Positions 1 through 43,386 of a DNA stretch of 43,386 nt are shown piece by piece. Source of the DNA: Akkermansiaceae bacterium. Lineage in GTDB: Bacteria; Verrucomicrobiota; Verrucomicrobiia; Verrucomicrobiales; Akkermansiaceae. Where the stretch lies: assembly GCA_025457625.1 (NCBI GenBank), contig JALOUA010000001.1, positions 1 to 43,386 on the forward strand, read 5' to 3'. A program made the position numbers and the translations under genes. The notes below the pieces were generated by a model. The model was not told the DNA's origin and did not search any database. It saw only the letters and a program-made list of their open reading frames with translations. Within the stretch, counting starts at the first letter, position 1; every line of letters starts with the position of its first letter.

Positions 1-1205
1 CGTCGGCGCAGAGAACCAGGCTGTGTGAATCGGCGGCGGCGATGGCCACCACCATCTTGCCGGCCAGCGCGCCACTTTGATCCACAAGCACCGGCCTGCT
101 GCGCGAGGTGGTCGTGCCGTCGCCAAGCTGGCCCTCGCTGTTTTGTCCCCATGCGGCGAGCGTGCCGTCCGAACAAAGTGCCAGGGAGTGGCGGTATCCG
201 CTGGCCACGGCGGTGATCGCCTTGCCGGCAAGCACGCCGGAGCCATCGACCATTACGGGCAGTAGTGCATTCGTGGCAGAGGCATTCCCGATCTGCCACT
301 CCTGGTTTCGACCCCAGGCGTTCAACACCGTGTCGGCCCAGTGCAAGACGAGGTCATTGCCATCGCCACCAAAGTAATTGGCCACGAAACGATATGACAC
401 GCCGTTGTGAATCAAGGTGATTGCCCGGCCATGTGGGAGATTGTCGAATTCCGCTTGGATCAGCCGGATGCCCGATTGCTCGATGACCCGCAGGTTCGTT
501 CCGTGAGCGGGTGCGTATTGGAGCGCGAACGAGGCATTCATGCCCGCACCGGAGAAGAACGGCGCGCGCATGCCGACATCGCCCGCGCTGCGGAAAACGA
601 AGGAATCCTTCACCCGCGTGACCGTGACGCGGTAATCCATCCGGCTCGCGCCACCGGCGGCCTTCACATTGATGACGATTTCGTTTTCACCCGGTGCAAG
701 AGCGATCGGTGCGCTAGGGACACCGGATGCCACCATACTGCCGTTCACTTCAATGACCGCATCCGAGTGGGCGGCCACTGGAGTCACGCGGAGGCTCGCG
801 GTGGCAGCGGAAACCACGGCGCGGTAGCTCGCGATCAGGGGTTGGAATGCAGGCTCCGTCGTCGCGCCATCGATACCCAGAGCGGCCAAGGTGGCGAGCG
901 CGCTGGTGGTGAATGTCTGGTTCTCCCCGCGCACAACCCCAAATGATCCGGTGGTCACCACGCGGAAATGATAGGTCGTACCCGGCAACAGATCCGCCAA
1001 CGCGGCGCTCACCGGTGTGGTGCCTGTCCCCTCGACCGAGGCGGGGCTGGCGGCGACTGTGAAACCGTAGCTCGTGGTCGGTCCGTATTCGAACGATAAG
1101 GTGGCGCTCTGGCCGTTGGGATTGACGCTGCCGAGCAAAACCGCGCGGTTGTCGCCCACATTACTGGCGGCGAGTGTGGTGGCGCGCGGACCAAGGGGCG
1201 AGGTA
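1..1205 (-). repeat. Module 7 of giant protein, cut by window edge
   Basis: The FN3-like, cadherin-like and GND domains are complete. Only the first part of the propeller is present, with RCC1 motifs near 167 and 3. The frame is still open at base 1, so more of the propeller, and perhaps more modules, lie outside. Confidence 0.8.
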
Positions 1206-4200
1206 ACGATCGCGAGGTTGCTTTGCGTGTACGCTCCGGTCAGCGGGCGGGTCATTTTTTCGCCGGCGAGCAGGTTTGCCATGCTGGCCGCGATGGGGGT
1301 GTTGGATTGGTCACTCGAGTTGTTGCCGAGTGCGCCGGAGCCGTTGTTGCCCCAGGCGGCGAGCGTGCCATCGTCGCACATGGCGAAGCTGCGGTAGGAT
1401 GCGGCATGGATTGACCGCACCACCTTGCCGGCCAGCACACCCGAGCGGTTCACCAGGACCGGGATGTCGCTGTTGGTGGTATTGCCGGTGCCGAGACTGC
1501 CCGCGCTGTTGTTGCCCCATGCGGCAAGGGTGCCGTCGGCGCACATGACCAAGGCGTGTTCAATGCCCGCCACAAGCGCGACAACCTGTTTGCCCGCGAG
1601 CACTCCGTCGTTGCGGATCCAGACCGGAGTGGAGCGCGAAACCTTGGTCCCGTCGCCCAACTGGCCGCCGCCATTGCCACCCCAGGACGCCACCGTGCCG
1701 TCGGAGCAAAGCGCATAACTGGAGGTATGGCCCGCGGCGACCGCAATGACCTGTTTTCCGAACAAAACGCCGGTTTGATCGACCGCCACAGGCAGCGGGC
1801 TGTTGACGGTGGTGCCATTGCCCAATTGACCGGTGGAGTTACCACCCCATGCCGCCACGGTGCCGTCGTCACACAAGGCCAGGGTGTGGCTGCCCCCAGT
1901 GGAGAAGGCGACAATCCGCTTGCCGGCCAAAGCGCCGGTCATGCTGGTGGCTACGGGGACATTGCGGTTGGTGGTGCTGCCGTCGCCAAGCTCGCCGCCG
2001 CTGTTCGATCCCCATCCGAAGACCGTGCCATCATCGCATAGTGCAAGAGTGTGGAATCGGCCCGCGCCCAAGGCTGTGACGCGCTTGCCGGCCAAGGCAC
2101 CGGTCTGCTGAACGGCTACGGGCAACAGGGAGGATGCGCTGTTGCCGGTGCCAAGCTGGCCAGCCTGGTTTCTTCCCCAGGCAAACAGGCTGCCATCGGC
2201 ACACACCGCAACACTGTGATCCTCGCCGCAGCCGCCACCGATGATGGTCCTCCCGGCCAGGGTGCCGCCGGCATCCACCGCCGTGGGCAACAGCCGGTTG
2301 GTGCTGGTTCCGTCGCCAAGCTGGCCGTAGCTGTTGGCACCCCACGCGAACAGCCGTGTGTTCGCCCATTCGAAGACGAGGTCGTTGCCACTACCACCGT
2401 AGTAATTGACGATATAGGGATAGTCGATGCCGCCATGGGCCAGATACACCGTTTGCCCCTGGGCCAGGTTGTCGAAGCGGCCCGCAATGAAACCGATGCC
2501 GGTATTTTCCAGGACCGGCAGCGAGAGACCGGAGACAGGCGCAGTGCCGAGGGAGAGTGCCGGGGGAATGCCAGCAATTGAAAATCCACCTGCGCGTATC
2601 ACGGATTGCGGAACGGCGGTGAGATTCATCGTGAGCGGCAGGCGCGTCACCGTGATCTGGTAGACACGGGTGTTCAGCGAATCCGCCGAGGTGACCGTCA
2701 CCGGGAAGGTGGTCGTGGCGGACGAAAGCGGCACAACGACATCCGGCGCCGCGGGCGTGCCTGCCACCGTCACGGATGCGGCGGCGTCCAATGCCGTGGG
2801 AGTGATGCGGATTTCCACGGCATCCGCCGGAAGCGTCACGTCGTAGCTCGACCGGGCCGGGGAAAAAGCAGGAGCAAGCGACCCGCGGTTGAGCGACAGC
2901 CCGGCGAGATCGGCCAGCCGGGTGGTGGTGAAGGTGCCGGTTTCCCCGGCCACCGATCCGTAGGGGTTTTCCACCACGATACGGTAATGATAGGTGGTGC
3001 CCGGCGATAGGCCTCCGAGGGTCGAGGAAATCCCCCCGACCGCAGTGCCGGAAATGTCAGCGGGATTCGGAATCACCAGCTTGCCCAGCTTCGGCGTGGT
3101 GCCGTATTCGAAGCGGACCGCCGCCGTGGATCCGTTGCCTGAGGCCCGGCCTTGCAGGGTGGCGGTGGTGTCGGTGATCGAGGTGGCCGCCAGGGTCTCC
3201 ACCTGCCGCGGCGGGGGCGGCATGGCGACCACGGCGAGGCCATGAGCCGCACCGATCCCCACCTCGATCACCCGCTCGCCGGGGGCGAACGCCGCGAGAT
3301 TCAGGGCGACCGGCAGGTTGCTGGCCATGCCGCTACTGAAGCCGGTGCCCCAGTGCGCCACGGTGCCGTCGCTGCAGAGCGCGACGCTGTCATTCATCCC
3401 GGCAATCATTTTCACGACTGTTTTCCCGGCAAGAACACCACTGCGGTTCACGAGGACAGGCGATGACCTGAGCACGTTGGTGCCATCGCCCAGTCGTCCA
3501 TCGTTGCGCCCCCAGGCGGCCAGGGTGCCGTCCGAACACCAGGCAAGTCCGTGGGAATCGCCGGCCGCGATGCCGACCACCGTTTTGCCGGCCAGCACGC
3601 CGCTTCGGTCCACCAGCACCGGAAGGCTGGGAGTGGCGGAAATCGTGCCATTGCCGAATTGCCCCTCATCATTGCTTCCCCAGGCCACCAGCGATCCGTC
3701 GTCGCACAGAGCCAGCGCGAAATCGTCTCCGGCGGCGGCGGAAACCACCCGCTTGCCGGCGAGCACTCCGGTATGATCGACGAGCACCGGCACCTGGCTG
3801 GCCGTGGTGTTTCCCGTGCCAAGCTGCCCGCCGTTGTTGGTGCCCCAGGCGGCCACGCGGCCGTCATCGCAGACGGCGAGGCTCAAGTTCCTGCGGACGG
3901 AGATGCCGACGACCCGGCGGCCGGCAAGCACCCCCGAGGAATTGACGGCCACCGGGCTGGCAGTGGCGTTGAACGTCGTGCCATCGCCCAACTGTCCGCT
4001 AAAGTTACTGCCCCACGCGGCAAGGCTACCGTCCGAGCACAGCACCACGCTGTGCCCGGTGCCGGCCGCCAGTGCGACCACCGTTTTGCCGGCCAGCACC
4101 CCTTCCTGATAGACGGCCACCGGTAGCGAAGAGGATTCGCTGGTGGAGACAACCGGGCCACGGCCCAGGCGGGCGCTGATCCCGTTGCCCCAGGAGGCCA

Positions 4201-7200
4201 GCGCGCCATCGGAGCAGAGCGCGAGCGAGTGGTCGTCGCCGCCGGTCATGGCGATCACGGTCTTTCCCGCCAGGATCCCGGAGCGGCTCACCGGCACGGG
4301 CACGGCGCTGTTGGTGCCGGTGGTTCCGTTGCCGAGTTGACCATAGAAATTGAATCCCCACGAGATCGGCCGGGTATGGGCCCATTGCAGCACCAGATCG
4401 TTGCCGTCGCCGCCGTGGTAATTGACGATGAAATCATAACCCACACCGTCGCGTTCAAGAGTGATGGTTTGTCCGTGTTTGAGACCGGCAAAGGTGCCCA
4501 CGATTGAAGAAGGGCCGGTGACCGTAGCGATGGTGAAATGTGTTCCAGTCGTTGGCTTGTAACCGAGCGCGATGGACAGCGGATTACCAGCGGGTGCCAG
4601 GGATTCAACCACCAGGAACGGCTGGCCGGAACCATCGAGCAGCACTTGCGACGGCAAGCGGGTGACGGTGAGCCGGTAAATGGTCGTGTTTCCACCACCG
4701 GGCGCGATGACCTCGGTTTCGATCGGGTTGTTGCCAACCACCAGCGGTTGCGGCGCGCTCGCGCTGCCGGAAGCGACCGGAACACCAGCCACGCGCACGG
4801 TGGACGCCGCCTCCTTGGCCTGCGGAGTGAGGATGATCGATTCGATGCCGGCGGGGACAACCGAATGATAGTTGAGGACCCGGGAATTGAAGGCTGGGGA
4901 GATTGTTCCATGACTCATGGAAAGTCCCGCCAACGAGGCGAAGTCGGTGGTGTTGAAGGTCAATCGCTCCCCGCGCACCGTGCCGCCGTTGCCGGTGGCG
5001 ATCACCCGGAAGTGATAAGTGGTGCCGGAGATCAATCCGTCGATCATCGCACTGACTTGCGTTTCCCCGGTGCCGCTGGCCAATCCCGGCGTGGCGGCCA
5101 CGGTCTGGCCATAGGCCGGCGTGGGACCATACTCGAAGGCAATCGTGGTATCGGTGCCGTTAGGACGCACCGCGGCCCGCAGGACCGCACGGGTGTCACT
5201 GATGTCGGTGGCCGCAAGCGTGTCGGCCTGCGCCGCGGGCGGGGAATTGACCAGCACGAGGAAGTGATTGTCTCCGGCGGCGATCGAGCCGAGGCGCTCG
5301 GACGGTTTCAATGCCGCCAGATCGACCAGTGCCGGTTCACCGAAATTAAACGATGCGTATTGCCAGTGAACCAGGGTGTTGTCGCCGCAGCGCACAAGTC
5401 GTGCGGACGGGGCGCACGCGATTTCCTCCACATTACGTCCCGACAGCACGCCGGAGGCATTCACGAGCGAGACGGAACCGGAAGAACCTGGCGAGCCGCC
5501 CCACTGCACCAGCCTGCCGTCATTGCAAAGCGCCAGACTCGAGGTGAATTTGCTGGAAAGCGCGACCGCACTGCGGCCGGAAAGCGGGCCTGTCGCGTCG
5601 AGAGGGCGAGGCGACCGAATGGGTAGCGAAAAGCTCACGAAATATCCGAGTGAGCCCGAATTATCCCGTCCCCAGGTGAACAGTGTGCCATCCGAACTAC
5701 GTGCCGAATTGAAGTCCGAGCCTGCGGAAATTTCGACCAGGGTTTTTCCATCGAGATAGCCGCCGGGCTCCACGAGACGGGGCTTCAGACTCACGGTGGA
5801 GGAAGATCCCCCGGTGTTGTCTACGTCGATGCCCCAAGTGACGAGCGACCTGTCGCTGCACAGCACGAGACTGTGGTTGGCACCGGCCGCCAGCCCGATG
5901 ATGCGTTTGCCGGCAAGCACGCCGTTTTGATCGACGCGCAACGGCACCGCGGACGAGTTGCTCCCGCCGTAGCCGAGTTGCCCGTTGACGCCAAGGCCCC
6001 AACCGACGAGCGTTCCATCGGAGCAGAGCGCCAGCGCGTGTCTGACGCCGCAAACCACCTTGACCACGGTCTTGCCTTCAAGCACGCCCTCGGTGTCCAC
6101 CCACACCGGGCGGTTGCTGTTAACCTTGCCGCCGTTGCCCAGCTGGCCCACGTCGTTGATTCCCCATGCCGCCATGCGACCGTCCACGAGCAGGGCGACA
6201 CTGAAACCGGCGCCCGCGCTGATGCTGCGGATCGCTGCACCGGCAAGCAATGCCTCCGGGTCGGTCGGTGAGGGAGTGGCCCGTGCCGCTTCAGTGCCGT
6301 CACCGAGCTGGCCGGTGGTGTTGGTGCCCCATGCGAGGATTCGCTGGTTGGCCCATTGCAAGACCAGGTCGTTGCCATCGCCGCCGAAATAGTCGGCAAC
6401 CCACTCGTAGGTCATGCCACCGAATGTCAGGTCGATCCGTTGACCTTGGGACAGATTTTCAAATGTTCCCTCAACCAGATGGTCACCGGTGTTTTTGACC
6501 AAAGTAAGCCTGGTCCCCGGTTGGGGTGCGAAGTTCAGGGCGATGGCGATCTCAAGGCCTTCCGGGGCGAAGGATTCGACGGTGACCGGCAGCGAGGAGG
6601 CGGAAGCGAAGGCAAAGCTGACCGGCAGGCGGGTCACAGTGAGGGTATAGGACAGGATGTTACCGGCACCGGCGTTCACCGCGATGGTCACGGTATTGTT
6701 GCCGGTGGTGAGGGGGAGGGTCTGGCTGGAGCTGCCCGAAGCGACCGGCGTGCCGTTGACAGTGACGGTCGCCTCTGCGCTGGCGGCCACCGGTTTGACC
6801 GTGATCGAGGTGGTGCCAGAGGCCAATGCCAGGCTGTAGCGGGTGACGCGGGGATCGAAGGCCGGACTCAGCATGCCCTCACCGGTGGCAAGGCCAGTTA
6901 GAGTGGCTAGCGTGCTGGTGGTGAAAATCTGGTCCGCACCCTTGACGGTGCCGCCGACACTGGTGGCCACCACGCGGAAGTGATAGGTGGTGCCCGGTAT
7001 CAGGCCGGTGAGGTTGGCGCTCACCGTGGCCGCAGTGGTCCCGGTGAGCACCGATGGTGTGGCCGTGACGGTGCTCCCGTAGGCAGTGGTGAGGCCGTAT
7101 TCGAAGCTTACGGTGGCGCTGCCGCCCTCGGCATCCGCACTGGCGTTGAGGGTGGCGACGCTGTCGGCGACTGCGCTGGCCGCGAGGGTGGTGACCTGCG

Positions 7201-10200
7201 GCGCGGGAGGCACGGAAACAATGGCATAACTGCTGTTGGCACCGGCGGCGGCGCCGATGATGCGCTCACCGGCTTGCAGCGAGGAAGTGTTGACCAGCAC
7301 CGGCGTCGAGCTACTGGTGGTCGAGTTGTTGCCCAGCTGGCCGTTGAAGTTATAACCCCACCCGACCATGCTGCCGTCCGAGCACCAGGCCAGGCTATGG
7401 TTGCTCCCCGCAGCAAGGCCCACCACGGTTTTTCCGGAGAGAACCCCGCTGCGGTTGACCAGCACCGGCAGGTTGCTCTGGGTGGTGCTGCCGTTGCCGA
7501 GCTGGCTGGAGCTGTTGCCACCCCAGGCGGCCAGCGTGCCGTCGGAACACAGCACCACGGTGTGGGAGCTGCCGCAGGCGATCGCGGTGACCGTCTTGCC
7601 GTTGAGCACCCCGCTGCGGTTGACCAACACCGGCGAAGTGCTGTTAAAATCGCTGCCGTTGCCCAATCGCCCGTTTTCCCCGTATCCCCACGCGGCCAAG
7701 GTGCCATCGGAACACAGGACCACTGCGTGGGAGCTGCCGCAGGCGATCGCGGTGACTGTCTTGCCGTTGAGCACCCCGCTGCGGTTGACCGGCACCGGCA
7801 CATTGCTCTGGGTGGTTCCGCCGTTGCCGAGTTGGCCGGAGCTGTTGGAGCCCCATGCCGCCAAGGTTCCGTCCGAACACAGTGCCAGCGAATAATAGGA
7901 GCCCGCCGAGATATGGGTCACGGTTTTGCCCGCCAGCGCGCCGATGCGATTCACAGCGAGCGGCACCGTGCTCTGATAGACATCGTCGTTCCCGAGTTGG
8001 CCGGAGCTGTTGGATCCCCATCCCGCCAGTGATCCGTCGGCGCACAGTGCGAGGCTGTGTTCGTAAGCTGCCGCGATCGAGATCGGCCATGATCCGGCCA
8101 ACACACCGCTGCGGCTCACTAAAACCGGCACATTGTTAGGGATCGTAGTGCTGCCCAGTTGACCCCTGTTGTTGCTGCCCCAGGATGCAAGTGTGCCGTC
8201 TGAGCAGACAAGCAAGGCATGGCTGTCGCCCTTGTCGAGCCTGAGCGGGACCTTGCCGGCCAACACGCCGTTCATGTCAACCGCCACAGGCACTTGGCGT
8301 GCGGTGGTCGTGCCGTCGCCGAGCTGCCCGCTCGCGTTGTCGCCCCACGCCAGCAACCTGCGGTTGGCCCACTGCAGCGTCAGGTCGTTACCGGTGCCGC
8401 CGAAGTAGTCGGCCACGAACGGGTAGTCGATGCCGCCGAAGCTCAAGCTCACGCGCTGGCCCTGCGCGAGGTTGTCGAAGACGCCCTCGATCGGCTGGCT
8501 GCCGGTGTTTCTAACAACCGTCAGGCTGGTGCCCACCGTCGGCGCGAAAGCGAGGCCCAGCTGGATCGTGTGGCCGCTGGCGCGGAAGACGGCCGCCGTC
8601 ACCGGCACGGTCGTCGCCGAGGAAAACGAAGCCACGGCGGGCAGGCGCGTCACGGTGACCGTGTAGGTCTTGGTGAAGGCCGCGCTTTCGGGAGTCACCA
8701 CCACGGTGAGCGTGTTGTTGCCCACAGTGAGGTTGCGCGGCGCGCTGGCGTTTCCGGAAGCGACAGCGACACCATTGACGGTGATGGTGGAAGTGGTGTT
8801 TTCGGCGACCGGCGTCACAGTGACGGTAGCGGCGGTGTTCTGCACCGAGGCGGCGTAGGTGGTGACTTCCGGTGAGAAGGCAGGCGACAGGACCCCTTCA
8901 TTCAAACTCAGGCCGGCGAGCGATGCGGACTTGCTGGTGGTAAAGGTTTGGTTCTCCCCGTAAGTGGTGCCGCCCGCGCTGGTGGCGACCACCCGGTAAT
9001 GATAGGTGGTGCCGGTGACCAGGTCGCCGAGGGTGGCGCTCACCGCGGTGGCCGTGGTTCCCGTCAGAGTGGCGGGCGCAGCGGTGACTGTGGAGCCGTA
9101 GCTGGTAGTCAGCCCGTATTGGAACGACACGCTGGTGCTCGAACCGTTGGCATTGACGGTGCCGCGCAGGGTGGCGCCGGTGTCGGTCATGCCGGTGACC
9201 GCCTGGGTGGTGGCTATCGATACCGGTGGCGAGGCCACCAACGCGAGATTGTGAGTGCCGCCGGCCACCACCGAGAGGTAACGTTCACCGCTGCGCAAAG
9301 CGCTGGTGCTGACTAAAACGGGTACTGAACTGTTGGTGAAACTGCCGTTGCCGAGGGCGCCGAAGGTTCCGTTCATACCCCAGGCTGCCAGGGTTCCGTC
9401 GGTGCACAATGCCAGCGAATGATAGTCACCCGCCGAAATCCGGGACACGGTCTTGCCCGAGAGCACACCCGTCCGACTGACCAATACCGGCAGCGTCCTC
9501 TGGCTGGTACTGCCGTTGCCCAATTGCGAGAATTGCCCGTTTCCCCATGAGGCGAGCGTGCCGTCGGAACACAACACCAGGCTGAATTCACCACCCGCTG
9601 CCAACGCGATGATTGTTTTACCCGACAAAACCCCGCTGCGATTCACCGCCACCGGTGCCGGGCGATTTGTGGTGCTGCCGTCGCCAAGCTGCCCGTAAGT
9701 GTTCTCACCCCACGCGGCCAGGGTGCCGTCCGAACACAAGGCCAAGCTGTGCCACCAACCGCACGCCACCGCAGTGATCGTCTTGCCGGCCAATGCGCCC
9801 ATGGAAACCAATGGCACCGGCACCTTGCTGTAGTTCCAGCTCTCCTCGCCGCCCCAACCGCCGAGCGTGCCGTCCGCGCCCAGTGCGAGACTCTGGTTAT
9901 TTCCCGCGGTGAGTGCCACCAGCGGGCGGTCTGCGAGCACGCCCAGCGATGCCAGTGCGGTCGGCACCAGGTTCTCTCCGCTGTTGCCACTCGCCTGTCC
10001 GGAAGTATTATCACCCCAAGCCACCAGCGCGCCGTCGGTACAGAGTGCGAGCACGTGTGCATGCTTGCTGGTCAGCAGCCTTACCTGGCGTCCGAACAAG
10101 GCACCTTCGTTATCCACCGCCACCGGCACGCTGCGCGCCCGATAATCGTTGATGCCCAGTCGGCCATCCTCGCCATTTCCCCAAGCAGCCACCCGGCCAT

Positions 10201-13200
10201 CGGCAGACAAGGCGTAGCTGGTTTTCCTGCCCGCCGCCACCGCAGTCACCGTCTTGCCGAAGAGCACTCCCGTCATGTCCACAGCGACCGGCACGTTGCT
10301 GACGTCAAGGTTGCCGCGGCCCAATTGGCCGTCGGTGTTGTAACCCCAGGCCAGCAACCGGGTGTTGACCCAGCGCAGCACCAAGTCATTGCCGGTGCCG
10401 CCGAAGTAGTCCACGACGAATCGATAGGAAATCCCTGAATGCACCAGGTTCACCTGTTGTGCTTGGGCGAGGTTGGCGAAGGTGCCGCGGATCGGCTCGA
10501 AACCCGTGTTGTTGACCAGGGTCAGGCTGGTCCCGACGCTTGGCGCGAAACTCAAGGCAAGGTTCGCGGTCAGGTCGCCCGCCGAAAAGTCGGCCGCAGT
10601 CACCGGCACGCTGCTGGCCGAGGTAAAAGTGAAGCTCGCAGGCAAACGGGTCACCGTGATCCCGTAACTGCGCGTGGTGGCACCCCCGGCGGCGGTGACC
10701 ACGACGCTGATCGTGGTATTGCCAACCGCCAGATTGACCGCCGTGCTGGCGCTGCCGGAGACCACCGTCGTGCCGTTGACGGTGACGGTGGCTCCGGCTT
10801 GGGCCACCACCGGCGTCACCAAGACGCTCGATGTCGCGTTCGATACCGTTGCCACATAGTTGGTCCGGGCCGATGTGAATGCGGGTGCCAGGCTGCCGTT
10901 GCTCAGGCTCAGGGCCGCCAAACCCGCCAAGTCGGAGGTGGTGAAGGTCTGGTTCTCGCCGGTCACCCGCCCGCCGGCGCTGGTGGCCACCACGCGGTAG
11001 TGATAAGTGGTGCCGGCCACCAAGCCGCTCAGGTTGGCGCTCACCGCAGTGGCCGAGGTGCCGCTGACGCTGGCCGGACCCGCCGGCACGGTGCTGCCGT
11101 AACGGGTGGTGAGACCGTATTCGAAACTCACCGCAGTGGTGCTGCCTTGGGCGATGACGCTGCCGTTCAATTGCGCGCCGGTGTCCTGGAGACCGCTGGC
11201 TGAGAGAGTGGTGGCAAGCGCTGCGGGCGGCAGCGCGGTCCGCGCCAGGACACTGCCCAAGCCCACGGCCGCCGTCTGAAACCGTTCGCCGGCACCCAAA
11301 CCACCCACCGCCACGGGCGCGAAGCTGTTGTTGGTGCTGCCATTTCCCAACTGGCCGTATGAGTTCCCCCCCCAACCGGCCATGCTGCCGTCGGAGCAGA
11401 GGGCATGGGTCGAATCACCTCCGCACAGAGCCGTGATGACCGTCTTGCCGCTGAGCGCACCGGTCCTGGCCGCCAGCAGGGGCACCAGGCTGCTGTTGGT
11501 GGATCCGTTGCCCAACTGACCGCTGCTGCCGAACCCCCAGGTGACTACCGAACCATCCGAGCACAACGCCACGCTATGGTAGAGGCTGAACTGATTGCTC
11601 CCGCGCGCATCGACTGCCGTCACCGAGCGGCCTGCCAGAACACCTGAACGATCCACCAAGACCGGCGCCAAGCGGTCGATGGTGGTGCCGTCGCCCAACT
11701 GCCCGCTGCCGTTATCGCCCCAAGCGGCGACGGTGCCGTCGGAACAGGCCACGAGGTTGAAACCAGAGCCCGCCGAAATCGCCACCACTGTCCTGCCCGC
11801 CAAAACGCCGGATCGGTCCACCACCACCGGCACCTTGCTGGTGGTGGTGCTGTTGTTGCCCAATGCCCCGCTCGAATTGGAACCCCAGGAAGCCAGCGTG
11901 CCGTCCGAGCATAAAACCAAATTATGCCACCTGCCTGCAGCGATCGCCACCACCGTTTTGCCGGCCAGAACGCCGCTTTGATCGACCAACACCGGCTCCG
12001 TCTTCGAAGTGCCAAGGCTCCCGCTGCTGTCGCCGAGCTGTGAACTGGTATTCGATCCCCAACTGGCCAGGGTGCCGTCGGCACACAGGACCAGGCTGTG
12101 GGTCTGGCCCGCCGAGATCGCGATCACCGTCTTGCCCGCGAGCACGCCGTTCTGGCGCACGGCAACTGGCACCTGGGATTTGGCAGTGGAACCGTTGCCC
12201 AACTGGCCGGAGGAGCCGTTGCCCCATGCCGCCAGCGTGCCGTCGCTGCACAGAGCCAGCGCGTGGCGTTCGCCGAGGCTCACGCGCGTCACCGTCTTGC
12301 CCGCCAAGACCCCGTCCGCCACCACCGGCACCGGCAGACTCCGCGGCGAGTACGTGCCGTCGCCGAGCACGGATTCAGAATTGTAGCCCCAAGCCAGCAG
12401 CCGCCCGTTGGCCCATTCAAGCACCAGATCATTGCCGCTGCCGCCGTAGTAGTTCGCCACAAACGGATATAGGATCCCGTTGAACGCCAGATCCACCTGC
12501 TGTCCCTGTGCCAGATTGTCAAAAGTCCCCTGAATCAGGTCCGTCCCGGTGTTGTTCACCACGGTGAGATTTGTCCCGGTCGGCGGCGCGAAGTTCAGCG
12601 CCAGGTTCACCGTGCCCGTCGGCTGATAGTTCGCGGCGGTGACTGGCACGGTGGTGGCGGAATTGAAGGTGGCGGCGACTACCGTTCCGCGCGTGACCTC
12701 GATCGTGTAGGTCAGACGGTTGACTCCATCCGCCGCAAGCACCGCAACGGACACGAGGTTGGGACCTTCCGCCAGGGCGATCGGCCCACTCGCGGTGCCC
12801 GAAGCCACCGGCACGCCGTTGACTGTTGCCGAGGCCCCGGCATGCAAAGTGGTGGGGGTGACCGCGATGGCAGAGGTGGCAGAGGGAACGCTCGCCGAAT
12901 AGCGGATTGTCGCCGGCGCGAATGCCGGGCTGAGCGGGATGCTGCCAAGCGACAGGTCTTTCAGCGTCGCCAGTGACGTCGTCGTGAAGGTCTGGTCCTC
13001 GCCGACCACCTGGCCGCCGGCGGTTTCCGCGACCACCCGGTAATGCCAGGTGCTGTCGGCGGGCAGCCCCGTCAGATCCGCGCTGACTGCCGAGGCAGTT
13101 GAGCCGGAAACCGTGGCCGGAGTGGCGGTCACCGTGCTGCCATAGGCGCTTGTCGGCCCATAAGAGAAAGACACGCTGGCCGTTTGGCCAAGTGGATTGA

Positions 13201-13876
13201 CCGTGCCATTGAGCGTGGCACCCGTCTGGGTCAACGAGGAGGCCGCATCCGTCGTCACGATGGGAGGATTTGTGGGTAGTGCCGTCAGCCGGACGCGGTC
13301 GAAGTGCGAGCGGCCGCCACCACCAGCCTGCAGCAGGATGCGGATGGTCTTGCCGCTGGCTGGCGAACTTTCGCCGGTTTCAAACACCAGTGCCGGGGCA
13401 TCTATGAACGTCCCCACCGGGACCGTCGAGGCGTTGAGGGTGCCGGTGGCGAAGACCGTGCCGTCGCTGGCCGCGAGCAGGTATCGGCTCTGGTTGGTGG
13501 CGAGGGTCGAGGTGCTGTCGCGGTTGCCAACCGCCACGGTGAGCGTGTAGCGGGTGGAATCCTGATAAGTGACGCCCAGATCCTGCCACACGTTGTGGTT
13601 GAGGTTCATGACCAGATGGTTCTGGCCATCGGCGGCGAAGCCGTTGACCCGTTCGAACCAGCCATTGCCATTGGACGTGCCGCCGGTTTCCAGCCACGGC
13701 GTGAGCGTGGTGGTCAAACCGGCCACGGCCAGGCTGCGGCTGTCGAACGACGCGTCCCCGATGGTTACCGGATTGGCCGTGGCCGTGCGCGCGAACGCGG
13801 CCAGCAGGCACAACAGGAAAAGGAAAAACGGCGCAACAGATAAGCGCGCCCGCGCAACGATGATTCGGGAACTCAT
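1..13876 (-). CDS. Giant secreted modular RCC1-propeller surface protein, 3' end outside window
   Basis: The frame starts at ATG 13876-13874 and stays open to the left edge, giving at least 4,625 codons with no stop. I confirmed the same frame at the CSDGT-type motif in each of modules 1 to 6 and at the window edge. Residues 1-34 form a signal peptide with a long hydrophobic core ending in ATA. Residues ~35-195 look like a galactose-binding-type beta-sandwich. Seven modules of about 670 residues follow, each with an FN3-like domain, a cadherin-like beta-sandwich (PF12733 type), an ~80-residue beta domain ending GG(S/D)GND(L)VL, and RCC1 repeats with CSDGTLAAWG and GQLGNG motifs. At least 38 canonical RCC1 units are visible. 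RCC1 propellers usually bind other macromolecules, so adhesion or a surface scaffold is likely, but the partner is unknown. No sorting signal can be seen because the C-terminus lies outside. No Shine-Dalgarno motif precedes the ATG. Confidence 0.9.
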   Translation of the reverse strand, partial: MSSRIIVARARLSVAPFFLFLLCLLAAFARTATANPVTIGDASFDSRSLAVAGLTTTLTPWLETGGTSNGNGWFERVNGFAADGQNHLVMNLNHNVWQDLGVTYQDSTRYTLTVAVGNRDSTSTLATNQSRYLLAASDGTVFATGTLNASTVPVGTFIDAPALVFETGESSPASGKTIRILLQAGGGGRSHFDRVRLTALPTNPPIVTTDAASSLTQTGATLNGTVNPLGQTASVSFSYGPTSAYGSTVTATPATVSGSTASAVSADLTGLPADSTWHYRVVAETAGGQVVGEDQTFTTTSLATLKDLSLGSIPLSPAFAPATIRYSASVPSATSAIAVTPTTLHAGASATVNGVPVASGTASGPIALAEGPNLVSVAVLAADGVNRLTYTIEVTRGTVVAATFNSATTVPVTAANYQPTGTVNLALNFAPPTGTNLTVVNNTGTDLIQGTFDNLAQGQQVDLAFNGILYPFVANYYGGSGNDLVLEWANGRLLAWGYNSESVLGDGTYSPRSLPVPVVADGVLAGKTVTRVSLGERHALALCSDGTLAAWGNGSSGQLGNGSTAKSQVPVAVRQNGVLAGKTVIAISAGQTHSLVLCADGTLASWGSNTSSQLGDSSGSLGTSKTEPVLVDQSGVLAGKTVVAIAAGRWHNLVLCSDGTLASWGSNSSGALGNNSTTTSKVPVVVDRSGVLAGRTVVAISAGSGFNLVACSDGTVAAWGDNGSGQLGDGTTIDRLAPVLVDRSGVLAGRSVTAVDARGSNQFSLYHSVALCSDGSVVTWGFGSSGQLGNGSTNSSLVPLLAARTGALSGKTVITALCGGDSTHALCSDGSMAGWGGNSYGQLGNGSTNNSFAPVAVGGLGAGERFQTAAVGLGSVLARTALPPAALATTLSASGLQDTGAQLNGSVIAQGSTTAVSFEYGLTTRYGSTVPAGPASVSGTSATAVSANLSGLVAGTTYHYRVVATSAGGRVTGENQTFTTSDLAGLAALSLSNGSLAPAFTSARTNYVATVSNATSSVLVTPVVAQAGATVTVNGTTVVSGSASTAVNLAVGNTTISVVVTAAGGATTRSYGITVTRLPASFTFTSASSVPVTAADFSAGDLTANLALSFAPSVGTSLTLVNNTGFEPIRGTFANLAQAQQVNLVHSGISYRFVVDYFGGTGNDLVLRWVNTRLLAWGYNTDGQLGRGNLDVSNVPVAVDMTGVLFGKTVTAVAAGRKTSYALSADGRVAAWGNGEDGRLGINDYRARSVPVAVDNEGALFGRQVRLLTSKHAHVLALCTDGALVAWGDNTSGQASGNSGENLVPTALASLGVLADRPLVALTAGNNQSLALGADGTLGGWGGEESWNYSKVPVPLVSMGALAGKTITAVACGWWHSLALCSDGTLAAWGENTYGQLGDGSTTNRPAPVAVNRSGVLSGKTIIALAAGGEFSLVLCSDGTLASWGNGQFSQLGNGSTSQRTLPVLVSRTGVLSGKTVSRISAGDYHSLALCTDGTLAAWGMNGTFGALGNGSFTNSSVPVLVSTSALRSGERYLSVVAGGTHNLALVASPPVSIATTQAVTGMTDTGATLRGTVNANGSSTSVSFQYGLTTSYGSTVTAAPATLTGTTATAVSATLGDLVTGTTYHYRVVATSAGGTTYGENQTFTTSKSASLAGLSLNEGVLSPAFSPEVTTYAASVQNTAATVTVTPVAENTTSTITVNGVAVASGNASAPRNLTVGNNTLTVVVTPESAAFTKTYTVTVTRLPAVASFSSATTVPVTAAVFRASGHTIQLGLAFAPTVGTSLTVVRNTGSQPIEGVFDNLAQGQRVSLSFGGIDYPFVADYFGGTGNDLTLQWANRRLLAWGDNASGQLGDGTTTARQVPVAVDMNGVLAGKVPLRLDKGDSHALLVCSDGTLASWGSNNRGQLGSTTIPNNVPVLVSRSGVLAGSWPISIAAAYEHSLALCADGSLAGWGSNSSGQLGNDDVYQSTVPLAVNRIGALAGKTVTHISAGSYYSLALCSDGTLAAWGSNSSGQLGNGGTTQSNVPVPVNRSGVLNGKTVTAIACGSSHAVVLCSDGTLAAWGYGENGRLGNGSDFNSTSPVLVNRSGVLNGKTVTAIACGSSHTVVLCSDGTLAAWGGNSSSQLGNGSTTQSNLPVLVNRSGVLSGKTVVGLAAGSNHSLAWCSDGSMVGWGYNFNGQLGNNSTTSSSTPVLVNTSSLQAGERIIGAAAGANSSYAIVSVPPAPQVTTLAASAVADSVATLNASADAEGGSATVSFEYGLTTAYGSTVTATPSVLTGTTAATVSANLTGLIPGTTYHFRVVATSVGGTVKGADQIFTTSTLATLTGLATGEGMLSPAFDPRVTRYSLALASGTTSITVKPVAASAEATVTVNGTPVASGSSSQTLPLTTGNNTVTIAVNAGAGNILSYTLTVTRLPVSFAFASASSLPVTVESFAPEGLEIAIALNFAPQPGTRLTLVKNTGDHLVEGTFENLSQGQRIDLTFGGMTYEWVADYFGGDGNDLVLQWANQRILAWGTNTTGQLGDGTEAARATPSPTDPEALLAGAAIRSISAGAGFSVALLVDGRMAAWGINDVGQLGNGGKVNSNRPVWVDTEGVLEGKTVVKVVCGVRHALALCSDGTLVGWGLGVNGQLGYGGSNSSAVPLRVDQNGVLAGKRIIGLAAGANHSLVLCSDRSLVTWGIDVDNTGGSSSTVSLKPRLVEPGGYLDGKTLVEISAGSDFNSARSSDGTLFTWGRDNSGSLGYFVSFSLPIRSPRPLDATGPLSGRSAVALSSKFTSSLALCNDGRLVQWGGSPGSSGSVSLVNASGVLSGRNVEEIACAPSARLVRCGDNTLVHWQYASFNFGEPALVDLAALKPSERLGSIAAGDNHFLVLVNSPPAAQADTLAATDISDTRAVLRAAVRPNGTDTTIAFEYGPTPAYGQTVAATPGLASGTGETQVSAMIDGLISGTTYHFRVIATGNGGTVRGERLTFNTTDFASLAGLSMSHGTISPAFNSRVLNYHSVVPAGIESIILTPQAKEAASTVRVAGVPVASGSASAPQPLVVGNNPIETEVIAPGGGNTTIYRLTVTRLPSQVLLDGSGQPFLVVESLAPAGNPLSIALGYKPTTGTHFTIATVTGPSSIVGTFAGLKHGQTITLERDGVGYDFIVNYHGGDGNDLVLQWAHTRPISWGFNFYGQLGNGTTGTNSAVPVPVSRSGILAGKTVIAMTGGDDHSLALCSDGALASWGNGISARLGRGPVVSTSESSSLPVAVYQEGVLAGKTVVALAAGTGHSVVLCSDGSLAAWGSNFSGQLGDGTTFNATASPVAVNSSGVLAGRRVVGISVRRNLSLAVCDDGRVAAWGTNNGGQLGTGNTTASQVPVLVDHTGVLAGKRVVSAAAGDDFALALCDDGSLVAWGSNDEGQFGNGTISATPSLPVLVDRSGVLAGKTVVGIAAGDSHGLAWCSDGTLAAWGRNDGRLGDGTNVLRSSPVLVNRSGVLAGKTVVKMIAGMNDSVALCSDGTVAHWGTGFSSGMASNLPVALNLAAFAPGERVIEVGIGAAHGLAVVAMPPPPRQVETLAATSITDTTATLQGRASGNGSTAAVRFEYGTTPKLGKLVIPNPADISGTAVGGISSTLGGLSPGTTYHYRIVVENPYGSVAGETGTFTTTRLADLAGLSLNRGSLAPAFSPARSSYDVTLPADAVEIRITPTALDAAASVTVAGTPAAPDVVVPLSSATTTFPVTVTSADSLNTRVYQITVTRLPLTMNLTAVPQSVIRAGGFSIAGIPPALSLGTAPVSGLSLPVLENTGIGFIAGRFDNLAQGQTVYLAHGGIDYPYIVNYYGGSGNDLVFEWANTRLFAWGANSYGQLGDGTSTNRLLPTAVDAGGTLAGRTIIGGGCGEDHSVAVCADGSLFAWGRNQAGQLGTGNSASSLLPVAVQQTGALAGKRVTALGAGRFHTLALCDDGTVFGWGSNSGGELGDGSTTNRNVPVATSMTGALAGKRIVAFSTGGSHTLALCDDGTVAAWGGNSTGQLGNGTTVNSPLPVAVDQTGVLFGKQVIAVAAGHTSSYALCSDGTVASWGGNGGGQLGDGTKVSRSTPVWIRNDGVLAGKQVVALVAGIEHALVMCADGTLAAWGNNSAGSLGTGNTTNSDIPVLVNRSGVLAGKVVRSIHAASYRSFAMCDDGTLAAWGNNGSGALGNNSSDQSNTPIAASMANLLAGEKMTRPLTGAYTQSNLAIVTSPLGPRATTLAASNVGDNRAVLLGSVNPNGQSATLSFEYGPTTSYGFTVAASPASVEGTGTTPVSAALADLLPGTTYHFRVVTTGSFGVVRGENQTFTTSALATLAALGIDGATTEPAFQPLIASYRAVVSAATASLRVTPVAAHSDAVIEVNGSMVASGVPSAPIALAPGENEIVINVKAAGGASRMDYRVTVTRVKDSFVFRSAGDVGMRAPFFSGAGMNASFALQYAPAHGTNLRVIEQSGIRLIQAEFDNLPHGRAITLIHNGVSYRFVANYFGGDGNDLVLHWADTVLNAWGRNQEWQIGNASATNALLPVMVDGSGVLAGKAITAVASGYRHSLALCSDGTLAAWGQNSEGQLGDGTTTSRSRPVLVDQSGALAGKMVVAIAAADSHSLVLCAD
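1206..3225 (-). repeat. Module 6 of giant protein
   Basis: Same domain order. RCC1 motifs lie near 2192, 2028, 1860, 1694, 1531 and 1368. The GND domain ends near 2358 and runs directly into the first WG strand of the propeller, as in every other module. Confidence 0.8.
3226..5250 (-). repeat. Module 5 of giant protein
   Basis: Same domain order. RCC1 motifs lie near 4207, 4030, 3862, 3696, 3528 and 3364. The FN3 motif is altered here (GERLTFNTT near 4951). The closing half-unit ends with a GAAHGLAVV-like strand just before the next FN3 domain. Confidence 0.8.
5251..7215 (-). repeat. Module 4 of giant protein, most degenerate propeller
   Basis: Same domain order, but the shortest copy (about 1,965 bp). 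RCC1 motifs lie near 6180, 6017, 5850, 5686, 5515 and 5385. The last two units are eroded: one reads CNDGRLVQWGG and the next reads LVHWQYA, losing the WG pair and the GQLG turn. Confidence 0.75.
7216..9235 (-). repeat. Module 3 of giant protein
   Basis: Same domain order. RCC1 motifs lie near 8199, 8034, 7871, 7702, 7540 and 7374. Two neighbouring RCC1 units (7562-7625 and 7727-7790) are almost identical at DNA level, which suggests recent duplication or gene conversion inside this module. Confidence 0.8.
9236..11240 (-). repeat. Module 2 of giant protein
   Basis: Same domain order as module 1. The ENQTFTT motif of the FN3 part is near 10939, about 2,040 bp from its counterpart in module 1. 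Six dG-type RCC1 motifs lie near 10198, 10031, 9868, 9728, 9560 and 9394. The unit near 9868 is shortened and reads GADG instead of CSDG. Confidence 0.8.
11241..13283 (-). repeat. Module 1 of giant protein (FN3-cadherin-like-GND-RCC1 propeller)
   Basis: This is the first ~2.04 kb repeat unit. Protein order: FN3-like domain about 13283-12975, cadherin-like sandwich about 12970-12690, GND domain about 12655-12400, then seven WG-containing RCC1 strands with CSDG or CADG motifs near 12239, 12077, 11909, 11737, 11552 and 11390. Boundaries are approximate and were set by the recurring FN3 start. Confidence 0.8.
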
Positions 13877-14037
13877 GTCGTTCAAATTTGTTGCGTAAAT
13901 TCACAAACATAAGGCCTGCAACTCAAGCCAAATCGAAGTTATATTTGACCTGATTCCGGGGTTTGGGATTGACGCGAACTCACATGAACGATTGCATCCC
14001 TTGAAATCCCGTCGAAACCGGATGATTTCCCCCAGCC
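13877..14037. promoter_or_regulatory. Divergent intergenic region between giant gene and autotransporter
   Basis: These 161 bases separate two divergent secreted-protein genes and must hold both promoters. The stretch near 13935-13955 (gttatatttgacc) is clearly more AT-rich than its surroundings and is the best candidate core promoter region. I cannot assign -35 and -10 boxes with confidence. Neither start codon has a recognisable Shine-Dalgarno sequence. Confidence 0.4.
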
Positions 14038-16569
14038 ATGAAAGCAAGAACCCCGCATCTTTCCGTTTCCTTGATAGCATGGACATCCGGAATGATGGTG
14101 TTCAGCGCAATCGCCGGCCATTTGCAGGCGGCGGACTTGTATTGGAATCCCGGCGGGACCGGTGGCGACGGTGTCTGGGGAACGGGTCCGGGCGATAAAA
14201 ACTGGAACCTGGTCTCCGGCGCTCCGGCAGGCAACACCGCCTGGCAGGACGGCATCGACGATGTGGCGGTTTTCCAGGACGCGACCGGCGGCATCGTCAC
14301 GGTTTTCGACAGCGTGCAAACCGCCGGCATCAAACAGAACGGAGCGAACTACAGCATCAACGCCGGAAGCATCGTGCTGGCCCCGGATTCCGCGTTGAAT
14401 GCGCCGTTTGTGAATGTGCAAAGCGGCATTCTAACAATCGACGCGCCACTCGCCGGCAATGCCGGCATGGTCAAAACCGGCGGCGGCACCCTGCTCTTGT
14501 CCGTCGCGAATCCCTACACCGGCACCACCGCCATCCAGGGCGGCAGCCTCAACCTCGCGGGTTCCCTGGCGAGCACCAGCCTCTCGATCTCGTCCGGCGC
14601 CAGCCTGCTGAACCAAAACGGCGGACTCTCCAACAGCGCCACCCTCACCAACGCCGGAACGCTTACACTGACGGTGAACGACACTGTCGCGAGTTATCTC
14701 TCCAACGCCGGCACGCTCACCAATGGCGCGGGCACGCTTTTCACCACCAGCACCAACCTCAACGACGGCTCGACCATCGCCGGCCTGCTCGACACCGATG
14801 TGCTCACCAGTGAGGGCTCCGTGCAGGTCAGCGGCACGGTTGCCGCAAATAACATCAACATCAACACAGGCACGCTGACCAACACCGGCACGCTTGGCAA
14901 TGTATCAACTCAGCTCAACATCGGCGGTGGGGCGGCCCTGGCCGCCGGCGGACTCCAGCCATACTCCCTGCTCACCACCAGCGGAGCCGGTCCCGGCACC
15001 TGGCAGGGTGATTTGGTCAACACCACCACCGTCGCGCCCGGCGGCGTGGGAGCCAGCGGCATTCTGGCGGTGGCTGGAAACTTCAGCCAGTCGCCGGGCG
15101 GCACGCTCACGCTGGATCTATCCGCGATGGCGAGTGATCGGCTCGACATCACCGGCATTGCCACATTCGACGGCACGCTGGAGTTGAATCAAGCGGGCGC
15201 GGCCATCGCTCCCTTCGTGCCGGTGACGGTGGTGTCAGCCGGTGGTTATGCCGGAAACATCACCTCGTTGAGCGAAAACCTTGATGGCGCGGTTTTGTTC
15301 AATCCCGGCAATGGCACGGTGACCCGCCTCGGTCTTCCACCGGGCGGCGGCGGATCCTTCTTCGGAGCCACGCGCAACCAGACCTCCACCTGGATATCGT
15401 TGTATGATGATGTGATCGATCCCGGCATCCCCAACATCACATCCGGCCCCGGCGGATATGAGATCACCAGCGGCATCGCGGATGTGGGCAATCCGGATCT
15501 GTTATGGGCGCTGGCGGCGAGTTTCACGCCCGCCGGTTTGAACGCGGCTTTGCTCAACCGGCTTTCACCGGAAGTCTATGGCGGTTTTTCGGACTATGCC
15601 ATGCAGGCCACCCGCGCGCACCAGCGCTCGGCGCTTTCCGCTCCGCCGCTCGAACCAAGGGATGGCGCGAAGAGCGGGGCGAAAGGTGGCATCGCGGATG
15701 CGCGCACCCCGCTCGATTGGGAGTTCTTCGCCGCGGTGGATTACTTCCGCGCGGGCACCGAAAACTCGCGCAACCTGGCCGACTACGATTTCGAGGGCAC
15801 GGGCGTGCTGGCGGGCACGCGCACGATGCTGCGCGAGCACACACAACTCGCCGTTTATTTCGGTGTCGATGATGGAACGATTGATGGGGAACTGATCGAT
15901 GCCGACGCGTTCGGCTGGAACCTCGGCTTGATCGGCGGGCACCTGTTGCATGAGAAAAGCCGGACCCGCCTCAGCGCGGGCATTTCATACGGGAGTTATG
16001 CATTTGACGGCAGCCGCGGCAGTGCGTCGGCCACCGCCGGAGGGTGGTCTCCCGGTCGGGTGAACTTCGACGACGGGGACGTCGATGCCTTCGATCTATT
16101 CGTGGGCGTGGATGGCGTGGCATGGCAGAAGGATGAATTGACGCTGATTCCGTCCGCCGGCTTGCGCTATGCGGCGAGCACGATGGATTCGTTCAGCGAA
16201 ACGACCGGCGGCGCGCCGGGCGCGCCGATCGCGCTGGATGTCGGTCGCGACCGCCATGAGTCGCTGCTGCTTGAGTTCGGCCTGCTGGCGCGGGTGGAAG
16301 TGAATGACCAACTCGCGCTGTGGGGCGAGAGCGGGGTGAACATCGGCCTGCTCGACGACGGGCGCGTGATGTCCGCCAGCTTCGCCACTGGCAGCCGCGC
16401 GATGCGTGCGGAGGCCGCCGGCCTGGATGACGACTCGCTGTATCTCGGGTTTGGCGCGGTCTATCAGATCACCGGAGACATCCGCGCCGGCGTCGGCTAT
16501 CGCGCGGATCTCCGATCGGGGGCCGATGCGCAGCAGGAGCTGCGGCTTTCGTCATCGTGGCGGTTCTGA
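14038..16569 (+). CDS. Autotransporter with passenger beta-strand repeat and C-terminal beta-barrel
   Basis: This 843-residue protein has an N-terminal signal peptide (about residues 1-31, cleavage after HLQA). Its passenger contains an autotransporter-associated beta-strand repeat around residues 145-180 (KTGGGTLLLS, then NPYTGTT and GGSLNLAG). After a linker with an LSPEVYGGFSDYA stretch, residues ~570-843 form a typical autotransporter beta-domain with alternating hydrophobic strands, and the chain ends in W-R-F, the terminal aromatic residue expected for Bam-dependent insertion. It should therefore sit in the outer membrane and display a short, glycine- and threonine-rich passenger. It is divergent from the giant RCC1 gene and may share regulation. 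The ligand is unknown. The ATG at 14038 gives the best signal peptide. Confidence 0.9.
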   Translation: MKARTPHLSVSLIAWTSGMMVFSAIAGHLQAADLYWNPGGTGGDGVWGTGPGDKNWNLVSGAPAGNTAWQDGIDDVAVFQDATGGIVTVFDSVQTAGIKQNGANYSINAGSIVLAPDSALNAPFVNVQSGILTIDAPLAGNAGMVKTGGGTLLLSVANPYTGTTAIQGGSLNLAGSLASTSLSISSGASLLNQNGGLSNSATLTNAGTLTLTVNDTVASYLSNAGTLTNGAGTLFTTSTNLNDGSTIAGLLDTDVLTSEGSVQVSGTVAANNININTGTLTNTGTLGNVSTQLNIGGGAALAAGGLQPYSLLTTSGAGPGTWQGDLVNTTTVAPGGVGASGILAVAGNFSQSPGGTLTLDLSAMASDRLDITGIATFDGTLELNQAGAAIAPFVPVTVVSAGGYAGNITSLSENLDGAVLFNPGNGTVTRLGLPPGGGGSFFGATRNQTSTWISLYDDVIDPGIPNITSGPGGYEITSGIADVGNPDLLWALAASFTPAGLNAALLNRLSPEVYGGFSDYAMQATRAHQRSALSAPPLEPRDGAKSGAKGGIADARTPLDWEFFAAVDYFRAGTENSRNLADYDFEGTGVLAGTRTMLREHTQLAVYFGVDDGTIDGELIDADAFGWNLGLIGGHLLHEKSRTRLSAGISYGSYAFDGSRGSASATAGGWSPGRVNFDDGDVDAFDLFVGVDGVAWQKDELTLIPSAGLRYAASTMDSFSETTGGAPGAPIALDVGRDRHESLLLEFGLLARVEVNDQLALWGESGVNIGLLDDGRVMSASFATGSRAMRAEAAGLDDDSLYLGFGAVYQITGDIRAGVGYRADLRSGADAQQELRLSSSWRF

Positions 16570-16611
16570 TCATGGAAACCCGCGCAAGCCCTGGCGCGCG
16601 CATCCGCGGGA

Positions 16612-17007
16612 TCAGGCACCCACCATTCTCATCCATTCGCCCAGGTTGTAGTGGTTGGTGACGCGTGAGATTTCGCCATCGCGGATTTCGAAAAACGCGC
16701 CGACGCGGAGATGATAGGTCTGGCCGGTGGCATCCGGCAGGCCTTCGTCGGTGGCGAGGTATTCGCCGCGGATGAAAAACTCGGCCGACGCGCGTGTCGG
16801 ATCGCTGGCGGTGAAGATGACGAGGTCCTCGACGCGTTCTTTGTAACAACGGTCCATGCGGTTCAGAAACGCGCGGAACGCCTCCCTGCCGGTCTCCGTC
16901 GCCCCTTCGTTGATCTCGTGGACGACGTCATCGGCGAGCATTTCAAGCAGGGCATCGCGGTCGCCGGAATTGAATGCGGCGTAGTAGGCCTCGATGAGCG
17001 GATGCAT
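16612..17007 (-). CDS. NTF2-like / ketosteroid-isomerase-related protein (SnoaL fold)
   Basis: This 131-residue cytosolic protein begins MHPLIEAYYAAFNSGD and shows the usual small alpha+beta barrel pattern: LLEMLADDVVHEIN, then FLNRMDRCYKE, then a closing strand with GEISRVTNHYNL. It resembles the TIGR02096 group of ketosteroid-isomerase-related proteins (from memory, not searched). Its substrate is unknown. The frame is open upstream to 17151, but those extra 48 residues are low-complexity and partly overlap the repeat element at 17127, so the internal ATG at 17007 is preferred. The gene is convergent with the autotransporter, 42 bases apart. Confidence 0.75.
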   Translation of the reverse strand: MHPLIEAYYAAFNSGDRDALLEMLADDVVHEINEGATETGREAFRAFLNRMDRCYKERVEDLVIFTASDPTRASAEFFIRGEYLATDEGLPDATGQTYHLRVGAFFEIRDGEISRVTNHYNLGEWMRMVGA

Positions 17008-17126
17008 GCGCGTTTGATCGCAGAGGCAGGTGTCGCGCGGCAAGCGCTGAATCAATGGTCGTCTGTCAGGTTCCCTACATTGGGGATCGTTACTTGAGCA
17101 AGTCGGCATGAATGGGAAGAAATTTG

Positions 17127-17244
17127 AACCGCCAAGACGCAAGTGCGCCAAGGAAACCCAGGATGTGTCCCCTGAAATGAGTTTCCGTGCCTCAAAATTA
17201 CGATCCCCATCAGTTTGGCTTGGCGAGCTTGGCGTCTTGGCGGT
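17127..17244. repeat. AACC-tipped palindromic element, CGCCAAGACG word family
   Basis: The left arm (17127-17153) begins AACCGCCAAGACGC and continues with a second GCGCCAAGG word. The right arm (17219-17244) contains two CTTGGCG words and ends GCGTCTTGGCGGT. Bases 17128-17140 and 17232-17244 are perfect inverted copies. The core holds no gene. It lies 50 bp downstream of the nitrilase stop, and its architecture matches the elements near 33273, 35008 and 35889. Confidence 0.75.
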
Positions 17245-17294
17245 GAAACAACCTCTTCATTCCGGATTTTGCCACGAAGCTCTCCCTAGTGGAG

Positions 17295-18155
17295 TCACCC
17301 TGGGTCGTCTGTCACTGAAATGGTAGCCGGCCGGATTTTCGAGGGATCGGTCTCGCCGGCGAGCGCGCGCAATCCGGCGATTTTGCGGAAATCCAGCGTG
17401 AAGGACCGGCGGTGGAATCCTTCGTGATGGACCACGCCCTCGTCCTGCCTGTCGATGGCGAGAAACGGCGATTGTGATGGCGAGTAAAGCGAGATCCGGC
17501 CGAGGTTGTCATCGATCAACTCGGACACCGCGCGCCCGACCAGGGGGCAGACGCCGACGTGGCAGCCGAGTTCCACCGCCCGTGCGCTGGCGCAGCGGCC
17601 GATGCGCTCGACGCCTGAGAGGTTTTCGGTGGCGCTGGGGACCAGCAGCAGGTCCACGTTTTTTCCGCGCAGAGCGGCGGAGAGTTCGGGGATCTCGATA
17701 TCGAGGCAGACGACGACGGCGACGCGCAGTCCCTTGAAGGACCAGATGCGCAGCGGCCCGCCGCCGTGGAAGGCATCCTCCCACGGTGTGAGGTGGATTT
17801 TGTCCTGATGGATTTCGCGCCCCTCGCTGAGGATCGGCACGCGGTTTCGCAGCACTCCGGCGGCATCACAAAACGGCACGCTGCCGAGGACCACCGCCTT
17901 GTGCGGATGATGCAGGGATTTCCGCAGGCCGGGCCACAGCGAGTCCCAGAAAAGCCGCGCCACGCCCGCGGGTTTCGCCGGGCCATCGAGGAAGCGCTCG
18001 AGCACCATCCACATGAGCTCGGGAAAAACCACCAGGTCCGCGCCATCGGACCACGAGGCGAGCACGTGTTGGGTCACACAGTCGGCGCAGGCGGCGGGGT
18101 CTGCCAGTGCGGCGCCCGCGTCGAAGGTCCACAAGTCGAGATTCAGGGGATCCAT
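17295..18155 (-). CDS. Carbon-nitrogen hydrolase (nitrilase superfamily)
   Basis: This 286-residue enzyme has the nitrilase triad in order: Glu46 in LVVFPELMW, Lys119 in IHQDKIHLTPWE and Cys150 in VAVVVCLDIEIPE. The family hydrolyses amides or nitriles in the cytosol; the substrate cannot be read from the sequence. The ATG at 18155 overlaps the stop of the upstream GNAT gene by 13 bases, so the two are probably translationally coupled. Fused GNAT-plus-carbon-nitrogen-hydrolase proteins are known in bacteria, and this looks like the split form of that pair. The frame is open upstream to 18695, but that is only the shadow of the GNAT gene. Confidence 0.85.
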   Translation of the reverse strand: MDPLNLDLWTFDAGAALADPAACADCVTQHVLASWSDGADLVVFPELMWMVLERFLDGPAKPAGVARLFWDSLWPGLRKSLHHPHKAVVLGSVPFCDAAGVLRNRVPILSEGREIHQDKIHLTPWEDAFHGGGPLRIWSFKGLRVAVVVCLDIEIPELSAALRGKNVDLLLVPSATENLSGVERIGRCASARAVELGCHVGVCPLVGRAVSELIDDNLGRISLYSPSQSPFLAIDRQDEGVVHHEGFHRRSFTLDFRKIAGLRALAGETDPSKIRPATISVTDDPG

Positions 18156-18745
18156 TGGCGTGTCCAGAAGGTGAGTGATTTCGGGGATTGGTTTTCCTCG
18201 CCGATTTCCTTCCAGACGAATCGCGCCTGCAAGCCCGGTTGTTTCGCATAACCGCGGCTTTGCCAGAAGCCATCCAGCGGCCGGTAGCCGGCGGGGCGTT
18301 GCGGATGCGTGTCCGGCCGGTCCACCGCGCAGAATGCCGTCACCGGATAGCCGAGGCGTTGCGCATGCGCCTCGCGACGGTCGAAAAACAGCTTGCCGAT
18401 GCCGCGCCCGCGCCACTCGGGCAGCAGGATGCTCTCGCCGAAATAGAAGACCTCCGCCACATCCATCCCGGCCTTGAGAAACGGTTCCCGGAACTCCGGC
18501 CCCTCGGCGGCAAGCGGCAGGCAGGTCGCCGCGCCCAGCGCGTTGCCCGCGTCGTCGGTCACCAGCACCACCAGGCTGTCGCGCGCGTTCTGATAGACCG
18601 CGAGGTATTCGCGTTCGTATTCGAGCGTCCCCGCGTAAAGATAGGGATACTCGCGGAAAACCCGGATGCGCAGGCCGCCCAGGGCGTCCAGCCATGGGGC
18701 CAGCGCCTCACCGCGCAGTTCGTGGATGTGCAGGGGTGCTTTCAC
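18143..18745 (-). CDS. GNAT family N-acetyltransferase
   Basis: This 200-residue protein shows the GNAT core: IRVFREYPYLYAG near residue 27, a central VLVTDDAGNALGAATC strand pair, and the acetyl-CoA pyrophosphate loop LPEWRGRGIGKLFFDRRE at about residues 109-124. The start is a GTG at 18745. It overlaps the nitrilase start by 13 bases and is transcribed first, so it probably works with that enzyme, but the acceptor substrate is unknown. The C-terminus ends with a tryptophan-rich tail (FWTRQWIP) that reads through the overlap. Confidence 0.85.
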   Translation of the reverse strand: MKAPLHIHELRGEALAPWLDALGGLRIRVFREYPYLYAGTLEYEREYLAVYQNARDSLVVLVTDDAGNALGAATCLPLAAEGPEFREPFLKAGMDVAEVFYFGESILLPEWRGRGIGKLFFDRREAHAQRLGYPVTAFCAVDRPDTHPQRPAGYRPLDGFWQSRGYAKQPGLQARFVWKEIGEENQSPKSLTFWTRQWIP

Positions 18746-18835
18746 GACGCGACGTTAGGAACAAGCGTCTCCGCAAGCCAGGGATTTCACGCTTTGCGGG
18801 GCCATCAATCGGCGCTAGTTTCCCCGCCCCGTCCG
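18746..18835. promoter_or_regulatory. Divergent intergenic region, GNAT/nitrilase versus argD
   Basis: Ninety bases separate the divergent GNAT and argD starts, so both promoters must lie here or in the flanking coding ends. I see no clear ARG box palindrome and no clear sigma-70 boxes. Confidence 0.3.
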
Positions 18836-20086
18836 ATGAGCACCGCCGATTCATTCCAGCAACATGTCCTGCCGACCTATGCGCGTTTCCCGCTCGCGCC
18901 GGTGCGCGGCGCGGGCTGCCGGCTGTGGGATGAGAACGGGAAATCCCACCTCGATTTCTGCACCGGCATCGCCGTGTGTTCGCTCGGTCACTGCCATCCG
19001 CGCCTGGTCGAGGCGATCCGCGAGCAGGCGGGAAACCTGTTGCATTGCTCCAATCTCTATCAGATTCCGCAACAGGCCGAACTCGCGGAGGAAATCAACA
19101 CCCACCACGTGAAGCTTCCCGGCAAGGTCTTCTTCTCGAACTCCGGCGCGGAGGCCAACGACGGGCTGATCAAGGCCGCGCGGCGCTTCGGCCACCACCG
19201 CCCGCAGGCGGATGGATCACCGCGTTTCGAAGTCATCACCTTCCAGCAGTCGTTTCACGGCCGCACGCTGGGATCGATGTCGGCCACCGGCCAGGCGAAG
19301 ATCCAGCAGGGATTCGATCCGCTGCTGCCCGGCTTCCGCTATCTGCCGTTCAACGACACCGTGGCGATCGAGGCGGGCATCCATCCGGAAACCGCCGCGG
19401 TTTTGTTAGAGCCGGTGCAGGGCGAGGGCGGCGTGCACGTCGCCACCCCGGAGTTCCTGCGCGCGGTGGCGGCGGTCTGCAAAAAACACGACTTGCTGCT
19501 GTTCTTCGACGAGGTGCAGGCGGGTTTCGGCCGTTGTGGCGACGCGATGGCGTGGCGCATGATCGCGCCGGAAATCCAGCCGGACGGCATCTCGTGGGCC
19601 AAGGGCATGGGCGGCGGCGTGCCGATCGGCGCGTTCTGGCTGGCCGACCGCGCCATCGACGAGGCCGGCAGCGCGCTGGCCTCGCTGATGGGCCCGGGCT
19701 CGCACGGCTCGACTTACGGCGGCAACCCGCTCGTTTGTGCCGCCTCGCTGGCCGTGCTGCGGGAAATCCGCGAGAAGGAGCTGGCCGCCCACGCGCTGTT
19801 GATGGAGGTGCGGATCCGCGAAACCATCCGCTCATGGGCTTCGCCGGTGATCACCGGAGTGCGCGGCAGCGGGCTGCTGCTGGGCGTGGGGCTGGATGCG
19901 GCGCTCATCGCCCCGGCCGACGGGAAAACCGCCGCGCTGGTGGTGGTGGAGAAGCTCATGGACAAGGGATTGCTGGTTCCCGCGGCGGGTCCGGAGACCA
20001 TCCGCCTGCTGCCGCCGCTCAACGTCACGGCTGCGGAGATCGACGAGGCGCTCGAAATCCTGCGCGGCGTGATCGGGGAGTTTTGA
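18836..20086 (+). CDS. argD: Acetylornithine aminotransferase-type class III aminotransferase
   Basis: This 416-residue protein is a PLP-dependent class III (fold type I) aminotransferase, closest in pattern to acetylornithine transaminase of arginine synthesis. It shows FCTGIAVCSLGHCHP near residue 41, the phosphate-binding SNSGAEANDGLIK at 101-113, FFDEVQAGFGRCG with Asp225 that pairs with the pyridine nitrogen, and Lys256 in ISWAKGMGGGVPIGAF that forms the Schiff base. Length fits ArgD (about 400). The ATG at 18836 is chosen because homology begins a few residues later (VLPTYARFPL); the frame is open much further upstream but crosses the divergent GNAT gene. Other omega-aminotransferases of the class share these motifs, so substrate assignment is less certain than the fold. 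Confidence 0.85.
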   Translation: MSTADSFQQHVLPTYARFPLAPVRGAGCRLWDENGKSHLDFCTGIAVCSLGHCHPRLVEAIREQAGNLLHCSNLYQIPQQAELAEEINTHHVKLPGKVFFSNSGAEANDGLIKAARRFGHHRPQADGSPRFEVITFQQSFHGRTLGSMSATGQAKIQQGFDPLLPGFRYLPFNDTVAIEAGIHPETAAVLLEPVQGEGGVHVATPEFLRAVAAVCKKHDLLLFFDEVQAGFGRCGDAMAWRMIAPEIQPDGISWAKGMGGGVPIGAFWLADRAIDEAGSALASLMGPGSHGSTYGGNPLVCAASLAVLREIREKELAAHALLMEVRIRETIRSWASPVITGVRGSGLLLGVGLDAALIAPADGKTAALVVVEKLMDKGLLVPAAGPETIRLLPPLNVTAAEIDEALEILRGVIGEF

Positions 20087-20243
20087 CCGGAAGCCCGGGG
20101 GTGGGATCGTTGGTCCGCGAGCGGCGCGGGTGCATGTGGTTTTTTTGCGTGAGGCTCCTGATTCTGATCCAGCCACGGCCTTTGGTGAAAACGAGGCGTG
20201 ACACGAGGGGCCGAATCTGTAAGTTCTCCGAAAGATTTTGCGC

Positions 20244-21161
20244 ATGTCCAATCCCTTACAACCCCTCGGGTGCCCGACACCCGCCTCCGCGCTGCATGAT
20301 GAATCGTCGGAAACCGGCGCCATCAGCCGCCTTTCGCGTCGTGGTTTCATGCTGATGGCCGCCTCGCTGAGCAGTTGCGCCGCCGCCAAACCCCTTGCGC
20401 GCAACGGGCCGGTCAAGACGCCGTCGAATGCCAATTACCGCACGCCCAGCCTCCAGGGACCGATCCCGCGCAATCCGGACATGTCGCTCAGCTCGGATTT
20501 CTCACGGGGTTCGGGCATCAGCTTTTCGCGCGTGCTGGTATCCGGAAACTACGTGGCCATGACCTTCGACGACGGGCCGCACCCGCAGAACACCCCGCGG
20601 CTGCTCGACATCCTGCGGGCCCGCAATGTCAAAGCCACCTTCTACGTCATCGGCCGCAGCGTGGACCTTTACCCGCAGGTGGTGCGTCGCACCGTCGCCG
20701 AGGGCCACGAGATCGGCAACCACTCGCACACCCACCGCCTGCTCAGCAAGCTGGGCGACACCGAACTGCGCACGGAAATGGCGCGCTGCCGGGATGCCGT
20801 GGGAAGCGCCGCGGGGGTCCGCATGCGCACGATGCGCCCGCCCTACGGCGGCCTTCTCCAGCGCCAGCGGGAACTGGTTTATTCCGAGTTCGGATATCCC
20901 ACGATCCTGTGGGCGGTTGATCCGCTGGATTGGAAACGCCCCGGGCCGAGCGTGGTGACCTCGCGCATTCTGAGCGGCACCACCGCCGGTTCCATCATTC
21001 TGGCCCACGACCTCCACGCGCCGACGGTGGACGCCATGCCCGCGACGATCGACGGCCTGCTGCGCCGCGGTTTCAAGTTCGTCACGGTTTCCCAACTGCT
21101 GGCGATGAAAACCGAGCCCGCCACCGCGCAAGCCTCGGTGAACGCGGTGCCCGGTTACTGA
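20244..21161 (+). CDS. Polysaccharide deacetylase (NodB domain), exported
   Basis: This 305-residue carbohydrate esterase family 4 protein has all NodB motifs: TFDDGPH (Asp109-Asp110), the metal-binding GNHSHTH (His160, His164), RPPYGG at 198-203, and an ILAHD motif near the end. The N-terminus contains a twin-arginine-like SRRGFMLMAASLSSC stretch, followed by a possible lipobox Cys45, so it is probably exported, perhaps as a lipoprotein. Likely substrates are peptidoglycan or another N-acetylated cell-surface glycan. An in-frame TTG at 20238 lies two codons upstream; the ATG at 20244 is preferred. The dynamin-like gene starts 15 bases after its stop. Confidence 0.85.
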   Translation: MSNPLQPLGCPTPASALHDESSETGAISRLSRRGFMLMAASLSSCAAAKPLARNGPVKTPSNANYRTPSLQGPIPRNPDMSLSSDFSRGSGISFSRVLVSGNYVAMTFDDGPHPQNTPRLLDILRARNVKATFYVIGRSVDLYPQVVRRTVAEGHEIGNHSHTHRLLSKLGDTELRTEMARCRDAVGSAAGVRMRTMRPPYGGLLQRQRELVYSEFGYPTILWAVDPLDWKRPGPSVVTSRILSGTTAGSIILAHDLHAPTVDAMPATIDGLLRRGFKFVTVSQLLAMKTEPATAQASVNAVPGY

Positions 21162-21176
21162 TCCACTTCCCCGGCC

Positions 21177-22904
21177 GTGAGCGACTACCTGTTCGGCGAG
21201 CGTTTTTTTGCGACGCGCGAACGCCTCAGCCACGTCATCCGCGGCATCCTCACGCTGGCCGGCGAGACGCAAACCACGCTGGGTGAGGTTTTCACGCCCG
21301 CCAGGATCGAATCCGATCTCGGCAGGCCGTTCACGTTTGTCGCCTGCGGCGAAATCAACGCGGGCAAGTCCAGCCTGCTCAACTCGCTCTTCGGCCACGA
21401 CCTCTGCCCGGCCGATGTCCTGCCCACGACCGAGCGCTTCCACCATTACCGCCACGGTCTTGCGGATCGCAACCAGCCGCTCGATCCGGACTGCGACGAG
21501 CGACTCCGGACGGCCGGTTTCCTCAAGAATTTCCGGCCCATCGACACGCCGGGCACGAATTCCAACAAGCCGGCGCATGCCGCGACACTCGTCCGGCTGG
21601 CCACTGCGGCGGACCTCGTCCTGTGCGTGTTTCCGGTCTCCAATCCCTGGGGGGCGGCCACTTGGGATTTCCTCTCGCGTCTGGCGGAAGACGCGCTGGC
21701 GCGGGTGGTGCTGATCATCCAGCAGGCCGACCTGCGCGAGCCCGGTGATCTGGAGGTCATCCGCGGCCACATGGCGGACCTTGCGATGAAGCGGCTCGGC
21801 CGGGTGCCGCCGATTTTCGCCGTGTCCGCCAAGCTGGCCCGCGCCGCGAAACGCGACAAACCGGCGAATCGCGGCTTGCTTGAGGCCAGCGGTTTCGCCG
21901 CGCTCGAAGCCTTCATCGGCCGCGAGGTCTGCCTGTCCGCAGGACGTCGTGCCACGCTTGAAACCTGGCGCGGCCACTGCGCCACGGCGCTGCGCCAGGT
22001 GGAGGACCGCATCGAGGAACAGCAGCGCGACATCCGCGCCCACGCCCGTTTCATCGCCGATGTCGAACGCGAGATCGTGGAGATCCGCGAACAATTCGTC
22101 GCCCGCCTGCCGCGCCACCTGGTGAATGTGGCCGAGGTTTTCGAAACCGAGGCCGTGGGCATCACCCGCCTGTTGCACAAACGGCTGGGAGCCCTGCGAT
22201 CGTTGCTGCGTTTGTTCACCGGCGACCACACCGGCCAGGAGATGGAGACGGCCTTCATCGCGCGCCTCCAGCAAACCATCGAGGCCGTCGCCGCCAAGGA
22301 CGGCGGCGAGGTGGTCAAGGCCTGCGCCGAGCATTGGGAGGACCTCGGCGCGCGCGTCCAATCCGCGCTCGGCGCCGATCTAACCGCCGCCGGGCCGATC
22401 GACGACCTGTTAGGCGAGGCCAGGGAACGTTTCATCCGGCGGCTCGGCGGCGCGGCGCGCCAGGGCATCGGCGATTTGCGCGTCCGCTCGCTGCTCGACA
22501 AGGACCTGCGCAAGCGCAACCTCGCGCTGCGCTCCTTCACCGTCAGCTCCCTGCTGCTGACCACCGCCGGCGCGTCCTCCGGCGCGCTGCGGCTGCCGTG
22601 GCTGCCCGCCGTGCTCTGCGGTCTGGCCGCGTTGTTTCTCACAGGCGGCTTCGCCGTGGCATGGATCACCCGCCGCTCGATCACCCGGGATTTCCGCCAG
22701 CGGCTGCTCGACACCTGCGGCGCCTTTGCAAGCACGCTGCACAGCGATTACGAGGAGGCGCTGCACGAGGTCTTCCGCGATTACAATTCCGCGATGGCCA
22801 TCCTGCACCACTACCACGCCGGCGAGAGATCCGCGATCGAGCCGCGCCAGCGCCGCTGGCAGGAACTCTTCCTCACGCTCAAGGCCATCGAACAGGATTT
22901 GTGA
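21177..22904 (+). CDS. Dynamin-like GTPase with C-terminal membrane segment
   Basis: This 575-residue protein has a dynamin-type G domain: P-loop GEINAGKSS at residues 58-66, a TTE switch I near 84-86, and IDTPG at 122-126. The G4 position reads LIIQQADL instead of the canonical NKxD. Long helical stretches follow (residues ~260-440, rich in Glu, Arg and Gln). A hydrophobic region at about 450-500 contains two closely spaced segments (SSLLLTTAGA and AVLCGLAALFLTGGFAVAW), typical of bacterial dynamin-like proteins that bind or remodel the inner membrane. The start is GTG 21177, 15 bases after the deacetylase stop, so the two may be co-transcribed. The exact role is unknown. Confidence 0.85.
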   Translation: MSDYLFGERFFATRERLSHVIRGILTLAGETQTTLGEVFTPARIESDLGRPFTFVACGEINAGKSSLLNSLFGHDLCPADVLPTTERFHHYRHGLADRNQPLDPDCDERLRTAGFLKNFRPIDTPGTNSNKPAHAATLVRLATAADLVLCVFPVSNPWGAATWDFLSRLAEDALARVVLIIQQADLREPGDLEVIRGHMADLAMKRLGRVPPIFAVSAKLARAAKRDKPANRGLLEASGFAALEAFIGREVCLSAGRRATLETWRGHCATALRQVEDRIEEQQRDIRAHARFIADVEREIVEIREQFVARLPRHLVNVAEVFETEAVGITRLLHKRLGALRSLLRLFTGDHTGQEMETAFIARLQQTIEAVAAKDGGEVVKACAEHWEDLGARVQSALGADLTAAGPIDDLLGEARERFIRRLGGAARQGIGDLRVRSLLDKDLRKRNLALRSFTVSSLLLTTAGASSGALRLPWLPAVLCGLAALFLTGGFAVAWITRRSITRDFRQRLLDTCGAFASTLHSDYEEALHEVFRDYNSAMAILHHYHAGERSAIEPRQRRWQELFLTLKAIEQDL

Positions 22905-22907
22905 GCC

Positions 22908-23978
22908 TCACGCCACCGCGGCGCGGGATTTTTCCATCAGCGATTCCACGGTTGGCAGCAGGCGATCGAACTGCTCCACCACGGTGAACTCGCCGTTTTG
23001 ACACCAGGTTTCGAGCATGCCGATGAGCGGGTCCCAGAAGCCGAGTCCGCTTTCATCCCGGCGGTTGTAAACCACCACCGGCTTGCCGGCGGAGGCGTGT
23101 TGCTGGTGTTTGAAGATCATCAGCGCGATCATTTCCTGCACCGTGCCCGAGCCGCCGGGGAAGATGACAAAGGCGTCGGAGCGCTCGATCATGATGTCCA
23201 TGCGGGTGTAAATGTCGGGCTGCAGCCAGAAACTCGACAAGCCTTCCGGCAGGCCCTCCAGTTCGATGATGTGGGGCACGTTCGAGCCGCCGGTCCAGCC
23301 GCCCGCGTCCACCGACCCGCGCACCACCTCGCCCATGATGCCGGAGTTTCCCGCACCCGAGACGCAGCCGAGGCCGGCCCTGGCAAGCCGTTTGCCAAAC
23401 TCATAGCCCTCCGCCAGATAGGCGGGGTCTTCGATCGATGCCGAACAAAACACACAGACGTTGCCCATGTGCCCCGCCGGCAGCGGCGTCTCGAACGAAC
23501 CGATGGCCTCCGAGCCGCTTTTCACGCGCTCGACGAGCGGAATGCCGCGCAGCCGCGAGGATTCCAGCAGTGCGAGCACCTCATCGGGACAACCTGCGGG
23601 CAACAGGTAATCCTCGTGCTTCTGGCGCACCGTGCCCAGACGGTTGAGATGCCTGAGCAGGGAAAACAGGCCGCCCCATGAAGCGTCGGTATCCAGCAGC
23701 ACCGTCGGCTTTCCCGAGAGATGGCGGTCGAGCGTCTGGTAGCCCACGAAGATCGACACCGCCTTGAACAGGTCCTCGAGGGTGGCGCCCGGCGTGAACA
23801 CGAAGGCGTCGGACTCGATGATCTTGCGCTCGATGTTGGACAGCGTGATGCGCTGGTCGCCGTTGGAATTGTAGATATCCCAGCCGCGGCTGAAGAGGCT
23901 GTAGAGAAGGCGGGCGCGGATTTCCCGGTTGGGATCCCGCTCGCCGCGGACGGTTCCCGCGAGACGGACTTTGGGCAT
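22908..23978 (-). CDS. LOG-family protein with two LOG-like lobes
   Basis: The C-terminal half (about residues 172-356) is a standard LOG / lysine-decarboxylase-like domain, with VSGAGNSGIMGEVV at 206-219 and FPGGSGTVQEM at 273-283. LOG proteins are Rossmann-fold phosphoribohydrolases acting on nucleoside 5'-monophosphates. The N-terminal half (residues 1-170) is related to the C-terminal half but degenerate: SDAFVFTPGATLEDLFKA aligns with the active-site segment but lacks the PGGxGTxxE residues, and KPTVLLD aligns with KPVVVYN. Usual LOG proteins are about 180-200 residues, so this is a double-length version. The ATG at 23978 is preferred over an upstream in-frame start at 24146 because the extra 56 residues show no family similarity. 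The gene is tail-to-tail with the dynamin-like gene, only 3 bases apart. Confidence 0.8.
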   Translation of the reverse strand: MPKVRLAGTVRGERDPNREIRARLLYSLFSRGWDIYNSNGDQRITLSNIERKIIESDAFVFTPGATLEDLFKAVSIFVGYQTLDRHLSGKPTVLLDTDASWGGLFSLLRHLNRLGTVRQKHEDYLLPAGCPDEVLALLESSRLRGIPLVERVKSGSEAIGSFETPLPAGHMGNVCVFCSASIEDPAYLAEGYEFGKRLARAGLGCVSGAGNSGIMGEVVRGSVDAGGWTGGSNVPHIIELEGLPEGLSSFWLQPDIYTRMDIMIERSDAFVIFPGGSGTVQEMIALMIFKHQQHASAGKPVVVYNRRDESGLGFWDPLIGMLETWCQNGEFTVVEQFDRLLPTVESLMEKSRAAVA

Positions 23979-24179
23979 GGTCGTGCGAATGAGGTAAGGG
24001 TGATGGGTTTCCGGAACTCCGCCTGCGCGAGGCGTGCCGGGCGGGTGGCACTGAAGCAGAGGATTGCCCCGCACACAAGCGGGCAGATCCGCTCTTCTTC
24101 GGTGTTTTGTTTGCCCCAAACATGCGTCCTCAGGGGAAAAATCCAAAAAGCAGCTTGAAAATCAGCATTTCCCAAGCTA
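23979..24179. promoter_or_regulatory. Divergent intergenic region upstream of LOG gene and secreted protein gene
   Basis: About 200 bases lie between two divergent starts, and promoters for both must lie here. The stretch 24120-24165 is A-rich (aaaaatccaaaaagcagc), unlike the GC-rich flanks. I see no clear operator or sigma-70 motif. Confidence 0.3.
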
Positions 24180-25760
24180 GTGAGCGCCGCCTTGCCGAAA
24201 AAACCAATCACCGCCGCGATTCGATTCGCATCCCTGATGCCCGTCCTGTGGATGGCCGCGGCCCTCGGTGCGGGTGCCGCCGTGGTGAACAGCCCGTCAC
24301 AGGCGGCGGTCAATCTGGCGATCAACGCGCCGTTGATCAGCTACAACCGGTCCTTCAATGGAGGAGCCTACACCAACGGCGCATGGTTCGGAGGAGCCTC
24401 CGTGGTGCTGGCCGCCGCCAGTCATGCGGGCAACACCACCGCGGACGCCCGGCTGTTGCAGCAGATCCGCCACTCGATCATCGGCACCAATGCGATTTGC
24501 GCCAACGGCGGTTATCCCGCGCAGCACGAGAGGCATGTCACCGGCATGTTCGCCATCGCCAAACACACGCCACGCGTGTGGAACCAGCTCTCCACCTCGG
24601 AAAAAAACAAGATCGACCTCCTGATGAAGGCGGCGCTCGTCGCCAGTGCCTTTGTCACCGCGGACAACAACCCCTACGTGCTCGCCGGCAGCGCGCAACG
24701 CACGCTCAACGATGATTACAACATGAACCGCGATTGGAATCCCAACTATCGCGAGGGAATGATCGGGGGCGTGTTGGTGGGCATGGTCTATTTCGGCGGA
24801 CCCGCTGCGGCCAACGCCATCCTCAACCAATATCATCACGCCTCTTTCGTGGCGGAACTCGCCTCCGCGGGCCTCACCAACACCCATGAGATTTTCAACT
24901 GGAAAACCGCCAACCCGGCATCGACCGCGCCCAGCGGCAGCCAGATCGCCGGCGCGGTGGCGAACTACCGCTACAAATCCATCGGCCTGGCCGATTACAT
25001 GGGCATCCACACCCGGCTCGCCGAGGACACCTTCGGCAAAAACGTCAATGCCGGGCTCAACAACGGCGCGGGCATCGGCGGCAACGGACGCATCGCCAGC
25101 GGCAGTGCCGGCCTGCCCAGCCCGGGGGCGGCCGGCATGCTCAAGGAATTCGATTCATTTGATGGCGGCGGCGCGCGCAGTTCCATGGACTACGCCTACG
25201 ACGGCTACCGCACGCATCAGACAAACCAGCTGGTTCTGGTCATCGGCGGCTACTGGCCCAAAAAATCCCCCGCCGCCGCCGCTGTTGTCGCCCGCATCCG
25301 CATCGGCATCGACGACCTTTGGTACAAGATGGCGATGGGTTATCACAACTACTCCAGTGGCCAGGGACGCGGCTATCAGGATTTGACATACATGATCAAC
25401 AACCGTGGCTTCGGTTATGTCAGGTCGCTGTGGGAGGATGTGCTGCGGCCCTATCATGATTCCGCGGCGGAGGTGGACACGGACACGGACGGCGACAACA
25501 CGGGTGACTCCGTGGAGATACGCCTCGGTCTCGATCCATTCAACAGCGCGTCACGCTTCAAGGCGGACATGGCCGTTCCCGGACGTCTCGAATGGCGCGG
25601 CCACAGCGGCACCACCTTTGACATCCAGCGCGCGTCGGATGGCCTTCCGCTTGATTGGAGAACGATTGCCACCGTGCCCGGAACCATGGGTCAGCAGAGT
25701 TTTGTCGATCCCGCACCGCCGCCGGGCAGGGCGCTCTACCGCGTCGCACTGCGCCCCTGA
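24180..25760 (+). CDS. Secreted protein of unknown function with Ca-binding-like C-terminal module
   Basis: This 526-residue protein begins at GTG 24180 and carries a signal peptide of about 34 residues (hydrophobic MPVLWMAAALGAGAA). Residues ~35-430 are helix-prone, with many aromatic and Asn/His residues (YNMNRDWNPNYREGMIGG, YHHASF, MDYAYDGYRTHQTNQ, MGYHNYSSGQGRGYQD), a composition reminiscent of (alpha/alpha)-toroid polysaccharide lyases, but I recognise no family. Residues ~431-461 (DTDTDGDNTGDSVEIRLGLD) form a thrombospondin-3/EF-hand-like acidic repeat. A C-terminal beta region ends FVDPAPPPGRALYRVALRP, of a kind frequent at the ends of secreted verrucomicrobial proteins. A carbohydrate-active role is possible but unproven. 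Confidence 0.75.
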   Translation: MSAALPKKPITAAIRFASLMPVLWMAAALGAGAAVVNSPSQAAVNLAINAPLISYNRSFNGGAYTNGAWFGGASVVLAAASHAGNTTADARLLQQIRHSIIGTNAICANGGYPAQHERHVTGMFAIAKHTPRVWNQLSTSEKNKIDLLMKAALVASAFVTADNNPYVLAGSAQRTLNDDYNMNRDWNPNYREGMIGGVLVGMVYFGGPAAANAILNQYHHASFVAELASAGLTNTHEIFNWKTANPASTAPSGSQIAGAVANYRYKSIGLADYMGIHTRLAEDTFGKNVNAGLNNGAGIGGNGRIASGSAGLPSPGAAGMLKEFDSFDGGGARSSMDYAYDGYRTHQTNQLVLVIGGYWPKKSPAAAAVVARIRIGIDDLWYKMAMGYHNYSSGQGRGYQDLTYMINNRGFGYVRSLWEDVLRPYHDSAAEVDTDTDGDNTGDSVEIRLGLDPFNSASRFKADMAVPGRLEWRGHSGTTFDIQRASDGLPLDWRTIATVPGTMGQQSFVDPAPPPGRALYRVALRP

Positions 25761-26119
25761 TCCATGGCGGTCGTCAGCCACCGCCGGACTCTTGTTCCTG
25801 TCCCCGGTGATCTTCATTTTGCATCACAGGCAACCGATATTTCCATCTTTTCGAAGAGTTCACCCAGGGATTGGTTGAGGGAAAGGAAGTTCCCCCGGAG
25901 GACATGACAACTGTTTGAAGCCTTCCCGGGCGGACATCCGCGTGTTGCTTTTTGTCGCAACGAGTTGGATGGCGAAGACCGGACCAGCGGAATCCACCAC
26001 CGCACCCACGGCGCTGTGAGTCCGTTGATCATCCAGCCGGGCGCTCTGCAACGAATGGGTAAAACCGCCCGCACATATCGCTTTGTTTTCCGCGGATTGT
26101 TGGCAACGCTGCGTGCAGC
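25761..26119. other. 359-base intergenic stretch, mostly featureless
   Basis: No clear gene, terminator or promoter is visible. The only notable content is a short minus-strand frame (25860-26051, listed separately) with a GoLoco-like motif. It precedes the ATG of the secreted serpin-like protein, so that gene's promoter is probably within it. Confidence 0.4.
25860..26051 (-). CDS. Doubtful short frame with a GoLoco-like motif
   Basis: A 63-residue minus-strand frame, opened by a TTG codon, contains SLQSARLDDQRTHS just at its start. This resembles the GoLoco/LGN consensus (QSxRxDDQR), which occurs mainly in animal G-protein regulators but, as I recall, also in some Planctomycetes and Verrucomicrobia proteins. 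The rest of the frame is uninformative. It could be a gene remnant, a very small gene, or chance. Confidence 0.2.
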   Translation of the reverse strand: MQSARLDDQRTHSAVGAVVDSAGPVFAIQLVATKSNTRMSAREGFKQLSCPPGELPFPQPIPG

Positions 26120-27184
26120 ATGAAAACAGGATTTCCGCTGCTGGCGTTGGGAATGTTCATCGGGCTGACGTGTGTGGGTTGGTCGCCGGAGCAAGCGGGC
26201 ATCCACCTCACCGATCCGGAGGTGGTGAACCATCATGGCACCGTCGTCAGGCCGGTGCTCGACGAACGGCTGCCGCGTGGCAAAAACGTGCTGTGGTGCG
26301 CCACCTTCCAGATGGCATGGGATTCGGCGTCGCGGCACTTTGGCGGGCCGCTCAGGCTGCAACCCGCGAGCCAACTTGCGGATTCACTCAACGGCTCTCC
26401 GTTCAACGCCCGGTGGATCGACGCGGAATCGGTTTTCCACGCGGGCGGAACCGTGGGTGACGGAGTGCTGGACCGGATCGATCAAGGCGCGCGCGCCAAA
26501 GGCCATCACTCAAAACTGTTAGACAGGCTGCGCAAGACATCCAAGGCGGAGGATCTGGTTTTCCATGCGCTGCTCGTCAAGGACCTTGAGTTCGAGAAAC
26601 CCTTCGCCAGGCTCGGGAAGTGGAAACTGGGCGGGCGCACGGTGCCATGGTTCGGCTTCACGCCGGAGCAGCGGGACACCGGCGGTCTCCTGCAACAGAT
26701 TGGCGTGCACCATTACGCCGCGAGGAATGATTTTGTGATCGAGCTGCGATCCAAACAAACCGGCGATCAATTGCTGCTGGCCAAGCTCCCGGCCGCGCCC
26801 GCCACGCCCGCCGCCGCGTGCCTGGCCGTGCTCAAACGCCTGCGCGCCGATCCCCCGCGCGCGGGTGGGGCGGATCTGCTGGCCGTGCCGAACATCGTGG
26901 CCGATGAGAAGGCATCGTTTGCCGAGCTCGAAGGCCGCACGGTTTCCGGCAGCGGGCGCTTGGTGCGTGCCGCGATGCAGACGATTGATTTCCGCATGGA
27001 TGAGAAGGGCGTGAAGCTGCGCAGCGAGGCGGCCATTTCATTCGGATGCTCCGCCCACCACAGGGTGGAGCCGCGTTTGTTGATCCTCGATCCGCCGTTT
27101 GCCATTGTGATGAAGCGGCAGGATGCGCCGCGGCCGTATTTCGTCGCATGGATCGCCAACGCCGACCTGCTGGGAGGGAAGTGA
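26120..27184 (+). CDS. Secreted protein with serpin-like C-terminal pattern
   Basis: This 354-residue protein has a signal peptide (about 1-25, MKTGFPLLALGMFIGLTCVG). The early segment NVLWCATFQMAWDSASRHFGG resembles the first helix of serpins. The end is more suggestive: ATG-distal IDFRMDEKGVKLRSEAAI, then LLILDPPFAIVMKR, then PYFVAWIANADLL. This parallels the serpin hinge (E-x-G-x-x-A), the hydrophobic PF strand and the final strand. However, the hinge lacks the usual run of small residues, and the length is slightly short for a serpin (about 370-400). If it is a serpin relative, it may be non-inhibitory. Function is unknown. It is followed 56 bases later by purD. Confidence 0.65.
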   Translation: MKTGFPLLALGMFIGLTCVGWSPEQAGIHLTDPEVVNHHGTVVRPVLDERLPRGKNVLWCATFQMAWDSASRHFGGPLRLQPASQLADSLNGSPFNARWIDAESVFHAGGTVGDGVLDRIDQGARAKGHHSKLLDRLRKTSKAEDLVFHALLVKDLEFEKPFARLGKWKLGGRTVPWFGFTPEQRDTGGLLQQIGVHHYAARNDFVIELRSKQTGDQLLLAKLPAAPATPAAACLAVLKRLRADPPRAGGADLLAVPNIVADEKASFAELEGRTVSGSGRLVRAAMQTIDFRMDEKGVKLRSEAAISFGCSAHHRVEPRLLILDPPFAIVMKRQDAPRPYFVAWIANADLLGGK

Positions 27185-27240
27185 CCCGCATCGGGAAATT
27201 GCATTGAGTCCCGCAGCGGATTCCGCGAGAAACGCGGCGG

Positions 27241-28494
27241 ATGAGAATACTGGTTGTTGGCAAAGGCGGGCGCGAACACGCGCTGGTGAGGGCGTTGGCG
27301 GAATCGCCGGGGAATCCCGAGTTGTTCTGCTTTCCCGGCAGCGACGCCATCTTCGAACTTGCCAAACCGGTGGCTGCGGACGGTTTGGAATCGCTCATCG
27401 AGTGGATGATGGCCCATGCCATCGACCTCTGCGTGGCGGGCGAGGAGAGCTATCTCGTGAAAGGCGAGGGGCTCGCCAATCTCTGCGTGAGGCATGGCAT
27501 CCCGTGCTGGGGACCGCCCAAGGAGTCCGCCCAACTGGAGGCCAGCAAGGAGTTTGCCAAGGAGTTTCTTGTTAGAAACGGCATCCCCACCGCGCGCGCC
27601 ACGGCCACCGAATCACTGGCGGCGGCGGTCGCCGCCATTGGCGGGAAATACCCGACGGTGCTCAAGTTCGACGGCCTCGCCGCGGGCAAGGGCGTGGCGG
27701 TTTGCCCGGATGAAACGTCGGCCATGGTGTTTTTGGACGAGGTTTTCACCCGGCAGAGATTCGGCCCGGGGCGGGTCCTGGTGGAGGATTGCCTGACAGG
27801 CCCGGAGGTGTCGATCTTCGCGGCGATCGTGGACGACCGCTATCTCATCTTCACCCCGGCGCGCGACTACAAGCGCGCGCTCGACGGCGACCACGGCCCG
27901 AACACCGGCGGCATGGGTGCCGTGGCCAGCCGCCAACTCGTTTCCAAGGAACTGCTCGAACGCATCGAGGAGGAAATCGTGGTCCCCACCGTGGCCGGAC
28001 TCAACCGCGAGGGCCTGCCATACCGCGGGTTTCTCTACTTCGGGCTGATGCTCACGCCGGACGGCCCGCAGGTGATCGAATACAACTGCCGCTTCGGCGA
28101 TCCCGAATGCCAGGCCGTCATGCCTCTGGTGAATGGCGATCTCGCGGGTTTCTGCCTTGCGGGCGCAAACGGCGAACTGCGCGGCGATTTGATTTCCTTC
28201 GACGATGGCTGGAGCGTTTGTGTCATCCTCGCCTCCGCCGGTTATCCGGAAAACTCGCGCTCCGGCGATGTGATCCGCGGCTTGGAAAACACCGGCGACT
28301 TCCGCGTCTATCATGCGGGCACGCGCAAAAACGCCGACGGCATCTGGGAAACGAACGGCGGCCGCGTGCTCGCCGTGGTCTCCGGCGCGGCCGCGCTTCC
28401 CGAGGCGGTGGCCAAGGCCCACGCCGCCGCGGACCTGATTTCATTCCCCGGCTTGCAACGCCGCCATGACATCGGCATCCTCCATTTCGACTGA
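27241..28494 (+). CDS. purD: Phosphoribosylamine-glycine ligase (GAR synthetase)
   Basis: This 417-residue ATP-grasp enzyme joins phosphoribosylamine and glycine in step two of purine synthesis. The N-terminal MRILVVGKGGREHAL motif is diagnostic. The ATP-grasp part includes VLKFDGLAAGKGVAVC, ARDYKRALDGDHGPNTGGMG and VIEYNCRFGDPECQ, which holds the metal-binding Glu and Asn. Length fits PurD (about 420-430). The start ATG is unambiguous. It is the first gene of a tight run, with the pyrR start 8 bases after its stop, so purine and pyrimidine genes share a probable transcript. Confidence 0.95.
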   Translation: MRILVVGKGGREHALVRALAESPGNPELFCFPGSDAIFELAKPVAADGLESLIEWMMAHAIDLCVAGEESYLVKGEGLANLCVRHGIPCWGPPKESAQLEASKEFAKEFLVRNGIPTARATATESLAAAVAAIGGKYPTVLKFDGLAAGKGVAVCPDETSAMVFLDEVFTRQRFGPGRVLVEDCLTGPEVSIFAAIVDDRYLIFTPARDYKRALDGDHGPNTGGMGAVASRQLVSKELLERIEEEIVVPTVAGLNREGLPYRGFLYFGLMLTPDGPQVIEYNCRFGDPECQAVMPLVNGDLAGFCLAGANGELRGDLISFDDGWSVCVILASAGYPENSRSGDVIRGLENTGDFRVYHAGTRKNADGIWETNGGRVLAVVSGAAALPEAVAKAHAAADLISFPGLQRRHDIGILHFD

Positions 28495-28502
28495 AACTCT
28501 CC

Positions 28503-29036
28503 ATGCAACCCCGCACCCTCAACGCCGAAGACATCGCCGCCGGCGTGGAACGCCTCGCCAACTCCATCCGCGAGAAGACCGACGGCAAACCGCTCGCGCT
28601 CGTCGGCATCCGCAGCCGCGGCGACGAGGTGGCCGAACGCGTGCTCAACCTGCTCTCCGGGGACGACCGCGAACTCTCGTTCGGCGTGCTCGACATCTCG
28701 CTCTACCGCGACGATTTCGAGCACCTGCATGAAAACCCCGCGCTCAAGGAGAGCGACATCCCGTTTCCGGTGGAAGGCGCGCACATCATCCTGGTGGACG
28801 ACGTCCTGTTCACCGGCCGCACCATCCGCGCGGCGCTCGACGCCCTTTCCGACTACGGCCGCCCCGGCAAGATCGAACTGGCCGTGCTCATCGACCGCGG
28901 CCACCGCGAAATGCCCATCCAGCCGGATTATGTCGGCATCCCTCTCGACACCCGCCGCCTCGATCATGTATGGGTCTCGCTCGAAGGGACCGACGGCATG
29001 GACGAAGTCCGGATCGTCGAAAAAGAAAGCCCATGA
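28503..29036 (+). CDS. pyrR: PyrR, pyrimidine operon regulator / uracil phosphoribosyltransferase
   Basis: This 177-residue phosphoribosyltransferase-fold protein matches PyrR in length and motifs: GIRSRGDEVAERV near residue 35, DISLYRDD at 64-71 and the PRPP loop LVDDVLFTGRT at 97-107. In Gram-positive bacteria PyrR binds pyr mRNA and promotes attenuation when UMP is high; many homologues also act as uracil phosphoribosyltransferases. I see no obvious PyrR-binding anti-terminator hairpin in the very short upstream gap, so RNA regulation of this run is not shown. Its stop overlaps the next gene in an ATGA arrangement, and pyrB follows that gene. Confidence 0.9.
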   Translation: MQPRTLNAEDIAAGVERLANSIREKTDGKPLALVGIRSRGDEVAERVLNLLSGDDRELSFGVLDISLYRDDFEHLHENPALKESDIPFPVEGAHIILVDDVLFTGRTIRAALDALSDYGRPGKIELAVLIDRGHREMPIQPDYVGIPLDTRRLDHVWVSLEGTDGMDEVRIVEKESP

Positions 29037-29782
29037 GCCTGCTGCCCCAGCGCAAGAAATCTGCCGAGGAACTCGCCAAGCTCCGCGAAACCCTCGGCAT
29101 TCCCGGCGCTGCGGCGGAACCCGGGGAAACGCCCGCACCCGCCGCACCCGCCCCCCGTGCGGATCACGTGGAAACCATCGTCCCCGCCATCCATCAGGCC
29201 GCCTTGGTGGAGGATGGCGATCCGCCGCACTTGCAAACCGAACCCGCCGCGCCCGTTGCGGGACCCAAGCCCGTCCATTCACTCAAGCGCTCCGAGCGGA
29301 TGCCCGCCGCGCCCGTTCCAACACCCGTTCCAACACCCGTTGCCGCCAGCCGCGGCGCGAAACCCGTCCGCTCGCTGCGGAAATCCGAGCATCTGCCGCC
29401 CGCCGCACCCCTTCCCGAATCACCGCCGGACTCCCGGCTGCCGCACCAGCGCCACAGCGACCGCGAGATCGAGGAGATCCGCCGCCGCGAGGTGCTTTCC
29501 ATGATGAATGCCGCGCCCAACCCGCGGCTGTTCCCCGCGCATCCGGCCATGATCCTTCCCGGCTACCTGTTTCCGGCCGCCGCCGCCGCCGGCATCTGGT
29601 TCTATCAGATTCACATCGCCGCCACCGCCATGCTGGCCATCCTCTCGCTGGCCATCGCCGGCGTGATCCTGTGGCGCAAGCCCGTCTCGCGCCATCATGC
29701 CGCCTTCATCGCGGTGCTCGCGCTCTTCCTCATCGTCTTCAGCGCGTTGTATTACTTTCCCCAACTCCGGCATGCCACGTAA
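29033..29782 (+). CDS. Proline/alanine-rich protein with three C-terminal membrane segments
   Basis: This 249-residue protein starts at ATG 29033, overlapping the pyrR stop by four bases, and its end overlaps pyrB by 11 bases, so it is embedded in the operon. Residues 1-165 are soluble and Pro/Ala-rich, with two copies of a basic motif: KPVHSLKRSERMP and KPVRSLRKSEHLP. A charged helix (HSDREIEEIRRREVLSMMN) follows. Three hydrophobic segments close the chain: MILPGYLFPAAAAAGIWFY, ATAMLAILSLAIAGVILW and AAFIAVLALFLIVFSALYYF. It is probably an inner-membrane protein with a long cytoplasmic N-terminal tail. I do not recognise a family. Confidence 0.75.
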   Translation: MSLLPQRKKSAEELAKLRETLGIPGAAAEPGETPAPAAPAPRADHVETIVPAIHQAALVEDGDPPHLQTEPAAPVAGPKPVHSLKRSERMPAAPVPTPVPTPVAASRGAKPVRSLRKSEHLPPAAPLPESPPDSRLPHQRHSDREIEEIRRREVLSMMNAAPNPRLFPAHPAMILPGYLFPAAAAAGIWFYQIHIAATAMLAILSLAIAGVILWRKPVSRHHAAFIAVLALFLIVFSALYYFPQLRHAT

Positions 29783-30701
29783 AGACCTGCTCGACATCGA
29801 ATCCCTCGACCGTTCCGAGATCGACCACCTGCTCGATCAATCCGTGCCGTTCAAGGAGGTCTTCACCCGCTCGGTGAAAAAAGTCCCCGCGCTCAAGGGC
29901 AAGTCCGTGCTCATGCTCTTCTACGAGCCCTCCACCCGCACGCACTCGTCCTTCGAGGTCGCCGCCAAGCGCCTCTCCGCGGATGTCACCAACTTCGATG
30001 TCGCCCAGTCGTCCATCACCAAGGGCGAGTCGGTTAGGGAAACCATCGAGACCCTGCAGGCGATGCGCACCGACTATGTCATCGTCCGCCACAAGGCCTC
30101 CGGCCTGCCCGGCACCATCGCGCGCCTCACCAAGGCCTCCGTCATCAACGCCGGCGACGGCGCACACGCCCACCCGACACAGGCCTTGCTGGACGCCTTC
30201 ACCATCAAGGAGAAATTCCCCGATCCCGCCGGCAAAAAAGTCCTCATCACCGGCGATGTCCTCCACTCGCGCGTCGCCCGCTCCACCAGCACCATCCTCA
30301 AGAAACTCGGCCTCGAAGTGGCCTACCTCGGTCCCGGCTCGCTGGTTCCGCGGACCGGACCGCAGAACATCCGCCGTTTCACCGATTACAAGGAAGCCAT
30401 GGCATGGAGTCCGGATATCATCTATCTGTTGCGCGTCCAGATGGAGCGCCAGGACGTGCAGTTTTTCCCCAGCCTGCGCGAATATCACAAACTCTACGGC
30501 ATCACCGAACAACGGCTTGAGGAAATCCGCCAACGCGGACTCTACCTGATGCACCCCGGCCCGGTGAACCGCGGCGTCGAACTCTGCGACGCGGTCATGG
30601 ACTACGAGCGCAGCCTCATCAACGACCAGGTCGAGAACGGCATCGCCGTGCGCATGGCCGTGCTCTACTGGCTCAAGCCCGGCTCGGCGCAAGTGGCGTG
30701 A
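29772..30701 (+). CDS. pyrB: Aspartate carbamoyltransferase catalytic subunit
   Basis: This 309-residue enzyme condenses carbamoyl phosphate and aspartate, the committed step of pyrimidine synthesis. It shows the carbamoyl-phosphate signature FYEPSTRTHSSFEVAAKRL at residues 50-68, the HPTQALLDAF motif, the VARSTSTILKKLG segment and MHPGPVNRGVEL near the end. Length is normal (about 305-315). The ATG at 29772 overlaps the preceding membrane-protein gene by 11 bases, indicating coupling; the frame opens 75 bases earlier but the MPRKDLLDIESLD start matches the family. The dtd start comes 25 bases after its stop. No pyrC or pyrI is seen nearby. Confidence 0.95.
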   Translation: MPRKDLLDIESLDRSEIDHLLDQSVPFKEVFTRSVKKVPALKGKSVLMLFYEPSTRTHSSFEVAAKRLSADVTNFDVAQSSITKGESVRETIETLQAMRTDYVIVRHKASGLPGTIARLTKASVINAGDGAHAHPTQALLDAFTIKEKFPDPAGKKVLITGDVLHSRVARSTSTILKKLGLEVAYLGPGSLVPRTGPQNIRRFTDYKEAMAWSPDIIYLLRVQMERQDVQFFPSLREYHKLYGITEQRLEEIRQRGLYLMHPGPVNRGVELCDAVMDYERSLINDQVENGIAVRMAVLYWLKPGSAQVA

Positions 30702-30726
30702 CGCGCGCGAAAAACCTGCGGCAGAC

Positions 30727-31179
30727 ATGAGAGCGGTCATTCAAAGAGTCTCCGAGGCGGCGGTGGCCATCGGCGGGCACACCATTTCCCGCATCGGCCC
30801 CGGGCTGCTGGTGCTGCTCGGTGTCGAGGAAATCGACGACGCGTCCGATGTCGATTGGCTCGCGGGCAAAATCGCGCGGATGCGGATTTTCGGCGATGCG
30901 GAGGGGAAAATGAACCTCTCGGTCGTGGAAACCGGCGGCGGGGTGCTGGTCGTCAGCCAGTTCACGCTGCATGCCTCGACGAAGAAGGGCAACCGGCCGT
31001 CGTTCATCCGGGCCGGCGCGCCGGCGCATTCCGAGCCGCTGTATGAGGCGTTCTGCGCCGCGATGGAGCAGGAAACCGGCCACCCGGTCATGCGCGGCGT
31101 CTTCGGCGGCGACATGCGGGTTTCCCTGGTCAACGACGGCCCGGTGACCATCGTCATCGATTCGCGGGCGAGGGAGTAG
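30727..31179 (+). CDS. dtd: D-aminoacyl-tRNA deacylase
   Basis: This 150-residue enzyme removes D-amino acids (and glycine from tRNA-Ala) mischarged on tRNA. It starts MRAVIQRVSEAAV, as the family does, and carries both signature motifs: VSQFTLHAS near residues 77-85 and a C-terminal NDGPVTIVID, equivalent to the cross-subunit Gly-cisPro loop. Length is typical (about 145-150). It lies 25 bases after pyrB in the same direction and may be the last gene of that transcript. Confidence 0.95.
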   Translation: MRAVIQRVSEAAVAIGGHTISRIGPGLLVLLGVEEIDDASDVDWLAGKIARMRIFGDAEGKMNLSVVETGGGVLVVSQFTLHASTKKGNRPSFIRAGAPAHSEPLYEAFCAAMEQETGHPVMRGVFGGDMRVSLVNDGPVTIVIDSRARE

Positions 31180-31297
31180 GCGCGGGTCTTTGATCTTTGG
31201 CAGCGTCTTGTCCGCGGTGAGTTCCCGTTTCCCCACCAGCGCCGATGCCGGGGAACCACGATGAACCGGGTTGCAAATCCCTCTTTCGCAACGCCCT

Positions 31298-31312
31298 AGC
31301 CTTTGGTAGGCT
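31298..31312. promoter_or_regulatory. Small palindrome upstream of antitoxin, possible operator
   Basis: AGCCT at 31298-31302 and AGGCT at 31308-31312 form an inverted repeat around TTGGT, ending 6 bases before the antitoxin ATG. Toxin-antitoxin operons usually bind their own promoter at such palindromes. The repeat is short, so chance is possible. Confidence 0.25.
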
Positions 31313-31318
31313 CCGCTC

Positions 31319-31537
31319 ATGGTCAGTCTTGCAGAATTCATGAAGCAAACCGCAGCGTTGCCGGTCGAACAAAGAGCCTCATTGGCGAGTTTCCTGCTTC
31401 ACTCGCTGCCCGAACCGGATTACGACGTTTCTGACGAGGAAGTGGCTGAAAGGCTCCGGCAAATGAAATCGGGAGAAGTCGGCACCCTTTCCATGGCAGA
31501 GTTGCGCGATGCCGTTTTTTCCGACCGGGGACGCTAA
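31319..31537 (+). CDS. Type II antitoxin (addiction module protein)
   Basis: This 72-residue acidic protein contains an N-terminal helix pair (SLAEFMKQTAALPVEQRASL, then ASFLLHSLPEP) and a disordered acidic C-terminal part. It fits the short antitoxins of the PF09720 'addiction module' type. It ends in TAATG, overlapping the toxin start by one base, which is the classic arrangement for antitoxin-first operons. The C-terminal half probably wraps around the RelE/ParE-type partner. Confidence 0.8.
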   Translation: MVSLAEFMKQTAALPVEQRASLASFLLHSLPEPDYDVSDEEVAERLRQMKSGEVGTLSMAELRDAVFSDRGR

Positions 31538-31824
31538 TGCTGCGTTTTCACCCACAGATCCGGCGCGACGTGAGCACCGCGATCCGTCACTACGACTCGA
31601 TCAGCGACTCGCTGGGTGACGATTTTTGGGCGAAATTCGAGCAGGTATGCCATCAAGTGGAAGCCCATCCCGAGCGATTCCACTTTGATCCCAGTGGCTG
31701 GCGACGCGCCAATCTTGAGAAATTTCCTTATCACCTGCTGTTCTACGAAGAACTCGATGGCGTGCGGATCATGACACTGCGCCATGACCGCCGGAACCCA
31801 CGCTTCGGCCTGCGGCGGAAATAG
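31537..31824 (+). CDS. RelE/ParE-family toxin
   Basis: This 95-residue protein has the RelE/ParE fold pattern: an N-terminal strand with helices (RRDVSTAIRHYDSIS and GDDFWAKFEQVCHQVEAHPERF), a central RRANLEKFPYHLLFYEE and a final strand VRIMTLRHDRRNPRF. The RxNLxxFPYxLxF signature and the HDRRNP end are typical of ParE-like toxins. Members inhibit either gyrase (ParE) or translation (RelE); the sequence alone does not decide which. It is translated from an ATG that overlaps the antitoxin stop. Confidence 0.85.
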   Translation: MLRFHPQIRRDVSTAIRHYDSISDSLGDDFWAKFEQVCHQVEAHPERFHFDPSGWRRANLEKFPYHLLFYEELDGVRIMTLRHDRRNPRFGLRRK

Positions 31825-32122
31825 TAGCCTCTCTTCAAAACGCCACCTCAGACACGCGCAGTTGCTGGAGCGTTTCGCTACGATTCGTCCGCTAGAACGG
31901 CTTATATTCCACCAACTGCTCGATTCTCATCCAACCCACAGGGCTCCAAAATTCCGGAAATGCGTGCGCGGCATGACGCTGGAGGCGTTGCGGGTGTTCG
32001 ACTTGGAAGATTGTCCCGAGTGCGGGTGCAGGCCAACCGCAAGGCGCGCTCGAAACCCCGCGTTCCCACGAACGCGCCTACACGCTTGCATCGCTCCGGC
32101 CGGGTGCCTAGCGTGCGCCGCC
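31825..32122. other. 298-base stretch between toxin and carA without a clear gene
   Basis: No convincing coding sequence is seen. The carA frame is open through this stretch, but the translated residues lack family similarity. One piece reads LEDCPECGCRPTARR, a possible zinc-ribbon-like remnant, which is too short to assign. The carA promoter presumably lies here. Confidence 0.4.
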
Positions 32123-33274
32123 GTGCCGAAATCCGCCATTCTCGCCCTTGAAGACGGACGCTGTTTCGAAGGAACCGCGTTCGGAGCCACCGGAACCACC
32201 ACCGGGGAAATCTGTTTCAACACCTCGATGACCGGCTATCAGGAGGTCATCACCGATCCCTCCTACCGCGGCCAGATCGTCGCCATGACCTACCCGCAGA
32301 TCGGCAACTACGGCGTCAATGCCGAGGACGCCGAATCCCGCGGGCCGCACATCCGCGGATTCGTCATCGGCGAACTCTGCGAAGTGCCCTCGAACTGGCG
32401 CGCCAGCCAGCCGCTCTCGGAATACCTCGCCGCCCATCACATCCTCGGCATCGAGGAAATCGACACCCGCGCGCTCACCAAACACCTGCGCTCGCGCGGT
32501 GCCATGCGCGCCTGCCTCAGCACCGAACTGGGCGCGGAAGATGCCATCGCCGCCGCCAAGGCCTCGCCTTCGATGGAGGGCATGGATTATGTGAGGGAAG
32601 TCACCACGCCGCAGGCCTTCAAATGGCAGGACGAATCGCGCCAGTGGGTGCTGCCCAACGTCTCCACCCGGCATCCCGGCCCCTACGAGGATCTCCCGCC
32701 GGTGCGCCACCGCATCGTCGCCTATGACTTCGGCATCAAGTTCAACATCCTGCGCCGCCTGCGCCAGGCCGGCTTCGAGGTGGACGTGGTTCCCTCCACC
32801 ACCACCGCCGCCGAAGTGCTGGCGAAAAACCCGGACGGCGTCTTCCTCTCCAACGGCCCCGGCGATCCGGCGGCGCTCGACTACATCCATGCCGAGTTGC
32901 GCGAACTCATCGGCAAAAAACCGATCTTCGGCATCTGCCTCGGCAACCAGTTGTTAGGCCACGCGTTCGGCGGGAAAACCTTCAAGCTCAAGTTCGGCCA
33001 CCGCGGCGGCAACCAGCCGGTCAAGGACCTGCGCACCGGCAAGATCTCCATCACCTCCCAGAACCACGGTTTCGCCGTGGATGCGGAATCCCTCCCGCCG
33101 GAAATCGAGATCACCCACATCAACCTCAACGACGGCACCGTCGAGGGCATGCGCCACAAGCAGCATCCCGTCTTCAGCGTGCAATACCACCCCGAAGCCG
33201 CCCCCGGCCCGAACGACGCGGCGTATTTCTTCGGGGAGTTCGCGGCTTTGATCGAGAAAACCAAGGAAGTTTAA
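32123..33274 (+). CDS. carA: Carbamoyl-phosphate synthase small (glutaminase) subunit
   Basis: This 383-residue subunit releases ammonia from glutamine for carbamoyl-phosphate synthesis, serving pyrimidine and arginine pathways. It has the N-terminal CPSase small-chain domain (ILALEDGRCFEGTAFG, FNTSMTGYQEVITDPSY) and a C-terminal class I glutamine amidotransferase domain. Cys272 in GICLGNQLLG is the nucleophile, and SVQYHPEAAPGPND holds the catalytic His-Glu pair. The residue after GICLG is Asn where His is usual. The start is GTG 32123 (PKSAILALEDG follows); the longer frame upstream is not supported. The last two bases of its TAA stop are the first two of the adjoining repeat element. carB is not in the window. 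Confidence 0.92.
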   Translation: MPKSAILALEDGRCFEGTAFGATGTTTGEICFNTSMTGYQEVITDPSYRGQIVAMTYPQIGNYGVNAEDAESRGPHIRGFVIGELCEVPSNWRASQPLSEYLAAHHILGIEEIDTRALTKHLRSRGAMRACLSTELGAEDAIAAAKASPSMEGMDYVREVTTPQAFKWQDESRQWVLPNVSTRHPGPYEDLPPVRHRIVAYDFGIKFNILRRLRQAGFEVDVVPSTTTAAEVLAKNPDGVFLSNGPGDPAALDYIHAELRELIGKKPIFGICLGNQLLGHAFGGKTFKLKFGHRGGNQPVKDLRTGKISITSQNHGFAVDAESLPPEIEITHINLNDGTVEGMRHKQHPVFSVQYHPEAAPGPNDAAYFFGEFAALIEKTKEV

Positions 33275-33303
33275 CCGCGAATGGACACGAATGGACGCGA
33301 ATT
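33273..33303. repeat. Left word array of GxxExxY element
   Basis: Three consecutive copies of a 10-base word (CGAATGGACR type) follow an AACCG tip. The tip overlaps the carA stop codon, and the second word position supplies the ATG of the GxxExxY gene. Confidence 0.8.
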
Positions 33304-33670
33304 GATATGCAAGGATGAAGTTTACGCGATCATCTCCTGTTCGCTTGAGATCATTAAGGGCATTGGTCATGGGTTACATGAGAAGCCTTATGAAAATGCA
33401 CTCGCGGTGGAATTTCAGTATCGTGGTATTCCATTCGAGCAACAACGTGCTTTCCCAGTCTTTTGGAGAAACAATAAAGTAGCTGATTTCATACCTGATC
33501 TCATTGCTTTCGAAAAAGTCATCGTGGACACCAAGACAATCGAGCGCATCACCGACATCGAACGCGGGCAGATGCTTAATTATCTCCGCATCACCGGTCT
33601 GCCTGTCGGCCTTATCATCAATTTCAATAAACCAAAACTCGAATGGGAACGCATCATTCTCTCTCATTGA
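33281..33670 (+). CDS. GxxExxY protein (PD-(D/E)XK-like)
   Basis: This 129-residue protein belongs to the GxxExxY family (TIGR04256 / PDDEXK_3 type, from memory). The name motif appears as GLHEKPYENAL. A nuclease-like core follows: PDLIAFEKVIVDTKT gives the D...D-x-K arrangement of the PD-(D/E)XK fold, and GQMLNYLRITGLPVGLIINF closes the domain. The biochemical role of the family is not established. The start ATG at 33281 lies within the left repeat array, so the first residues (MDTNGRE) are encoded by the repeat; an in-frame TTG at 33302 is an alternative. Codons are much more AT-rich than those of carA and purA. Confidence 0.85.
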   Translation: MDTNGRELICKDEVYAIISCSLEIIKGIGHGLHEKPYENALAVEFQYRGIPFEQQRAFPVFWRNNKVADFIPDLIAFEKVIVDTKTIERITDIERGQMLNYLRITGLPVGLIINFNKPKLEWERIILSH

Positions 33671-33678
33671 TTCAAAAA

Positions 33679-33708
33679 ATTCGCGTCCATTCGCGTCCAT
33701 TCGCGGTA
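33679..33708. repeat. Right word array of GxxExxY element
   Basis: ATTCGCGTCC occurs twice, followed by ATTCGCGGTA. It is the inverted complement of the left array apart from one word variant and the final base (GGTA rather than GGTT). It begins 8 bases after the GxxExxY stop. Confidence 0.8.
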
Positions 33709-33728
33709 GAAAATTCTGCAATCACTTC

Positions 33729-35000
33729 ATGAACACCATCATCACCGGCCTCCAGTGGGGGGACGAAGGCAAGGGCAAGATCGTCGATTACCTCACCGAA
33801 TCCGCCGATGTGGTCATCCGCGGCCAGGGTGGCAACAATGCCGGCCACACGGTGATCGCCGGCGGAACCAAATATGTGCTGCACCTGCTGCCATCCGGCA
33901 TCCTGTGGGACGACAAAACCAACGTCATCGGCAACGGCGTGGTGCTCGATCCCGTGGGCCTGGTCGAGGAAATCACCCGCATCGAGGGCCAGGGCGTCGC
34001 CATCACTCCGGAAAAACTCCTGATTTCCGACCGCACGCACGTGGTGCTGCCGTTTCACAAGGAGCTCGACGCCGCGCGCGAGGCGGCGCTCGGCGACCAG
34101 AAGATCGGCACCACCAAACGCGGCATCGGCCCGGCTTATGCCGACAAGATCAACCGCTGCGGCCTGCGCATGGCGGATTTGATGGATAAGGATTTCGCCG
34201 GCGCGCAAATCACCCGCCGCTGCGCCGAAGCAAACGAAGTGCTCGCCCGTTATGATCTAACCACATTCGACGCCGCACAAGTCATCGAAGAAGTTTACAC
34301 CGCCTTCGAGCGTTTGCGCCCTCACATCACCAACACCATCCCGGTCATGCACGCCGCGTGGAAGGCCGGGAAAAACCTCTTGTTCGAAGGCGCGCAGGGA
34401 ACGCTGCTGGACATCGACTTCGGCACTTATCCGTTCGTCACCTCGTCGAACACCACCGCCGGCGGGTCCTGCACCGGCACCGGCCTGCCACCCACCGCGA
34501 TCGATGCGGTCGTCGGCGTGTGCAAGGCCTACACCACGCGCGTCGGCTCGGGTCCCTTCCCCACCGGCGACGAAGGACTCTCCGATTATCTTCACGGCCT
34601 CGGCCGCGAGTTTGGCGCCACCACCGGCCGCCCGCGGGGTTGCGGCTGGCTGGATACCGTGCTGCTCCGCTTCGCCTGCATGGTCAACGGCGTGACCGGC
34701 CTCGCCGTCACCAACGTCGATGGCCTCGACGCCTACGAAACCCTGCAAATCTGCACCGGCTACGACATCGATGGAGTCATCCACGATCTGCCGCCCGCCG
34801 ACCGCTCGGCATGGGACCGCGCCGTGCCGGTCTATGAAAAGATGCCCGGCTGGCAGTGCGACACCACCGCCTGCACGAGTTATGTGAATCTTCCGGAACC
34901 GGCGAAAGCCTATCTCACCCGCCTCGGCGAACTCTGCGGCGCGCCCATCGCCTTCGTCGGCGTGGGTCCGGACCGCACGCAGACGCTGGTGGCTTCCTAA
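33729..35000 (+). CDS. purA: Adenylosuccinate synthase
   Basis: This 423-residue enzyme uses GTP to convert IMP and aspartate to adenylosuccinate, the first step to AMP. It begins with the diagnostic loop GLQWGDEGKGKIVDYLTE and has GGNNAGHTV, GTTKRGIGPAYADKINR (IMP binding), FEGAQGTLLDIDFGTYPFVTSSN and a C-terminal GVGPDRTQT. Length fits the family (about 420-430). The ATG at 33729 is at the right place for homology; the longer upstream frame reads through the repeat element. It is flanked on both sides by repeat elements of the same word family, and no Shine-Dalgarno motif is visible. Confidence 0.96.
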   Translation: MNTIITGLQWGDEGKGKIVDYLTESADVVIRGQGGNNAGHTVIAGGTKYVLHLLPSGILWDDKTNVIGNGVVLDPVGLVEEITRIEGQGVAITPEKLLISDRTHVVLPFHKELDAAREAALGDQKIGTTKRGIGPAYADKINRCGLRMADLMDKDFAGAQITRRCAEANEVLARYDLTTFDAAQVIEEVYTAFERLRPHITNTIPVMHAAWKAGKNLLFEGAQGTLLDIDFGTYPFVTSSNTTAGGSCTGTGLPPTAIDAVVGVCKAYTTRVGSGPFPTGDEGLSDYLHGLGREFGATTGRPRGCGWLDTVLLRFACMVNGVTGLAVTNVDGLDAYETLQICTGYDIDGVIHDLPPADRSAWDRAVPVYEKMPGWQCDTTACTSYVNLPEPAKAYLTRLGELCGAPIAFVGVGPDRTQTLVAS

Positions 35001-35007
35001 GATATAA

Positions 35008-35121
35008 AACCGCGAATGAACGCGAATGGACGCGAATCAATTTCCAGTCTCCAAGGTTTTGATAATTCAGTCAGGACGCCACATTCACATATCATTCCAA
35101 AATTCGCGTCCATTCGCGGTT
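35008..35121. mobile_element. Short AACC-tipped element without gene (MITE-like relative of 33273 element)
   Basis: The left array (35008-35037) starts AACCGCGAATGAACGCG and continues with GAATGGACGCGAAT. The right array (35102-35121) reads ATTCGCGTCCATTCGCGGTT, the exact inverse of the tip. The 64-base core is AT-rich and non-coding. The word is the same as in the GxxExxY element, so this looks like an internally deleted or non-autonomous version. It begins 7 bases after the purA stop and ends 17 bases before the uppS ATG. Confidence 0.65.
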
Positions 35122-35138
35122 GAAATGAATTTCCGCCC

Positions 35139-35849
35139 ATGCCCGACTTCCCCGACATTCCCCGCCACATCGCCGTGATCATGGACGGCAACGGCCGCTG
35201 GGCCAAGGAGCGCGGACTGCCGCGCCGCGAAGGCCACCGCGCCGGCGCCGAATCCGTGCGGGAAGTGACCGACACCTGCATCGACCTCGGTGTGGAGTAT
35301 CTCACCCTGTATGCCTTCTCCTCGGAAAACTGGAACCGCCCGCAAGCCGAAATCAAGGCCTTGATGGAACTGCTCGACCGCTTTCTATCAGAAAAAGCCA
35401 AGGACCTCAAAAAGCAGGACATCCGGCTGCTGGCGATCGGCCAGCTCGACCGGCTGCCGGAGAAGACCCGCAAGCTGTTGGAGCGACTTTCCGCCGAGAC
35501 CGCGCACCACAAGGCGCTCACGCTGGTGCTGGCGCTGTCCTACGGCGCGCGCGAGGAAATCGTCAGCGCCGCGCGCGCGCTGGCGGCCGATGCCGCCGCC
35601 GGCAGGCTCAAGCCGGAGGAAATCGACTGCACGGTCTTTGCATCGCGCCTGCAGACGGCGGGCATACCGGACCCGGACCTGCTGGTCCGCACCTCCGGCG
35701 AGATGCGCGTTTCCAACTTCCTGCTCTGGCAGATCAGTTATGCCGAGATCGTGATCGTGAAGAAATTCTGGCCGGACTTCCGCCGCAACGACCTGACCGA
35801 AGCGGTTAACGAATACCAGCGCCGTCACCGCCGTTTCGGCGCGCTCTGA
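35139..35849 (+). CDS. uppS: Isoprenyl transferase (undecaprenyl diphosphate synthase)
   Basis: This 236-residue cis-prenyltransferase makes the C55 lipid carrier for peptidoglycan and surface glycans. The signature HIAVIMDGNGRWAKERGLPR includes the catalytic Asp; GHRAGAESVREV, YLTLYAFSSENWNRP and the C-terminal DLLVRTSGEMRVSNFLLWQ are all present. Length is normal (about 230-255). It is the last gene of the carA-purA-uppS direction and is followed 39 bases later by a long perfect hairpin. Confidence 0.95.
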   Translation: MPDFPDIPRHIAVIMDGNGRWAKERGLPRREGHRAGAESVREVTDTCIDLGVEYLTLYAFSSENWNRPQAEIKALMELLDRFLSEKAKDLKKQDIRLLAIGQLDRLPEKTRKLLERLSAETAHHKALTLVLALSYGAREEIVSAARALAADAAAGRLKPEEIDCTVFASRLQTAGIPDPDLLVRTSGEMRVSNFLLWQISYAEIVIVKKFWPDFRRNDLTEAVNEYQRRHRRFGAL

Positions 35850-35888
35850 TATACCATTACATTTCCGGTTTGGACTACAGGCCGAAGG

Positions 35889-35974
35889 AACCACTGAAGC
35901 ACTGAGAACCGCTGAGAGCACTGATTTTTTATTTCTTTTCAGTGGATTCAGCGGTTCTCAGTGCTTCAGTGGTT
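35889..35974. repeat. Long perfect hairpin, CACTGAAG word family, possible terminator
   Basis: The arms at 35889-35915 and 35948-35974 are exact 27-base inverted copies starting AACCACTGAAGCACTGAG. A further CACTGA/TCAGTG pair extends the stem inward around a T-rich loop. It is tipped AACC...GGTT like the other elements but uses a different word. It lies between convergent uppS and the Gfo/Idh/MocA gene, 39 bases after one stop and 56 from the other, so it could serve as a two-way terminator. Confidence 0.8.
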
Positions 35975-36030
35975 GAATTCACCAACCTGATAAAATGGGA
36001 TCCATGGTTAGAATCCGGATTTTACCGGGA

Positions 36031-37383
36031 TCAACCTTGCAACGCAAATCCATCACGGTACTCACGGCCCAGCATGGCCGTCGCGGCGGGGTCACCGATG
36101 ATTTCCTCGGTGGCGGGGTTCCATTTGATTTTGCGGCCGAGTTTCATCGCGATGTGATGGAGCACGCTGACCGTGTTGGAGCGATGGCCGACTTCGACCG
36201 GCGCGACGGGATCCTTGCCGCTGCGCAGGCAGTCGAGGAAATTGCCGATGTGGTTGGGTGAAGTGGCGAGTTCGATGCCGCCCTCCGGCTTTTCCCTCAG
36301 CAACGCGGGATCGCTCGCCTCGAATTTGCCGCGCTCCACGTAAAGCCATCCGTCGCTGCCGATGAAGCGGGTGGAACCTTCCTTGCCCGTGCCCGATTTC
36401 ATCACCACGCCATTCGCGTAAAGCGCCTCGCCGTGGTAGCGGGTGTGCACGTCGAACAGGCCGCGATCGGGAAACTCGCCGTGGGCGGAAATTTCGACCG
36501 GACCCGAATCAAAGTCCGTGCCCAAGCCCCACTGCGCGATGTCATAAGTGTGCGCGCCCCAGCCGGTGATCATGCCGCGGCAATACTTCTCGATCTGCAG
36601 CCAGCCCGGACGGCTGGAAAGATGTTCGTCGTTTTGCGGATGCACCCGGTCCTCGGTGTAGGGCTCGTCGGTCGTCGGACCCATCCAGCGCAGGTAGTCA
36701 AGATCGTCGGGCACGGGCATCGGCGCGGCGTTGCCAATGCCGTCATCCGGCGGATTGCTTACTTCGATCCCGCGGACGGTGCCGATGCGGCCGTTGCGCA
36801 CCAGCCAGCACACGCGGTGGAAATACGTCGAACTGCGCTGCTGCGATCCCGTTTGCAGGACGACCCCGTGCTTGCGGACGGCCTTCACCAGCGCGCGGCC
36901 CTCCCTGATGGTATAAGTCAGCGGTTTTTCGAGATAAATCCCCTTGCCCGCGCGCGCCGCGTCCATGGCGATGAACGCATGCGAGAAATCCGGCGTGCAG
37001 ATGATGACGCCATCGATGTCCTCACGGCCTAACAACTCGCGGTGGTCGTGATGGAGGCGGACTTCACCGGCTGCATCCCCGTGCAGTTCGCGGCTGCGGT
37101 TTTCCACCATGGCTTTGGCGATGCGGCCGCGCTTGCGGTCCGCATCGCACACGGCGACCACCCGCGAGCCGTGTTTCGATCCGAGTCCGACAGCGCTGAG
37201 CATGTTGCCCGAGCCCATGCGGCCGGTGCCGATGCAGCCGATGCGCAGCAGCTTGCTGGGCGCCTCCGCGCCCAAAAGCCGTGCGGGAATGAACATCGGG
37301 GCCACCCCGGCGGCAAGCAACGCGCCAAGAAAACCACGGCGGCCGCAATCAGCGGGCTGAGCATCTGAATGAGTGGGATTCAT
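36031..37383 (-). CDS. Tat-exported Gfo/Idh/MocA family oxidoreductase
   Basis: This 450-residue protein starts at ATG 37383 and has a twin-arginine signal (CGRRGFLGALLAAGVAPMF). A Rossmann domain follows with IGCIGTGRMGSGNML and VVAVCDADRKRG, then IICTPDFSHAFIAMDA and EKPLTYTIREGRALV, which contains the catalytic Lys of the EKP motif. A C-terminal substrate domain includes GMITGWGAHTYDIAQWGLG. Family members act on sugars or inositols with NAD(P); Verrucomicrobia and Planctomycetes carry many Tat-exported copies. The substrate is unknown. The frame is open upstream to 37482, but the extra residues are not signal-like. It is convergent with uppS. Confidence 0.9.
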   Translation of the reverse strand: MNPTHSDAQPADCGRRGFLGALLAAGVAPMFIPARLLGAEAPSKLLRIGCIGTGRMGSGNMLSAVGLGSKHGSRVVAVCDADRKRGRIAKAMVENRSRELHGDAAGEVRLHHDHRELLGREDIDGVIICTPDFSHAFIAMDAARAGKGIYLEKPLTYTIREGRALVKAVRKHGVVLQTGSQQRSSTYFHRVCWLVRNGRIGTVRGIEVSNPPDDGIGNAAPMPVPDDLDYLRWMGPTTDEPYTEDRVHPQNDEHLSSRPGWLQIEKYCRGMITGWGAHTYDIAQWGLGTDFDSGPVEISAHGEFPDRGLFDVHTRYHGEALYANGVVMKSGTGKEGSTRFIGSDGWLYVERGKFEASDPALLREKPEGGIELATSPNHIGNFLDCLRSGKDPVAPVEVGHRSNTVSVLHHIAMKLGRKIKWNPATEEIIGDPAATAMLGREYRDGFALQG

Positions 37384-37590
37384 GATTTTTCGGCCAGTAA
37401 ATACGTGGCAGGCGGGGCGGATCTTGCGCGACACGACGCAAGAAATGTCGCCAATCCATCCATGACAACCCATTTTACACATCCGTCATCTCATGGCCGC
37501 AACTGTGAGGCAGGCTTGATCTGGTTTCGAACGATACTGGATTGCCTCTCGGGTCTGTGCACTGGCCGTGCCTGGCCATGGGGCACGTTG

Positions 37591-40314
37591 TCACTCCACC
37601 TCGATCCGGAAAAACGCGGCGGCGTCGGTAGAGGGGAATTCGAGTTCCACATCGCCCTGCGGGTTGATCGAAACGGCGGAACCCGGCGGCGCGGGAAAAT
37701 CGAGGAAGTTGGTGAGATCCGTGGATTTTTTCCAATCCATCGTCAGCTTGAATTTGCCGGTACCTGGATCGCGGGAGATGAGAGGGGTGCCGCTTTTGAG
37801 CGCCCGCAGTTGCGTGGGCGAGTAGTAGCCCGCCACGTTCGCGTTTGCTTTGTAGATGTCCACCAAGCCGGGCTGGGCGGAGTTCCAGATGAAGCCCAAA
37901 TCCCTCATGTTGTATTCCGCCACGTCATTCAATCCGTCCAGATCCGTATCATCGTTCACCGAAAGCGCTTGCCCCATCAGCGTGATGTCGAAGGGATTTT
38001 CGTTGGCATCGTCACTCGCGATGTGGATCGCGGCGGTTTTCTCTCCGCTGGTAGCTGGATTGAATTGCACGGTGAACGTGGTGGTTCCCGCTGGCCCGGC
38101 TACGGGTGCTGTGGGTGCCGCCGTCACCGTGTACGCAGCCTGATCCGTGCCGCTCTTGGTGATCGTCAGGCCGTTGAGAATTCCCGGGCCGGTGTTCTTG
38201 ATGGTGAACAACAGACTTACCGGGCTACCCAGCACCATCGTCCCGAATGACTTCGTTCCACCATTGGAAACATCCGTCAGCAGCGGTTGCTCGACCGCGA
38301 TCTCCGGGTTGAGCAAGGTCAGTGTGAGATCGTTGCCATCTCCGCCCGCGTAGTTGGCGACAAACAGGAAATCCCGTCCGCCGTAGCTCGTGGCAATCGT
38401 GCCGCCATCGGCAAGGTTGGTGAAAACACCATCGATGGGATTCGCGGAGGTATTGCTCACCAGGGTGAGCACCTGGCCCGGTGTGGGGTCAAACTCCAGC
38501 GTCATTGGCCCGACGCTCTGGCCGGTGGCTGTGAAGCCGTTCAAAGTCAGCGGGACCGCCGAGGCGTCCGGGAATTGCAGCGGCACCAGCGTGTCGTCGT
38601 TCGTGATCGTCCCCGTGACCGTGGCGGTTCCTGCCACGCCGTAGCCGGAACCGGGGCTCACCGTCAGGCTCACTGTCTCATGCAGCTCCAGGGTGGAATC
38701 CGCCACGGGATCGACCGCGACCACGGCCGCAGCCGAACCGATAGCGAAGGTGACCGTGCCGTTTGTGGCGGAAAACGCTGTCGCCCCGTTCTGCGTGTAG
38801 TCCGCAGCGAACGCCGCCGTGCCGCCGACGCTGAAGTTCACGCTCAGCGCCTCCGCCAGCGGGCCGACGCGGCTGAAGGTGAAATCCAGCGTGCCCGGCG
38901 CGTCTTCGGCCATGCTGGACGGCGCCACCGCCACGGAAACCTCGGCGTCATCATTGAGTATCGCGCCCACTGCACTGGCCGGCTCACCGACCTGATAGCC
39001 ACTGCCGGTCAAAACCGTCAATTGCACCATCTCGTCCAGCTCCAGCACCGGATCCGACGTCGGATCGACGGTGACCACTGCCGTCGCCGATCCGGCGGCG
39101 AAGGTGACGCTGCCCGCCCCGTCGGAAGCGAACGCGTCCGCTCCTCCCACACTGAAGTCCGTGGCGGCGTCCGCCGTGCCGGTGGCGGAGAAATTGACCG
39201 TCAAAGGATAGGTCGCCGGACCGGTGCGGGCGAATGTGTAGGTGAGATTTCCCTGATCATCTTCGCTCACCGCCTGTGGGGTGACGGAAACCGTCACGAT
39301 CTGGGACGGCGGCAGTCCGACGCCTGAAAGCGGAATCACAAGCGGATTCCGGCTCGCATCGTTGCTGGTGATCGTTAGATTGGCATTGCGGAGTCCCGCA
39401 ACGGTTGGAGCGAAGCGCAGTGTGAAGGTGGTCGCACCACCAGGCGCAACCGCCGCCGCCGTGGCAGTCGTGTCGAGCAGGAATTCCCCGTCTCCCGGAG
39501 CATTCACCTGCAGCGCGAGCGTCGTCAGGTTAGCATCTCCAAGATTGCGGATGGTGAAAACAGCCGCGGCGCTGCTGCCGCCCAATTCCACCGCGCCGAA
39601 ATCCGCGCTACCGTTGTCGCCGGGAAGCACGAGCCCGGCCGGCGGCTCGACGACGAGCTCGGGGGCTGGTACGATCTGCGCAAGGCTGTAGGCCGGCCGC
39701 GCCGTGGATGACAACGCGGTGGGCACCGCCGTGAAACGCGAACCTGATCCGACGATTACCACGCTTCCCGCCGAGGTGCCGACGGTGACCAACTTCGGCA
39801 AAGCGCTTTCATCGTCGGCAGCTTGGAAAGTGGCTCCGGTCTTGAGGATCGCGACCTCCGTCGCCGCAGCCAGGCTGCCGCCCTTGGCAATGACCACATA
39901 AACCGGTTTGTTCTCCAACGGAGTCCCCGCTACCGTTTGGGTTCCCTGATAGGAAAATGTGCCCCGCCGTGCGAGCGGCGGCGTGGAGGCCTCAAGTCCC
40001 ACCGGGTTTCCAAACCCGGTGAATTCCGCCATCAGAGCGGCATAGCGCTGGGTTCCGATCAAGGTGGATGCTCCCGCCAGCAAGGAGGCAGGTTCGCTTG
40101 AAAAGGTGCCAACCGCAACCAGCACGGGGTCGCTTCCTGTCAGCGACGCACCGCTGTTGGCAACGATCGGGTTGGAATCAAATCCCTTGGAATTCGATAG
40201 CAGAAGCGCGCCTGCATCGGCGATCATGGTCATCGCGCTGATGGCCAGCAGGAGAAATTTGGCAAAATATTTCATGGCGGACACGGTGTTGGAGTTGCGG
40301 AGGGGCTTCAGCAT
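37591..40314 (-). CDS. Secreted Calx-beta / choice-of-anchor D protein
   Basis: This 907-residue protein has a signal peptide around MKYFAKFLLLAISAMTMIADAGA. Domains in order: an unassigned region to ~215; choice-of-anchor D (~218-335, PLVIPLSGVG end); two Calx-beta domains (~336-455 and ~455-570, each with an ED...TYTF or LDFTF strand and ending NDD); a GND domain (~575-660, FLFVANYAGGDGNDLTL); a second choice-of-anchor D (~665-775); an acidic DDTDLDGLNDVAEYN calcium-type loop; and a C-terminal region ending AAFFRIEVE. It is probably extracellular or surface-attached. The ATG at 40314 directly follows the upstream stop (TAAATG), suggesting coupling; an internal ATG at 40275 gives a shorter, cleaner signal peptide. 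Confidence 0.85.
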   Translation of the reverse strand: MLKPLRNSNTVSAMKYFAKFLLLAISAMTMIADAGALLLSNSKGFDSNPIVANSGASLTGSDPVLVAVGTFSSEPASLLAGASTLIGTQRYAALMAEFTGFGNPVGLEASTPPLARRGTFSYQGTQTVAGTPLENKPVYVVIAKGGSLAAATEVAILKTGATFQAADDESALPKLVTVGTSAGSVVIVGSGSRFTAVPTALSSTARPAYSLAQIVPAPELVVEPPAGLVLPGDNGSADFGAVELGGSSAAAVFTIRNLGDANLTTLALQVNAPGDGEFLLDTTATAAAVAPGGATTFTLRFAPTVAGLRNANLTITSNDASRNPLVIPLSGVGLPPSQIVTVSVTPQAVSEDDQGNLTYTFARTGPATYPLTVNFSATGTADAATDFSVGGADAFASDGAGSVTFAAGSATAVVTVDPTSDPVLELDEMVQLTVLTGSGYQVGEPASAVGAILNDDAEVSVAVAPSSMAEDAPGTLDFTFSRVGPLAEALSVNFSVGGTAAFAADYTQNGATAFSATNGTVTFAIGSAAAVVAVDPVADSTLELHETVSLTVSPGSGYGVAGTATVTGTITNDDTLVPLQFPDASAVPLTLNGFTATGQSVGPMTLEFDPTPGQVLTLVSNTSANPIDGVFTNLADGGTIATSYGGRDFLFVANYAGGDGNDLTLTLLNPEIAVEQPLLTDVSNGGTKSFGTMVLGSPVSLLFTIKNTGPGILNGLTITKSGTDQAAYTVTAAPTAPVAGPAGTTTFTVQFNPATSGEKTAAIHIASDDANENPFDITLMGQALSVNDDTDLDGLNDVAEYNMRDLGFIWNSAQPGLVDIYKANANVAGYYSPTQLRALKSGTPLISRDPGTGKFKLTMDWKKSTDLTNFLDFPAPPGSAVSINPQGDVELEFPSTDAAAFFRIEVE

Positions 40315-41364
40315 TTATAGGTCCTGATAGAAACCAGGCGGAGTCATCAGCGCCTCATAGGGCTGGGCCGCGCGGCGATGGATGACGAAGCCCGAACTCA
40401 TCGGTACCGCCGACTGGTCGGTGTTCGCCCCACCGGGCGGCGGATCGGCCAGCCGCCAGCCTGAAGTCAGTGGTGGCGATCCGTCCGCAACGAAGTAGCG
40501 GCGGAACTCCCCGGTGGTCTCGTCTTGCAGCACGACGATATCCGCGGTGGCGGCCGTGCCCGGCTGCAACGAGGCCGCCAAGCTCGACTCTCCCAAGGTC
40601 ATCCCGTAAGGATAGACCATGCTGCAGAAGTTGAAGGTTTCTGCGACGCTGAGGCGGGTGTTCTCAAGTTTGACCTGACCCTCGACGACCAGGGTGAAAT
40701 CGGAGTTCTCCCGGCGCAGGAAGATGAAACCCCGCGGGTAATACAGCAACGGGTCCTGCCGGGCCTGCCCCGTGTCGGCATCGACCCAGGTATTGAAGTT
40801 CTCAGGGTGGGCAGGGTCCATGTGGGTGGATACGAAGAATTTCTTGAACCCGCCTGAGCCGTCCGGAATCAACAGCAGGTCGGCATGATCAGGGTTGAAA
40901 TCCGCAGTGCCAAGGACCTCGATTGGATTGATGAGTCCTTCGGGGTCGCTTGGATCCAACTTGGAAAGGCTCGTCATGGGAAGAACGCGGTACCCGACAT
41001 TGCTCTGGTCTGGCAGGAATTCCGCCAGCGTCAGTGTTTGGCTAGCGGCACCGATGATCGGGATCACCTTGCCGTCCGAAACCCCGCCATCTAATTCGAG
41101 CAGATAGGACCCCGAGCCGGGAACCGTATCAAAATTTCTATCGATATCGGTAAGCGTGGTGCCGGAAATCGTTTCCGCCACTCCCGCATGAGTGGTTGGT
41201 CGGTGCAGGGTCAGACCGAGCAAGTTGGTCTTGCCGGCGAGGGCGGTCAGTGTGACATAGCCAACCGGGCGAGTGTATGCCGGTTCTGCCGCAACATGCC
41301 CGGCACCGCCGACGGCCAGAGCACATGTGGCGACGAGGGGAGGAAGCAAGGCGCTGCGCTTCAT
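40315..41364 (-). CDS. Secreted protein resembling the verrucomicrobial TIGR02597 family
   Basis: From the ATG at 41364 the protein has 349 residues and a good signal peptide (MKRSALLPPLVATCALAVGG, cleavage near VAAEPAY). The mature start PVGYVTLTALAGKTNLLGLTL, a variable middle with SGSYLLELDG and ADLLLIPDGSGGFKKFFVS, and the end SSGFVIHRR resemble proteins I recall as TIGR02597, whose function is unknown. An in-frame start at 41475 would add 37 residues rich in Ala, Pro and Arg and spoil the signal peptide. It lies between two other secreted-protein genes in the same direction, and its stop abuts the next start. Confidence 0.7.
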   Translation of the reverse strand: MKRSALLPPLVATCALAVGGAGHVAAEPAYTRPVGYVTLTALAGKTNLLGLTLHRPTTHAGVAETISGTTLTDIDRNFDTVPGSGSYLLELDGGVSDGKVIPIIGAASQTLTLAEFLPDQSNVGYRVLPMTSLSKLDPSDPEGLINPIEVLGTADFNPDHADLLLIPDGSGGFKKFFVSTHMDPAHPENFNTWVDADTGQARQDPLLYYPRGFIFLRRENSDFTLVVEGQVKLENTRLSVAETFNFCSMVYPYGMTLGESSLAASLQPGTAATADIVVLQDETTGEFRRYFVADGSPPLTSGWRLADPPPGGANTDQSAVPMSSGFVIHRRAAQPYEALMTPPGFYQDL

Positions 41365-41614
41365 CGGCTGTCTCGCGGCAGGACGGCCCGCGGCAGAGGC
41401 CGGCGGAACACTGCTGCGGTTGGAGGCGCCAAGTCTCTCCGGTTTGGAGCCGTTGATATCAGTGGGGATGTGCATGGCTGTTAGGTGGTTTCAAATGAAG
41501 GCCGTCGGAAGAACCGGTGGCCGGACAAGGGGACTCGCCGCGGATGAGAAGACGGTCGGGATGAGGGATGGGAAGTTCATGGGATGAGATGTCTGCCAGA
41601 TCATCGGTAATTTC
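41365..41614. other. 250-base gap between FG-GAP gene and TIGR02597-like gene
   Basis: No gene is visible. The first part could encode an N-terminal extension of the downstream gene. The rest may hold its promoter. No hairpin terminator was recognised after the FG-GAP gene stop. Confidence 0.35.
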
Positions 41615-43386
41615 TCACTGTGAAAGCGTCACCTCCACGATGGCGAAGGACTGGGGCAAGGTCGCCGGATTGGCGGATTCCTCGACGACGACCCGTTCCC
41701 AATTCGCGTCGATGGAGGTCACGACGGGACTACCGCTCATTGGGACGAAAGAACCGGGTGCCAAAGTGCTGGACCGCTTGGGTGTGTAAACCAGACCGCT
41801 GCCTTTGCGGCGAAGGAACTCGACGCGCATCATGGTGGAAGCGCCGCTGCCGGTCAGTCCCAAGGAAGGCAGACCCGCCGTGCCGCTGCCCGGAACCAGC
41901 GAGCGCGCGTCCGGGCCGGAAAGGTTCATGTTGAAGGCGTATTTCAGCAGGTTTTCCACACCATCGTTGAAGGGAATCGCGGAGGGTAGGGCATCGTCTC
42001 CCGTCAGGCTGGAGTTGGCTGCGATGGTGGAAGTGAACAATGCCGAGGCCGTTGTGGCGGAGCCGGTGAGATTGATGACAAACGGGTTTTTATCGCTGTC
42101 GTTGTTGGGAATGGAGAGTGCCGCCGTCTTCAAGCCGCTGCCCGTGGGGGTGAAGCGCACGGTGAAATTCGAACTGCCCGCCGGGCCGGTGACAGGGCTT
42201 GTGGGCTGGGCGGTGACGGTGAAATCCGGGCTGCCGGTCAGATCGACCTTCGGGGAACCGCTGAGGGTGAGGTCGGCATTGCCGGTGTTGAGGATTGTGA
42301 AAATAAGTTCAGTGGTGCTGCCCACAGCCAGCGATCCGAACGGCTTGGATCCGACATTGGCGATGTTGACGCCGGATTGTTCGATGGAGATCTCGGGTGC
42401 AGAGGAATCGCCGAGGCGGAAGACATAAACACCGCCCTGGTCTGCAACTGAATGACCGATGCTGTCAAAACCATCATCTGCATACGCCCCGATCAAGGCG
42501 GTGTCTCCGGAGAGGGCGACGGAGTTCCCAAAATAGTCGTTGAATGCGCCATCGGCGGCAGTGAGCTTGGCCTCTTGGGTCCAGTCATTGCCGGTGCGAA
42601 GATAAACATAGGAACTGCCAGCATTGGCGCCGGATGCGGTGTCGTCGTAATATGAACCCACGAGGGCGGTGTTTGCTGAGAGTGCGACAGAGCTGCCGAA
42701 ATAGTCGTTGGCAGCGCCATCGGCAGCAGTGAGCTTGGTCTGTTCGGACCAAGAGATGCCGGAGCGGACAAAGATGTAAGCGCTACCGGCATCGGCTCCG
42801 CCTGCCGTGTCGTCGTAGTATGCCCCTACAAGCGCTGTGTCACCGGAGAGAGCGACCGATCTGCCGAAATAGTCGTCGGCGGCACCATCACCCGCAGTGA
42901 GTTTGGCCTGTTCAGACCAAGTGGTGCCGGAGCGGACAAACACATAGGCGCTGCCGGCATTGGAGCCGGATGCGGTGTCGGCGAAATACGCTCCGACCAG
43001 GGCGGTATCGCCGGAGAGGGCAATGGAGTAGCCGAACCAATCACCGGCAGCTGCATCTGTGGGGTTAAGCTTGGCCTGTTGGGACCAAGAAATGCCGGAG
43101 CGGGTAAAAACGTATGCGCTGCCCGCAGCGGATCCGGCAGCCGTGCTATCGTAATACGCTCCGACGAGGGCGGTGTCGCCGTGCAGGCAGACGGAACGCC
43201 CAAAGGAATCGTTGGAAGCTCCATCGACGGCAGTGAGCTTGGCTTGCTGAAACCACATGGTGCCGGAGCGAACGAATACGTAGGCGCTGCCGGTGTAGAG
43301 CCCGGGTGAAGTAGTGTCCAATTCTGCCCCGACCAGGGCGCTATCCCCATCGACTGACACAGAAATGCCGAACCGATCGTTGTAAG
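41615..43386 (-). CDS. Secreted FG-GAP repeat protein with choice-of-anchor D domain, 5' end outside window
   Basis: The frame is open to the right edge, so the N-terminus and signal peptide are missing. At least 590 residues are visible. The first ~330 are tandem ~58-residue FG-GAP-like repeats (FGSSVALSGDTALVGAYYDD, then GSAYVFVRSG and WSEQAKLTA), which usually build an integrin-alpha-like beta-propeller. A choice-of-anchor D domain follows (FGSLAVGSTTELIFTILNTG to NPFVINLTG). The C-terminal ~120 residues include FNDGVENLLKYAFNMNLSG, a segment common near the ends of verrucomicrobial secreted proteins. Expected location is outside the cell. It is first of three secreted-protein genes in the same direction. 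Confidence 0.85.
   Translation of the reverse strand, partial: YNDRFGISVSVDGDSALVGAELDTTSPGLYTGSAYVFVRSGTMWFQQAKLTAVDGASNDSFGRSVCLHGDTALVGAYYDSTAAGSAAGSAYVFTRSGISWSQQAKLNPTDAAAGDWFGYSIALSGDTALVGAYFADTASGSNAGSAYVFVRSGTTWSEQAKLTAGDGAADDYFGRSVALSGDTALVGAYYDDTAGGADAGSAYIFVRSGISWSEQTKLTAADGAANDYFGSSVALSANTALVGSYYDDTASGANAGSSYVYLRTGNDWTQEAKLTAADGAFNDYFGNSVALSGDTALIGAYADDGFDSIGHSVADQGGVYVFRLGDSSAPEISIEQSGVNIANVGSKPFGSLAVGSTTELIFTILNTGNADLTLSGSPKVDLTGSPDFTVTAQPTSPVTGPAGSSNFTVRFTPTGSGLKTAALSIPNNDSDKNPFVINLTGSATTASALFTSTIAANSSLTGDDALPSAIPFNDGVENLLKYAFNMNLSGPDARSLVPGSGTAGLPSLGLTGSGASTMMRVEFLRRKGSGLVYTPKRSSTLAPGSFVPMSGSPVVTSIDANWERVVVEESANPATLPQSFAIVEVTLSQ
42430..43386 (-). repeat. Tandem FG-GAP repeats (~170-bp unit)
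   Basis: Six DNA-level repeats spaced about 165-175 bases apart share the words for SGDTALVGAYYDD and GSAYVFVRSG. The array continues past the right edge: the last visible codons read YNDRFGISVSVDGD. Confidence 0.8.

Follow-up and report, generated by a model that had tools for sequence, protein, structure and literature searches.

What kind of protein is encoded by a gene that runs for 13.9 kb without a stop codon and is interrupted only by the end of its contig, and what might it do for its host, a lake-dwelling relative of Akkermansia? The stretch of DNA analysed here (the window, 43,386 nucleotides) makes up the whole of contig C278 in a draft Akkermansiaceae genome (G000; 3.77 Mb, 406 contigs, 82.75% complete), so the giant gene is cut by the contig and not by the limits of the window. 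With confidence slightly better than even, we favour a reading in which its product is exported and forms a very long fibre for multivalent binding, partnered by an autotransporter; where the fibre is located, what it binds, and how it is exported are matters that we infer.

A giant gene cut by the end of its contig

The giant propeller-chain gene occupies positions 2 to 13876 of the minus strand, as 4,625 codons in a frame without a stop that breaks off with the contig at base 1; the open reading frame itself extends from 13885 to 2 and reaches 4,628 residues when counted from a TTG at 13885, three codons upstream of the ATG at 13876. From that ATG, the incomplete product has 4,625 residues and a mass of 465 kDa. 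The initial annotation had described a minus-strand frame open over the full 13.9 kb and leaving the window, and this was correct, the ATG falling exactly at the end coordinate that it gave. Extending the contig leftwards, which it had also proposed, leads to the contig end at base 1, and no other contig carrying the rest of the gene was found. Outside C278, PF00415 matched contig C305 alone in this genome, and C323 encodes a different protein of FN3/cadherin/protease-like composition. Two further contig ends, one encoding a signal peptide and a GND domain at an N-terminal end (G000:C224:5068-5432) and the other a terminal-propeller tail and C-terminal domain (G000:C350:3471-3980), probably mark the opposite ends of a second such gene in the genome; they were not assigned to the gene in the window because the nearest homologue of its N terminus, a protein of 5,947 aa in G117, has a different end. 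Close to its contig end, C350 is frameshifted where a short stretch is duplicated in tandem.

Read by eye from the translation, the first 34 residues (13775 to 13876, minus strand) likely form a signal peptide, with a hydrophobic core and an AxA-type site (RTATA followed by NPVT). An HpiC1-like N-terminal beta-sandwich domain follows at residues 39 to 201 (13283 to 13771, minus strand; PF22825, Pfam E=2.9e-13), homologues of which lie at the N termini of other large proteins in the genus.

Modules of three spacers and one seven-bladed propeller

The remainder of the protein consists of seven modules of ~670 residues, all encoded on the minus strand. Modules 1 (11219 to 13261), 2 (9218 to 11218), 3 (7199 to 9217), 4 (5231 to 7198), 5 (3206 to 5230), and 6 (1187 to 3205) are complete, whereas module 7 (2 to 1186) meets the contig end after two propeller blades. 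The motifs at the FN3 ends lie at 13003, 10960, 8959, 6940, 4972, 2947, and 928, and their spacings of 681, 667, 673, 656, 675, and 673 residues (1.97 to 2.04 kb) agree with the period of about 2.0 kb that was originally noted. Pfam, a blade profile, AlphaFold2, and Foldseek together bear out the claim that each period, as in module 1, comprises FN3, cadherin-like, GND, and RCC1 propeller parts, but the chain of at least seven propellers initially described needs amending: there are seven modules and six complete propellers, the seventh having two blades only.

Pfam matched the giant protein to the RCC1-like domain at E=0, to RCC1 in 31 stretches, and to Cadherin-like PF12733 in 7 stretches, in addition to FN3-type and HpiC1-like matches. 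Scores of 958 bits for PF00415 (curated threshold 21.7) and 1,382 bits for PF25390 (curated threshold 150), together with seven four-strand blades in a closed ring, place it in the RCC1-like propeller superfamily. The FN3-like label holds by predicted fold and is weak in Pfam, where PF00041 passes by whole-protein score only. The GND domain had no match in Pfam, no catalytic domain was found in the array with Pfam, and the giant had no match in NCBIfam.

Module 3 was folded with AlphaFold2 from an alignment of 76 modules from the window and its relatives (mean pLDDT 95.3, pTM 0.86), and the model resolves into the four domains that the initial annotation had named: an FN3-type sandwich (residues 1 to 95; 8933 to 9217), a cadherin-like sandwich (97 to 192; 8642 to 8929), a beta-rich GND domain (193 to 285; 8363 to 8641), and a seven-bladed propeller (286 to 668; 7214 to 8362). 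Foldseek matched this module to RLD2 of HERC2 (TM 0.93 on the target, 30% identity) and also to UVR8, RCC1, and RPGR. In the model, the first propeller strand (286 to 292, the WG strand) should complete the blade of strands 636 to 668, so that the chain would enter and leave the propeller within one blade. Since its first and last strands would share that blade, each propeller should be suspended like a bead, leaving its loop-rich face free, and we infer that the propellers are side beads on a spacer chain, in which three beta-rich spacers (FN3, cadherin-like, and GND) would carry one RCC1 propeller per unit, repeated serially.

Could this period instead be an artefact of assembly, or the frame a disused one? 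The genome is a draft, contigs break in such genes, and the frameshift in C350 affects what is probably the end of another such gene. However, the modules are only 38 to 56% identical pairwise in register (44 to 62% of residues differ), far too low for an assembly duplicate; there is no stop in 4,625 codons; modules 4 to 6 have collinear orthologues in another genome (G110); and dN/dS lies below 0.4 in relatives. An assembly chimera or a decayed gene is therefore very improbable, and chance is excluded by the same in-register identity and by homologues in open frames of many genomes.

The cysteines of the giant are placed with some regularity: 33 of the 42 occupy one fixed place, the C-x-D ending a blade strand (window positions 2 to 13876, all propellers), and in relatives 89% of 513 blades have this cysteine. 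Having about one cysteine in every blade is unusual among exported proteins and counts against explaining the giant as an exported binder.

Relatives and the sizes of their arrays

Among 260 genomes of the family, some match to the modules was found in 129 and full modules in about 15. The named relatives are metagenome-assembled genomes of Akkermansiaceae and Verrucomicrobiaceae and one of Chthoniobacteraceae, largely from lakes and ponds as judged by isolate names. Where 388 genomes sampled from the phylum gave long matches beyond the family, these were partial. Four scattered matches in viral contigs are probably bacterial DNA, phages yielded only part of one propeller (31 to 32% identical, in Synechococcus phages), and plasmid matches covered the propeller only.

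Complete relatives have a signal peptide (identified by reading), a GND-propeller unit, a variable number of FN3-cadherin-GND-propeller modules, and a C-terminal domain. The largest array, in G150, has 13 propellers, the last one cut, in 8,362 residues with the frame still open; G151, G117, and G157 have 11 propellers each, G086 has 10, and G131 has 9. The propeller-chain design first recognised in the window is thus more general than was initially described. Exactly seven blades were scored with the profile in 102 of 105 complete propellers, the exceptions being module 4 of the window, in which the seventh blade is degenerate and the profile scores six, the first propeller of G157, and the last of G250. 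In G117, four propeller-chain genes (1,553, 5,947, 7,355, and 2,635 aa) lie on one strand of a 72-kb stretch (C17:43139-115126) that runs up to the autotransporter gene. One module in G151 (C268:1825-24996) has lost the propeller, its FN3-cadherin-GND running directly into the next FN3, and the array of G147 (C385:34816-51000) includes a 1,494-residue stretch without recognised domains.

Ordered arrays with a distinct last propeller

The arrays of G157 and G117 match module by module, with 57 to 81% identity on the diagonal, 43 to 55% off it, and one position unmatched. The array of G148 extends this diagonal, and dN/dS is 0.2 to 0.35 for most of these orthologous modules. Modules 4, 5, and 6 of the window are orthologues of modules 1, 2, and 3 of G110:C319 (56, 60, and 60% identity, versus 47% or less elsewhere), so three modules were either gained here or lost in G110. 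The nearest homologue of the giant's N terminus, at 66% identity in G117, shows no collinearity with the array in the window. A tree of GND-propeller units places the last propellers of nine arrays together in a single clade of mostly short branches (support 0.99), apart from the internal propellers. Collinearity, change by whole modules, and the separate terminal-propeller clade all point to arrays in which differentiated beads follow a set order and end in a special one, rather than to homogenised repeats. Since some species share the same order, each bead is apparently maintained in its own right.

These results bear on whether the giant might be mainly structural, a length-setting element such as a stalk or surface-layer mesh in which the propellers are rigid spacers with no particular ligand. 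The high pTM of the four-domain module does suggest a stiff unit, and module number changes by whole units. Nevertheless, a uniform spacer needs neither ordered, individually conserved modules nor a special last propeller, and the variability of the modules is concentrated in the face loops; we consider this explanation unlikely.

Variable positions within the blade

Across 513 blades, a scaffold of WG, G-Q-LG, P, GVLAGK, and C-x-D is conserved, and positions 8, 10, and 11 (WGxNxxG) and 46 to 47 (AGxxH) are among the most variable, with an entropy of 3.1 to 3.5 bits. Between collinear orthologues, 67 to 76% of residues differ at the variable positions, where dN/dS is 0.43 to 0.65 compared with 0.20 to 0.22 in the remaining blade. 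AGxxH aligned with the GWRH of UVR8, which lies on the UVR8 dimer face. This pattern fits diversifying binding faces, and relaxed constraint may explain the loops too; positive selection on the face loops was not detected, dN/dS being below 1. If the giant is a multivalent binding fibre, faces that vary from bead to bead on a kept scaffold could provide many different or graded weak contacts with glycans, particles, or other cells.

A conserved autotransporter neighbour

Separated from the giant gene by a divergent intergenic region of 161 bp (13877 to 14037, from the gene coordinates), a plus-strand gene at 14038 to 16569 encodes 843 residues with a signal peptide, a PATR passenger (Pfam E=9.1e-7), a PF03797 barrel (E=1.9e-17), and a final F. 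With its C-terminal barrel, passenger, and terminal aromatic residue, the product is a classical autotransporter (type Va). An orthologue adjoins a giant-type gene in 11 of 13 readable loci, those of the window and 10 further genomes: the pair is divergent in the window, G117:C17, G157, G147, G137, G124, and G150, lies on the same strand with the autotransporter upstream in G151, G085, and G095, and is tail to tail in G086. Neighbours counted as giant-type include short relatives with one or two propellers in G124 and G085 and, in G095, a contig carrying FN3-cadherin-GND only. The orthologues at G117:C34, where both flanks were read, and at G130:C117, where the flanks read were short, have no giant beside them, and three loci with a missing 5' flank (G153:C307, G148:C181, and G110:C31) were left out of the 13. 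Of the 260 genomes, 37 have a strong module match, and these include all 15 in which the orthologue is present (hypergeometric p about 1e-14, uncorrected for kinship).

Because adjacency is kept despite changed orientation, gene order argues for a functional link between giant and autotransporter, and the usual adjacency suggests a two-gene system displaying many binding heads outside the cell. As to the presumed nature of this link, the autotransporter would most likely serve the same structure, as an outer-membrane anchor, an assembly site, or a co-displayed surface protein. Alternatively, the giant could be a freely secreted binder or inhibitor in which many propellers raise avidity, with the autotransporter merely a co-regulated neighbour. 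The signal peptide and the relatives, in which no anchor was seen, accord with free secretion, for which BLIP-II of soil bacteria, a secreted RCC1-like binder, is a precedent (PMC9218822), but the autotransporter linkage is conserved across orientations and such length would presumably be costly for a released protein. We therefore give free secretion a low probability.

The C-terminal domain and the export route

The last ~120 residues of the relatives are predicted to form a short helix and a beta-sandwich, with a core pLDDT above 90; this domain had no match in Pfam or NCBIfam and, by fold, none in the PDB below E 0.001. A profile of this domain, which closes many large proteins, found 30 copies in the host genome of the giant (for example, G000:C107:15344-15661 and C350:3471-3701) and 130 in G117 (E 0.01 or better), and of 289 genomes sampled from the phylum, 83 have at least one copy (E 1e-6); where the DNA was read, the domain mostly ended 1 to 7 residues before the stop. 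It is a candidate general sorting or attachment domain of Verrucomicrobiota, and most relatives finish with the special last propeller followed by this domain, which would probably be a common export or surface-attachment tail. In the window itself, the last residues encoded at 24159 to 25757 (plus strand; no Pfam match) weakly match the profile (E 1e-4). Two large exported-looking genes on the minus strand encode Ig-like HYDIN/ASH repeats with a GND domain (37591 to 40314) and FG-GAP repeats with an Ig-like domain (41615 to 43360).

Known export routes were sought in the available sequence of the giant, whose own C terminus is missing, and in the C termini of relatives. A PF03797 barrel was found in neither, and the relatives' C termini scanned contained no RTX nonapeptides or type I signal, membrane anchor, or PEP-CTERM-type tail; their final element is a beta-strand of the FMRLKV or FYRL type, without a hydrophobic helix or NCBIfam sorting signal. 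Regarding two-partner secretion, the partner carries PF03797 and PATR only, with no POTRA, and the giant had no TPS-domain match. SprA of T9SS gave no match in 7 genomes, where the control likewise gave none, and no NCBIfam sorting domain was found. Secretins, at 3 or more per genome, do not tell which system exports the giant. Since the protein is apparently exported, a known RCC1-family activity such as nucleotide exchange is not expected.

The presumed cell-surface fibre envisaged by the initial annotation is backed by the signal peptide, the relatives' C-terminal domain, and the autotransporter linkage, though no anchor was seen in relatives; that annotation did not include the autotransporter partner, the distinct terminal propeller, or the differentiation and collinearity of the modules. 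A more specific proposal, which we advance tentatively and regard as rather doubtful, is that giant and autotransporter constitute a new two-gene surface system in which the barrel or passenger anchors the propeller chain of several hundred kilodaltons or helps to export it and the C-terminal domain is a docking tag, also present on dozens of other large Verrucomicrobiota proteins.

Relation to known systems

To our knowledge, RCC1 propellers otherwise occur singly or a few per protein. The parts and fold of the giant were already known; no description of the serial-propeller architecture was found in the literature searched, in which, as far as we searched, its ordered conservation and autotransporter partner are likewise undescribed. 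The arrays amount to a natural collection of diversified propeller faces built on a single scaffold and provide a testable model of the attachment of lake Verrucomicrobiota to algae, particles, or each other, and the linked autotransporter and phylum-wide C-terminal domain make the export and holding of giant proteins directly testable.

With RCC1, UVR8, the RLDs of HERC1/HERC2, and BLIP-II, the giant shares the seven-bladed fold, blade motif, and ring closure, but it repeats the bead in a chain (six complete, up to 12 to 13 in relatives) and has an apparent signal peptide, and nothing in it suggests a nuclear or GTPase role. A Hepatoplasmataceae protein likewise joins a propeller to Ig-like folds within a single bacterial chain, yet has a single propeller with slight RCC1 similarity in 991 residues and no serial array (PMC10928387). 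As in TpsA/TpsB systems, the gene for a large exported protein adjoins one for an outer-membrane beta-barrel, although the barrel protein here is not a POTRA/FhaC-type TpsB but a complete PF03797 autotransporter that has a passenger of its own. Finally, the giant resembles SiiE, LapA, and MpAFP, giant tandem-domain adhesins of Gram-negatives (PMC6272769, PMC4083281), in its thousands of residues of repeated beta-sandwich extenders and presumed surface display. It differs from them in the lack of RTX-type matches in its array or the relatives' C termini read, in the unrelated C-terminal domain of its relatives, and in a repeat unit that carries a propeller.
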